Source of the DNA: Bolinopsis microptera
Taxonomy: Eukaryota > Ctenophora > Tentaculata > Lobata > Bolinopsidae
Direction: 5' to 3'
Length of the DNA stretch: 64,000 nt
Assembly (NCBI RefSeq): GCF_026151205.1
Contig: NC_087073.1
Coordinates: forward strand, 16,821,837 to 16,885,836
Both the position numbers and the translations under genes were made by a program. The stretch's first letter is position 1; the number at the start of each line of letters is the position of its first letter. This document shows positions 1 to 64,000 of this stretch, one piece after another. The notes under the pieces are model-generated. The model saw only the letters and a program-made list of their open reading frames with translations. It had not been told where the DNA came from and did not search any database.

Positions 1-1056
1 TTGGTAATCTAGCTAGGCACACTTGGGGCACAGTTGGGGCACAAAATTGTATTTCCTGAGGCACAGTTGGGGCAAAAAGTTACTTGGGGCACACTTGGGG
101 CACAGTTGAGGCAAAAAAATGTGGGTGGCGGTGGAGCGACTGCAGGAATAATGGGAGGTGGTGGAGCGACGCCGGGAACGATGGGAAGAGGAGGTGGGGG
201 CGGAGGGCCAACTCCAAAGGGCTGAAGACATCCTGGAGGACGGAGCTCACAGAAAAATTGGTGGACCCGGCCATATTATCGAGATCGATGAATCGAAATT
301 TGGAAAGAAAAAATACAACCGAGGAAGAAGAGTTGTTGGTAAATGGATACTTGGGGGATTTTGTAGGACTACAGACGAGTGTTTTCTAGTGGAATGTCGT
401 AACAACCGGAGGGACCACCACACTCTCCTTCGCTTGATAAAGCTTTACGTTGCCCCAGGGACCACCATCTTGACTGACAAGTGGAAAGGACTAAAGGATA
501 CCGTGCTCTTCCACGGCATGGATTTGTACATCTAGTGGTCAACAATTCGAGAGGCTTCGTTGACCCCTTAACTGGCGTCCACACGAACACGTGTGAAGAC
601 TGAAGGGATGTGGTTTTACGCAAAGAAACACATGCTCCGTGGCCATGGAAGGACCAGGGCAGACTCTGAAGCCCTAGAGATAGCCCTCTGTGAGTTCATG
701 TGGAGAAAGCGTCGTAACCTCACCCGATCGGACGCATCTGTCAGAAGAGCTTTCAATAGCGAAATCCCTAAGCTTATGAGAAGAGTATTATCCTGAATAG
801 TTGAATGTATAAATTTATTAATGTATTCAGGAATTAGGTTAATTTTAATTAAGTTAAAAATTACGTATACATTGTTACTTATTAATACACCAGAAGATTG
901 TTTACCTTAGTCATTTTTGTCCCAAATGTGCCCCAGTTGGTCCCCAACTGTATTTGCCCCAAGTGTGCCCCAAGTAACTTTTTGCCCCAAATATGCCCCA
1001 GGAAATACAATTTTGTGCCCCAAATGTGCCCCAAGTGTGCCTAGCTAGATTACCAA
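1..1056. mobile_element. Merlin-type DNA transposon with long terminal inverted repeats
   Basis: The first ~115 bases and the last ~115 bases (about 940-1056) are inverted copies that begin TTGGTAATCTAGCTAGGCAC. Both are built of short units of the form (C/A)TTGGGGCACA, so the ends are arrays of a G-rich motif and not one unique TIR. Between them lies a decayed transposase of the IS1595/ISXO2-like (Merlin) family. The left end coincides with the window edge, so its target duplication cannot be seen. The same termini recur at 42376 and 46694, which makes this a repeated family in the genome. Confidence 0.8.
158..796 (+). pseudogene. Merlin (IS1595/ISXO2-like) transposase, frameshifted
   Basis: A DDE-type transposase that would cut and paste the surrounding TIR element. 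The catalytic blocks are visible in order: an IDESKFGKKKYNRGR block (first Asp) near 280-330, an ILTDKW block (second Asp) near 468-485, and a VDP-LTGVHTNTCE block (Glu) near 560-600. These blocks fall in different frames: one shift lies near 533 and another near 598, after which the C-terminal part (GMWFYAKKH onward) stays open to a stop at 796. The protein is therefore non-functional as read. The N-terminal part before about 250 resembles no domain I recognise. Family assignment rests on the DES-K-GR signature and the HTN--E--W region typical of Merlin transposases. Confidence 0.75.
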
Positions 1057-2500
1057 ATTGCCGAGAGTTGTTGCTTAGCAGATGGCATACTGTACCATAC
1101 TGTTCGAGGATTCCGTCGCCAAAATTTGAAAATTCGGTTTTTAGGGGCCACAACCAATCAACATTGAATTGCTTATACTCGTCACTCGTGTTTGCGAACA
1201 TGCTAGAAAATTCAGTGTAACATAATATTGCAATAGGTAATTAAATCCGGAATTTGATCTGAAAAGATGGCGCCAAACGGATTTAAAATGACGAAGTTAT
1301 CAAGCAATTTGTTTATATCGTTAACAAAATTGATTGGGTAATCATGTGATTGCATGCTACGACACCGTAATTGGGCTCTCTGTACGATTCCCATAGTGCC
1401 AACCCAATCACCTTATCACACCTAATGAATAACCTCCTTATGTTTCATATCTCGTTCATCTGAGAAGTAAAGCTAGAACTCTCATTTTTTCAGGACAAAC
1501 GTAATTTAAATGGCCAAACACAATTCAATAAAATTTGGCTTGATCCGACTATCCAAACTATAAAATAATTGCGAAAATGAACCTTCATTTGAAAAAAATG
1601 AACACGAATATTTTCGATTTGACAAATTCCTCGAACCAGTAATGGTAGTAAGTCGTACCGGAAAGAATTATTTCAATTGGGCACTCAGTGACTGAACTAT
1701 TAATGCCAACGTATGGGTACTGACTTTTGGCCCCCTCCCATGTAATAACATTAGATCACAGTCAACGTTCCATATTATATCATGATGTAAGCGATCTACG
1801 TAACTAACTCCACGTTGCGTTAATTCTGGCCCACCCTGCACAGATAACACGCCCCCATAACACGTGACTCCCACCTGACGATGGTATCAGCTTCGCTGGA
1901 GGAACCATGTCTGTCTGCTCCCAGAGAGATACCAAGAGGAGCAAGAAACTCTCCTAACTCCGAGTCTTGAGGTCTGGTTCTTTTGTTACTGCTTGCTATA
2001 CTAACATTTCCCTTTTTCCGCTTCATACCTTCCGCTAACGGAGACAGTATTCAAATTTTACTATTTTGTATGATTTGATATTATTGAGGTTCAAACACAT
2101 TTTAACTCAATTTAATTTGCTTTACTTTTATGAATTTTAGATCTTTTCCAGTTTTATGTAAGCTGATTAGCTCATTTTCATTTGTTGACAAATCGAAATA
2201 TTGAATAATCAGGATCAATTTTGTAAATCATGTAGGTATAAAATAAACAAGCTGACTAATACAGTATATAATTATAGGTAACAAAACGTCAAGAAAAACC
2301 ACAACAATAAAGAAAAACAGAAAATCTCACAGAATTTAATGGTCTCTCGTAGAATTAACAAATTATCAGCAAAATCGATAAATTAAACGATTGAAAGAAG
2401 TCGAATTATAAGTTACTACTAAGAAAAGATAACATTAACAAATCAATAACAAATAAGTTTCTTTCAATTCCTCTGCCCATTGTATGTCATTAGTAATCAG
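1057..2500. other. Intergenic, no convincing gene except one candidate exon
   Basis: AT-rich sequence between the Merlin element and the ABHD12-like gene. I see no TIR pair, tandem array or RNA gene. The only coding hint is the short minus-strand reading frame at 1875-2026, listed separately. Confidence 0.5.
1875..2026 (-). CDS. Candidate first exon of an unrecognised basic protein
   Basis: An ATG at 2026 opens a minus-strand frame starting MKRKKGN and rich in Lys, Arg and Ser. A plausible 5' splice site (CAG followed by GTGGGA) falls at 1874. The Lys/Arg start would fit a nuclear protein. No downstream exon that would continue it could be found within the window: the next possible acceptor on this strand would leave an intron of only about 39 bases. 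It may be the first exon of a gene running off the left edge, or chance. Confidence 0.22.
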
Positions 2501-4135
2501 TTATTGTAGCGGAGGATCATTGCGTTTCAAGTGTTCTTCAATTGCTTTCTTTACGGAACCCTGAAAAGAATGCACGGTTAAGTTTGTTATTACCTATTGT
2601 GGGACTTACGATTACAAGCCCCATTGCACTACGACACTCTGGCTCTGTCTGGATATTGTAAATTTGTCGAATTTGACAAATTCCAAGTTGATAAAACATC
2701 ATCAGCTTAGTAGCTATTATAGTAGTAATAGTACCTGTTGAATGAGGAAGTTATGTCCGCCCTCAGAGATGAGATGTAAAGTAGAAGCAGGACATAGTGT
2801 GTGGAGCTCTGTAGCGTGATGAGGAGCTATAACCTGAACATTGTCTTATTGGACACGTGCAGATTATTGGAATGTTAGATGAACTAAACAATTGTTAAGG
2901 CAAAATGGTAATTATATCTCTTTTGTTGGGCTACCAAAGACTAGAACCTCTAATTGATACAGAATAGAGGCTAAATGTTCAAATAGGACACACTTTAATA
3001 GCGCCAAACTTTCTAGTTTACTAGAATAAATAAAACAATTTCATCTCGACGACAAAACTCCTCGCCCCTATATTACATAACACAAGGTTAAATTTACCTC
3101 ATCATCCTCAGCGAACAATATCAGAACATTCTTGAGATCTCCAATAACGTCTTTAGTCACAAACAAATCACTAAACTGCCAGACGAAATCCTTGTAGATG
3201 GGGAGGCTATTCACAAATCTGAGGGTTGGTGATTTCAGCACACAATCAGGAATGGAGAGGAAGGGAGCCTCCAAGATAACAGCATCCACTGCCGCATCTT
3301 CCTGAATCAACTGATAAGCAGTCTGACATACCACACCTGTTCCCATGGAGTGACCGTACAGCACGACACGCTTGTCAGGATGCTCTGCACGTGCAAACGC
3401 CAACACTTGTCTCGCATCTTGGATACTGTTGACTTGAGAAGACTCTCCGGGCGAGTCCGCGTAGCCCCTGTAATCGAATGAGTACACAGCACACCCTAGG
3501 GAGGCGAGGTAGTTAACCAGGTCTACACGGTATTGGTTACCACGTGACCCAGAACTACCGTGACAGTACACTACTACTGTGTCGCACAGACAGCTGCACG
3601 TGGGCACGCATTTGCACGTGTTGGCAACATACCAACAACCCAACGCGCCAATTGGTTGGCTGATTCCATCTTGTACGCCCCAAAGTAAGGGATTGTCCAG
3701 TGGTTTGTCAGCTTTGTAATACCAAGAGTGAAATAGAAACTTCCTTTGGAGGGTTGGAAACCGCACTAGTATCCAGGGGAACGGTAATAAAACTGAAATT
3801 AACAATCTGTTAGATTATATCCAGTATATTATATATGGATACTTTCGGCGAAAGATCGTAGGTATGTGATAAATCATTCCACTGCTCGAACATATAATTT
3901 AAATTTGGTGTTAATAGTCTAAAGGAAAATAGCAGAATTCTTATCAGAAGTCGAAGAACAACTTAAAATGTATTTGAATAAAATAGGAGTAGGACATACC
4001 AATAATCACAACGATTAAAGCGAGCAGTGCATTCCCTGAGAACCATAAGACTGAACCAAATATGGTTACAGCAGCCATCACTACCTGCTTGTGTGGATCC
4101 CACCCAATAGAATCTAGGCTACTTGTGCTGGACAT
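2501..4135 (-). CDS. ABHD12: ABHD12-like alpha/beta hydrolase (lysophospholipid/monoacylglycerol lipase), 4 exons
   Basis: Exons on the minus strand: 4000-4135, 3098-3792, 2735-2833, 2501-2560. All junctions are GT-AG and the lengths sum to 990 bases, giving 329 residues plus stop. Residues ~18-45 form a hydrophobic membrane anchor, as in ABHD12 proteins, which are ER-membrane serine hydrolases acting on lysophosphatidylserine and monoacylglycerol. The hydrolase fold follows: an HGSSGSRG oxyanion-loop region, YRGYADSPGE, the nucleophile elbow GHSMGTG (Ser), an EDDEV acid and a final EGGHN histidine split onto exon 3. So the Ser-Asp-His triad is complete. It is shorter than human ABHD12 (398 residues), mostly at the N-terminus. 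The close relative ABHD13 is possible, but the YRGYADS and LILFAEDDE stretches and the position of the anchor favour ABHD12. Confidence 0.8.
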
Positions 4136-4250
4136 TCTGCGGTAATTAGTAGCAATTAGCGGAAATCATAGCTGATTCAGTTGTTGTATGATATCGAAAA
4201 ATATCTATTAAATATGTAATTAATAATCATTTGATCAGACGATTTGTTCA

Positions 4251-5072
4251 CAGAGGCAACATATAACTATAAGTGCAGCAAATTTTTGCGAAAAGTGCGA
4301 TTCCGCACTTGCCTGAATTTGCTTAATGTGCGGAAAATTTGGCGAGTTTGGCGAATAGTGCGGCTTAAGTGTAGTGAGTTTGAGCCTTGCGGGTCTGGGC
4401 CTAGCGGAAGTCTTCAAAATGACTGTAATATGGCCAGTAAACTATTAACACTCCCTAACAACAAAAGAGCAACTGATAAGAGATATTATGATTATTATGA
4501 CTCTGGTCAGTCTTAAATACAGTCTAATATAAGTTATCTCACAGCATATTGGTACGATGATGCGATTCTTCTAAAGCTGTGACTTTTTAAAGAGTGCAAT
4601 CGTCGCGTTGCGATCATTGGTATGTTTATTTAATCACCAAAGAAATTTGGTGTCCTTTCATCCAAAAGTTACACCATCTGCATACTCAAAATGAAATCAT
4701 TGCTAGATACATTTTGCAAGTTGCTACTCAGCACCTATATTTCATCAAAATAGCAAACATTTAGAAAATATCGCTATGATTTGATGGCAATATTCTATTT
4801 CTATTTCGGAATATATAAAATATGCGGTATCGAGGTAAACGACTCATCAATAAGTTAATAGTGCGATTATGTGCGGGAAACGGTTAATAGTGCGATTATG
4901 TGCGGGAAACGGTTAATAGTGAGATTGTGTGCAGGAACGGTTAATAGTGCGATTATGTGCGGGAAACGGTTAATAGTGCGTTTATGTGCGGGAAACGGTT
5001 AATAATGCGATTATGTGCGGGAAACGGTTAATAGTACGATGCCACACCCGCCGCACTTATATACTGCCTCTG
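4251..5072. mobile_element. Non-autonomous hAT-type element
   Basis: The left end starts CAGAGGCAACATATAA and the right end is the inverse of CAGAGGCAGTATATAAG, both with the CAG start common in hAT elements. The flanking 8-mers are tttgttca (4243-4250) and ttcgttca (5073-5080), a 7 of 8 match that fits the 8-bp hAT target duplication. No transposase is present. The interior has G/C-rich 'gtgcg' motifs and, from 4858, a tandem array. It sits about 115 bases upstream of the ABHD12-like start codon and so could influence that promoter. Confidence 0.65.
4858..5045. repeat. 29-bp minisatellite inside the hAT element
   Basis: About six head-to-tail copies of a 29-base unit around the core GTGCGATTATGTGCGGGAAA, with point changes between copies. 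The unit repeats the 'gtgcg' motif seen near the element's ends, so the array probably grew from a subterminal motif. Confidence 0.85.
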
Positions 5073-5080
5073 TTCGTTCA

Positions 5081-5922
5081 TGAATAAGAAATTCGGTTCA
5101 ACTGTAGAATAATACTAAATCAAATAACCTGTTAAATAAGAGAATAAAGTAACACGAGTAACTAGCCACTCTACACAGGGCTACACATTTTGTAATACGG
5201 TGAGGATCACACTGAGAATTAGAACGATCTAGTGCACAGAAACACGTTTAAAACATTTAAACAGAAACATTTAAACAGTTTACCAAACCAGTAACACTGC
5301 ATTTCAGCTAAAGAGCACTTACCATGTTTTCACTGACACCCCGTAACCTGCTCAAACACACAAACTGACAAAATGTGAAAGTGAGAATATAAGACTGCTT
5401 GCTCAAATATGAAAGTGGATAAGGCATGACGTTAGATACTGCAACGTGATTGGCTGAATCTGAGCCCGTCACGTCACAACCGTGCAGCTATTGGTGGATA
5501 TGTTACCGGTACAAGTACAATAGAGGGTGTCAAATAACATTGTAATATATCGAGCTGTGGAAATGGCAGTGTCAGAGTGGCACGTTTTTATGATTTGTAG
5601 TGAGCTACTAAATATGGGAGTTATTGCAGGTTGTGAAATAAAATCATGCGGAGAAAACCCTTATGAGAGGTCTTGACACTACAAGAGTTAAAGGAAAGAA
5701 GATAATGCAAAGTTGGTAATCACACCATGAAAGGTCAGCTACAAAATATGTACAATACCAGAGGAAGATACAGGGCACAATTTAGGAGCAATATTCGCGA
5801 GATAATGATTAACGACCGTAAAAGTGTAAGCATAGAACAGCATGGAAACTGTGCCAGGATCCAGAATCCAGATTTATCATATCAGTTATCAATTATCTAC
5901 TCTTAGAGATTATGCCTTATTC
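5081..5922. other. Intergenic, nothing recognised
   Basis: No open reading frame, TIR pair or RNA gene is evident. The stretch is AT-rich with one local rise in GC around 5440-5510. Confidence 0.5.
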
Positions 5923-5924
5923 TA

Positions 5925-6498
5925 CAGGGTGGCCCATAAGTCAGTGTGCAAACGTTGGGCTTTGAACAATATATATATATAATATATACAGTCGGCATGC
6001 TGTGACTGATATTTCTCATTTGAGGATTCTATCGCCATAATTTTAAAATACCCTTGTTGGAGGACACGCCCTTTTAACATTAAATTAGTTTTACTCGTTT
6101 TAAGAGGAACATGCTATATACTGCACTACATACTGCACTACATACTGCACTACATACTGCACTGTATACTGCACTATATACTGCACTGTCATACTGCACT
6201 ATATACTGCACTGTATACTGCACTATATACTGCACTGTATACTGCACTATATACGGCACTATATACTGCACTATATACTGCACTGTATACTGCACTGTAT
6301 ACTGCACTATATACTGCACTACATACTGCACTATATACTGCACTGTATACTGCACTGTATACTGCACTATATACTGCACTGTATACTGCACTATATACTG
6401 CACAATATACTGCACTATATACTGCACAATATACTGCACTATATATCAGTGACTGAGAAATAACCCAAACGTTTGCACACTGACTTATGGGCCACCTG
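5925..6498. mobile_element. Mariner/Tc1-type MITE
   Basis: The ends are near-perfect inverted repeats of about 35 bases: CAGGGTGGCCCATAAGTCAG at the left and the inverse of CAGGTGGCCCATAAGTCAGT at the right. Both ends are flanked by TA (5923-5924 and 6499-6500), the target duplication of the IS630-Tc1-mariner superfamily. No transposase frame is present. Most of the interior is a 10-bp tandem array. Confidence 0.85.
6112..6444. repeat. 10-bp minisatellite TATACTGCAC
   Basis: About 33 copies of a decamer of the form TA(T/C)ACTGCAC or TGTACTGCAC fill the centre of the MITE. Because 10 is not a multiple of three and no frame of the decamer makes a stop, the array reads open on both strands. These long frames are an artefact and not a gene. 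Confidence 0.9.
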
Positions 6499-6500
6499 TA

Positions 6501-6859
6501 TCATCACCAGACTTCTTACTCCTGAAACCATTGACAGATTCTAATTAAAATTATTATTTCTAAATATGGGGTAGTTTACATATTATTATTACGTTATCAC
6601 TTTTAGGCAAATTTGAAACCCCCTCCCCCTCCGTAATAAGTTTTACACATAGCTATTGTGTTAAAATTACACTAGCGTAATAATTTAGAAACCTCCTCCG
6701 TCCCCTAAGTGACCACGTAATATGTGAACAACCCCATATTATGATCATATTATTATCATAGTCTCACAATAAAACTCATGATCTTATACAACAAACAATG
6801 TGTAGCAAATGAAACATCTTAATAATTACAGAATTATGAAAACATAAAGCAGTAGAACT
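6501..6859. other. 3' flank of PRMT9, nothing recognised
   Basis: AT-rich sequence with C-rich patches near 6610-6630 and 6690. It probably includes the PRMT9 3' untranslated region. Confidence 0.45.
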
Positions 6860-9241
6860 TCACGCGGGTGTAATTGAGGCTGATAAACTAGTCCCACTAA
6901 AACACACAGATAATGTATAGCTGTCCCCCCTCTCTACCTCACATCCAAATAATATGGCAGCAGGTCTCCATAAGGGCTCGTCTGAAGAACAAAACTTAGC
7001 CCCCGACTGAAACTCTAACTCAGTCCAAAATACAAGAGCAGTAGGTGGGAGAGGAGCTAAACCCTGAAACTGTATAGTTCTTGAGTTAAGTTGCGGAGTC
7101 TGCTCTGATACTCCCAGTAGGATGAGTTGTTCTGATAGTTTAGTGTGTTCTAGCGTGTTCCATGGTATGTTCTCATGAAGCAGAGTCCTATATTTGTTAA
7201 CCTCTGAAGATAAGGTGTTTGACTGGCTGGTGTCCCTCAGGCACAGAGCTAGAGGGTTCACTCGGGACCACGAGAGAAGTTTCTTGCTGTGCAAAACGTA
7301 GCCACGAAACGATACTGACTTAACTGAGGCATACTGAAACGGATTGCTAATAACAAGTCCACACACATCCACAACTTTTGGAACGACGTTGAGAAGTTCG
7401 TTAGACGAGGACTGAGCGAAGTTGCTGTTGAGCAGTTTAACTTGACTAGGTTCCACAACCGAATACTCCGCCTGATCTCCAACCCACGACAAAAGAACAC
7501 TCACCTCAGTCAGCTCCACCTTGATACCAACCACCTGACCAGATGTAACGTACCGTCTGGGTAACGGGTGGAAACCTTGCTCCCAACACCCCATACGGGA
7601 GTGGTTAGTTTTAGAAAGTTAGGAGCAGTGGTGATGGTGTTGTCCTGGAAGAGATCTGCAGTGAGGAATGAACACACTCCGTCACACCAACCATCTGTAA
7701 TTACAGGTAGTGATATTAATGATAGTGTTCTATCAAAAGTGTCTCCTAGCTTCACTTTAAAGATATTTGCGGGGTCGCTCAGCTGAACTACATCTGTGTA
7801 TTCGTCAATAAACTCACAACAATACGGTTCCTCGGAGGTTCCTATGTTTGTTCTGAAATTACCACAAAATGAACCTAAATGCAAAGTTTGGGAATGAATA
7901 AGAAAGCCTTGTAACGTCACCTGTGAGGGGATAAACCGTATGTTTTTGTTTAATGACCTAAGCGCTAAATCTCGACAGCTCCTAACAATTCCCTCGCCTA
8001 TCCCTATACTATCCAGGGTCTCCGAAACAACCAAATCTACATGATTGCTACCAACATCAAACTCTTCCGAAGAACAATGCCCGAATTTAATGTTACCAAC
8101 ACCAGCGGTTACTGATTTCCCCATCCTACAAACAACCTCATCTTGTTCCACAGCAAATACAGTTGTAGCTCCAGCTGCTGCTGCATAGAGGCTCAATATA
8201 CCAGAGCCAGCTCCCACGTCCAACACAACAGAACGACGATCCTTTAGTTCTGAGAGGAAGCTGGAGATGGCAGAGCTGAATGAGTGATTTCGGCGAATGT
8301 CGTTGAGCATTCTGAAGCTCCATCTTACTACCAGGGTGTTGCGAATGTTGCTCACAGTTTCGAACAGATCAGGATCTAGTATCCTCCTTGAATTACATAC
8401 CACTGAAAAAAATTGTAAGTTGAATATTATAATTAAATTAAATATTGAATATGATGATAATAATCAAAATTTAATATAGACTCTCGATTAACCTGGTTCC
8501 GATGAACCGGGTTTACGATTTACGCATAATCTTACCCTTTATATATATATAAGTATATATAAGTATATATTATATATTGATCCTAGTTTTATATTAAAAT
8601 TTATGTGAATCCATCTAACGGGTCCTCATATTTACTGAGCATTCCAACAACTTGATAAGATAACTAACTACCTCTTGATAAGTAGAGATTAGCCTCCACT
8701 AAGTTTCCCTGTTGCACGGCCGCCCCACCAAACAATCTACACACTGTTTCCTCGTGGTAACTGTATCTTTTAAGCTTGGTTATCTCCTCAAAACAGGCTC
8801 TTTGTTGTTGGGCACACTGGCAGTGTGTGAGCCACGAATCTAGACAGCTCCGTAGTATCTCCCAACACTGCAGTGGTGTGGTAAAGTTAGTGAACACCTC
8901 GCAAATCTTTAGATCTACGACTCTTTCATTTTAAAAACTTCTAAAGGCACAGCTGCATTGATTAGCTTCAGGCTTTTTATACACATAAGAATGCTTCAAT
9001 TCACCTCAATGTTACTATATTATATTTTACAAATGTATGATGTATACTTATATGGCAATTTTGGTCATTTTCAAATTTCACATCTTAGTGGTCAATTGTA
9101 TTTTGGAAGCTTCCAACAACAATTAATATAAATATGGATAATATTCCCTACCTGTTCTATCAAGTTGGTGTCTGAAAGGCGTTGTAGTTTGGAGATAACA
9201 AGACTCACTGCAGTGTCAACACCTACAGTTGCAGCCTTCAT
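6860..9241 (-). CDS. PRMT9: Protein arginine methyltransferase PRMT9, 3 exons, one apparent frameshift
   Basis: Exons on the minus strand: 9152-9241 (start ATG), 8672-8897, 6860-8402. The acceptor of exon 2 (GCGAG) is weak but keeps phase. The N-terminal exons encode a TPR-like helical segment ending in CFEEI---NLYLSR, then the PRMT core: VRWSFRMLND, SAM-binding motif VLDVGAGSGILSL, and the double-E-type loop SETLDSIGIGEG. After the barrel comes the conserved CWEQGFHPLP block. This order (TPR then PRMT) and the xVxRWxFxMLND motif match PRMT9, a type II enzyme that in vertebrates methylates a splicing factor. The frame slips by one base at a run of four G (plus-strand CCCC, 7589-7592); five would restore CWEQ. 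About 619 residues, against 845 in human. It lies 378 bases downstream of TBCB on the same strand. Confidence 0.82.
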
Positions 9242-9618
9242 TACCCGGTACTGGTACTTCTGGGCACTTGGCGGAACAAAATTATACCAAATACTGCACA
9301 ATTTGATTGTTATGAAGAAAGGAAATGTTTATATCTTGATTGAAGGGATGATTTGTTGGATACTTTGTATCGAAGAACCGAACTTAGTCGATGATCGTCC
9401 TAATTTCATTGACACCGACAGTGCAATTTTGGGTAACGAAACAAGGAAATATTATGTAACAGTGAAACTGAATATTTACAAAAAATATTATATCAAATAA
9501 CGTCGTATAGTTACAGCATCTTACGAAAGGAAAAAACATAGTGAAAATTCGAGCTGTGCAACGTGCTCACAATAATCATGACGGGCAGTTTGGTAATCTA
9601 CGGAATGGCACATAAAAA

Positions 9619-10332
9619 TCAGATCTCATCATCAGAAAAGTCCATTTCAGGAGGGAAATCTCCAACTTCCACCATCCTGGGCTGGAGGAATGCACCGTAC
9701 TTATTCTCACACTTGAAGTATCTCTTTCCCTCCACCACTCCGTCGTGTTTTCCCACGGGCTCATCAAACTTGATCCCAACCCAGTGACCGTCCTTAAACT
9801 CCACCTCTCCCACAAACATGACTTGTCCACGTCGGGGTGGTTGTTTTGGAGTGCGTGCTTCACATCTGTCACCGATGTTCATCTTTGAGGCCCTCTCCTT
9901 GTTCTCCTCCGATTGAGCCGCCAGTTTTGCTTGTACCTCAGGGTTAAACCTTCCAAGTTTATTGCGCTTCTTAAAAGCCTGGACAGTATCCTCCTTCTGG
10001 TCGTACTCCTCCTTCGACAGCTCGTATTTCTCAACAGCGCTAGTATCCTGGAAATTAGCCGCTGTAGGGTCTGTGATATGTAACCTCACATCAGATGGCA
10101 AAACATTCTTCAAAATAGCATCGTCGTCTGTAAGCTTCCCGATTGACTTGTTTAGGTCGTTGAATATTTCTATTTTCATCGAGTTCATAGATGCTCCGGT
10201 GATCATTTCAAGTTTTCCCTTGAGCTCTCTGACGGTGATGTGTGAAGGGAACCGCTTCTCTGTAGCCATAGGAGATACTGCGCTGGTGATGCTGAGCTTG
10301 AGGAAGTCAGGGTTGGTTACTATAGCTGCCAT
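9619..10332 (-). CDS. TBCB: Tubulin-folding cofactor B, intronless
   Basis: 237 residues in one exon, close to the 244 of the human protein. Residues ~8-90 form the ubiquitin-like domain. A linker with KEEYDQKEDTVQAFKK follows, then a CAP-Gly domain at ~150-225 with VGEVEFKDGHWVGIKFDEP and FKCENKYGAFLQP. The C-terminus is DFSDDEI, the acidic DEI tail conserved in TBCB and used with TBCE to dissociate alpha/beta-tubulin. It acts in the cytosol on alpha-tubulin. The gene has no intron, unlike its usual multi-exon structure in vertebrates. It is intact and shows no poly-A trace, so it could be a functional retrocopy or a native intron loss. Confidence 0.95.
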   Translation of the reverse strand: MAAIVTNPDFLKLSITSAVSPMATEKRFPSHITVRELKGKLEMITGASMNSMKIEIFNDLNKSIGKLTDDDAILKNVLPSDVRLHITDPTAANFQDTSAVEKYELSKEEYDQKEDTVQAFKKRNKLGRFNPEVQAKLAAQSEENKERASKMNIGDRCEARTPKQPPRRGQVMFVGEVEFKDGHWVGIKFDEPVGKHDGVVEGKRYFKCENKYGAFLQPRMVEVGDFPPEMDFSDDEI

Positions 10333-11436
10333 GGTGTTGCCTGCTTGTTGTACACAACTGTACGCCTACAGTGGGATTAAACATGTTATGAGTGTATCTT
10401 CATCGAATAGTTATAAAAATAAACAAGGTTAAAACATCGTATTTAATGTTTTGAACAGTTTTTGAACTATTTGACTTTCAAGAATTGTTTGTGGTGAGAT
10501 TTGTGACGAAACAGTAAACAATAAAACAAAACGGAAAAGAATTTGTGGGTCCCAAAAATAGAATTGAAGAAGAATTAAGAATGAACACAATAAAGCAATA
10601 ACAATAATATAATATTAATACAGATTTTAGACTCGTATCATTGTTTAATGTTTATTGATATATAATTTCATACATTAACAAAATCTTAAGTTGTACGTTG
10701 GTACTCATCAATAAGATAAAACTTTTCAGAATTTTACACAAACATATAAAATAAAAAAGCATCACCTAAAACATTTAAAACATTAGCTTAAAACCGAATT
10801 TTAATTTGGCGTCTAAATTCGAGGCATGTCCGTTCAGTATAATACAACAAGTCAATATTCTATCAGATTGTACAACAAATAGAAAAATTAAGAAAGGAAG
10901 TTAAGAAGCTTTAAAAAGAATGTCAGTTTGATTATATATATACCAAATAAGATGAAAATAAGCATAAAATAGCATAAAACTTAATATTCGAATCCGAAAG
11001 TTGACGGGAACATATTATCTGCAATTCAATAAAATAACTCAACAGCGTAATCAAGAGTCAAGACTAGATCAAAATCAATGACACCCGATTGGTCGATGAT
11101 CAATTCTTAATAAGTTAATAGTTTTGATAACCTTTAAAATGAAATACGTAACATTATCTACATACTTAGACTTAGTTTACTCACTTGCTTACATTTATAT
11201 GAAGTGAAATGAGACAAAGTATTTACTGTATTATATCCACAAAAGATATCAAAATTATAAATTACTGATTTCAAAGCGGCTCTTAGCTCCTAGTATAGTG
11301 AAATATAAAAAGGACTATCTGTTAATTTAGCATTAAGGAACTTCGTTGCTTATATAATATAAAATATTATATAATAAGGTATTTTACATACCCATATAAT
11401 TAATTTTACACTACCCCATACTCTAATTAATTCAAT
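10333..11436. other. AT-rich intergenic region
   Basis: It separates TBCB from the first SLC22-like gene. No coding frame, TIR or tandem array was seen. It should contain the TBCB promoter at its low-coordinate end and the SLC22-like 3' untranslated region at its high-coordinate end. Confidence 0.5.
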
Positions 11437-12942
11437 CTAAATTATACTATTTAAATCTTTCTGTTTCCCATGAAAGAGCACCTCACATTCTGCAACACTG
11501 TTAGGAAGTTGTTTGTTCAAAGTTTCAGGAATGCTCTTCATCAGTGACATAGAGGTTAAAATGCAAGCTATGGATATGACGTAGATAAGAGATCCGGATA
11601 TCTGGTTGAGAATGATAACAAAAGGAGAGAGAATGGATGCAATTCTAGCAACAGTTGAGCACATGCTGACACCAGTAGAACGAGCAAGTGTAGGCAGTAC
11701 CTCACTAGTATAAGTGTAGAGCAGACAAAATATACCTCCACCAGCACCATGCCCAATCATAACAAAGATGCTCTTGAGGGTAATCTTACCCCAGTATATT
11801 TCAGAAACATTCGGAACCAGACAGAGTCCAAGAGAAACAGCACAAACTGTAAAGTACCAACGTGTAGAACATTTTCTTCCGTATTTGTATGCAAAGAAGA
11901 TAATTGATAACCTTGCAGGGATATCAATGAGGCCCATCCAGATCATCACGCTGTACTCATCGTCCCCAAGTGAGCCAGCATTAAACTGTAATGCATAATA
12001 ACATGTAGAAACAGTGAACCAGGCAAAGGAAAGTTTCAATATTGACTTTGTAAGGGTTTGGCTAGAGATAATGATTCTGAATGGATTTCCAGATGCCTCT
12101 TCTTCGTTGCATTTAGGGAGTTTGAAATCTATTGGGAGCGGGGGATTTCCATTTATTTTAGCAACAAAGTTAAGCGACCGTATGGCTTCAGAAGTCCTAT
12201 TTTTTGCAAGGAGCCAAAATGGAGTTTCTGGACATAAGACAACATAAAATAACAGTATGATGGTCTGTGAGAAGATCAAAGGTAGAATACTGTCTTGCCA
12301 ATGTCGGTTGCTATACGCTAGGAGACTTGAAACAGAACTTCCTAATGCAAAAGCTGCACCATTTACAATATTAGCAAGAGCACCGATATCTGGTAGGGTA
12401 AATTCACAAAAAGCTGTAAAAGCACAAACGGAAAGTCCAGAATGAAAGAAACCCAGGGCAAAGCGAAATACATAAACCGTTATTAGAGATGTTGATCGAT
12501 ACAAGCCCATGATTGCTAACAGAAACCCAAGAAGAAGAGAAATGTTGGTCTTTTGCCTCCCATATTTATCACAGAGTGAGCTGAGTATTGAAACTCCAGC
12601 CATAAAGCCAACAAAATACACGGTTGTTCCCATTCCTTTCAAATACATATTGTCACAATACAATTCAAATTCTGTTAACCAGTTGTGGTGAGTATTGTCG
12701 AACTTCCATTCCTCTGGTTTGAGTTTGCAAATTAGAGTGTCACCGTTTTCTTTGCCTTGCAAGGCTTGGCAGTTTTGAGATAGGCATATAACCTTGGGCA
12801 TGATGGAGAGTGCCTGAAACTGAAATGTGATACTGCCATTGATGATCCCAATTCCAATGTGTATGAAGAGAAAAATTATCTGGAATCTCCCGAAGTAGCC
12901 AACACGTTCCAAAGCCTCAGGTATCGTGCTAGTAGATGTCAT
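11437..12942 (-). CDS. SLC22-like organic ion transporter, copy A, intronless
   Basis: 501 residues, a plasma-membrane MFS transporter with about 12 hydrophobic segments. The layout is that of SLC22: first helix, a large Cys-containing extracellular loop (CQALQ---LICKLKPEEWKFD), the WLTEFELYCDN motif before helix 2 (as in WDLVCD of SLC22), the MFS signature LCDKYGRQKT, PETPFWLL after helix 6, DIPARL and YKYGRKCS in the second half, and SEVLPTLARSTG near helix 10-11. The substrate cannot be read from sequence; organic cations, anions or carnitine are all possible. A paralogue in the same orientation lies at 22310-23809. The C-terminal quarter of the two is almost identical, while the first half has diverged. 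Confidence 0.85.
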   Translation of the reverse strand: MTSTSTIPEALERVGYFGRFQIIFLFIHIGIGIINGSITFQFQALSIMPKVICLSQNCQALQGKENGDTLICKLKPEEWKFDNTHHNWLTEFELYCDNMYLKGMGTTVYFVGFMAGVSILSSLCDKYGRQKTNISLLLGFLLAIMGLYRSTSLITVYVFRFALGFFHSGLSVCAFTAFCEFTLPDIGALANIVNGAAFALGSSVSSLLAYSNRHWQDSILPLIFSQTIILLFYVVLCPETPFWLLAKNRTSEAIRSLNFVAKINGNPPLPIDFKLPKCNEEEASGNPFRIIISSQTLTKSILKLSFAWFTVSTCYYALQFNAGSLGDDEYSVMIWMGLIDIPARLSIIFFAYKYGRKCSTRWYFTVCAVSLGLCLVPNVSEIYWGKITLKSIFVMIGHGAGGGIFCLLYTYTSEVLPTLARSTGVSMCSTVARIASILSPFVIILNQISGSLIYVISIACILTSMSLMKSIPETLNKQLPNSVAECEVLFHGKQKDLNSII

Positions 12943-13220
12943 TCTGATAACATTTGAATAATTTTAATTGATTAATATATTTCTAGTACGACACTCGAAT
13001 TTATAGGTGGTCAATTTTAAACAATTTAGGCAGCAGATAAGTACTCAACTAGCTTTAGTTTCTGAGAGAGTTTTTGAATTGGCTCATAAAACACAATCAA
13101 ACAAAACAGATTAGAGGGATCCCAAGAAAAGTAATTATCCCCAAGTAATTATACTGTGGACATAAAAAGATAAAATTGAATACTCCCATGTAACATTATC
13201 ATATTATTATTATTAATAAT

Positions 13221-14048
13221 ATGATAATATACGTTAAAGAGTTCCTGCGAAAGATGGAATGGAAAGCATACTTCCACCAAACCCAAACAGATACAGCCGG
13301 TGATACTGAAGATATCCACAAGGATTTGCGACTACGGTCTAGAAGGCATCCGCAAGACTACAGTCATCCCCTGTTCGATGAAATCAAAACAAGATTGACG
13401 GGATTCGTCACAAACCCAAATCCTGACGAACCACATTCAAACCTTACTGATGCCGAACAGAGAGGAAAGGGCTGGATCTTGAAATCAATAGAGGATCAAA
13501 GTATATTCGTCACGAGTGCGGACAAAGGTGGAGCTACGCTGCTTTTGGACTATAGGACCGTGATGGATACAGTTAAATCTGAACTGGAGAAGGAGACAAA
13601 ATTTACAAAATTGGAGATAAGTGTAGGAGTGAAAATGGAGCAGACTCAATTGAAAGTGAAGGAAGCAGTCCTCAAACATCATCATCTGAACATCATCTCT
13701 GAGGAGGTAAAGAAGCGAATCACAGGTATAAATGACAAGGGGAACATGGTCCACGCACCTGAAATCCGCCCTGAAATACCATATGCGTACCCTTTATACA
13801 AGGTTCACAAACTATCTCAAGAACAAATCGAGGCAAAGACTATACCACCTGTCAGATTAGTTCACGCAACTAAAGGAGGGCCCCTTTATCGTTTAGAGAA
13901 GTTTGTGAGCCCGTACGTCACTCAGATCAGCAGAAAATACTGTGAGGAGGAGTTCATCTTGGATACCCCAGACATTATTTCTCAGATCAACAGCTACAAC
14001 AAGGAGACGCTAAAGGGCGCTTCTAGAAACTTGCAGCTCTTTACTCTA
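13221..14048 (+). pseudogene. Penelope-like element protein, N-terminal half
   Basis: Codes 276 residues up to the LINE insertion. It contains the conserved DKG motif (SADKGGATLLL, residues ~97-107) that precedes the core reverse transcriptase in Penelope-like elements, and the RT1/2 region YAYPLYKVHKL with PPVRLVHATKGGPLY. The catalytic fingers and palm are in the other half. Past 14048 the frame runs briefly into LINE sequence (N-K then stop), so on its own this half makes a dead protein. The start at 13221 is the first ATG; the full N-terminus may be missing. Confidence 0.8.
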
Positions 14049-14666
14049 AATAAATAAATAAATAAATAAAGTCAATTTTTACAGCACAGCAATATATATC
14101 TAAATATCAGATCCTCTGTAATCATAATGTATAAAAAAAGGAGCTTTTCTCTGTGCTGAAGGATGAATCAAGGCAGATCATGGTTCTGTTAGCAGGCCAC
14201 CCTAGTTATGGACAATACATATATATAAAATAATTAAATTATAATTTTAAAATTGTGTCAAGATTGAACTAAAACATAACTCAGGGTAAAATAGACGTAT
14301 TCCCTTCGTCAAATTAACTATTTACAATACTAAACTTAAACGAACTCCGGGTAAAATAAACGTAATCCCTTTGTCAAACTTGCTATTTACAATAAGTTAA
14401 TAAATTAATACGGTTGAAAATTATTTCATATTCAATAACAATGTAGCATCAATATAATTGATACAAATGAGGAGCATACATAGCAGTGAGAATTGCACAT
14501 AACAGGAGGACTGGAGGTATGGAGCAATAATGATTGACAGTGCACCTTTCCACTGATGTTCCTAATTTTCTGTAATAGCTTAATAGGCATGGAAATACTT
14601 TGATTGCAGGGGATAGATTGGATTCACTTATGTACTGAGATAACTTAACCGAAATAACATAACTGC

Positions 14667-17600
14667 CTAGATACATTGGCTAGTGTTGGGTGGGATCATG
14701 AATTTATCGTAAGAGTTATCCCCTTGGTAATTCTCATCAGTTAGCACCATATTCATAAGAGTTTCTTTGTATAACTTAGAAAATTTCTTAACGTCGTCAC
14801 ACTCTCTAAGGGACTTTGGTAATATGTTCCAGGCCTTAGTTCCTAGATAGTTAAACTCCTTGTGAGATCTTGATTTAGGAGTATAAAGATTGCAGTTTTC
14901 TGCCTCACGTGATCCACCAGAAATATACGAGAATTTCCCGATAAAATGCTTTGGACATGTTTCATTGATTATACGGTACATATATGAGCTAAGATGAACC
15001 TGTCGTCTCAAATGGAGAGGAAGCCATCCCATATTTTTGTATACATTAACCGACCTCTCTCTGATGTTTACATCTAGGGCTATTTTAGCAACCTTTTTGT
15101 ACATGATATCTAACTCTCCTAGTCGTTTTTTATATGTTCTTGACCAGATAATGTCTAAGTAGTCAAAATGTGGCAACATAAGTGCATTAGCAAACATCTT
15201 CCTGAACTTAAGAGGGAGAAGTTTTTTTGATCTATACATAGCACCAATTCTTTTGGATATCTTTTTCTTAATGTTATCAATATGTTCATTAAATGTCAAT
15301 CTGCTGTCAACTATAAGTCCAAGGTACTTATGGGATTTAGTTTCACAGATTACCAAAGTAAGGTCATCACAAATTTCAACAAGGATGGCATCAAGGTTAG
15401 GCTTAGAGTCAAGGATCATTAGTTTTGTTTTTTCATTATTCAGGGATAGTTTATTAGCCTGAAGCCATCTGATAACTAATTTCAACTCTTGTTTGATGTT
15501 ACCATAGTTTCCTCTAGATATATTGTCAAAATATAATGCACCGTCATCAGCAAATAGATAAGGTTTAGAAAATAGGCATGCATTAGGCAGGTCATTGATA
15601 AAAATGCTGAATAGAATTGGTCCTAATATACTTCCTTGAGGCACTCCAGAGTTCAATGAATGTAAACTGCTTATCCTACTCCCAACTCTAGTTTGCTGTA
15701 ATCTATCTGTGAGGAAGCTCCTAAACCAGCTCAATGCAGTATTTTTTATTCCATAATGCTTCAGCTTTTGAATGAGAATATCATGGTTAACAGTATCAAA
15801 TGCCTTTCTGATGTCCAGGAAGATAATTGCAGGATGCTTGGCACTGTTCTTAGCAGTAAATATACGATCAAACAGATCTAACATGAGATAAGTTGTAGAG
15901 TGATCTTTACGGAAACCATATTGATGCTCTGAAAGTATTCCCTTTTCATCAAGATATTGAGTCAGTTGGGAGTTCACACAAAATTCGATGCACTTTCCAA
16001 GAATCGGTAAAATTGAGATTGGTCGATAATTACTAGGATTCTCAGTATCACCATCCTTATGGATTGGGGTGACTTTTGCAACCTTGCAGCTGTTTGGCAT
16101 GATGCCACTGGATAAACTCAAATTTACAAGATGTGTTAATGGAGCAATAAATGCAGGTAAAATTTGTCTAAACACTCTCAATGGTATATGATCATTAGTG
16201 GATTTGCTACGAGGGATACTTGCCACATAGTCTAAGATATTGGACTCAGTTATTTCAGTAAAGCTATTCAAGCTGGTCTCGTTGTCAATCTGCTCATTTT
16301 GTAGATAAGATAGAAATTCATTTTCATTTTCCAGCTGCACTTCTGCTTGGATCTTTGGACCTATTTCAGCAAAATATTTATTGGTGGTTTCAGCATCAAG
16401 ATTGTTATTGATATTGTTAGCTTTAACAGGCAGATTTGATGCTGTCTTTATCGTTTTCCATACACCCTTTAGATCATTCATGGCACACTTGGCTTTCAGT
16501 TCTGTTGCTAAGTTAGTCTTCCTATTAATTCTAGACAAATAGGTTGAATAGTTTCTCTGCCGTTTATATGCCATCCATAATGAGTCACATTTATTACAGT
16601 GTATAAGACCATTTGGATGTATACGTCTGTTCTTGTTGTGTGTTAAAAATTTACGGTAAAGTTTCCCTTTCAATTTCTTACTTTCTAAAAATTCTGGAGA
16701 TGGCTTATGGATGTAATCACTATGGCACTTAATTTGTTTAATTGGACAGAAGTGATCATAGTAGTGATCAATATGTTCGTTTAAACCATCAACTGCATCA
16801 TTCAGACTAGTTGAATCTATTATTGGTCTATAATCACAAGTTTCCAAAAATTCTTTAAGAGCAGTAACATTCATTTTGCTGTGATCTCTTATTAGTAACT
16901 TCTTGAATTTTGAAGCCTTATGCACATTGAAATCGACAATGAACTTTACGACCTGATGATCTCCTATACAATCATCAAGGACTTTGCAGTCAAGAAACTT
17001 GGAGTAAGTGTTTGTTATGACAACATCGATTGTGGTCTTTGTGATTCTGTTTCCTAGTTTAGCAATGCGGGTAATATCCTGAACTACCTGTACCATTCCA
17101 AACATTTTCATTGTAATGTCTAATTTCTTATAGTTCATACTGCTGATGTTGTTTTGGTCTACATTTACATCACCCAGCCAAATAACATTCTTACTTCCTA
17201 TACTCATCATGCAGTCTGTCATATAATCTAAAAATTTGTCAAGAGGACTAAACAACTCAGATCTGTAGAAACAGCAGATGAAAATATTGCAATCTGTAAG
17301 ATGGATCCAAATAGCCTCGATTTGGTCATATTGCAAAACTAAGTTTAGTTGAATCATTTTAAACTTTATGTGCTCACTGATGAGAATGCCACATCCCCCA
17401 TGACCATTGTCGTTAGGACGGTCTTTGCGGATGAAAGTAAAATTCTTGGGTAGGTTTAGACTGGCTGAGTCAATATCCGACTTAAGATTTGTTTCATTCA
17501 GGCATAAAACATCTAATTTCTCTTTCCAGATTAGATCTTGGATTTCAAGACATTTTGGCATACCTGTTAGTCCTCCCTGCATGTTGCAATGTCCCACTGC

Positions 17601-17687
17601 AAGCTTTTTGGCATGGTATGAAACTGTGATTTTACTAATGCACGGGTTAATGCAAGAACTGCTGTGAGAGCATGAAAATTTTTCCAA
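14667..17687 (-). CDS. LINE ORF2: apurinic endonuclease and reverse transcriptase
   Basis: 1006 residues, full length. The N-terminal third is an APE-type endonuclease: Asn in CNMQGG (~34), Glu in LCLNETN (~64), WLGDVNVDQNN and TTIDVVITN in the middle, and the catalytic GDHQVV. The reverse transcriptase follows, with NYRPISILPILGKCIE, GFRKDHST, FLDIRKAFDTVNHD, GVPQGSILGPILFSIFIND and the active-site box FADD. The thumb region has KYLGLIVDS. The single FADD and endonuclease type place it in the CR1/Jockey group. The protein nicks target DNA and copies the LINE RNA in place. No stop or frameshift is present. Confidence 0.93.
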   Translation of the reverse strand: MEKFSCSHSSSCINPCISKITVSYHAKKLAVGHCNMQGGLTGMPKCLEIQDLIWKEKLDVLCLNETNLKSDIDSASLNLPKNFTFIRKDRPNDNGHGGCGILISEHIKFKMIQLNLVLQYDQIEAIWIHLTDCNIFICCFYRSELFSPLDKFLDYMTDCMMSIGSKNVIWLGDVNVDQNNISSMNYKKLDITMKMFGMVQVVQDITRIAKLGNRITKTTIDVVITNTYSKFLDCKVLDDCIGDHQVVKFIVDFNVHKASKFKKLLIRDHSKMNVTALKEFLETCDYRPIIDSTSLNDAVDGLNEHIDHYYDHFCPIKQIKCHSDYIHKPSPEFLESKKLKGKLYRKFLTHNKNRRIHPNGLIHCNKCDSLWMAYKRQRNYSTYLSRINRKTNLATELKAKCAMNDLKGVWKTIKTASNLPVKANNINNNLDAETTNKYFAEIGPKIQAEVQLENENEFLSYLQNEQIDNETSLNSFTEITESNILDYVASIPRSKSTNDHIPLRVFRQILPAFIAPLTHLVNLSLSSGIMPNSCKVAKVTPIHKDGDTENPSNYRPISILPILGKCIEFCVNSQLTQYLDEKGILSEHQYGFRKDHSTTYLMLDLFDRIFTAKNSAKHPAIIFLDIRKAFDTVNHDILIQKLKHYGIKNTALSWFRSFLTDRLQQTRVGSRISSLHSLNSGVPQGSILGPILFSIFINDLPNACLFSKPYLFADDGALYFDNISRGNYGNIKQELKLVIRWLQANKLSLNNEKTKLMILDSKPNLDAILVEICDDLTLVICETKSHKYLGLIVDSRLTFNEHIDNIKKKISKRIGAMYRSKKLLPLKFRKMFANALMLPHFDYLDIIWSRTYKKRLGELDIMYKKVAKIALDVNIRERSVNVYKNMGWLPLHLRRQVHLSSYMYRIINETCPKHFIGKFSYISGGSREAENCNLYTPKSRSHKEFNYLGTKAWNILPKSLRECDDVKKFSKLYKETLMNMVLTDENYQGDNSYDKFMIPPNTSQCI

Positions 17688-17846
17688 TTTATGCTGCTAT
17701 AAACTTGTCAGAATAAGATAAATTGCAGAACTGGCAAATTTGTATGAGATAATAACAAAACTTTCTAAAACTTCAATAAACATGAGGAACAATGTGTAAT
17801 TATCCCCTATCTAGATGAAATAAATGTTAACAATCTTTCTGAAAAT

Positions 17847-19721
17847 TCAAACTTGCTTATGGGCCCAATACTTCAGAAATTTAGCAAGTCGAATAACACC
17901 GCTTGTATTGAGGTGACAGTTATCAGATATTTTTGCAGATGGTCTGGCAAAATAAAATTCTTTCCTGAATCCACTTCTATTATAGTTAAATAAATTATGG
18001 GTGCTAATGTAATTAAAACAAGAATCTTTGCTACACATATCCTTAATAACCTTATTCAGCTCTGCCACAACATCATTGCGGCCTTTTGTACTCCTGGGAA
18101 GAATATTGAGAACATTAATTGTTGCATTCGGATACACTGACTTCAGATAATTTAAGAGATTACTAATGTCACCCGCTGCATCCTTCAGTGACTTTGAGCC
18201 AAAATAGACTGTGTTCACATTATTAGTTCCTGTCATAATATAAATAATAGATGGGGATGGAACGGAGTGTAGGTCAGTTTTTAGTTTATTTAACATTACT
18301 TTGGCATCAGCCCCAGGATAAAACAGTTTACTAGCACTAACAGTGGACGATGATAACTTGTCCGCATCAAGAAACCTGAACATAGAGCTGCTTATGAATA
18401 GGACAGACTTTTGTGAAGCTTTAGCTGACTGTTTGCAAACTGAGAGTGCAGGTGAAGAAGAGTCTGTCAGTTTGTGTCCTAAATGAGGGATGGGTGGGGG
18501 CGGTGAACGCAGACCAAACTCAGTTGACTGAGTGATCCTAGGGGGCTTCATCAGTCTTAGGGTGATGCTGATCCGGGGTTCATCACACATTTCGTCTGGC
18601 AGTATCTCATGTTGAAAGTCAGCCTGAGACAATTTGGACATGATGAAGACATCTCCATGCTGAAGCTGTACAGAGCCCACAACTTCATTGCTGCCGTTTG
18701 ATCTAATTTGCAGTGTTCTCGTCGCACCAAGTGAAATGGTTACAATATCAGAGTGTTCTACAATACATGATTCAGAATCGCTATGAGCTGGCATGAACTC
18801 TGCTCCAGTTTCATATAGATTGACGAGAATACTATTGTGTCTGAAATTGGGTAATATCACATTAATGTGGGAGCTGAGTTTAGCAAGGTAGGAATCATTG
18901 TGTACACTTTTTGGGTCATGTGTTGCACCTGAATACTCATAGGGAAAGTCACCAAAATAAACCGATTTCCTGTTTTTAAAACCGTGACTGAACTCAAGTT
19001 CTTCCATTAATAGATCAAGTGAAAATTTAGAGAATGGACCATCATCTAGTAGGGTAACTGGTTTCACTGGTGATGGGGAACAAGTTACAGATATATTCAT
19101 TGGCCCCGGTGTTATAGGATCGTAGACAGGGGCAGGGACCAAGTTTGGATATTTGTCTCTGGGCTTAGGGGTGTTGATCCGTGATTCACCAGTAGCAGTA
19201 GATACAGGGAGATCAGACACATCATCCTCGTCTGCCATAACCTCGTTAACAACAATCTCACTGATAACAATCTCGTTTCCAACAACCTCCTGTGGAACAA
19301 CCTTGTCCACGACATCGTTGTCAACAAACAAACTGTCCGATACAACATCTTCCACAACAATGTCATCTACATCAAACGCTTCTACTTGATTGATAACAAC
19401 GTGTGACTGAGGGGTAATGGTTATGATCTCACATTCAATCTCCTCTGATAAGTTTGGCAGCAAATTTTCACACTTAAAACTCTGTTCTTGTATTTGAGTT
19501 TGATCTGATATGAGGCTATCATTGTACTGAGCAATGAGATCACTAGTTCTGATAATTTCATTCAATAAAGACAACTTTTTTTCTAAAAAGTCAATCTTGA
19601 TGTCTTTTGACAGACAATTGTTACAGTTCTCTGATTTTTCAGACTGGAATGAAAAGTTCAAATGTTCTAAAGGGCGCTCACAAGAGTGGAGACTAATGTC
19701 TGAGCTCTGATTATTTGACAT
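17847..19721 (-). CDS. LINE ORF1: AlkB-like dioxygenase plus SGNH esterase
   Basis: 624 residues in one frame. Residues ~30-65 are a Cys-containing, probably coiled-coil segment (CNNCLSKDIKIDFLEKKL). Residues ~95-190 are a low-complexity Val/Asp-rich stretch. Residues ~225-395 read as an AlkB-type 2-oxoglutarate/Fe(II) dioxygenase: iron ligands His313-Ser-Asp315 and His371 (FQHEILPD), and the RISITLR signature with Arg383 and Arg389. Residues ~438-624 read as an SGNH/GDSL hydrolase: Ser in ISSSMFR (~444-446), Gly470, GTNN (~498-501), and D600-N-C-H603. All catalytic positions of both folds appear present. Esterase domains are known in CR1-like ORF1 proteins; the AlkB domain ahead of it is the unusual part. 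Role inferred: RNA binding or RNA repair in the retrotransposon particle. Confidence 0.85.
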   Translation of the reverse strand: MSNNQSSDISLHSCERPLEHLNFSFQSEKSENCNNCLSKDIKIDFLEKKLSLLNEIIRTSDLIAQYNDSLISDQTQIQEQSFKCENLLPNLSEEIECEIITITPQSHVVINQVEAFDVDDIVVEDVVSDSLFVDNDVVDKVVPQEVVGNEIVISEIVVNEVMADEDDVSDLPVSTATGESRINTPKPRDKYPNLVPAPVYDPITPGPMNISVTCSPSPVKPVTLLDDGPFSKFSLDLLMEELEFSHGFKNRKSVYFGDFPYEYSGATHDPKSVHNDSYLAKLSSHINVILPNFRHNSILVNLYETGAEFMPAHSDSESCIVEHSDIVTISLGATRTLQIRSNGSNEVVGSVQLQHGDVFIMSKLSQADFQHEILPDEMCDEPRISITLRLMKPPRITQSTEFGLRSPPPPIPHLGHKLTDSSSPALSVCKQSAKASQKSVLFISSSMFRFLDADKLSSSTVSASKLFYPGADAKVMLNKLKTDLHSVPSPSIIYIMTGTNNVNTVYFGSKSLKDAAGDISNLLNYLKSVYPNATINVLNILPRSTKGRNDVVAELNKVIKDMCSKDSCFNYISTHNLFNYNRSGFRKEFYFARPSAKISDNCHLNTSGVIRLAKFLKYWAHKQV

Positions 19722-19952
19722 AGTTATATTATCAAGAGTTCAATGTTCAGAAGCACAATAAACACTGTAAACGCAATACCTTCAGTCCAGATAATAGTTT
19801 TGATGAGAATAGTTTTGATGAGAAGGAGGAGGATGAGTAATCTTCAAGTACACTCACAGCAGTCCTTTGCACGTCAACACTTACGCTCGTCTATCATATC
19901 TCATACCTCAAATTATTTGTTATATAGTAGTGTTGAAAGTATTAAAACTCTA

Positions 19953-21356
19953 GACGTGGCAGCATTATATCCTAGCATCAGGCCTGAACTAGCGCTTACT
20001 GCTCTTGAGGATGCCCTCAATAGTGATACCAACTTCTCACAAGAGCTAAAAGCGGCTTTGCATGAGTTCACTGACCTGATTTTCCGGGAGTCCTTTGTCA
20101 CTTATCAGGGAGAGGGATACATTAACAAGGAGGGTATCCCGACGGGAAATTGTATCTCAAGACAAGTGGCAGATGTGACGATGCATTGGCTATTGTTTAA
20201 ACAGATCAAAGGAAAGATGAAAAACTGGAGTTTGGTAGACCTCTGGAGGAGATTTATTGATGATGTACTTGGGGTGTGGTTAGGAACAGTCCGACAGTTC
20301 AATCTATTCGTGGAGCAACTGAACAAACTGGCAGAACCATTTGGAATCAGATTTGCTGACCAACAAATCGGTAAAACTGTTAATTTCCTTGACATCACTC
20401 TAACCTTGGATACTTACAACCAGATCCAATATAGACTCTACAGAAAGGAGACAGATGCTAGGAATTACTTGCGAACGGATAGCTTTCATCCTCACCATGT
20501 ATTCGAATCTGTGGCGTTTTCCCAGATGATACGAATCATAGAAAGGAACTCGCAAGACTCAACCTGTGTAGAAGACTTAATGGAGCTGAAAGCAGATTTA
20601 TCTAAAAGCGGACATAACAGCGTTAAGTTAGAGGAGATCGAGCCGAGAGCAGTTGTCAGAGTACTGGAGAACACCCACGGAGCCAACAGGTCTAAGGAGA
20701 GTGAGAACGCTGATAACTTAGTCTTTTCAGTACAACACTCTTCGGACAACATTCAGCTGAAGAAGTTGATTCACGAACTTGGACCGGACATCAGGAGGAT
20801 ATGTGGAGATATACGTGTGATATTTGCCACACGAAAACATCCTTCAATCGGAAACAGGGTAGTGAAGAATCGACAACTTGGAAATAAGGCTGAATGTCCC
20901 CAAAAAACATCACAGAAGTGCTCAGCCCCTGGATGCAAGACTTGCCCGGTATTGTTCGATCTTGACTCTAAGATCATGGTCAACGGCATGGAGCTTAATC
21001 TAGACGAATCCCTCACGTGCAAAGATAAGCACATTATTTACGTTGCACAATGCCAGCAGTGTAGGGCTATTGAGGGATCTGAGGACACTTACTTTGGGCA
21101 GACGTTGACTCCATTCCACATTAGGCTCAATGGGCACCGGAACAAGTTCAACATTGACGACCGTGCCCTCTACGAGCACTCAGCCTTATCAATGCATTGT
21201 TACGATGTACACAAGGACACTTTCAGTTTTGACTGTTTCAAATTCGGGATTGTGAAAAAGACTAAACCTTCCCTATTAGATAGGGAAGAGGCTAGATTTT
21301 GTGCAAAGTTTAGAACTAATGTTTGGGGTTTAAATAGGATGGAAATTAAAAGGTAG
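19953..21356 (+). pseudogene. Penelope-like element protein, C-terminal half with GIY-YIG nuclease
   Basis: 467 codons in the same frame as the upstream half. The reverse-transcriptase palm begins immediately (DVAALYPSIRPE), then IPTGNCISRQ, the active site RFIDDVLGVW and NFLDITLTL. A linker with a Cys-rich knuckle follows (CPQKTSQKCSAPGCKTCP), then the GIY-YIG endonuclease typical of this class: IIYVAQC, YFGQT, RLNGHR and a Glu-containing DREEARF near the end. So every domain of a Penelope-like protein is present, and only the LINE insertion breaks it. Upstream reading through 19743-19946 belongs to the LINE leader and is not part of this protein. Confidence 0.85.
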
Positions 21357-21690
21357 TTTTTTTGTGGTTTTTACCAATATCTGTAATTAATTAATTTTAA
21401 CAATTTTGTGCCAATTTTGCGTCATTTTTCTTTATAAATTTTATCTACCACGCTATCAGTGAAACAATTTTATCGTATTCCAATTTCTGATCGACTTTCA
21501 TGATATTCTCTAATCATGACCTTTTTATAAATTTTTGAATCTCTTTGACTGAGTATTATGATTGATTTTATCTGACTAATTTATTTCTTTTTTGTAGGCT
21601 CTAGCGATGTAATAAACGAAGTTTCCAAGCCAAATTTGTGTGTTTCCCTTCGTGTCCAAAATCAATCATTATTATTATATTGTACTACTA

Positions 21691-22309
21691 CGCCACATCG
21701 AAAGTTCATTCTATGATCTAATGACTCTAATATTTAAACCCTAGTAATTATATCAAAATATTCCATGAGTGTTTATTTATTTGAATGTTAGCTTTGTACT
21801 CTAAAATTTGTAGTTCCTATTTCAGTTGTCCATGTCATAATAATCATTTTCTTCTTTAATTCTTTCTTTCTTAATATGTACATTATATTATATCATATAT
21901 TATACTTCTACCATTTCACATCAATTATTTACAATACAGTCCCAACAGATTATATAAGAAGAGAAGCAAACGAATAAAAAGAATCTTTAAAATAGGCAAG
22001 CCAAACAGTAAAACTTTATATCACATTCAGATACATTTAGGTATGAGCGCCTGCGCCCATCCCTTTCATATAATATAGTTAAAATAACATGACAGAACTC
22101 AAATGTATAACTAATTGACACAAACGCTTTTACAGGTGCAACAAAAGAGCAATATAAATTAAATTCAAACTAGCATTTACAGGGAAGAACTTAATTTGTT
22201 ACATGATGCAAAATAAATATTCATTTATTCAGAAAATCAAAGAAATATCAAATATTAATTAACACCCAATATAACTAATACCTTTCCACTAACCATGTGA
22301 GAACTTAAA
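21691..22309. other. AT-rich gap before the second transporter
   Basis: No gene or repeat structure recognised. It includes the likely 3' untranslated region of the SLC22-like copy B. Confidence 0.45.
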
Positions 22310-23809
22310 TTACACTGACTCAACTTTCTGTTTCCCATGAAACAGCACCTCACATTCTGCAACACTGTTAGGAAGCTGTTTGTTCAAAGTTTCCGGAATA
22401 CTCTTCATCAGTGACATAGACGTTAAAATGCAAGCAAAGGAAATAAAGTAGATCAGAGATCCGGATATTTGGTTGAGAATGATAACAAAAGGAGAGAGAA
22501 TGGAAGCAATTCTAGCAACAGTTGAGCACATGCTGACACCAGTAGAGCGAGCAAGTGTAGGCAGTACCTCACTAGTATAAGTGTAGAGTAAGCTAAAGAT
22601 ACCTCCACCGCAACCGTGCCCAATCATAACAAAGATGGTCTTTAGTGTCATACTACCCACATAAATCTCAGAAACACTTGGAACCAGACAGAGTCCAAGA
22701 GCAACGGCACAAACTGCAAAGTACCATCTTGCTGAACATTTTCTTCCATATTTGAATGCAAAGAAGACAATTGATAACCTTACAGGGACATCAACAAGAC
22801 CCATCCAGACCATTACGCTGTATTCATCATCCCCGAGTGAACCTGCATTAAATTGTAATGCATAATAGCAGGTAGAGACGGTAAACCAGGCAAAGGAAAG
22901 TTTCATAACTGCATCTCTGAGAGTCAAGTTGGAGATGATGATTCTAAATGGATTTTCAGATTCCTTCTCTTCATTACATTTAGGAAGTGTGAAATCTTTT
23001 GGCAGTGGTGGATTTCCATTTAGTTTCGCAACAAAGTTGAGTGACTTTATGGCATCAAAATTTCTGTTTATGGCAAGGAGCCAGAATGGGGTTTCTGGAC
23101 ATAAAACAATATAAATTAGCAAGGTAAGACATTGAATGAAAATCAAAGGTTGAATACTGTCCTGCCAATATTGGTTATGATATGCAAGAAAACTGGAAAC
23201 AGAGCCTCCGACCGTGAAAGCAGCTCCAGCTGAAACGTTAGCAAATGCAGCAATATTTGGCAGGGTGAATTCATTGAAAGCTGTGAAAACACAAACTGAA
23301 ATTCCAGAATGAAAGAAACCAAGGGCAAATCGAAAGAAATAAACCTTAGATAAGGTAGTAGAGTTATGTAAACCAATGAGTGCCAGCAGATATCCCAGAA
23401 GAAGAGAGATATTTGTTTTTTGTCTCCCAAATTTGTCACAAAGGGAACTCAGCAAGGAGACTCCGATCATAAAGCCAACAAAATACACAGTTGTTCCCAT
23501 TCCTTTCAAATACGTATTGTCACAGTACAGTTCAAATTCTGTTAGCCAGTTGTGGTGAGTATTGTCGAACTTCCATTCCTCTGGTTTGAGTTTGCAAATT
23601 AGAGTATCATCACCTTCATTGTCTTTCAGAGCTTGACATCTTTCAGACAGGCATATAACGTCAGGCATGATAGAGAGAGCCTGGAACTGAAATGTGATAC
23701 TGCCATTTAAGCAGGAGCTTCCAACAAATATGATGAAAAATATAATCTGGAATCGGCCAAGATAACCCACAGATTTCAAAGCCTCTGGAATTGTACTAAC
23801 TGATGCCAT
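22310..23809 (-). CDS. SLC22-like organic ion transporter, copy B, intronless
   Basis: 499 residues, the paralogue of the gene at 11437-12942 with the same SLC22 landmarks: Cys loop CQALKDNEG, WLTEFELYCDN, LCDKFGRQKT, PETPFWLL, FKYGRKCS, SEVLPTLARSTG. It runs in the same direction about 9.4 kb away, so this is a tandem duplication later spread apart by retroelements. From roughly residue 385 to the end the two proteins differ at only a handful of positions, and the DNA coding for SEVLPTL to HGKQK is nearly identical. The N-terminal half differs more, for example GIINGS versus SCLNGS. Copy B lacks the DLNSII tail. A plasma-membrane location is expected; the substrate is unknown. Confidence 0.85.
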   Translation of the reverse strand: MASVSTIPEALKSVGYLGRFQIIFFIIFVGSSCLNGSITFQFQALSIMPDVICLSERCQALKDNEGDDTLICKLKPEEWKFDNTHHNWLTEFELYCDNTYLKGMGTTVYFVGFMIGVSLLSSLCDKFGRQKTNISLLLGYLLALIGLHNSTTLSKVYFFRFALGFFHSGISVCVFTAFNEFTLPNIAAFANVSAGAAFTVGGSVSSFLAYHNQYWQDSIQPLIFIQCLTLLIYIVLCPETPFWLLAINRNFDAIKSLNFVAKLNGNPPLPKDFTLPKCNEEKESENPFRIIISNLTLRDAVMKLSFAWFTVSTCYYALQFNAGSLGDDEYSVMVWMGLVDVPVRLSIVFFAFKYGRKCSARWYFAVCAVALGLCLVPSVSEIYVGSMTLKTIFVMIGHGCGGGIFSLLYTYTSEVLPTLARSTGVSMCSTVARIASILSPFVIILNQISGSLIYFISFACILTSMSLMKSIPETLNKQLPNSVAECEVLFHGKQKVESV

Positions 23810-23935
23810 TCTGATTGATCCTGAAATGTTGTCATTAATTTAGTAGTTAGATCTACAAATGATAATAAGATTTAGAACATGTCCTTTACAAGAGTAAAAA
23901 ACATATATCATAATCATGGAGCAGAAGTAGTTGAA

Positions 23936-26170
23936 GGACACGTTTTTTTTAAGTGTGGTGAAAATGACTTTGAGTGCCATGACACTTTTGACAATGAAAG
24001 TAAAATGACTAGTAACTAGAAAGTGTTGCACAGAAATGCCTTCAATCTTAACTGCCCCTGTAAGGAAAATCCATTAGTTAGTTAATATGTCATAATATAG
24101 TACCAAGGTAGTGCCAGTTTTCAGCATTTTGGACTATAATGTTTAAAACGCCCGTAAAAAACTGAATTTTGCGACTTTTCTGTTCAAAATTCAGATTATG
24201 TCTCAGAATTATTCAAAGAATATTTGGATTGGGGTAGGAATACTTGAACTGTGCTCAAAATAAGCAAAAAGTCATTTGTTTGGTCAAATTTCTAGTTTGG
24301 TTGAAGGGGTTGTACAAGGCCCATACTTTCGATCAGCTTGTGAATGAACTGTAACAACTTTCAAGAAACGTTGGTCTGTAATAATGTAACCTAGGAAAAA
24401 CCTATTGTGTGCCTGTATTCAGTAAAAATTCACTCACAAAATTACAATTGAGTTTTTTTACATTGCAGTAGCTAGAAAGCAAAAAATTAGAACGTTTTTC
24501 AATCATACTGTCGAGATTAAGTCTGCTCAACAGCATTCTGTCCGAAAATCAACTTAAGAGTGTGTCAGTTTTCAGTAAAAAGTCATTTTTAGGTCAAATT
24601 CATCACGATTAAAAATTAAAAAGAAATGACTCTTTGCTGAATATTGGCACTATACAATTGATGTCTGACAGCATAAGCAGGTTCATTAAGATGATTCTTT
24701 ACAAAATCTAACGATATTGTGTGTTCTAATTCAGCAAAAAGTCATTTTATAAATAATACTTTTAGCTTAAACTCTTCATAGAAATGACTTTTTGCTGAAT
24801 ATTGGCACGATAAAGTAGATTTCTGACAACAATATCATGTTCATCATGGAAATTTGGGACATACTATTGATGTTTGAAGTTCATTGTGCCAGTTTTAAGT
24901 TAGTTATAGCAGGTTATCACAACACTGCTTACAAAGCACAAATTTTATGTGATTTACCATTGGTATATGCCTAGAAAAATAAGTCATTTTAAGCTGAATA
25001 ATGGCACACAGTGCAACAAAATTGTGCCACATTAAACAAAAAAGGCACAACGCTCCCTCAAACAATATTCTGAACTAAAAGGAGTGCCATTTAGCAGTAA
25101 GAATGACTATTTCTGTCAAATAAGTCACTTTTTACTGATTTTCAGGACACATTTGTTGTTTAAATTTTCAGGATATAACTAAACTAAGATTCGTATCTGC
25201 AACATAAACAATTTGGTGGTTTGAGATGATTGATAATGCTGATATTGACTTCCAATAGTTGGTAATTCCCACGCTGGCTGCAGCAGTCACTACAGCTGAT
25301 TAGTGGTACTCTAATATTATTATCTGTTTTTGACCCCTTTATGAACACATTACTTTTCGAAATAGATGCTTAAACTAACACTTGTACACCCATGGATCAA
25401 GAAATGGACAATTTTTGTCTTTTTACATCATTTATCTATATGACTGATATGCTGAATTTGGGCACTCGGGACATAATTGAGTGTAAGCAGTACAGAGTTC
25501 AAGCCGTCTTTTAACTGATTAATGGCACCTTCAATCTAAAAGTCAATAAGGTGACTGAAAAAGAGAACTGAAATTTCGATACTTATTTCATCTCTTTTAT
25601 CAATTAAAAAAAGATAAATTTCAAGCTGATACATGTGTGACTTTTTGCTGATGGCTCGCACATAGACATGTAAGAATAAGTTTAAAGACACAACCAAACA
25701 TTATCTTATCCAGAAAATAGCACAGTCACGCCTTGATCTTTTTAATATTTTGACAAGAACCATCAATAGAGTAGTCGTATTCAGATATAAAAATGACTTT
25801 TTGCTGGATTCTGTCACTTACTGGAATTGCTAATAATGACTAAAATGCTGAAAACAGTTACTCGCTCCAATCTACTAGTGTTATGTGAACAATATTTGAG
25901 CAAAATATGGCAAAATCAATGGAATTAGTCAATTGGAGGTTAAAATGGTTTGCTGATTTTTGGCACTCAGTTTAATTGCTCATAAGTCATATTCTGCTTG
26001 AGCCTGGCACTTCGTTTTTTCAAATCACAACTGCTGAATATTTTCACTTCATCCTATGTACAAATGTATGTTTGCACTTTAAAAAGCATTGCGACTTTTT
26101 CCTCATTTTGTGCACTCTACTTTGAAAAAGGTGAAATCAGCAACTCACCACACTTAAAAAAAACGTGTCC
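23936..26170. mobile_element. 2.2-kb non-autonomous TIR element with scrambled internal repeats
   Basis: Ends are inverted copies: GGACACGTTTTTTTTAAGTG at 23936 and its inverse ending at 26170, with about 26 matching bases. TGAA flanks both sides (23932-23935 and 26171-26174), giving a 4-bp target duplication. There is no coding frame. The interior is peppered on both strands with variants of the phrase TGACTTTTTGCTGAATATT followed by GGCAC, for example near 24627, 24782, 24976, 25793 and 25979, plus inverse copies near 24580 and 24733. A 4-bp duplication would fit several superfamilies (Sola, Chapaev and others), so I do not assign one. Confidence 0.8.
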
Positions 26171-26174
26171 TGAA

Positions 26175-27886
26175 ACGTTACGCCAATGGTATACAGTAAC
26201 AATCACAATTGTAACCAAGATTACAGGAGTGGTTTATCATAATTATTAAGTACTTTTCACAGAGGGTCAGTATCAACAACAAGAGCTGTACATAACTGCA
26301 TATTCTGTGTAATTTGTGTGTGTGCAGGATTAGTAAATATAAATGACAATTGACAGAGGTTGCAACTAAAGTAAAGTAAAAATTATGACATAACATCATC
26401 ACTAATGTCTACTAGGGAGAGGTTTACCCTAGAAGTAGTCTTAAGGTACCTGGTTCGAGAACATCGTGTGCCATCAATCCTATATAGGTGTGACAAGAAT
26501 TTATATGCAATAGCCTGAGCTGCGATTGACAAATTCATAATCAAAGGAAAAATTACGAGGAAGTCTGTCAATCGATTTGGAATCTTCTTAGGGTACCTAT
26601 TAATGCAAATGTATTGTAGTTTACTGTTAACCGAAAATCTAGAAACCCAATTTCAATATTCAGTAATTTTGTTTGTAAACCTTGTAAACCATTTATGAGT
26701 ACTGTATGTATGTACCAACCTCCTAGTGGGGACTCCTCATAGGTAATAATTGATACATGTTACGTATCACAAATATCGCGCGCGAAAAGTGGCATGCAAC
26801 GTATGTCAAGGTAATAACACTAAACGAACTTAAAAAAATGATTGACCTTGATTGACGATGTCAACCCTTCCACACAGGGGGGGGGGGGGGGGCTGAAACC
26901 CGGTTTTCGAGCTAATGCTACCATTGTAGTTATATCAGGGTTGACATCTATGATTAATATTATAACCCAATATTCATTTCTTTTTCTTCCTTAAATTTAA
27001 ACCCCCGGCCCCCACTTAGACATTTAGCCATGATTTAGTATTGAACACCCAAAATAACTACTGTCCTTAATAATCGTAAAGACCATTTGTTACAAAATAG
27101 CTGCTAGAATAATGCATGCCAAATATTCCCTCTTACACCCACAAATTATAATGCCTTCCTATCAACGCCTCTAATTTGGTCACTAATCAACCAGACTAGC
27201 GTTCTGGTGTGTACAAAAGCTACCAGCCAGTACATTCCTTGCCCCGCTAGTTGATTGTCAAAAAATCATACAGCTCAGAACAAACGGCCATTTACCACTA
27301 AGAGCATTATATGTTTTCATTTGTTTAAATTTTATGCTGTAAAATATGCTAAAACTTTGATTATTTGTTTAATTGAGTCAAACGTCGTCAACAGTTGCTC
27401 TCGTCCAATGAAATCGCTGCATTTTGCAAGTCATTATGCATATTTGAATTAAACATATATTCGTACGCGAAGCTTGGCTTACATGATGCAGCGATTTTAT
27501 TTAGTAAAACAAAATTTAGTAAAACAAAATTTAAATTTTATTGCCATTACAATGAATAATGATATCATAATAAATATAATCAGTAGTCAATGACTAGACA
27601 GGGTTATTGAAAATTACAAAGAATAAAATGGCGTCTGGACTTGGGATCAGCTCATAGTACATTTCGAATTAATGCCCTCTGAAAACCACTCTGCTAGCTA
27701 AAAATGATATTGTTAGGTAAAACGTACTGAAGGAGTGTTATAAAGTTGTTGTACTCTATAAGCATAACTGCTTGGCGTGATGAGGTACATCTTTGATTGG
27801 TCAAAGGTCTTTCAACAACACAGCATCATCATTTTCATAGTAGTCCCCGGCTTATGACGGGTTCATAGCGGTATTAAACATATTTT
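26175..27886. other. Intergenic, with a poly-G tract and dispersed repeats
   Basis: No coding gene seen. It contains a G run at 26877-26892, a divergent copy (26848-26870) of a short phrase that also flanks the large palindrome (see 28737 and 35197), and a doubled TTAGTAAAACAAAATTT at 27501-27532 whose inverse occurs at 38676-38709. Confidence 0.5.
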
Positions 27887-27936
27887 TCTGGGCCCAAACA
27901 TTCTACGCTCTGGAGCGTAGAATGTTTGGGCCCAGA
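27887..27936. repeat. Perfect 24-bp hairpin
   Basis: Arms TCTGGGCCCAAACATTCTAC followed by GCTC at 27887-27910, and the exact inverse at 27913-27936, with a 2-base loop. Such perfect symmetry over 50 bases is either a tiny fold-back element or the joined ends of a deleted TIR element. Confidence 0.9.
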
Positions 27937-28905
27937 CTACTATGCTATTACTGGTCTCTTGACTAACTCCCAATCATCTGTCCATTTGTCATACGTTGTA
28001 TGACCCGCCGCGCACGAAGTGCGCGGCTCCCCCTGTAGCGTCGAAGACTATAGTGAAGCTGTAGCGTCGAAGACTGTAGCGTCGAAGACTATAGTGAAGC
28101 GACAGTGGGGGTCACCACGTGATACAACTGTCCATATGGTATTGTTTCTGGACAAATAGATGGTATACGATGCCCTCAGGCTGATCTCAGCGATCTTCAT
28201 GCAGGCCTTCTTCTTCTCTTTGTTGTTTACGTTCAGGTGGTTAAAATTAAGATTAAAAATTGAAAACGAACTGAACTAACAAAAAGAATGACACGTCATG
28301 CTAAAATACATATTCCGAAGTAAGATTAATCCCAAATTTTCCCCAAATGTCAAAATACTTATCGACAAAGAGACATTCGATAATAAACTTGTTAGGTCTA
28401 GTACAACCTAAGATTTCAACGAAACAAGAAAGGATATTAAAATTATACCCGTGCCGGTTCCAAATGTGAGACAGCGCTTAAACCAAAAGCAGTTGGCAAA
28501 AGGAGCCAGTGTCCTGTAAGAGCTTTACTAGCATCCGAAATACCACTCTTGGTGCACAAACTCAAGCCTAAAACCGGCCGAGCACAAAGATATGTTATCG
28601 CGCGCAACGATTGCGTGGATTGATCCCAGAATATTTATCAGCACGCAACACTGATAATATAAAGTTCACTATCGAATTTTAGATAGGCCATGGAACGTTT
28701 TACTTAAATATAAGTCGTCATTAGAGAATAATTAATTTGATTCACGATGTCAATCCTTCGCATCTCAACGCTCTGCATATTTGCATAAGTGGTTGCGAGA
28801 AGCATTATTGGGTGTAGGCGCGCGGCCCAGTATTGCATTGTAGGTTTTATACAACCTTGCTCTAACCAGAGCCCTTTCGCTTGCAGTAGCGCAAGACCGC
28901 CGTAG
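27937..28905. other. Flank of the large palindrome with short repeats
   Basis: It contains a GC-rich hairpin (CCGCGCAC-gaa-GTGCGCGG, about 28008-28026) and three partial direct copies of GTAGCGTCGAAGACTATAGT around 28036-28100. At 28737-28755 is TTGATTCACGATGTCAATC, repeated beyond the palindrome at 35197. No gene recognised. Confidence 0.55.
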
Positions 28906-28960
28906 GAGTAGTGTAAGAGGATTTTTTCGAGCTCCGTTTACCCCTAAAATTGGGGTACAT

Positions 28961-29033
28961 TTAGCTTTAGCACAGTTGACTAATCTGCCAGATTTTTTAG
29001 CCGGAGATTACAAGTTCGAATCCCAGTCGAAGC
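28961..29033 (+). other. tRNA-like (Lys-type) sequence, probably a pol III promoter remnant, left arm
   Basis: A box-A-like TAGCACAGTTG at 28968-28978 and a perfect box-B GTTCGAATC at 29014-29022 are spaced as in a tRNA gene, with a loop TTTTTTA where the anticodon loop would be (UUU, Lys-like). The acceptor ends pair partly (GCTT with GAAGC), but the T-stem does not pair, so it is not a working tRNA. It resembles the tRNA-derived head of a SINE. Confidence 0.45.
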
Positions 29034-29827
29034 CATTCTTTTCTGCTTGATTGGTGCAGCGGTTTCATGTCATCATCTTCGCCTGTCACATGACTTATCT
29101 AGTCACGTGACTTGTGTAATTGAAGATGAAGCTGTACATTTATTTAATTAGATGATTCGTATTCTATTCAGATAGTCTCTAGATATAAATGAAACACCAA
29201 GTATCACTATCAACAGCGTTAACATCTGGCACGCGGCGACCTTTTATTTGTAAAGTGTGCTGATAAAGTGAGATAATGAATAATGAGCTTTCTAAATTTA
29301 ACTAGGGACAGAGTGTACCGTTTCAGGACAACACCTGCAACTTTGCTTACACTATCATTCAGCGTTCAGCGGTGTGTTGCGTAAATTTTGACTCTGATTC
29401 AGCTTTAATTGTTATTATCTTTAACTTTAAGGTTAAGTTTTTAATTCTTTTACCGTAGTCGGTCACGTAACACTGACTGTTTGATATGAAATCTAATTTA
29501 TAAAGAGCACTTTCAGGATGCAGATGGTTACTCTACAGCAGCTCAAGAATACTACGTCATTGTATAGCCATAAGCCTTGTACAGCATAGTTACAGTAACA
29601 TCTGTGCAATGTATTTGACACAAATCTCTTGTCAAGAACTGGTCTAGATATTTTCTACTTTCTAAAATTATATCATATGAATGAATACTGAATGATAATT
29701 ATAATGTATTATTTAAATAAGTTATAATGTAGACAAGGAAACACACGTTTAGATTTTTGAAGATAACTTAAACAAAACTATATTCAATAACTCTATATCA
29801 TATATATTATATATGTCCAAATACTTA

Positions 29828-30463
29828 TCAATAGTTAACAACGTTTTGGTTATAAAGTTCATGAATCTTCCTAACGATATTTTTGTTCTCGTTCATTAGT
29901 TTGTTGACATCAGATAGACTAGTAGTCATGATAACTGCATCCAATAGAGCTCGCTCTTCCATACTTAAAATTGTGGTGATATCTTGTCCACAGTCAGCGA
30001 GAAGCTGCTCCAATGTCTCAAAAATTTCAGTTTTCATTATGTAAGAGAATAAAAAGTCGAAACATGTGTCTTCCTCTTTACATAATTTTCTTTGTAACAG
30101 GACGTCTAGAGTTTTGAGTAATTTCGACATCTTCACCTTTTTATTTATTTGCTTGATTACTACACCTTTTCGCTTGCCTTTGCGTTGTCGAACAATACTA
30201 GATTCTGTTTTTGACTCATCATCACCGCTTGTTTCCTCAGAGTTAGAACCGTCTTGATGAGATCTTTCAGATATTGTTGTATCAGTATCTGAATATGTGG
30301 CAGCAGGATAATCCATTTCAACATCAGACACATCCGAGTTAGCTTTTGACACGATAGAGCTTGTGTCTGACTGTACGTTCTCTCGATGAAACCGACTTTT
30401 GTGTGAGGACAGACTTCGCTTGTTAGCGAATTGTTTATCACAGAGCGGGCAAAACATTGACAT
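29828..30463 (-). CDS. C2H2 zinc-finger protein of the palindromic element, left copy
   Basis: 211 residues from the first ATG (30463). One classical finger at residues 5-27 (CPLCDKQFANKRSLSSHKSRFH), a Ser/Asp/Glu-rich middle, a basic patch (RQRKGKRKGVVIKQINKKVK) that could be a nuclear signal, and a mostly helical C-terminus ending NQNVVNY. I do not recognise the C-terminal half. The start is supported by a TATA box 38 bases upstream (30501-30507). The frame is open further upstream, but only with non-ATG starts. It is identical in sequence to the right copy at 33275-33910, so both arms are either very young or kept alike by gene conversion. Inferred role: DNA binding for the element itself. 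Confidence 0.7.
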   Translation of the reverse strand: MSMFCPLCDKQFANKRSLSSHKSRFHRENVQSDTSSIVSKANSDVSDVEMDYPAATYSDTDTTISERSHQDGSNSEETSGDDESKTESSIVRQRKGKRKGVVIKQINKKVKMSKLLKTLDVLLQRKLCKEEDTCFDFLFSYIMKTEIFETLEQLLADCGQDITTILSMEERALLDAVIMTTSLSDVNKLMNENKNIVRKIHELYNQNVVNY

Positions 30464-30500
30464 CACTGATTGAAATGAACTGTTCCCGACAGTCTTCTCC

Positions 30501-30507
30501 TTATATA
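30501..30507 (-). promoter_or_regulatory. TATA box of the left zinc-finger gene
   Basis: TATATAA on the minus strand, 38-44 bases before the start codon, within CGCCTATATAAGGAG. Mirror copy at 33231-33237. The short distance leaves a very short leader, as in compact mobile-element promoters. Confidence 0.6.
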
Positions 30508-30589
30508 GGCGACTGCTCACAAATTTACGCAAATATCGCTTAATTTTACTCAAATGTTATTCAATGCTTCAATACTCAATGTTGTTAAT

Positions 30590-33165
30590 TTTTTGGTCCT
30601 ATATTATTCGATGTTGCCCAAATGTTGCTTAGTGTTGCTTAATGACCAATGTTGATTAATGTTGTTCGATGTTGCTAGATATTTCTCAATATTGTTCATT
30701 TGGTCGTATATTATTCAATGTTGCTCAAATGTTGTTCAAATGTTGCTAAAATTCTGCTTAAATGCTGCTTAAATGTTGCTTAAATGTTGCTAAAATTAAA
30801 TGTTGTTTCACTGTTGCTTAAATGTTGCTTAAATGTTTCCTAATATTGTTAAATGTTGCCTAAATGTTGTTAAACATTGCTGAATATTGCTGAGTGTTGT
30901 TCAAATGTTGCCCAAATGTTGCTTAGTGTTGCTTAATGACCAATGTTGATTAATGTTGTTCGATGTTGCTAGATGTTTCTCAATATTGTTCATTTGGTCG
31001 TATATAATTCGATGTTGCCCAAATGTTGCTAAGTGTTGCTTAATGACCAATGTTGATTAATGTTGTTCGATGTTGCTAGATGTTTCTCAATATTGTTCAT
31101 TTGGTCGTATATTATTCAATGTTGCTCAAATGTTGTTCAAATGTTGCTAAAATTCTGCTTAAATGCTGCTTAAATGTTGCTTAAATGTTGCTAAAATTAA
31201 ATGTTGTTTCACTGTTGCTTAAATGTTGCTTAAATGTTTCCTAATATTGTTAAATGTTGCCTTAATGTTGTTAAACATTGCTGAATATTGCTGAGTGTTG
31301 TTCAAATGTTGCCCAAATGTTGCTTAGTGTTGCTTAATGACCAATGTTGATTAATGTTGTTCGATGTTGCTAGATGTTTCTCAATATTGTTCATTTGGTC
31401 GTATATAATTCGATGTTGCCCAAATGTTGCTAAGTGTTGCTTAATGACCAATGTTGATTAATGTTGTTCGATGTTGCTAGATGTTTCTCAATATTGTTCA
31501 TTTGGTCGTATATTATTCAATGTTGCTCAAATGTTGATCAAATGTTGCTAAAATGCTGCTTAAATGCTGCTTAAATGTTGCTTAAATGTTGCTCAAATTA
31601 AATGTTGTTTAAATGTTGCTTAAATTTTGCTTAAATGTTTCCTAATATTGTTAAATGTTGCCTAAATGTTGTTAAACATTGCTGAATATTGCTGAGTGTT
31701 GTTCAAATGTTGCCCAAATGTTGCTTAGTGTTGCTTAATGACCAATGTTGATTAATGTTGTTCGATGTTGCTAGATGTTTCTCGATATTGTTCATTTGGT
31801 CGTATATTATTCAATGTTGTTCAAATGTTGTTCAAATGTTGCTAAAATGCTGCTTAAATGCTGCTTAAATGTTGCTTAAATGTTGCTCAAATTAAATGTT
31901 GTTTAAATGTTGCTTAAATGTTGCTTAAATGTTTCCTAATATTGTTAAATGTTACCTAAATGTTGTGAAACATTGCTGAATATTGCTGAGTGTTGTTCAA
32001 ATGTTGCCCAAATGTTGCTTAGTGTTGCTTAATGACCAATGTTGATTAATGCTGTTCGATGTTGCTAGATGTTTCTCAATATTGTTCATTTGGTCGTATA
32101 TTATTCAATGTTGCTCAAATGTTGTTCAAATGTTGCTTTAATGCTGCTTAAATGCTGCTTAAATGCTGCTTAAATGTTGCTTAAATGTTGCTTAAATGTT
32201 GCTAAAATTAAATGTTGTTTCACTGTTGCTTAAATGTTGCTTAAATGTTTCCTAATATTGTTAAATGTTGCTTAAATGTTGTTAAATTGGTCATTAAGCA
32301 ACACTTAGCAACATTTGGGCAACATCGAATTATATACGACCAAATGAACAATATTGAGAAACATCTAGCAACATCGAACAACATTAATCAACATTGGTCA
32401 TTAAGCAACACTAAGCAACATTTGGGCAACATTTGAACAACACTCAGCAATATTCAGCAATGTTTAACAACATTAAGGCAACATTTAACAATATTAGGAA
32501 ACATTTAAGCAACATTTAAGCAACAGTGAAACAACATTTAATTTTAGCAACATTTAAGCAACATTTAAGCAGCATTTAAGCAGAATTTTAGCAACATTTG
32601 AACAACATTTGAGCAACATTGAATAATATACGACCAAATGAACAATATTGAGAAACATCTAGCAACATCGAACAACATTAATCAACATTGGTCATTAAGC
32701 AACACTTAGCAACATTTGGGCAACATCGAATTATATACGACCAAATGAACAATATTGAGAAACATCTAGCAACATCGAACAACATTAATCAACATTGGTC
32801 ATTAAGCAACACTAAGCAACATTTGGGCAACATTTGAACAACACTCAGCAATATTCAGCAATGTTTAACAACATTTAGGCAACATTTAACAATATTAGGA
32901 AACATTTAAGCAACATTTAAGCAACAGTGAAACAACATTTAATTTTAGCAACATTTAAGCAACATTTAAGCAGCATTTAAGCAGAATTTTAGCAACATTT
33001 GAACAACATTTGAGCAACATTGAATAATATACGACCAAATGAACAATATTGAGAAATATCTAGCAACATCGAACAACATTAATCAACATTGGTCATTAAG
33101 CAACACTAAGCAACATTTGGGCAACATCGAATAATATAGGACCAAAAAATTAACAACATTGAGTA
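30590..33165. repeat. AATGTTGCTTA-type satellite core with an orientation switch
   Basis: Built of ~11-base units such as TTAAATGTTGC, TCAAATGTTGT and TTAATGACCAATGTTG, grouped in higher-order blocks of about 300-405 bases. The block start (GTTGCCCAAATGTTGCTTAG) recurs near 30612, 30908, 31013, 31308, 31418 and 31706. From about 32286 the same units run in the opposite direction. The 11-base spacing is close to one helical turn. Confidence 0.85.
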
Positions 33166-33230
33166 TTGAAGCATTGAATAACATTTGAGTAAAATTAAGC
33201 GATATTTGCGTAAATTTGTGAGCAGTCGCC

Positions 33231-33237
33231 TATATAA
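33231..33237 (+). promoter_or_regulatory. TATA box of the right zinc-finger gene
   Basis: TATATAA, 38 bases upstream of the ATG at 33275. It is the mirror image of the left-arm box, so the two promoters are back to back around the satellite and fire outward. Confidence 0.6.
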
Positions 33238-33274
33238 GGAGAAGACTGTCGGGAACAGTTCATTTCAATCAGTG

Positions 33275-33910
33275 ATGTCAATGTTTTGCCCGCTCTGTGA
33301 TAAACAATTCGCTAACAAGCGAAGTCTGTCCTCACACAAAAGTCGGTTTCATCGAGAGAACGTACAGTCAGACACAAGCTCTATCGTGTCAAAAGCTAAC
33401 TCGGATGTGTCTGATGTTGAAATGGATTATCCTGCTGCCACATATTCAGATACTGATACAACAATATCTGAAAGATCTCATCAAGACGGTTCTAACTCTG
33501 AGGAAACAAGCGGTGATGATGAGTCAAAAACAGAATCTAGTATTGTTCGACAACGCAAAGGCAAGCGAAAAGGTGTAGTAATCAAGCAAATAAATAAAAA
33601 GGTGAAGATGTCGAAATTACTCAAAACTCTAGACGTCCTGTTACAAAGAAAATTATGTAAAGAGGAAGACACATGTTTCGACTTTTTATTCTCTTACATA
33701 ATGAAAACTGAAATTTTTGAGACATTGGAGCAGCTTCTCGCTGACTGTGGACAAGATATCACCACAATTTTAAGTATGGAAGAGCGAGCTCTATTGGATG
33801 CAGTTATCATGACTACTAGTCTATCTGATGTCAACAAACTAATGAACGAGAACAAAAATATCGTTAGGAAGATTCATGAACTTTATAACCAAAACGTTGT
33901 TAACTATTGA
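33275..33910 (+). CDS. C2H2 zinc-finger protein of the palindromic element, right copy
   Basis: Second copy of the 211-residue protein described at 29828-30463, with every residue the same: one C2H2 finger near the N-terminus, acidic Ser-rich middle, basic patch, helical C-terminus. It is transcribed away from the palindrome centre. The ATG lies in GTGATGTCAATG; a second in-frame ATG two codons later would give a protein two residues shorter. Codon use is A/T-rich like the surroundings. The function is not known to me. A single finger plus a basic patch suggests DNA binding, not catalysis, and no DDE, RT or recombinase motif is present. Confidence 0.7.
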   Translation: MSMFCPLCDKQFANKRSLSSHKSRFHRENVQSDTSSIVSKANSDVSDVEMDYPAATYSDTDTTISERSHQDGSNSEETSGDDESKTESSIVRQRKGKRKGVVIKQINKKVKMSKLLKTLDVLLQRKLCKEEDTCFDFLFSYIMKTEIFETLEQLLADCGQDITTILSMEERALLDAVIMTTSLSDVNKLMNENKNIVRKIHELYNQNVVNY

Positions 33911-34704
33911 TAAGTATTTGGACATATATAATATATATGATATAGAGTTATTGAATATAGTTTTGTTTAAGTTATCTTCAAAAATCTAAACGTGTGTTTC
34001 CTTGTCTACATTATAACTTATTTAAATAATACATTATAATTATCATTCAGTATTCATTCATATGATATAATTTTAGAAAGTAGAAAATATCTAGACCAGT
34101 TCTTGACAAGAGATTTGTGTCAAATACATTGCACAGATGTTACTGTAACTATGCTGTACAAGGCTTATGGCTATACAATGACGTAGTATTCTTGAGCTGC
34201 TGTAGAGTAACCATCTGCATCCTGAAAGTGCTCTTTATAAATTAGATTTCATATCAAACAGTCAGTGTTACGTGACCGACTACGGTAAAAGAATTAAAAA
34301 CTTAACCTTAAAGTTAAAGATAATAACAATTAAAGCTGAATCAGAGTCAAAATTTACGCAACACACCGCTGAACGCTGAATGATAGTGTAAGCAAAGTTG
34401 CAGGTGTTGTCCTGAAACGGTACACTCTGTCCCTAGTTAAATTTAGAAAGCTCATTATTCATTATCTCACTTTATCAGCACACTTTACAAATAAAAGGTC
34501 GCCGCGTGCCAGATGTTAACGCTGTTGATAGTGATACTTGGTGTTTCATTTATATCTAGAGACTATCTGAATAGAATACGAATCATCTAATTAAATAAAT
34601 GTACAGCTTCATCTTCAATTACACAAGTCACGTGACTAGATAAGTCATGTGACAGGCGAAGATGATGACATGAAACCGCTGCACCAATCAAGCAGAAAAG
34701 AATG

Positions 34705-34777
34705 GCTTCGACTGGGATTCGAACTTGTAATCTCCGGCTAAAAAATCTGGCAGATTAGTCAACTGTGCTAAAGCTAA
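34705..34777 (-). other. tRNA-like (Lys-type) sequence, right arm
   Basis: Exact inverse of the left-arm copy at 28961-29033, with box B at 34716-34724 and box A at 34760-34770 on the minus strand. If the boxes work, both would drive pol III transcripts inward, from the outer ends toward the centre. Confidence 0.45.
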
Positions 34778-34836
34778 ATGTACCCCAATTTTAGGGGTAA
34801 ACGGAGCTCGAAAAAATCCTCTTACACTACTCGTAG

Positions 34837-35764
34837 GCGGCAAAGGATATATATATATTTAACTTGTGAAACAAGCGCGTCACGCAGTACGCGTATCACG
34901 TATACACAATACATATGGCTATGTAAATATACAACCTACCAGGACGCGCGCCGAATTGGACTCGTCGCGACGGTCCCTAATAGATTGAACAAATATTTTA
35001 CGAGTATCACCTGTTAACGTTTGATCAAAAACTTGGTTTCAGCTTCCCCTGTGTGCTGTGTCTAGATCGTTGCCCTTGATTATTATATTGAACCAAGCTC
35101 AAAAATATTATTTATGTTTAACCATTATTTTTAGATATAAACGCGGCGCGTAAAAGCACATGGTTAAGTAACCCCTACTATTGCCATATCATTTAGTTGA
35201 TTCACGATGTCAATCATTCGCAGCTCGGAGAACAAAAGCCCATTTTAATGAATTTGGCCAATCTCTGTGGTTGCGAAGAGAATTATTGAATGCGCGTTAC
35301 CGGGCCGCGCTCAGCCTGTCATTCCGCCTAATCTCTATTGTTGTTTAACAACATTAAAGCCTGGGGTCCTCAGGTAAAATGCGCGGTGCGGCCCAGTAGT
35401 GCATTGCGCTACAAACAATTTAGTATCAAAGTGTTCAGGATAGGAAAGGAAGGCAACTTAACTGAATTAGCGTTTCGGTGTGTGGAAAAGCTTTCAGGCA
35501 CGCGCATTATATTCTTTGCCCCGTTATTTACCTGTCCTTCCAAAACCAAACTAGCAGTCAAGGACAAAAAGTCATACACCAAAATAAATTATATTTAAAG
35601 GATTGTTTTACATCTTTTTATTCTGCAAAATGTGCTAAAATTAAATTTTTTTGTTTCAATGAATTTCTTGTTTTATTGAACTCTTAATACAATAGTTGCA
35701 ACCACATATACTGCAATTTCTTGTAGCGCGATGCGTTACTGTGCCGTGCCGCGCACTCAATGTA
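34837..35764. other. Right flank of the palindrome
   Basis: No gene. TTGATTCACGATGTCAATC at 35197-35215 repeats the phrase at 28737-28755 in the same direction. GCGGCCCAGTAGTGCATTG near 35389 matches GCGGCCCAGTATTGCATTG near 28823. So a dispersed repeat appears on both sides of the palindrome. Confidence 0.55.
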
Positions 35765-37173
35765 TCAACTCTACCTGTATTCGGGGAAATTCTAGAAAAG
35801 TTAATTTATAAGAGGCTCTATAGTTTCCTTACTTCCAAGGGGATAATACATGAAAACCAGTTCGGCTTTAGGAAAGGACACTCCACCAGCCATGCACTGA
35901 ACTACTCTGTAGAACATATAGAATCGTTAATTAGTAAAAAGCAACATGTCCTAGGGGTCTTCATCGATCTCTCAAAAGCCTTTGACACTCTAGATCACTG
36001 TAAACTAACTACTAAATTAAAAAACTACGGTATAAGAATCTCTGAATCTTATCTCTGAATCCTATCTCAAGTTACTTGTCTTATAGGAAACAATTTGTAA
36101 ATGTTCTAGATACCAAATCTGATGAATTTCCGGTCGAATTTGGAGTCCCTCAGGGTAGTGTATTAGGACCTCTACTTTTCCTACTGTATATCAATGATAT
36201 TTGCAATATAACTAATAAGGGCAAATTTGTCTTATTTGCAGACGATACTAATATATTTGTCGCTGCCGATTCGAAAAATAAAGCATACGAATTGGCTAAT
36301 GAAGTACTACAGGCCGTAAACAAGTATATGGGAGTTAACCTACTGCACATTAATGTAAAGAAGTGTTGTTATATGTACTTTTCTCCCTCTAAACGTGATA
36401 ATAGCGAATTAAATGCAGATATAGATAGCCAAAACTTGTCCATAAATAACAAAATAATTAAACGTGTAAGTCAGACAAAATTTCTTGGAGTAATCATTGA
36501 TGATAAACTAAGCTGGAAACCACACATATTATCTCTCAATAAGAAACTAAGTAGTGCTTGTGGACGTATCTACCGTATTAAGAAATGCTTGCCAGAATCA
36601 CTATATAAGCAAATATATCATTCCCTTTTTGAATCACACCTAGGTTATGCTATTTCTGTCTGGGGAGGTATTCCCAATAATCAGTTGAAACCGCTATTTA
36701 TTACTCAAAAGAAGTGTATCAGGATTCTCTTTGGAGACTTTGAAGCCTATGTAGACAAGTTCAAGACATGTGCTAGAGCAAGACCAATTAATTCTCAACG
36801 TCTAGGATCTGAATTCTATGTTAAAGAGTCCACCAAACCTCTATTCACAAAACACGAACTACTTGCTATAGAGAACCTATACAGATACCGTTGTTTAAAC
36901 GAATTGTTTAAGATCATTAAGTCACGAGTACCAATTTCGTTATACTACCTATTCGGCTTATCAAATAGGAAAGATAATTTGTTAATCACGCCCTCTCCAA
37001 CTAATCAATTTATGTACAAATCTGCATGGCTGTGGAACGAATTTCGTAAAGTTGGGCCGATGAATTTCACCTCCCCTTGCAGCTCTGTCAAGAATTTGCT
37101 TAAACAGTCACTTCTAAGAGCTCAAAACAGGTATGGAACTGATTGGTGTGACAAAAATTTCACTGAATTCTGA
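35765..37173 (+). pseudogene. 5'-truncated LINE reverse transcriptase
   Basis: Begins inside the RT fingers (VFGEILEKLIYKRLYSFL), then NQFGFRKGHSTSHAL, FIDLSKAFDTLDH, GVPQGSVLGPLLFLLYIND and the active site FADDTNIF. KFLGVIIDDKLSW follows, with a typical LINE C-terminal region to the stop at 37173. One frame break lies at about 36040-36076, beside a small duplication (TCTCTGAATC-TTA-TCTCTGAATCC). There is no endonuclease, so this is a dead fragment, probably 5'-truncated at insertion. It differs in sequence from the CR1-like LINE at 14049-19946, so it is another family of the CR1/L2/Jockey group. No poly-A or microsatellite tail was identified. Confidence 0.85.
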
Positions 37174-40151
37174 GTGAGAAGTGATACTTGCCTGTTATTC
37201 CCACTTACTGACTGATAATCTTATCTATGGATACCATGCTTGAATTTAGGTAAACAACATAGCACTTCCTCACCAGTCACGTTGAACGCGATCGCCGAAT
37301 GATAAAACAATATGGGAATGAACGCGCACAGCATTGCGCGCTGATACTCTAAATACTGTGCGCGTTTCGTCCGGAACCTGGGGGAGTTCCCGCTCTAATA
37401 TATGTGACGACAGTGATCACTCATTATGAGAACTAATCCTGACCACTTTCCCGGTCGAACAGTACCCAAATCAAACTAATTTATGAACCACGTGTATAGC
37501 CAACGTCCTTGCGGTGCTGAGCCGATGTAAAACTCTTCTGTCTCTTGTTAATATTTTAGTTGAACTGTGCATAAAAGTGTGTAGTGACAAGTGTGTAGTG
37601 GTAATGTATATTATTTATTATGACGACGCGATATTTATAATGCAGAATTAAAAGCTGCTTTCGATATGACTGGTGGTGGGCTCTCTCCGGCGGGACATAG
37701 ATCTATATAGGGGGTACCCGGGGTACGAGTTAACGAACAGTGTTCGTGTCCTTCCACGACCCCCTGTTACCTGTGTTTCTGTCGGGGTAGCCTAATTCAT
37801 CCGTTAGAATCGCAGAGTTAGCGGAGCTCATGATATCTCGCGACGTATGCTGCATGAACGGTGCAAGACTTGCGCCGTTTGTTTCAGCATCCAGTTGCGA
37901 GTGCTTGCCCATCGAAAACATGATTAGTGATTGTGGATTTTATTGATATTACTGATAATCCATCATATTCAGTATTAATGTTATCCATTATTTATTTATT
38001 GACATCCTTCAGTCTCCAAAACGAGGTGTGAAGGTAAATTAACTTTGAGCCTTGTTTTGGCGACTGCTTAATCGATGGGCAAGTAGGTATTTGTTTTTTA
38101 GCAGTGTTGAACATTGAAACAATTATAAAATGTTTATTTTTATCTTATATAACGTACAATATGAATGACATTATATGCTATAGTGACGTAACATATATAG
38201 TGCAAAGAATTAGTAACTTGCGAGATGTGATTTAATGATAATCGACGTTAACATTTTGCAGTTTACAGTTGCACAATGTTGACGTCGATTGTTACTAACA
38301 TTTATCTGAATTTAATACAAGTACATGTTACATATAAATTGGGTAGCTGAATGAAACTCGTGCCTCAAAATTTTCCATTATTAGCATTGCAGTGTCCACG
38401 CCCTGTACTGCGTTAACGACCGAAATTTTCCCAATATGCAATTATTATTTTGCTTCTAAAATTCTCTGATAATTAATAATATATCGTGACATGTAATTGT
38501 AAAATAACAAACCTCGCGCGCGCGGCGCTTACATCTGCACCTAAGAATCTCTCAGCAATGTGTGGCTGTCTGCGCTGCGGGCTGTGTATTGTGTATATAG
38601 CTGAATTTAAATTTAGATTTATTTGTAAATGTATAATAATATTAAATATGTATTGATTGTTTTGTGGTAAATAAAAATTTTGTTTTACTAAAAAATTTTG
38701 TTTTACTAATGAGGCTTCTCACAGCTAGATCTCCTGGCCAGATCGGCGAAATGCGCTACTGTGCCGCAATTAATGCAATTTCTTGACCAGCTTTTCGTTG
38801 TGGGGTATCCAACTCAGTTTATTGTCATTTATTGCACAGTCAAGAATTTAGTTTCAGACACTTGTTTTATTTGGATGCCATCGACATCCAGGTTATAGCA
38901 TTCAGTTGCATGTTGGTGCCCCATGCCGAAAAAGTGCCCCCTCCTCTTTTACCCAAAAACCCAGGCCAAACCCTTACTGGATGGGGTATCATAACTGATG
39001 ACGAAGTATCCAATTAGAGCTACTACATGCCAAACACAAGGATCTTTCGTATTCGTATTCATATGCCTGCATTGCTGTCCAGTCTCAAGACATGGTCACT
39101 CAACTGATGTTAAGTGAGCCGATGAGCTCCACTTCTTGTCAAATTGGCTTTTGAATTACGGCCCAATCATGAAGTAAAACAGTTTATTAAGTTGTATTTT
39201 AACGACAAAATATTGCTAATTCTAGCTCTTGAAAGTTGTATGGCTGCTTTAATTCTTGAAAGTCTTAAGTTTAAACGGCCAAAACACCCTACTTGCCATC
39301 AGTCAGCTGCACCCAGAAACCCTTACTGGATGGGGCCTAACTTTGAAAGTAAAAGAGTTAGAGACTTTTTGTAACATGTTCGTCTTGTATCAAAATTTGC
39401 AACTTTAACTTTGCGGATTCCTGTACTCTGAGTGGCTGAATTGTGTCACGTGCTAGCTGCTTGAACATTGGAATGCGCTACGCGTGCAAATCATGCTTAA
39501 TGTCCGCACAGCGGGGTCAGCGGTGCCCTTCGTTACGCCACTGATTGCATTTCCTATCAGGACGTAGTGTGTATTTGGTGAAAAATACATGTAACACGAT
39601 TTCTTAGTTTTAATATGAAGGCAGTTACATTGTATATTATATAATGGTTATCAGCATTGAGAATTAGATTGGCCTTGAACTGGAAAGCAATCTCCTTAGT
39701 TTCTGCTGAAATATGTTTTATTACTGGTTTTTAACTGTGTAGATTGTTAGGTCAACTTGAACTGTGGTTTCTGGAAGCTGCACAGCATTAAGATCTTTAA
39801 GTTTTTCTGACAGTATAGTTGCCTTTTTACATAATGCGGAATTTGGATGTTGCTACAGTAAGTCGTTTGCTTCTAAATAAACAAGTCCACGTCATTACAA
39901 TTTATCTTGCTCCTGAAGTTGTGGCCCAAAAACAAAAATTATAGCTGTTTTTCTGTTTGGCAGGCAGACCTCATGGATCACTCTCAAACTTAGTCATAGC
40001 TCCAGCAACTATTGGTTGGTATATGGGCTGAATAGAACTAGAGTACAATTTAATTTAACCACTATGCATATTATAGTTAAATTTTAATTTATGGATCTTT
40101 ACTCTCTTGATTACATTATGAGCTTTATTAATATCTATAATTTCCCCACAG
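37174..40151. other. Intergenic, repeats but no recognised gene
   Basis: It contains an inverted pair (AATCGACGTTAACATT near 38238 and its near-inverse near 38275), TGCCCATCG (near 37909) with its inverse near 38074, the doubled AAATTTTGTTTTACTAA at 38676-38709, and a direct repeat of AACCCTTACTGGATGGGG near 38968 and 39319. A minus-strand open frame at 37730-37921 starting MFSMGKHSQLDAE has no recognisable domain. The NFATC2IP 5' exon or promoter is probably at the right end, since CCCCACAG at 40144-40151 looks like a 3' splice site. Confidence 0.5.
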
Positions 40152-40156
40152 TGAAA

Positions 40157-42121
40157 ATGACTGACAGTGGTTCTAGTGATGATGATTTAGGACTATTTTC
40201 CTTTGCAAACAAAAGAACAATTGTGAGTACACCTCCAACATCACCTACAAATAGTGAAAAAGATGAGACCGAATCTCCTGTTGTCAATGACAGAAGTCTA
40301 TTCATGAGGAAAAACAAACGGAAGCGACTCAACGCTCCACACATCATTGATGAGGCAGACAACCAAACTGGCAATGAAAATGATGTTGAAATCAATTCTA
40401 TGACAGAAGATTCTACTGCTATGTCAGAAAAAATTCGTCACTATGACAATATTGTTGCAAATATCTGGTGAGTGAGAACAAGGCCGCTCATGATTGCATT
40501 AAATAAATTGTAAATCGTTTTGGGCTACCAACAGATTTTTGATGTTTCAAACAAGTGTGTAAATCAAGTTAATCAATTACTCACAGTGCATAAATTTGAC
40601 ATTGAACAACAACTCTTATATTAATTGTAACTCTTCATTTCATTCATTTTCATTTCATCTACGCGCATTTTACAAATTACAATTAAAGATCCATTTTTCA
40701 TGTCATGAAATATCTAGACTGTAGTATTATTATGATATATATTATGATATTTCAGTGATATTGATCCAGTTGCAAATGCAATCCAAGTACAACCAACCAA
40801 AAAGTTCAAGAAGATTGCCGAAAAGAGAGAACAACTGATTCAGTAAGTTTGAAATGATGCAACAATGCAAAAAGCACCAAAAGTACAAGTTATAGATTTA
40901 AAAATTGTCTTTGACCATTTGCCATTTCAGCAAAAAAAATCACCTTTGATTGGATATAATATAAATTATAAGTATGCAGAAAAGTTTTAATTATTCTATT
41001 TAAACTCTCATCATAAGATTAACACCCTTTACTGACCACAGCAATATAGATGGTGTGCTAAATAAGTTCAAGAGCAAGATAAACACGGTAGAGGAGGACC
41101 TCCCACATAGCAGTTATGTGGTTGCTGATGATAATGTCCGAGCTGACAGGCCCTTCATGCTGAAGATGAGGAAAGGAAGCAACCTACATCGCTTTAAGAT
41201 CAAAACGGTCAGTGTAAATTTGTTTTGGATATAATTATTCAGTTTTCATGTTTTTTAACTGTACAGAAGAGCAGCAATAAGTGAAAAAAGGTTCCAATTT
41301 CATGCAGTCTTGTCTAGATAAATGATATTTTCGTGTATCCCAGGATACTCCTCTAAAAACGGTGTTGGACCATCTTGCTCCGGAATACAACGTGAAACCA
41401 GAGCTTTTTATCCTACAATTAAATGACGAAACGTTGGATCCTCTGAGGACGCCCAACCAGCTGGGACTGACTGTCGTGGACATTATAGGTACCTGTTGCG
41501 GATGAAATTGGCATCTGAGACCACTAAACTTATCTCATATTCTCATTTCCATGTGCATTTTTATAGGGCCAGGGGACTCAGTCTATATGACGTGAAATTA
41601 CAAAATTGCTAGCGTATAATGTTGATAGAATTAACGTGTCTTTGTGATCCGATAGCCTCTTTATTTGACAGTGTTTACCTTCAGACGTGTTGGTAGGAAG
41701 TGTGCCTCAAAGCACAGCAGCACAAGTACAGATCGTGGACCGTAAGAATGTTATTAAAATCAAAGTTCAATCTACTGACTTCAGGAACAATACTAGAGAA
41801 TACGAAGCGATCAAGGTAATGTCTAGGGCATCTCAATGAGAATGAATGAACACTGAATGTCGTTAAATGTGTTTGAAGTGACAATTACGAATTTAAATTG
41901 TTTACAAATTTCTTATATTAAATCTTATACCCCACATCTATGCTTTAATACCACAATCTCAGACGAAACCCCTGGTGGAATGCCTATTTGAAGCTTGCCA
42001 GGATTTTGGTTACCAGGCTGCGAAATATTTCTTCGATGGAGACGCTATTGATCCCAGGAAGACGCCAATGGAACTAGAACTTGAAGATGATGATTGTTTG
42101 GATATCGTAGAACAAACTTAA
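40157..42121 (+). CDS. NFATC2IP: NFATC2-interacting protein (Rad60/Esc2-type SUMO-like domains), 6 exons
   Basis: Exons 40157-40467, 40756-40842, 41042-41207, 41344-41488, 41685-41815, 41963-42121; all GT-AG, total 999 bases, 332 residues. The N-terminal ~130 residues are acidic and Ser-rich (MTDSGSSDDDLG) with a basic KNKRKR patch, as in this family. Residues ~165-245 form a first SUMO-like domain (FMLKMRKGSNLHRFKI, then TPLKTVLDHLAPEYNV and LGLTVVDIID). Residues ~255-332 form a second (VIKIKVQS, then KPLVECLFEACQDFGY, YFFDGDAIDPRKTPMELELED, and CLDIVEQ). The FFDGD--D---TP-ELE-ED pattern is the SUMO/Rad60 core. The family works with SUMO pathway enzymes in genome stability. A 5' non-coding exon is likely, because a splice acceptor lies just before the ATG. 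Confidence 0.88.
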
Positions 42122-42956
42122 GGAGTCTTATATCTAGTTTGTAATCTTGATCGAATCCAAGGGCTTGTATTTTTAAACTGTGTTGTTATTTGAAACAGAT
42201 TTTGAACTTCTTGATTTCCTTAATGTAATTAAACTTAATGTTAACTATCCTGATAATGCGATAACATTAATACCTGTACTCAATATCTTGTTTAATAATG
42301 GTATATAATACACTGATACGTATCGTGTAAAAATGTATTGCTTAAATATTATCATTGTGAATTAGTTTGGGCCACTTGGTAATCTAGCTAGGCATAGTTG
42401 AGGCACTAAAATGAAATTCCTGGGGCACAGTTGGGGAAAAAGTTACTTTGGGCACAGTTGCAGCAAAAGCAGATGGGGCACACTTGGGAGAAAAGATGAC
42501 CTGGGGCACAGTTTGAGACGGGAATTTCAGGCAAATCGGCAAAAGTAAACAATCTTCTGATCCTTAAAATTTTAATAATTATAAATTGATTCTGAAAACA
42601 ATTTATATAATATAATATACAACATCTGGCTAATATAATGATAATTTGTAAAGTATTTCAGATCATCAGAACTTTAAAATTAACTTAATTCCTGAGAAAA
42701 ACTGTCTAATACTGTCTTCGTATATAAGAAGCAATTTTGCCCCAAGTGTGCGCCAAGTGTGCCCCAAGTGTTCCCCAAGTGTTCCCTAAGTGTTCCCCAA
42801 CTGTGCTCCAAGTTAGCCCGGTTCATAAAACAAAAGTATTATCAAATAATTGTGGTAATAGGCTTATCTGTTGTTCCTTAGGCCAAATAACTAACTAATA
42901 ATAATAATAATTATCAATAAATATCTAATCATCAATCTCTACAATCAACAATCAAC

Positions 42957-44456
42957 ATGCCTAAACGAAAACTACCACGAAGAGAACTTCCTCATCTTTC
43001 AACCCTGCTTGATAAGCTGTCCTTCTCTAAATTCCCAACATATGGCGCAGTTACTCGGAGGATCATGTCCGAGAGCCTAGAGCAGAACCTGAGAACCACG
43101 GCTTATTCAGCATATCTGAAGCTGTCCAGATTGTAAAGACCTCGGAACTTGTGGAGCTTTGGGAGTAGTGAGTACGCTGGATACGGAGATATCTTGATGA
43201 CACCACCACTATTACAAAACATATGTTAAGTCTTCATTTTGACTACAAGCAAATCATGGAAGTCGCAACATCTCGACGAGAAACGGAAACCTATAAGAAG
43301 AAAGAAGCCGCTTCCCTATCGACGTTGGACGACTTGTTCGACATCCCTTCCTAAGATCTTCCAACCTCATTACCGAGGAAGACCATAATTTCCTTCTCAA
43401 CCATTGGCAAAACACCATCTCTTCCACAAGGGATTGGAATACTAAAATAGCAGTGAAAAAGAAACTAGCATGAGTGGAGAAATTTCTCAAGTTTGCTCAT
43501 TCAGCCACTACACCTCAAGCTTCCTCTTCACTCACTCTGGAACCCTCTCCCGACGGTGACTCGATGAACTCGATAAACTCTACGGAGGAGTACACTCCTA
43601 AACGCTTCTGCTCTTCTCGCCCTTCTGGAACAACAGTCGACATCTCCAAGTTAAGGACTGCCTAAAGAAGCTGGCCCCTCAAATTAACTTCGACGGGAAG
43701 CTTCTACCCAACTTGTACGGACATGAAGCTCCCGGAGATCCCTGCCGCCTACAAAGAAGAGACGGAAGACCTTCTTGCTTTCATCGACCTTCGATTGTCA
43801 CATCAGAACGTGAAAGACTTGGCCAGAGGAGATTATCAGGAGTACCTAGAGAGCTAGAGCTCGCAAAGATTATCCTTGGAGGAACTATCGAAAGGAAAAA
43901 AGGATACACATACCACATACAGAGACCAGGAGCAGACCACCACGCTCGCTGGATGATCTGCTCCTGAAGATGTCACTACTTCGCCATCAGCTTGGGCTTC
44001 ACTGGAGGACGAAAAAGAAGATCCAGCAAATGGCTCTGGTTGCCGTGTTCGTGTACCTAGATTCTAGGTCCTAGAAGCATGGTTTACCTCGGGGTCCCTC
44101 TTCTCAGCTGCAGCCAACGATCTAAAGCTGTACAACCGTATCCTGAAGTTCACGAAGTTCACCAAGACAGTATCCTGTTCAACAGCGACTGTTATAAACA
44201 GGCACACTTGGTACCTGACAGAAGATCTCATTATACCTTTGGCTTTGTTTGACGAGTCCTTATCATTGGAGACGAGGAACAGCATCGCAACGAAGATCAG
44301 CATGCTGCCATCAGTTGAGGTTGAAATCGGAAAGCCTGTTCTTCCCGCCCTCACCAAGAAGTCCTGCCTGATAGACTTCGTTGGACCGAGATCAGACTTG
44401 CTCTTCTGGAAGTGCCCCACTCCTTCTTGGAGGCTGAAGAGTGGACTTCTAACTTA
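42957..44456 (+). pseudogene. Decayed transposon protein, unrecognised
   Basis: Starts MPKRKLPRRELPHL and runs 59 codons to a stop. Coding-like pieces then continue in shifting frames: KIILGGTIERKKGYTYHI near 43868-43920, and at the end a clean 72-codon piece (44239-44456) with MALFDESLSLETRN and CLIDFVGPRSDLLFWK. Several frameshifts and stops separate them. I do not recognise the family. Its place inside the middle TIR element makes it that element's own protein, probably its former transposase or a companion. Confidence 0.5.
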
Positions 44457-44694
44457 ATTAGATTTAATTTGTAAATGTTGTTTGATATTGATAATTTTAT
44501 TCTTAAACATAAACTGCCGTATTCAATCTATTATTATATTAGCAAACTAGGAACCGACCGGAAATCCGGCTGAATCCGGTTCCGGCCGGATATCCGGCTT
44601 CAAAATCCGGTTCCGGTTCCTGCTCCGGCTGGAAAAAAATTTGCCGGATTTTTGCCGGATTTCAGTTTTTTTACCGAAAAAAAAATCAAAAAAA

Positions 44695-45740
44695 TATTTT
44701 CGGCTAATAATGAACAGAGTAGCCTGAATCGTGGAAAAAAGTGGTTTTCAGAAAAACTTTGAAAAATTTTGACTTAGAAGTTTTTCGGTCCGAGTCGTTC
44801 TCGAGACGTACAGCTGTATCGAGAGCTCCCGCTTCCGAGCTCGTGTTGCAAAGGGGAGGCATGCCTTCCGTGATCACATTACCAGGGGAAAACTCGAGTC
44901 CAGAATTGTGTATCGTCATCGAGGGGTAGGTGGGGACTTCGAAAAACCGAAAAAATATTTTCGGCTAATAATGAACAGGGTAGCCTGAATCGTGGAAAAA
45001 AGTGGTTTTCAGAAAATTTTGAAAAATTTTGACTTATAAGTTTTTCGGTCCGAGTCGTTCTCGAGACGTACCTCCTGTATCGAGAGCTCCCGCTTCCGAG
45101 CTCGTATTGCAAAGGGGAGGCCTGCCTTTCGAGATCACATTACCAGGGGAAACCTTGAGTCCAGAATTGTGTATCGAGGGGTAGGTGGGGACTTCGAAAA
45201 ACCGAAAAAATATTTTCGGCTAATAATGAACAGGGTAGCCTAAATCGTGGAAAAAAGTGGTTTTCAGAATAACTTCGAAAAATTGTAACTTAAAAGTTTT
45301 CGGTCCGAGTCGTTCTCGAGACGTACAGCTCCTGTATCGAGAGCTCCCGCTTCCGAGCTCGTGTTGCAAAGGGGAGGCCTGCGTTCCGTGATCACATTAC
45401 CAGGGGAAAACTCGAGTCCAGAATTGTGTATCGTCATCGAGGGGTAGGTGGGGACTCCGAAAAACCGAAAAAATATTTTCGGCTAATAATGAACAGGGTA
45501 GCTTGAATCGTGGAAAAAAGTGGTTTTCAGAAAAACTTTGAAAATTGTAACTTAAAAGTTTTCGGTCCGAGTCGTTCTCGAGACGTACAGCTCCTGTATC
45601 GAGAGCTCCCGCTTCCGAGCTCGTGTTGCAAAGGGGAGGCCTGCCTTCCAAGATCGCATTACCGGGGGAAACCTTGAGTCCAGAATACAGAATAGTGTAT
45701 CGAGGGGTAGGTGCGGCCTTAGAAAAAACCGGAAAATATT
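44695..45740. repeat. ~260-bp tandem repeat, four units
   Basis: Each unit starts at TTTTCGGCTAATAATGAACA (near 44697, 44958, 45213, 45476), so periods are 261, 255 and 263 bases. Each has a conserved TCCGAGTCGTTCTCGAGACG and a CGATGCC-type end. Differences are small indels and substitutions. The open frames on both strands are by-products of the repeat. Confidence 0.9.
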
Positions 45741-46239
45741 TTGGGCTACCTCCCTGGGCTAGCCCCCGGCTATAATCGCAAAATTGGCAGTATTTAATCT
45801 TCTGATTATGAAATACGAAATATGAAGGTCACGTGTTCAGGGTCTGGGTAGCTACTTAATTAGCTCATTACTGCAATCATGTGACTCAGCTCTAGACGCC
45901 AGACGGTGATTAGTACTGTACTAGACAGTGCCTGCTTACGAACAACCTTATTAAGCACCTCTGGTTGTAAGTCACGTGACCCAATGATACTCAGACTTGC
46001 ATGAAAAAAAGGGAATTCGCACAAACGCGCTCAATCAGGGGTCTGGCAGCATATGCCAATCAGATATCATTTCTGATTATTACTCGTCTAGTGTCGTGAC
46101 TCGTGTCTACTCGTGTTACATTGTGTCTGCTACGTACTGCTTGTTTAAGCAATGTCTAGTAGTAGATAGGAAGATTTGTAAAAAAACTATATCTGTTCGG
46201 ACGTTGAAGCCGCCCTAAGTCGAGTCGAGTAGTAGTAAA

Positions 46240-46365
46240 CCTAAAACATCGTCCGTCTGGTTGTTCTACTCAGAAGAAAATGGGATCCCTCATGCAAGCT
46301 GCAAGAAGTGCTCGATGAAGATTAGGCGTGGAAAGGAAGGAAATTTTCCAGCAACATCCGGCAAA
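46240..46365 (+). pseudogene. BED zinc-finger remnant of a hAT transposase
   Basis: Reads SSVWLFYSEENGIPHASCKK and then CSMKIRRGKEGN: the aromatic start and the C--C pair of a BED finger. The downstream His residues are lost; the sequence runs into the CCGG-rich subterminal repeats. It identifies the surrounding TIR element as a hAT, in agreement with its 8-bp duplication. Confidence 0.7.
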
Positions 46366-46694
46366 AACCGGCAAAATCCGGCTGCCTTTTATTTCACTCT
46401 GAAACCACCGGTTCCGGTCCGGCAAAATCCGGCTTGCCGGATTTGAGATCCAAATCCGGCTGAATCCGGTCCGGCAGCCAAAACCCCAATCCGGTCGGTT
46501 CCTATAGCAAACCATACTAAATAAAAATATCAAATCAATCTTAACAAGTAAAATCTATAAAATTGACGATTAAAGCATGAAGGAATGTGTTTGAGACTTT
46601 ATCGATCTGCTTTTCTAATAGTAATGGTAGAAAAAGTTTAACTTTTGTTTTATGAACCGGGCTACAGTCCAAGTGCGCCTAGCTAGATTACCAA

Positions 46695-47376
46695 ATTCCC
46701 TAAGTTTGTTATTATTCATAATGTGTCATTATAATAATATGACATATCAGTAACTGGAAAGAAAACTTAGTCTTGTCTTATCATGAGACGTTTTTAAATA
46801 TCATTCACTCAATATAGCTTAGGACTTCAGGTCGTTTAAAAAAAAGTTTTCAGGTCGTTTCAAATAAATAGGTTTAAGTACACAATGTTTGCACGTATCT
46901 TTACACATTAATTGTTAATTAACATTACAGTATCTCTTCAAACATTTTATCAAACTCAACAGAAAGGTTGAATTTAAAGATTGGTTTTAACTAATTTTTA
47001 CAGAGGTTTTTTATATTTTGCGTAATTTGTATTTCTTCTTAATCTGAATTGGAATAAGATGATGTAAAACTTAACGTACATGTTATATTGTGGTATATGC
47101 TGTCGATGTTATATAATATTTACAGTTTAGGATTATCGAATACCAAGACAATCTCTCTACGTTGTTTCACTATGAATCACAGTTGTAAAACTTTATAAGA
47201 TAAAGTGCTAGTAAAAAAAGGTTAGATTCCAAACCAGATCATAATGTAACATGTGAATAAATTACCAGGTGAAATTGCTTGGGTCCTAACTAATATGCTT
47301 TATCTTACAACTTGATAATCTCAGGATGATATTGATAACATGGCGTTATATGGTGGTTGTCATGTGATCATGCTTT
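46695..47376. other. Intergenic, upstream of the TBC gene
   Basis: AT-rich with no repeat structure or gene seen. The TBC-gene promoter is expected here. Confidence 0.45.
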
Positions 47377-50300
47377 ATGGACGGACTATTCAACAAATTC
47401 TTATCCGTTCTCAGAGAAGCTACAGATGATAACAAGACAGATGAAACCGGATCAGAGTCAGATACACTGAAAGAGACAGAACATGAGATAAATGAAGGGA
47501 ATGTTGGAGATAGGGTGGATGAAGGAGACACGGTAAGGGAGACAGGCGTAAACAAGCTGGAAACTAATAATGGAGACTGCCTAACCAGCAATGGAGTATC
47601 AGAGCTGGAGGACACCAGACTGCCTACTGATCACCTCCTCCACAATACAACCAGCCCCCTCACAAACGTGTCCTCGGAAACTGAGTCTTTTAAATCTGAA
47701 TCCCTTGAACTTGAATCAACTGAAAGTAGCAGTACCGATACCGATCTACTAGAGAATCCAGGACACTCGTTGGAGGAGGAGGAGGAAAAATATTGCATTG
47801 TTACACTGGATAAAGAAAGGCGGGAGCAGTATGTAGATGTGGTGCCGATAGAAGGACTGCCCTTGCCGGTGCTAGGTGACCGTCTAGTTCCCGAGTATAC
47901 CCCCTCACTGCAGCACAGTCCTAGTCATGGTGTATTGCAGTTACAGAGAGACATATCCACCAGTCCCTCTCTCTTTGACAGATCTATTGAGTTTCTTAAG
48001 AGGGAGTTTGACAGTCTACGATTCAGCCTAGGTACATGTGTCCACAATCCAGCTGGATTATGTGGCTGAGCTGCTTTGGAGAAATATCATTGTTTAGTAA
48101 TAATAATAATTTGGTCGACCGCAGTCGGGGAGCCGATTTCCCTGTCTAATTGCATTTCGGCCACGGTCCCTTCGGTACAGATTTCCCTGCAGTATAGTCA
48201 TTGTTTAGTTGGTAGGTTATGAGAAATGTTTACTCGGTTAATGAACTGTTGAAATGTTTCAGGTACCAGACCACTGTTAACTCACACAGAATGGTTCAAC
48301 TTGTTCAACTCAGACGGTCAAATGTTGGACGCTCAACAGTTCTATAACTACTTGCTGGAATGTAAGTACTGTAAGACGCCCCCTAATTACCTAATTACCG
48401 CGGCCATTGCCATCCCCCAAACGAGGGTATAATATTCATTAGGTGAGCAATCCAAACCCCGGTTTACCGCGGCTTTTACCTTCCTACTGTATAACATACA
48501 ATGAGAGAGGATTGATTTGAAGCATTGCCACTATCTCTGTAACTATGTAACTTAAGTTATAGTTATAGTAACCATGGTTACACACTTTACTAATATAGAT
48601 CAGATTCCTGTGAATTGCCAAGTTAAAAGTTGGATGGTTTAATAATCTGACACTTGAAGGCATTATTGGTATTTATTGGACGGTTAATGAAACTTGTGAC
48701 GGTTAGTGAAAATTTTGCGCCTGTGACGTTATTCCGATTTCTGAACTTTTTCTGTCATATAATAAGACACAATGAAACTATATAAACCATAGATTTCTGT
48801 TTCATATAACTTATATTGCAACTCGATGATGGAATGGTACGAAAAGTAATCATTCGTATTTACGGTTATAGTGCTGTTTAAACCCGATTCATTTATTTAT
48901 TATTTGATATTATTAATTAATATGAGTCGTCCTCTCAGATGATTGGCCAACAGAGTTGCTGCAGGAAGGTTGGAAATACTTGTTTGAGTTCTACGAGACA
49001 TTCTCTAATCACAACGAAAGAGTACTGATGGATAAGAATAAGGAAAACGAGCTCAATAACTTGTTCAATACTTGGTCAGAAATACTGCAACTGGTGAGTT
49101 CAATATACCAATCATTAACTGTGTCTGAAAAATACCACTTCGGTTGTTATCGTTTTGTTCATATTTCCACGGCAAAAATCAGCTTATCGTCGGATCAACT
49201 TTCAAAATATATAACTTACTATACGAAATTGAGTCATTACTTCATAACTTTAGGTAAAAATCGAAAAATTAAGATACCTTGATAATAATAATACCTTAAT
49301 TTCGTGTGATAGGCAGATTGAAAAAGATGTTATATCTTAATTGAATGACAACATTATATTACTCTCCTTAATATTTAGAACGATGAAGACGATAATGTTG
49401 ATAAAGCGAGGGTACAAAAGCTGATTTACCTTATTAACAAGGATGTTCCTAGAACAGATCGGGATCATCCATTTTACATGTAAGTGTGTGCTCAGACTGG
49501 AATCGTAAGTATGCTTCCTTTGAAGGAAGCATACTTGAACCTCCTTGATTTGTCTGATCGATCATAATACTAGATATTAAAGCGAAGACCTCATGGAAAA
49601 TGACAAAGTGTCGCACATGGACACAGATTAGATCAGTGCTTTCTGTAAGGCGCTGAGACAAAATAAGAATGCAATATGGCAGCCTTCCTTAAAACTTTGC
49701 GCGCGCGCGCGCAATGCAATTGCGCGGGTATATTTATTATGTATTAATTATATCAAAATTTAATATAGTCTGCTAGGCTACTGTTATTCGACTCGAACGA
49801 AGCAAAACATTCATCTTGAATTACAGCAAACGATATTATGTACTTTTTGATAAGATAAAAGTAAATGTGTGGTATATTGTGCATGGGAATCGGCTTAAAT
49901 GCTGCTTAAACTTAATATTTGACAAAAATAAACATTGAATTACAGTCAAAACTGCTGAAAAGTGCGTTTCGCCTATTCAGAGCCTTTTTCTCCGGGAGTC
50001 AATACCTCAGCATACGGCATACCTTGCTATTAATATATGATATACGATTTTTTTGTACATCTCGTCGATGGAAAAAGTGAAACCCATGTCCATTTATCGG
50101 CTTAAAATTTTAATGCTGCTTAAATTAATGTTTGATGAAAGTAAACATTACCATCTTGTTCGCTGTTCTGTAATTGATAAATAAAGTTGTATTTCAGCTA
50201 CATCGGGAATGGTATAATGAACATTTACATTCGATTTTTACCAACAAATTATGACCAAAATTTGCCAATTGTGGCCTTTCCTCAATTTTTTGTCGATGTC

Positions 50301-53300
50301 ACCCCCCCCCCCCCCCGCCCGCGCAAATTGTTTTTGCCGCCCCCCCCCCCCCCCCCCCCCTTAAGTTTTTCTAATGTCCTTTAAAAATAGTGAAGGTCTG
50401 GCCTTCCGTTTTGCCCCCCAGGCCCCCCCTGGGAGCATGTTGCACCCCAAATATTCTTTGCAACACAAATCGGACATTTTTATTTGGGTCCAAAAATCCA
50501 TCTATGACTAGTGACCTGGCGTTTTACGCTCTCGAATTTATGTAATATCCTATTGAAGCACATGCCAACCTATCGCGTGTTTACAACAACACAGTTTGAA
50601 AGCACATGAAATCTTTCTCTGCAAAGATCTTTCTAGCCTGGAATAAATGATTCCACGTGAGAATATGAGATACCTGAGAATATACCTTACTACAATGTAT
50701 CAGAGTTGTTGCGGTGTATCATTATAATAGTAGTGTGCTGTGTAATACTGTATAAACGTTTACCAGTGTGGGGTTTGTCCATAAACCGTTAATTGTAAAT
50801 GTTTCCAGCCTCTGTAGTCTGTAGCTAGCGTTTGAAAGAACATGCTTATCCTTGTCTATATATTTGAAATATCTATATCTGAAAGATCCTTCACTTCCTC
50901 GGCAGTCGGCAGCAATGACATCGTTATATTATAATAGTTTGGGCGATCTCTAGTCTATTTTGGGTAACATTGTAACATAATAACATCTGCTCACAGGTAT
51001 AGCCGTCAAAGGGTCTCCCTGTCAGAGGACTAACCCAGCTTGTATTGAGATTCTTTTGAGTTATTGCAGAGAAATGACAGTATGCCAGAACACAAGACCG
51101 GTGTGTCTCAATGAAATCGTCTGCAATTATGTTTGTCTTGTAGGAATATATTGCAAAGAAAGCACTGTGAAGCTAGGACAACAGTCCCCGATCAAGACCG
51201 TATCTTTTAACAGTAGGTACAGATGTAACACCATAGCAACACCATGGTACTGGTATTACTCCATGATAAAACCATGGAAAAAAATAGAAACGCGAATATA
51301 ACACCGTGGTAACACCATGGAAACAACACAGCTACACCATGATAACACCATAGTAACACCACTGTAAACTTGATCTTTCAGCTCTAGTCCTGAAAACTCA
51401 GATGTGTTGAGGGACCTTCTTGTGACCTTCTGTTTCACCAACCCAGGTTTGTGTCTTTGTGTGTTTGTGTGTTTGTGTGTTTGTGTGTTTGTGTGTTGTG
51501 TGTTGTGTTCGTGTGTTTGTGTGTTTGTGTGTTTGTGTGTTGTGTTCGTGTGTTTGTGTGTTGTGTTTGTGTGTTTGTGTGTTTGTGTGTTTGTGTGTTG
51601 TGTTCGTGTGTTTGTGTGTTTGTGTGTTTGTGTGTTGTGTTCGTGTGTTTGTGTGTTGTGTTTGTGTGTTTGTGTGTTTGTGTGTTTGTGTGTTGTGTTC
51701 GTGTGTTTGTGTGTTGTGTTCGTGTGTTTGTGTGTTTGTGTGTTTGTGTGTTTGTGTGTTGTGTGTTGTGTGTTTGTGTGTTGTGTTTGTGTGTTTGTGT
51801 GTTTGTGTGTTGTGTGTTGTGTTCGTGTGTTTGTGTGTTGTGTTCGTGTGTTTGTGTGTTGTGTTTGTGTGTTTGTGTGTTGTGTTTGTGTGTTGTGTGT
51901 TGTGTTCGTGTGTTTGGTCGTCAGGGCACGAATCACTGTTGATGAAGATTGCTGGAACACAGATCTACAAAAAATACATTTTTTGATTTATCCTCCCATA
52001 TCTTCTTCTCATAACATGATTTTTACCTTTTAGCGTATTTAGAAAAGTTTGAGATAATAACAATCTCACTGTGCAGATATAGGGTACGTGCAGGGCATGA
52101 ACGAGGTGCTGAGCATGTTTCTAGTGACGGTAGACGACAAGGTGGCTGCTTATTGGGGCTTCTCTAACTACGTCCTCAGGAACAAGCTCTTCTTTAACTC
52201 GACCGGGCTCATGGCCAAACTCAGTAAGTTTATTGGCTCATGGCCAAACTCAGTAAGTTTATTGGCTCATGGCCAAACTCAGTAAGTTTATTGGCTCATG
52301 GCCAAACTCAGTAAGTTTATTACTCTTATCAAGATATTACTATTGATCTGTATTGACCGGGCTCATGGCCAAACTCAGTGAGTATATTACTCTTAACTCG
52401 ACCGGGCTCATGGCCAAACTCAGTAAGTTTATTACTCTTATCAAGATATTACTGTTGGTCTGTATTGACCGGGCTCATGGCCAAACTCAGTAAGTTTAAT
52501 ACTCTTATCAAGAAATTACTGTTGATATGTATTTGGAGTATTTAATAACGTCCTATTGCAATTACATGCGTAGGGACTAGGGGACAAGAGTCCAGGACAC
52601 ATGTGTGGTGTGTACTAACAATGAAGCAGTCTTAACATACTTTGCGGCACGATTTTTATGATTCATCGACATTTTTAAGTTATTATTTGATAAAACACAA
52701 TGATACATCAAAGTTAATCAAAACTAAAAACTACATTTTATAGAACAACACTACTAAAAAGCATCTAAAAATTCATTGATTAGTTACTATTACTATCTAA
52801 TTCGTAATGTATTTGTAAGCAAATTACTAAAAATAAATCATCACATAAATATCATATTAGTATTCCTGAAAGCTCCTGAAGGGTTGTTTAAAATATATCT
52901 AGTAGTAGATGGTGGTGAACTAAATTTGTGATTCTGGTTTTTGATCGTTCAATATTGGTTCAGCTGATTGTTAAATCCTTATCTCGCGTCAGAAAACAAA
53001 CTTCACAACAGTATCTAGATATTATACTACATGACGTTATCATTTTGCTTACTGAAAATGCCAGAAACTGTTAACTTATTCGTGTTTACTAGTCTCGTTT
53101 ACTGGGTAGTTATAACCCAGTCGCCGGGCAGAGTAACACAGTTTATATAATATTTAATATTTAACATATAAAGATATATAATATATAATGTTAAAAGTTA
53201 TACCATATTCTTGTAACAAGATACCGCGCCCCGGCAGTATAAAAGTTGGCATATTTTAAGTGTGTCGAGACGGGCATCTTAATTAATAGGATTCATGGCT

Positions 53301-56300
53301 GATACACTTGATGGTACTGTCAAAGAAGTCGTTTGGGAGGTTCAATTCTTGAACCATTAGGAAATTCCATTTTAGGAAAATATAACCGTCTTTTTATGCC
53401 GATAAAGTTTCCGATTTAATGAAGTCTGGCGTTAAAACTGGTATAATGTCCGGGTTTCTTGAGGGTTTCTTGAGTGAGGCATTCGTGGGGCTACAAAAAG
53501 CCCTGATTAAATAATTTAACTGATTCGTAAATTTGATATAAATTTAAATAAAAATCGATATTAAATTAAACCGAAGTTGCACTAACTCATTCATTTTACC
53601 TCACCTCACCAGTAATCATGTCCCTGATAACTTTTAAATACAAGTATGAATATTTTTATTATTTAAATCTAAAATTAAAATACATTTTCTAAATATTAGA
53701 GTACCCTAAACAGTTTTGAAAAGTTTTGATCACATCAAAATATCTGTATTCGATGTAATTGATCTGCTTGGTAATAATATGAATGTTTACCATCAACCCT
53801 ATTTTCGTTTGAATGGTTAATGATAAAAAATATTCATCATCAGATACAAAATTATAATACAATTCGTAAAGATAATTAACCCCAACAACAAAGAGTTTCA
53901 TATCTAATCTGCAGGGTGTTTCAAAACTCTTCTCCAAATTTGAAATTTTAATTCTTGGATTTACGAAGGAGCAGATTGGTTGTAATCAGTTCAAAGATGC
54001 TTGTTATGTTAGATCCCACAATTTAGGTTTTGGCAGCAAAGACGGATTAAAACATCATTTTTCACAATTTTTTATTTCGCCAAACTTTGGGTCGAAAAAT
54101 TGTGAATTTTGAGCGGCATTCGATATCTGAAAACGAGTCTTGCAACACCCTGTAATTAATTTTTTTTCTACGTTTGATCTTGTAGTTTTTTAATCTTTTA
54201 TTTATTAGTTTTATGTATTAATTTTAAGCAGTCTTTAATTCGCAACAGGCTCGTTAACGGTAACTATACATTTTCATTAAATTATTCGCACAAAAAGGAA
54301 ATCCAAAACCATCGAAACATTTACTAAACCTATTCTATCGCATTTATGTTAATATGCTAAATTACCTATAACATGCAAGTGCTTTAAAAACCTAACAATC
54401 ATCAGAACAAAAAACGAAATACTAGATAAAAAGGAAATAATATCTACCAAAACACTAGACAACATTACACGTGACTCCCTTATCCCCATGACAACATTAC
54501 ACGTGACTCCCTTATCACCATGACAACATCACTCCACATCACTCTCTTCGTAGTCGCCGGTAGATCCGCCGCGTGGGGGAGGAGTGTAAGCGACCATTAG
54601 ACCAGGTGCGCGTGGGGTGAAGCTCAGGGTGGGGTTAACCACGCGGGGGGAGGTGTGTCCCTGGTAGAGTCTGTTCTTGTTGATGTACGTGACTACCTTG
54701 TTAGAGAGGAGGTACCGGGTACTGAGACCACGTGCTGTGAGACTCCTTATCTCTGTAGAGCTCACCTGGGGGGTTCAACTTTAATAGTGGTTCTGAACCT
54801 AACCACTGACAAAACTAATACATAGTACTGTTTATAATGATGTAAACTGTTAATGATGAAAAGTGTGTTGTTATTTGACACAGCAATTAGTCTCACCTCA
54901 CAATGTACGGTACTGGGTACCAGGTGGATGTACTGCCTGTAATGCTCCGGGAACTCCTGCAGTACCTCCTCTACATCGTACCCTCTCCGCATGTGTACTA
55001 ATAAACCATACCTCTTCACTATAAACTCCACATCTATCGGGGCCCAACACTCTGCAGACAAGAAGTGTATGATATTATGCACAGACAATGTGTTATTGGT
55101 TAGTCGTTATTATTTCAGGGGATTTGGTAAATTATCTTGCAATATCAGTAGGGGGGAGCCAAGTGGATATTTGTAGATATTTGGATAATGTCATCCACTT
55201 TTTTCGTGAATTATCCATTACAATAATCTACAAATATCTACATTTATCTACAAAAAATTTATATCTCAAATATGTGCCCAGAAATTCTACTGAATTTTTG
55301 GAGATAAATGTATAAATTTGTAGAATTTGTAGAATTTTCGTGAATTATCCATTGACAATAATCTACAAATATCTACATTTATCTACAAAAAATGTAATCT
55401 CAAATATGTGCCCAGAAATTCTACTGAATTTTTGGAGATAAATGTATAAATTTGTAGAATGTCATCCACTTTTTTCGTGGATTATCCATTCTACATTAAT
55501 CTACAAATATCTACAAATATCCACTTGGCTCCCCCCCCCCCCTCAGTAGGTAGTCGTCTGATGGATTATGGTTAAATTTGATCGTAAAATTTGAATTTTG
55601 TCTTATATATGAGCAATAAACATGGTAAGATTGCAACAAATCACTCAAACAAACTCGTTATCACAAACAGAAATATGGCAATACCACAGAACAATAATAA
55701 CTTTCCATCGTAATTTACTAAATATCAAACATCAATAATAAAACCCTGCAAACCCGGATCCGCCATCTTCTTGAGCATATCAATACCACACACAAGCATG
55801 ACCCTAACCCCGGCTCCGTAGATCTGCCTACACGCTCGCTCACTTTCAAGGAGCACCTCGGAAGTGCACCTCCACCCTGGCTGGTTCACCTCCCAGTCCC
55901 ACAGCTGAACCCACTTGTCTTCCTGAGGATGGGGTAGTTTTAGTTTCCACCTTCACGGCTACTTTCATCATACTTGATTTTGGGAAAAGCAGATTTGGAA
56001 GATTTAGACGTATCCACGTCTTCTGGCCTTCATTACAGTTCGTGTATCACAGTTTTAAAAGGAAAATTTTATGTGAAGTAAAACCCGAACATATTACATT
56101 TCTCCTACTTAGTCCTAGTGTGCAAGGAAAATAGTTTTGAAATCAAAAGAAAAGTTTGGGAAATGTTACTCCCGATAAAAAGTAACCTGTTCACTTAGAG
56201 TGAGTCGTATCATCTTGATACGGTGTTTAGCGGAGATAAGAGTGTCCTTCTGTCTGCTGTATTCGTCATGAGCTGGTGATATTAGACCACCTACCACACT

Positions 56301-59300
56301 TACTCCTGATGGAAAGGAACATTGATACAATAAACCAACCTAGACCAACTAAACCTGGACCAACTAAACCTGGACCAACTTAACCTGAACCAACCAAACC
56401 TAGACCAACTAAACCTGGACCAACTTAACCTGAACCAACTAAACCTCGACAAACTTAACCTGAACCAACTTAACCTGGACCAACTTAACCTGAACCAACT
56501 AAACCTGGGCCAACTTAACCTGAACCAACTAAACCTGGACCAACTTAACCTGAACCAACTAAACCTGGACCAACTTTACCTGAACCAACTAAACCTGGAC
56601 CAACATAACCTGAACCAACTAAACCTGGACCAACTTAACCTGAACCAACTAAACCGGGTCCTACTAAACTTGGTCCTGCTAAATCTGGACCAACTTAACC
56701 TGGACCAACTTAACCTGAACCAACTAAACCTGGTCCTACCAAATCTGGACCAACTTAACCTGGACCAACTTAACCTGAACCAACTAAACCTGGACCAACT
56801 TAACCTGAACCAACTAAACCGGGTCCTACTAAACTTGGTCCTACTAAATCTGGACCAACTTAACCTGGACCAACTTAACCTGAACCAACTAAACCTGGTC
56901 CTACCAAATCTGGACCAACTTAACCTGGACCAACTTAACCTGAACCAACTAAACCTGGACCAACTTAACCTGAACCAACTAAACCGGGTCCTACTAAACT
57001 TGGTCCTACTAAATCTGGAGTAATTAGCAACTAAACCTGAACCAACTTAATAACCTGGACCGACGTTACTTGACCAACAAATGAAAACTTTGACTAGGTG
57101 ATCGTAAGTTTGTTAATAACATGTATTTCCCATGCGACCCCTGCCATGTGTACACTGTACACTGTACACTGTACAATGTACACTGTACAGTATGTATGGA
57201 AAATATTGGCACGTTCAATTTCAAACCAACTGGGCTGGTTGCCAAGAATTTAATTAAACCATGATTTAGGGAACCGCTAAATTTAATATAGCCCAAAAAT
57301 TCAGGTTCAGTCGAGCCTATTAGTATGAGTTTAATAAAGAGTCTAGCCTGATTTAGCAGTTATCTGATCTTTAGCCATCTCCAGAACCCTCAGGTGAGTG
57401 AAAGTTAGCGGGTTAAAGGATCCACAGAGTATTAGCACTACCTGACTCCTCCGTCTTTCTGCCATGGTAACTGTAGAAGTAAAGTAGTTGCTATGGTTAC
57501 TTATCTAGTTGCCATGGTTACTTATTTAGTTGCCATGGTCACGTCTTATGCTCTTATGTAGTTGCCATGGCTACTTAATTATTTAGTTGCCGTTGGGCAT
57601 TAGAGACTTTAAAAAGGTTGCTTCTCTGGTTTCCGTGTTAATTGGTTACTCCAAATTCCCACGGTGCTTCAAGCTTGCATGTTAATTACTTGATGGACGC
57701 CTTTAATACTTAATCACCCGCCTCCTTTCATATGACTTTACTGCATATCCTTTTCATAATGAGATCCAAAAAAGGGTTTTAATCAAAAATCGGGGGGGGG
57801 GGGGGGGGGCTAAAAAGCGTGATCAGACTCTAAAGATCAAATCAGCCCCAAATGGTAGTGATGTTAGTGGAGATAGGAGAGCAGTAAGAAAGATTCAGAA
57901 TAGCATTTCTAAGAGACTTGTGCAAATAAATAACATGAAGGCTGACGCTCTAGCAGAAGAAATAAATAACACTGACGATGCTAGAAAGATGTTTGAAGCT
58001 TCAAGATCTTTAGCTGGAATAAAAAAGTCGGGTAACATAGTGGTCAATGATATCAACAACAACCCTATTGGTACTGATTTAGGGAAAGCAAACACAGCGA
58101 AATCTTTCTTCGAAAAACAACTAACAGAAGGAGTTGAAGCTGGCCTGCAACCTTTTACCTGCGATCCAAAACCACTTGATAACCCCATTACACCAGTTGA
58201 AGTTGAACTTGCTGCAAGTAAACTCAAATCAAACCGTGCCAGTGGTCCAGATAATCTCCAGAATGAGTTGATAAAGTACGCCCATCCAATCACTTTTGAG
58301 AAGTATGCTGAGGCAATTAACGAGTCATTTAGTGGGAACAAATACATAAGTTCAATAGGACAAGGTATTGTGACTCCTCTACAGAAGCCCGGTAAACCTA
58401 AAGGTCCCCTCACAAGCCTTAGACCACTTACACTGTTAAACGGATCAAGGAAGATGCTCACTCAAATTGCCTTAAAACGGGTTGAGAGTAGAATTGACAA
58501 CTACACCATGCCATGGCAGAGTGCTTACAAGAGAGGTAGGAGCTGCTCTGACATTGTGTGGGCTCAGAGAATGCTAATATCTGTTGTGATGAGGAAGAAA
58601 TGGACATTTAGCAAAATGGGTATTGATATGAGTAGAGCTTTTGATACCGTGAAAAGGGACACTATCATCAATGTTTTGAAGGATGCTGGTTGTTCGGAGG
58701 ACGACATTCGCTTAGTTCAATACCTTCTATCGAATACTCTCCTTAGAGTTCGTGTTAACTCCTCACTGTCGGAAGAGTTTGAAAGTTTACTCGGAGCCTT
58801 TCAAGGTGACAGTTTATCTGGAAAGCTATTCACACTTATTCTTGCAGCAGCCTTACACCACCTCAGAGCTGTATCTGGGAGACCAAACCCACCAGTATCA
58901 GAACTAGGTTTTCCAACTGAGTGGGAATATTCAGACGATTGTGACTTTGCTGACGAGGACATCGAGAAACTGAGAATTTTCCTTCCTACAGTGAAGGAGA
59001 TTCTCAAAGACTGGAACCTCCAAGTAAATGAAAGTAAAACTGAATTCAGTACCTTCTACCTGGCGAAAAAATCTGATAAAGACACAAACGGTCAGCCATT
59101 AGCTAATAACGAACCATGGCGAAGTAACAAGTCACTAGGTTCCTTACTCTGTACTGAGAAGGACATTCAAAGAAGGAGAATCCTAGCTGAGATTGCTTTT
59201 AAGAACTTTGGAAAAGTATGGTTGTCCGGTAAGAAAATTTCCCTTGAAAGAAAGCTGAGGTTATATGATGCTCAAGTTGTATCTGTATTGATTTACAACT

Positions 59301-62300
59301 CAAATAGTTGGAGTCCTAAGAAAGCAACCATGGAGAAAATGGACACACTCCATCGTAGACACCTCAGGTCCATTTTAAACATCAAATGGCCTAAAGGTAT
59401 GATAAGCAACAAAGCATTGTATGAAAGGTGCAAAGTTGAAAAGTTATCCAAGCGTATTGAACACCAGCGGTGGAAGATGTTTGGACACATTCTCAGGAGT
59501 ATGGAGAACACCCCAGCCCAAACGGCTCTCTCTTTTGCTATTGAATCAGATAATTTATTCATTGGTAGATTGGGGAGACCTAGAATGAACTTGTTATCGG
59601 TTTTAAGAAGTGATTTAAGTAGTAGAAATTTGCAAATGGACAACTTGCATGAATTGAACGAAATTAGAGATATAGCTGCATGCAACAGATGTTGGGAAAA
59701 TCTTTTTCAAGGGTACAGTTTACCGCATTAAGGTATTTTTAAGAATCATTTTTGTCGGTAAGATCCTGTTTTATAATAATATAATAAAGTATATCCCCGG
59801 GTCAAAATCGGAAAAAATCCTACATTTTAATATACTTTAATATATTATATATATAATAAGATTTACATGATGAACTATATTTTTCACTCAGATTCGCAAG
59901 ATAAGCCTGTTTTAGGACTAGTACATGAACTTCCATCCAGATTGGTCAAAAATTGTCTGAGCTATGAGCTTAAAAAATATGCCCATATTTGGGCATACGC
60001 TTTTGCCCAAATTCGCTTTTGCCCAAATTCGATAAAAGTTTAATATTTTTTAATGAGACTAACTCTATGTGAAAGATATAACTCAGTGTTTGTTGAATAT
60101 AGTGGATACTAAGTAAAAAGACCTCCATGAACAAAATTGGGAAAATTGCACATAATATCTCGGTTCGGAATACTATCCAAAATGACTTCATTAAAATTGA
60201 AATAACTCCATCAGTTTTCAATATTTTTTCAAGAACTTTTTGGAATCGATTAAGAATTGCATTTCAAGCTTATTTTGAGCAACAATTTTTGATGTAGGCC
60301 TCCAAGGAGATAGGGATATATTAAAGTATATTGTAGGTATATTAAAGTATATTAAAGTATATCCCGGGGTCAAAATCGGGAAAAATCCTACATTTTAATA
60401 TACTTTAATATGGTTGCCCCCCCCCCAAATCATAGTCTAGCTGGGTTTTGATAGGTCGATGCTAGAAGCCTGTTGGTTTATCACTGCCACTTCCACGTAT
60501 CAAAAATAATATGGTTTACCTCCCCACAAACAACCTTATCTGTTTATCACCAATATTAGGAAGTATTAGGTAGTCGCCCAACCCTCCAAAACAAATAACT
60601 AATTTCAGTTTCTTTCAGATGGAGTAGCTGAACTTCTTAATATCCACGATCCGGAATTGTACAATAAACTGAAGTTCCTAGACTGCTCTAACATGCTCTT
60701 CTGTCAAAGGTAAGTTTTTTCAAGAGCCCAGGAAGCAGTGTTGACCGTGGCGTAAATGTTAGTTCGTTGGGAAAATGAACTAGCGACGGCGGCGAACAGC
60801 GGCGTGACCAATTATTTTGATAATATACTTTAAGATGAGTCATTTAAAATTTTGTGCATCATCAAAGTTCTAGAACATAAGTTGCTTATCAATGTCAATA
60901 CTTCAATAGTCCGAAAGCAGAAACTGATCACTGATGGATCATTATATTAAAACTAAAGTCAGAAAGTTAATCTAGTTCATTTCTCCGCACTATTGTTGTA
61001 TAATCGATGTAAGTTCAGATTATAGCACAAATACTATATTTTATTCATTATATTAATATTGATCTTATGGCGTCTGACAAAAACTCGGTGTCAGCGGTAT
61101 TCAGCGGCCGACTAGTTATGCCTAGTTAGTTACCCATAATTAACTGTAGTTACCCCTACTTACCTCTGGTTACCCCTATACTAGTCACCCCTAGTTGCCC
61201 CTAGTTACCCCTAGTTACTCCTAGTTGCCCCTAGTTACCCCTAGTTACCCCTAGGCCCTAGTTGCTAGTGGCATAATGATAAAATTAACTTCGTCTGAGT
61301 GGTGTCCACTGTCCACACATACTTATTCAAAATAAGTAAACTCTCGGAGTTATAGCAACTTAAGTTCTACTGATCTACCTTAAAGACTTCACAAATTTAA
61401 TTATCGAAAGTGAAAATTAAAAGAGGCCACTTTTTATGTTTGGTTGACATTAAATGACATTGGTAACGAAATTGATTTGACCATATTACTGAGTTCTGAC
61501 TCTGTCGAGAGTTACAAATCTTGCGGTATATACGATTGAACATTTTTTGGCTGGGTCAAATGCTTTTATGGCTTTTTATCAGTATGAAGAAATAAAATAT
61601 TGGCCAAGGAATAAGAACTTTAGGTCCCGAAATTTGGACCCCCAAGTGGCGTAAATCGCGAGATAAATAAATAAATAAATATCGTTGTCTATAATTGTTA
61701 CCAGCTTAGACCTTAGAGTTAGACGGGTTCCTGTTAGTTGTATATAATGCTTTTATGGCATTTTAGCAGTATTAATGAATAAAACATTACCCAATGAATA
61801 AATATTAAATACCTAAATTTCTAGTTATCAATATCATTATATAATATAAAGCGAACAAGTGCGACAATTGATATAATTTTGAATTTTTAAAAGGCTTTTA
61901 AAATACTATTTTACATTAAATCGCGATTAAATCGTAACATCATCAAACAAATAATTATTAATGGCAAATTCGGGTAAAACCAAAATGAAAAACTCGTGTA
62001 TGCAACCACCGGGTCATTGTTGTAGAAGTGTGATACTGCGTAAACCACATGTTAATGAAAAAGTGATAATGATATGAATTAGCAATTAATAAACTCAATT
62101 AACCAAGTTATCACAGTATTATCACCGCCTTGTCAGTACAGACGAGTGACCAAACTGTTGACCGAATTGACGGGTTAACTACAGCACAATTACACTATTA
62201 ATTTGATTAATAAAACACACACAGTTCACCCACAACTTCCTCCTTACCTCCCTACTCGGGTATTCAGCAGATAATGGATTTAATTGCACTTAAGAGAAAT

Positions 62301-63673
62301 ATTCATAGGGGTACAAATTAACGGCGGGCGGAATAATAGTGATCCGAAAATATGGAGATTTTGTTTGGAAATCCCCCAATATTGTTATTACTACTATTGG
62401 AATGATTATTATCAAAATTGAACAGAATTGCGTACAGGTTGTCCTCAAAAAAGAAATTTATTCGATTCTTCTTTCTGTAATCCATTTTTCAGGTGGATTC
62501 TCCTCGCATTTAAGAGGGAAAGCAAAACATTTGATATGGCGACGAAGATATTCACAACCATCAACTCCCTTAAACCGACCCATTACATACAGTTGCAAGG
62601 TGAGGACTATTATTTACTTCTTTCCACTATTATTCACTATTATCCACTACTATTATTATCCACTATCATTATCCACTATTATTATTATCCACTATTATTA
62701 TCCACTACTATTATCCACTACTATTATTATCCACTATTATTATCCACTATTATTATTATCCACTATTATTATCCACTACTATTATTATCCACTACTATTA
62801 TTATCCACTACTATTATTATCCACTATTATTATCCACTACTATTATTATCCACTACTATTATTATCCACTATTATTATCCACTTTTATTATCCACTACTA
62901 TTATTATCCACTACTATTATTATCCACTACTATTATTATCCACTACTATTATTATCCACTATTATTATCCACCATTATCTTTAACCACTCCCCCAGGACT
63001 GGGTAAGTGTGAGCTGCTCTCGCTGGACATGTTCCTGGTAATAGCTATCCTAGTTTCCTCTCGCTCTACTCTCCTCTCCTTCACCGACCAGACTGATGTG
63101 TACCAGTGGACAGGCAAACTCAAGTTGTCTGATATGTCAGCTATCTGCCATGCTCGCCAGGTTCGTTCCATCACTTAGCAGTTAGTTTTAATACTTTCAA
63201 CACTACTATATAACAAATAATTTGAGCTAATGATGTAATCTTACGAAGTATACACTACATTTGCGTGTTTCACTGTCTAGCCCACCAACCATAATCACTT
63301 AGCACTATCATTTGACCCTTTTAGTCAATTCTCTCATTTTAATTGTACTGTACTTAAATTTATCTCTCGATCGCGATAATTGAAATTTAACTCTATAATT
63401 TAAAGCATGTAGCAATGTGGTACTATGCAGCATCCACCTCTATCACTCAACGTTATTCATTATTTTATTAAAGTTTACCAGCACCATTTATTCACTGACG
63501 TCTTACGACCATCTCCCTGTTAAACTAGTCGGTACTCGGTTAGGTAGTTTGTATCTGCCACTATTAACTAATAACTACTTAAACCACTGGTTTATTTTCT
63601 GAGGAAGAGCAGGAGTGTGCTTTAATATTTATACCCACAGATGTACGAGGAATGGGCGAGCCGCACCTGGTAA
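47377..63673 (+). CDS. TBC-domain Rab GTPase-activating protein (TBC1D15/17-like), 10 exons
   Basis: Exons 47377-48031, 48263-48361, 48939-49093, 49379-49479, 51382-51446, 52077-52223, 60619-60709, 62493-62599, 62997-63160, 63641-63673; all GT-AG and in phase, 1617 bases, 538 residues. The first ~215 residues are acidic and Ser/Thr-rich with a EEEEEK run. The TBC domain follows: GWKYLFEFYE, the arginine finger in INKDVPRTDRDHPFY (IxxDxxR), the glutamine finger GYVQGMNEVLSMFL, AYWGFSNYV, and FCQRWILLAFKRES. Both catalytic fingers are present, so it should accelerate GTP hydrolysis by a Rab. The order and the WFNLFNSDG stretch resemble TBC1D15/17 and yeast Gyp7, but the C-terminus (YEEWASRTW) differs. 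Intron 6 (8.4 kb) contains NMNAT on the other strand. Confidence 0.82.
48568..48581. promoter_or_regulatory. Perfect palindrome GTAACCATGGTTAC (X-box-like)
   Basis: A 14-base exact palindrome in intron 2 of the TBC gene that matches the RFX X-box shape (GTNRCC and its inverse). Related CCATGG motifs cluster at 51225-51363 and before NMNAT (57487-57596). Binding is inferred from motif shape only. Confidence 0.35.
49507..49536. repeat. Perfect 14-bp hairpin in TBC intron 4
   Basis: AAGTATGCTTCCTT, two bases, then the exact inverse. It lies within 30 bases of the exon 4 splice donor (49480) and could fold in the pre-mRNA. Confidence 0.85.
49699..49712. repeat. (GC)7 alternating run
   Basis: A run of alternating G and C in an otherwise AT-rich intron, followed by TTGCGCGG. 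Such tracts can adopt Z-DNA. Confidence 0.8.
50300..50362. repeat. Poly-C tracts in TBC intron 4
   Basis: Two C runs (about 50301-50317 and 50340-50361) separated by GCCCGCGCAAATTG. Run length is likely unreliable. The short proline-rich frame across them is spurious. Confidence 0.8.
51225..51363. repeat. TAACACCATGG minisatellite
   Basis: Degenerate copies of (G)TAACACCATGGNAAC just upstream of exon 5 of the TBC gene. The unit contains the CCATGG core also seen in the X-box-like sites at 48568 and 57487-57596. Confidence 0.7.
51447..51916. repeat. (TGTGTTTG)/(TGTGTTCG)n microsatellite in TBC intron 5
   Basis: 470 bases of TGTTTGTG with interspersed TGTGTTCGTG, directly after the exon 5 donor. 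It gives long open frames of Cys/Val/Leu on one strand and Thr/His/Asn on the other; these are not genes. It starts right at the splice donor (CCCAG-gtttgtg), which makes that donor weak. Confidence 0.95.
52206..52496 (+). repeat. Tandemly amplified exon 6 end with its 5' splice site
   Basis: A 29-base unit (GGCTCATGGCCAAACTCA then GTAAGTTTATT) spans the last 18 coding bases of TBC exon 6 and its donor. It occurs at 52206, 52235, 52264 and 52293. Three more copies in 60-70-base spacing follow (near 52361, 52406 and 52475), one with GTGAGT. So up to seven good donors stand in a row. The first (52224) keeps the reading frame with exon 7; a shift by one 29-base unit would break it. Confidence 0.88.
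52501..54528. other. TBC intron 6, left part, nothing recognised
   Basis: AT-rich, with no coding frame or TIR pair. A 29-base phrase (ATGACAACATTACACGTGAC and neighbours) is duplicated at about 54459-54530, next to the NMNAT stop. Confidence 0.5.
54529..57465 (-). CDS. NMNAT: Nicotinamide mononucleotide adenylyltransferase, 5 exons, nested in a TBC-gene intron
   Basis: Exons on the minus strand: 57348-57465, 56187-56305, 55745-55922, 54897-55051, 54529-54765; 807 bases, 268 residues (human NMNAT1 279, NMNAT3 252). It makes NAD from NMN and ATP. Residues ~11-24 carry the nucleotide-binding loop LCGSFNPLTFTHLR with the GxFxPxTxxH signature. VVGGLISPAHDEYSRQKDTL follows, then WVQLWDWEV, the LVCGIDMLKKMADPGL strap, IVKRYGLLVHMR and the second signature VSSTEIRSLTARGLSTRYLL (SxTxxR). 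All key motifs are present. Exon 1 seems to use a GC donor (CAG-gctaga at 57347); the other junctions are GT-AG. I cannot tell which vertebrate paralogue it matches; the C-terminal YTPPPRGGSTGDYEESDVE is specific. A MITE and a large minisatellite lie in its introns. Confidence 0.87.
55151..55542. mobile_element. MITE with poly-G/C ends, in NMNAT intron 3
   Basis: Ends are GGGGGGAGCCAAGTGGATAT and the inverse at the right, about 32 bases of TIR. TCAGTA is duplicated on both sides (55145-55150 and 55543-55548). Inside, the phrase AATCTACAAATATCTACATT is repeated in both directions. No coding frame. The superfamily is unclear; a 6-bp duplication is what can be seen. Confidence 0.82.
56330..57065. 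repeat. ~30-bp minisatellite in NMNAT intron 1
   Basis: More than twenty copies of AACCTGGACCAACTTAACCTG-type units alternating with GAACCAACTAAACC. A ~180-base higher-order block with GGTCCTACTAAA occurs twice (about 56655-56835 and 56820-57010). The Leu/Asn/Gln open frame is a by-product of the repeat. Confidence 0.92.
57487..57596. promoter_or_regulatory. Array of X-box-like sites upstream of NMNAT
   Basis: GTTGCTATGGTTAC (57487), GTTGCCATGGTTAC (57508), GTTGCCATGGTCAC (57529), GTTGCCATGGCTAC (57561) and a half-site GTTGCCGTTGG (57586) lie 22-130 bases upstream of the NMNAT start codon. The start codon itself sits in GCCATGGTAAC. They match the RFX X-box pattern (GTTGCCATGGNAAC) and could also be a decayed ~21-bp minisatellite. 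RFX binding is an inference. Confidence 0.4.
57792..57809. repeat. Poly-G tract
   Basis: A G run of about 18 bases directly before the LINE reverse transcriptase. It marks the 5' truncation point of that element. Confidence 0.85.
57810..59731 (+). CDS. Reverse transcriptase of an unusual LINE family, 5'-truncated but open
   Basis: Open for over 600 codons from the poly-G tract to the stop at 59731. RT blocks: SNRASGPDNLQNELIKYA, IVTPLQKPGKPKGPLTSLRP, SAYKRGRSCSDI, MGIDMSRAFDTVKRDT, GAFQGDSLSGKLFTLIL and the active site EYSDDCDFADED, where the usual YADD/FADD is YSDD. The C-terminal part has SLGSLLCTEKDIQRR, RHLRSILNIKWPKG and RWKMFGHILRS. GDSLSG replaces the common PQG-xLSP. No endonuclease is encoded upstream, because the G tract cuts it off. 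It belongs to a LINE lineage distinct from the CR1-like elements of this window. It sits in intron 6 of the TBC gene, 344 bases upstream of the NMNAT start and pointing away from it. Confidence 0.82.
59782..60412. repeat. Pair of ~60-bp direct repeats around a 500-bp segment
   Basis: ATATCCCCGGGTCAAAATCG at 59791 and ATATCCCGGGGTCAAAATCG at 60360 each continue through AAAAATCCTACATTTTAATA and TACTTTAATAT. Each copy begins and ends with the inverted TATTAAAGTATAT. This may be one small element with terminal repeats, or two copies of a ~60-bp palindromic unit. Confidence 0.6.
61125..61262. repeat. TAGTTACCCC minisatellite
   Basis: About a dozen copies of the 10-base unit TAGTTACCCC with TAGTTGCCCC variants, in TBC intron 7. 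Confidence 0.88.
62605..62975. repeat. TATTATCCACTA microsatellite in TBC intron 8
   Basis: 370 bases of (TAT)n TATCCAC units between exon 8 and exon 9, ending 20 bases before the exon 9 acceptor. The Tyr/Pro/Leu/Ser open frames over it are not genes. Confidence 0.92.
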
Positions 63674-64000
63674 ACGATCCTTTAAATCCTGAGAATAATA
63701 AACCTGACAAATAGTATTTATAATCTGACAGGTGAACCTTTAATTCTGCCTCAGTGGGCTCTTCTCAAATTAATAGGGAAGTCTTTATAATTATAGCATA
63801 GGTAAAGAATAGTTTTTAAATAGATTTTATACAACTTTTCATAGCTAAGGATTATTTTGGACAAGACGTGTAAATGTTATTACTTGAACCCTTGAACGGT
63901 ATTGAACGGTATTCAGTCGAATAGGCAAAAATGAAAAATGTACCAATTAATCATTAACATTATCGTTTTTAATTAAAATTAAATATTAAAATTAAATAAC
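63674..64000. other. Right end of window, 3' flank of the TBC gene
   Basis: AT-rich. It probably includes the TBC-gene 3' untranslated region (GAGAATAATAAACC near 63692 has an AATAAA-like signal). Nothing else seen. Confidence 0.5.

Follow-up and report, generated by a model that had tools for sequence, protein, structure and literature searches.

Palindromic defective adenovirus DNA, in which a linear, protein-primed genome has one of its ends duplicated in inverted form, is known from virus stocks; the element described here shares with it the inverted doubling of one end of a linear genome and differs in that it does not come from a virus stock. Snap-back genomes of adeno-associated virus likewise hold one parent end in self-complementary form, which may be symmetric or may be asymmetric and carry a single-stranded loop, and they replicate with functions supplied in trans, per the available part of PMC8235507. 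These are nevertheless packaged DNA of a parvovirus, which replicates through hairpins and is not protein-primed, and the same part of that source describes no target duplication, whereas the palindromes reported here reside in a genome, have moved repeatedly, and are known from genomic sequence alone. Among mobile elements, vertebrate Mavericks carry the end motif 5'-(AGT)2//(ACT)2-3', produce a 6-bp target-site duplication (TSD), and average 16.9 kb when intact (PMC8097293, as far as available). Galileo has a 7-bp duplication, a P-type transposase, repeats that are 98-100% identical within a copy and undergo extension, and chimeric copies with unlike flanks (PMC3573991, available part). A Ginger identity was ruled out, since Ginger duplications measure 4 to 5 bp (6 bp here) and the termini are different (PMC2836005, available part). 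In a search of open-licence full texts, no paper among the matches listed treated palindromic Polintons, judging by title or the start of the abstract.

The window, i.e., the whole 64-kb stretch of DNA that was analyzed, contains a palindrome at 28907-34831 (the window element); numbers beginning with L denote other places in the genome. The features of the locus are as follows:

28901..28906, + strand: left target-site duplication, CGTAGG
28907..31452, + strand: left arm, first bases AGTAGT
28958..29050, + strand: tRNA-like unit, left, with the A-box-like TAGCACAGTTG, a B-box-like stretch (by eye), then TTTT
29828..30463, - strand: zinc-finger gene, left copy, 211 codons (29831-30463) plus stop, transcribed outward
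30592..32285, + strand: satellite in left-arm orientation, monomer of about 11 bp, higher-order units of 401 and 294 bp
31453..32285, + strand: spacer, 833 bp, the left arm's satellite carried on, present once
32286..33146, - strand: the same satellite in right-arm orientation
32286..34831, - strand: right arm, last bases ACTACT, no differences from the left arm
33231..33237, + strand: TATATAA stretch before the right gene (mirror image at 30501-30507, - strand)
33275..33910, + strand: zinc-finger gene, right copy, identical, 211 codons (33275-33907) plus stop, transcribed outward
34688..34780, - strand: tRNA-like unit, right
34832..34837, + strand: right target-site duplication, CGTAGG

The original prediction had placed the arms at 28906-31452 and 32286-34832, mirrored about a constant sum of 63738 and without differences, and these stretches are indeed reverse-complementary at 2547 of 2547 positions; their outermost base pair belongs to the target duplication, and with the bounds corrected to 28907-34831 each true arm is 2546 bp long. 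The termini are thus AGTAGT//ACTACT, with a perfect 6-bp duplication on both sides, of which the GTAG previously noted at either flank is the core but not the full extent. The 833-bp spacer is asymmetric, as had been stated, but it is not an independent satellite core: it is more left-arm satellite in left-arm orientation. The window element was said to have no enzyme of its own and to resemble fold-back elements; none was found in it, and the likeness holds for its build.

The scan for duplications covered 24 sequences, namely the window and L021-L043, with L001-L020 left out as overlapping these places. Eleven of the 24 are palindromes that have AGTAG..CTACT ends and are flanked by perfect 6-bp duplications, no two of which are alike, while in eight of the 13 sequences with no duplication (L023, L026, L028, L029, L030, L037, L042, and L043) one end lies outside the stretch read. 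Thus, the locus is not a single copy lacking a target duplication, and between this duplication and its many copies the palindrome is a real, transposed mobile element, as had been claimed. Matches to the zinc-finger gene across the genome fall into 69 clusters, 38 mirror-type and 31 single; the mirror-type clusters have at least two kinds of centre and include some inward-facing pairs. Outside the duplications the flanks are unlike where examined, except at L041, which is placed in a tandem array and of whose end motif only AGTAG is present. The window element and the other mirror-image elements of like kind in this genome resemble the "snap-back" defective genomes of DNA viruses.

The element had been described as being of an unrecognised kind. 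This did not hold, given that both its ends and the length of its duplication agree with the published vertebrate Mavericks, and that each of its arms matches the gene-carrying end of Polinton-like, polymerase-bearing elements elsewhere in this genome. In the longer elements L028-L030, which have similar termini, a single copy of terminus, zinc-finger gene, and satellite precedes fragments of a gene for a type B DNA polymerase. The window arm (from 28907) is collinear with positions 789-2562 of the L030 end at 81%, across both gene and satellite, and L028 and L029 match it likewise. Among the polymerase-bearing elements read, none is near enough to be the direct parent of the window element, as this best collinear match stands at 81% overall, although its gene part reaches 94-96%. 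The comparison of ends was made on a single parent-like element, C12, read at both ends as L030 and L042; its end opposite L030, namely L042, shares with the arm only the terminus of about 136 bp and short bits. Since the arm lines up with the L030 end in gene as well as satellite, and since polymerase matches occur in none of the 11 TSD-flanked palindromes and nowhere in the window element, both arms match one and the same end of a Polinton-like parent.

Pieces of the polymerase gene occur in L023, L026 (46 aa only), L028, L029, L030, L031, and L042; L031 combines them with terminus and satellite but has no zinc-finger gene. The assignment runs via the protein P0018, which scores above the Pfam cut-off for DNA_pol_B_2 (38.3 bits vs 25.8) and is matched by a 674-aa open frame of L042 (36% over 361 aa), as a direct Pfam search of the pieces returned no polymerase match and a solved-structure search with them gave no result. 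We take this polymerase to be of the protein-primed kind, as is general for its family. The C12 element has GATACA at either flank when (ACT)3 is taken as its right end. No integrase or capsid gene was recognised in it by eye, with about 12.2 of 14.5 kb read and frames of at least 110 aa (L030) or 80 aa (L042) inspected, so the "parent" may itself be non-autonomous. Frames for capsid, packaging ATPase, or protease were likewise not recognised by eye in the stretches read, in which parts of L025, L028, and L029 are N. In a genome-wide integrase family search with 150 of 394 candidates scored, none of the matches listed lay within the six long elements; by frame length, judged by eye, the matches look like LTR elements.

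Kinship with Polinton/Maverick, the virus-like, self-synthesising transposons, is well supported by shared (AGT)2//(ACT)2 ends, a 6-bp target duplication, terminal inverted repeats, and polymerase B pieces in longer relatives. In contrast to the 16.9-kb mean, the window element measures 5.9 kb and has 2.5-kb arms with a gene in each, and the palindromes lack a polymerase, with no integrase found in the parts read. Because polymerase is absent from the palindromes and present in the longer relatives, we file the window element as a derivative and not as a full Polinton/Maverick.

In our reading, the window element is probably a non-autonomous, palindromic Polinton/Maverick-like derivative of snap-back type, mobilised in trans. 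It would consist of the parent's zinc-finger end present twice in inverted orientation, with the junction within or close to the satellite and the DNA polymerase gene missing. Such a palindrome could arise by snap-back during strand-displacement (protein-primed) replication, when the copying strand folds back in or near the satellite and is copied as far as its own terminus; the loop left on one side would become the spacer. Being short and presumably having an origin at each end, the product could then be amplified by a polymerase and integrated by an integrase, both supplied in trans. During the mobile phase, a single strand would form a long hairpin in which mismatches are corrected tract by tract, and the arms would thereby stay alike.

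An unlikely alternative is that chromosomal recombination between copies lengthened Polinton-like terminal repeats, a broken end being repaired with another copy's opposite end as template and the copied tract running past the repeat. Galileo offers the precedent, with just such extension, near-identical repeats, and chimeras with unlike flanks (PMC3573991, available part), and L027, whose ends come from different subfamilies and whose flanks differ from one another, is a chimera of that sort. Nevertheless, repair of this kind yields a palindrome at one site, whereas L035 and L036, which occupy two sites and differ in their duplications, have nearly the same outer arms, which indicates that the palindrome moved as a unit. 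The excess of mirror-type over single clusters, the two or more kinds of centre, and the inward-facing pairs also speak against it, and recombination alone leaves the joint change of the two arms unexplained.

This joint change is seen in the window, L022, and L024, each of which shows no arm-arm differences in 1650 bp, while pairwise differences among the three amount to 25, 103, and 117 substitutions in the same comparison. At 122 of 123 ungapped variable columns, the two arms agree in all three copies; in the remaining column the arms of L022 are unequal. A comparison of the gene alone, within copies vs between copies, did not separate the copies, as the gene is too alike inside a subfamily, but the longer arm stretches did. 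Beyond subfamilies the outer arms hardly align (window/L041, 564 mismatches in 1151 columns; window/L033, 405 in 1084), and such figures show only that the families differ. L039 and L040, with 7 and 19 arm-arm substitutions per 1200 bp and satellite in their outer stretches, are weaker cases for like arms.

The agreement at 122 of 123 sites would also be expected if the palindrome had originated once and its arms had then undergone gene conversion in the chromosome, a scenario that we rate somewhat lower again than recombination repair. Conversion with short tracts fits L035 and L036, in which a dinucleotide difference between the copies is found in both arms of each while an asymmetric 7-bp indel between arms, common to the two, has gone uncorrected; this indel also implies that a move does not always rebuild the arms in full. 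However, L021 (3 arm-arm differences in 1200 bp) carries four substitutions and a 7-bp insertion, each confined to a single arm and lacking in the left arm of both the window element and L022, so that chromosomal correction, at the very least, does not act quickly, and post-insertion conversion as the only homogeniser was rejected on these changes. Different centres and inward-facing pairs are, moreover, unlike the outcome of one origin.

That the palindrome is instead a fold-back element of the P superfamily (Foldback or Galileo), without Polinton kinship, is very improbable. Galileo/Foldback elements of Drosophila do resemble ours in their long inverted arms with tandem repeats, high arm identity, and chimeric copies, but they have a 7-bp duplication in Galileo as opposed to 6 bp here, a P-type transposase, and no gene pair in the arms described in the available part of PMC3573991. 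The ends here are the Maverick motif, and polymerase-bearing elements share termini, gene, and satellite; a P-type element was accordingly rejected on the 6-bp duplication and the polymerase B pieces in longer relatives. That the palindrome is an assembly or sequencing artefact (a hairpin read), of which a perfect palindrome is the classic form, is hardly credible in view of perfect 6-bp duplications at 11 palindrome loci with flanks mostly unlike where examined (except L041), the asymmetric spacer, and unequal arms at some loci (L021; L041, 8 differences of 2668), and a single-copy artefact was rejected on the 11 TSD-flanked palindromes.

The two outward-facing 211-residue genes were confirmed as an exact pair. 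Their C2H2 identity is less straightforward, as the Pfam zf-C2H2 match falls below the cut-off (E=0.0037, 18.1 bits vs 25.2), but C5, C8, H21, and H26 are unchanged in all 14 aligned sequences (the window and 13 relatives). Between four divergent groups dN/dS is 0.32-0.50, ratios indicating that the protein has been under purifying selection in its past; values inside a subfamily (0.13 to 1.33) rest on few changes and were set aside. A solved-structure search gave nothing convincing (best E 0.029) and no functional name, and a fold search with the structural model, whose mean pLDDT is 56 and which is reasonable only in its helical portion, starting near residue 108, was without a match at E 0.001. 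The protein is probably a DNA-binding accessory factor. The TATA box attributed to each arm is present in the window as TATATAA about 40 bp upstream of the ATG, but in only four of the seven other copies examined (L024, L028, L041, and L043), being absent upstream of the ATG in L033, L039, and L040.

More broadly, the Polintons of this genome may, as we tentatively suggest, spawn self-perpetuating snap-back parasites: half-genomes of the zinc-finger end, formed repeatedly with varied fold points, corrected as hairpins, and reintegrated as palindromes that outnumber single gene copies and carry a double dose of a gene under selection. Such a family would preserve protein-primed replication in fossil form in the chromosomes and would amount to a heritable counterpart of the defective-interfering genomes of viruses. 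The replication mode of Polintons is inferred mainly from Polinton genes, and a large family of one-end palindromes is the product expected of strand-displacement copying with snap-back, so that genome sequence could be used to test that mode. Should correction of the arms precede insertion, their divergence from each other would serve as a clock for each insertion, as in LTR pairs.

The outer ends had also been called tRNA-like. A tRNA gene was ruled out, as ARAGORN gave no tRNA and Rfam no tRNA match, but the unit itself is conserved. The strict B-box pattern used here is present in none of 36 units and the A-box pattern in 22; the B-box-like stretch, judged by eye, is one letter off the consensus.

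The arms of the window element are identical mirror images, as claimed in the original prediction: positions 28906-31452 and 32286-34832 are reverse-complementary at 2547 of 2547 positions, and the two outward-facing zinc-finger genes, of 211 codons each, proved to have the same sequence. The left-arm satellite continues in unchanged orientation across the 833-bp spacer between the arms, and the right arm starts abruptly at 32286; the spacer thus extends one arm only. The element proper (28907-34831) begins with AGTAGT and ends with ACTACT, and a 6-bp target duplication, CGTAGG, lies on either side. For intact vertebrate Mavericks, PMC8097293 gives (AGT)2//(ACT)2 as the commonest end motif and duplications of 6 bp. 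Well beyond the target duplication, the flanks have a 39-bp stretch in common (28728-28766 and 35188-35226, 87%, direct orientation), which is perhaps an older dispersed repeat.

The genome (264.65 Mb in 232 contigs) was searched with parts of the element, yielding at least 79 matches to the outer 1654 bp of the arm (40 of 166 candidates scored), at least 51 to the terminal 140 bp (40 of 51 scored), and at least 142 to the zinc-finger protein (150 of 164 scored). With same-strand matches no more than 700 bp apart merged and a cluster limit of 10 kb, the protein matches formed 69 clusters: 38 of mirror type (30 '-+', 2 '-++', 5 '+-', and 1 '++--') and 31 that contained a single gene-like place, in some cases just a fragment. 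None of the 69 had two separate gene places on one strand only. The window and 23 stretches fetched from the same genome (L021-L043) were scanned for AGTAG..CTACT ends with a 6-bp duplication; one mismatch was permitted and none was needed in the 11 of 24 sequences found.

Perfect target duplications at the element ends
window: CGTAGG
L021: AACGTG
L022: GTTGCA
L024: CTGACC
L033: AATTTG
L035: CTTTTA
L036: GAGGTC
L038: TCTCAT
L039: GGCGGC
L040: GACGCC
L041: TAGGGT

The L041 copy is embedded in a tandem array containing TAGGGTTACTGTTAC (L041:900-1265 and 7924-8765), and its duplication is therefore less independent than those of the other copies. L038 has mirror arms, of which just one has a gene match, and L036 carries an additional 3.2-kb stretch on one side. 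The scan gave no such pair in 13 of the 24 sequences (L023, L025-L032, L034, L037, L042, and L043), in eight of which the fetched stretch omits one element end. L027 holds a 3.2-kb element (4800-8017) with both ends present; since these ends come from different subfamilies and the flanks are unlike, it is a chimera.

Three fetched ends (L028, L029, and L030, the first two reading N in parts) have the order of the window arm, i.e., terminus, gene, and the same kind of satellite, followed by polymerase pieces. Window-arm positions 789-2562 align to L030 in a single piece at 81%. L042, the opposite end of the L030 element on contig C12, resembles the window arm over the terminal ~136 bp and otherwise in short bits only, and that element is thus not palindromic; both palindrome arms correspond to its gene-bearing end. 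A 674-aa open frame in L042 aligns at 36% over 361 aa to P0018, the protein by which the polymerase pieces were assigned and which itself reaches 38.3 bits for DNA_pol_B_2 (cut-off 25.8); Pfam run directly on the pieces did not recognize them as polymerase. In L031, whose terminus matches that of the window at 91% over 772 bp, the N-terminal, middle, and C-terminal polymerase pieces follow one another in that order on a single strand, inward from the terminus; L031 has no zinc-finger match. None of the 11 duplication-flanked palindromes has a polymerase match. Integrase was not recognized by eye among the frames read, and in a genome search none of the 150 places scored (of 394 candidates) fell within six long elements.

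In L023, polymerase pieces flank a one-arm stretch (3927-8133; satellite, gene, and arm up to position 270), which gives the impression of an insertion in the polymerase gene of an element 21 kb long. A 1.4-kb (ATTT) run of ~360 copies also lies between polymerase pieces (L030:482-1923), with a comparable run in L031. In the C12 element (L042:31, L030:8117), one end reads (AGT)2, and the other must be read as (ACT)3 for the GATACA duplication to be perfect. The jump-back start of protein-primed copying is a mechanism that might alter the number of terminal trinucleotides, and might have left this variation.

Were the end of a strand to fold and snap-back copying to follow, one parent end would be duplicated in a single step, and the same step would account for the one-sided spacer and for the differing centers; for Polintons we infer such copying. 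For AAV, PMC8235507 describes snap-back genomes that are asymmetric and have a single-stranded loop, as well as their replication with help in trans. A rival is a chromosomal origin by repair, as discussed for Galileo in PMC3573991. Full-text literature searching returned nothing on palindromic or snap-back Polintons among the best matches (titles and abstract starts, open-licence papers); the single open-licence paper in which both polinton and defective interfering occur is unrelated, judging by its title and the start of its abstract.

The distance between the genes is 2.6-3.4 kb in the window (where it is largely satellite), L021, L022, L024, and L041, and only 15-554 bp in L033, L035, L036, L039, and L040. 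Five clusters have inward-facing pairs, the reverse of the window layout (C2:2740063, C3:10811657, C8:4795225, C9:11010182, and C11:8111028), sequence being read for the left half of one (L043). Together, these point either to more than one palindrome formation or to frequent remodeling of the centers.

Within each of the window, L022, and L024 copies, the outer 1650 bp show no arm-arm differences, with 25, 103, and 117 substitutions between copies; over 1660 bp, the arms of all three are equal at 122 of 123 ungapped variable columns. L035 and L036 occupy two sites with different duplications and share a 7-bp indel in one arm only, whose orientation is swapped between them; the palindrome therefore moved as one piece. 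As this indel persists in one arm yet a dinucleotide difference between the two copies is found in both arms of each, the pattern argues for tract-wise correction over whole-arm rebuilding at each move. L021 has four substitutions and a 7-bp insertion, each in one arm only; because the opposite arm agrees with the window and L022 left arms, these look like post-insertion changes still uncorrected. Arm-arm substitutions per 1200 bp number 0 in the window, L022, L024, L035, and L036, 1 in L033 and L038, 2 in L041, 3 in L021, 7 in L039, and 19 in L040. In L041, a copy with a 67% protein match, the arms differ at 8 positions in 2668 bp, and the outer arm hardly aligns to that of the window.

Pairwise dN/dS between four divergent groups of the zinc-finger protein (window type, L033/L040, L041, and L043; own script) was 0.32-0.50, indicating that it is or was under selection. 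C5, C8, H21, H26, and a C-terminal LSDVNKLMNEN stretch are kept in 14 aligned sequences. The frame is split in both L022 arms, and the element can therefore sometimes do without an intact gene in cis. The structure model has low confidence (mean pLDDT 56) and is helical toward the C terminus; a fold search with it gave no match at E 0.001.

A tRNA-like unit followed by TTTT is conserved at the termini (window 28958-29050 and 34688-34780). The window and 18 of the 23 fetched stretches together contain 36 of them, with three near each end of L035 and L036, two in L042, and none in L038-L041 or L043. The A-box pattern occurs in 22 of the 36 and the strict B-box pattern in 0; the unit might serve the element as a pol III unit.

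Elsewhere in the window, a 537-aa frame (19743-21356) appears by eye to be Penelope-like, reverse transcriptase-like and then with a GIY-YIG-type end, and further frames (14667-17687, 36076-37173, and 57920-59731) look reverse transcriptase-like, likewise by eye only. Two similar frames of ~500 aa each on one strand (11437-12942 and 22310-23809) appear by eye to be transporter-like, and are probably a duplicate pair with mobile elements between them.
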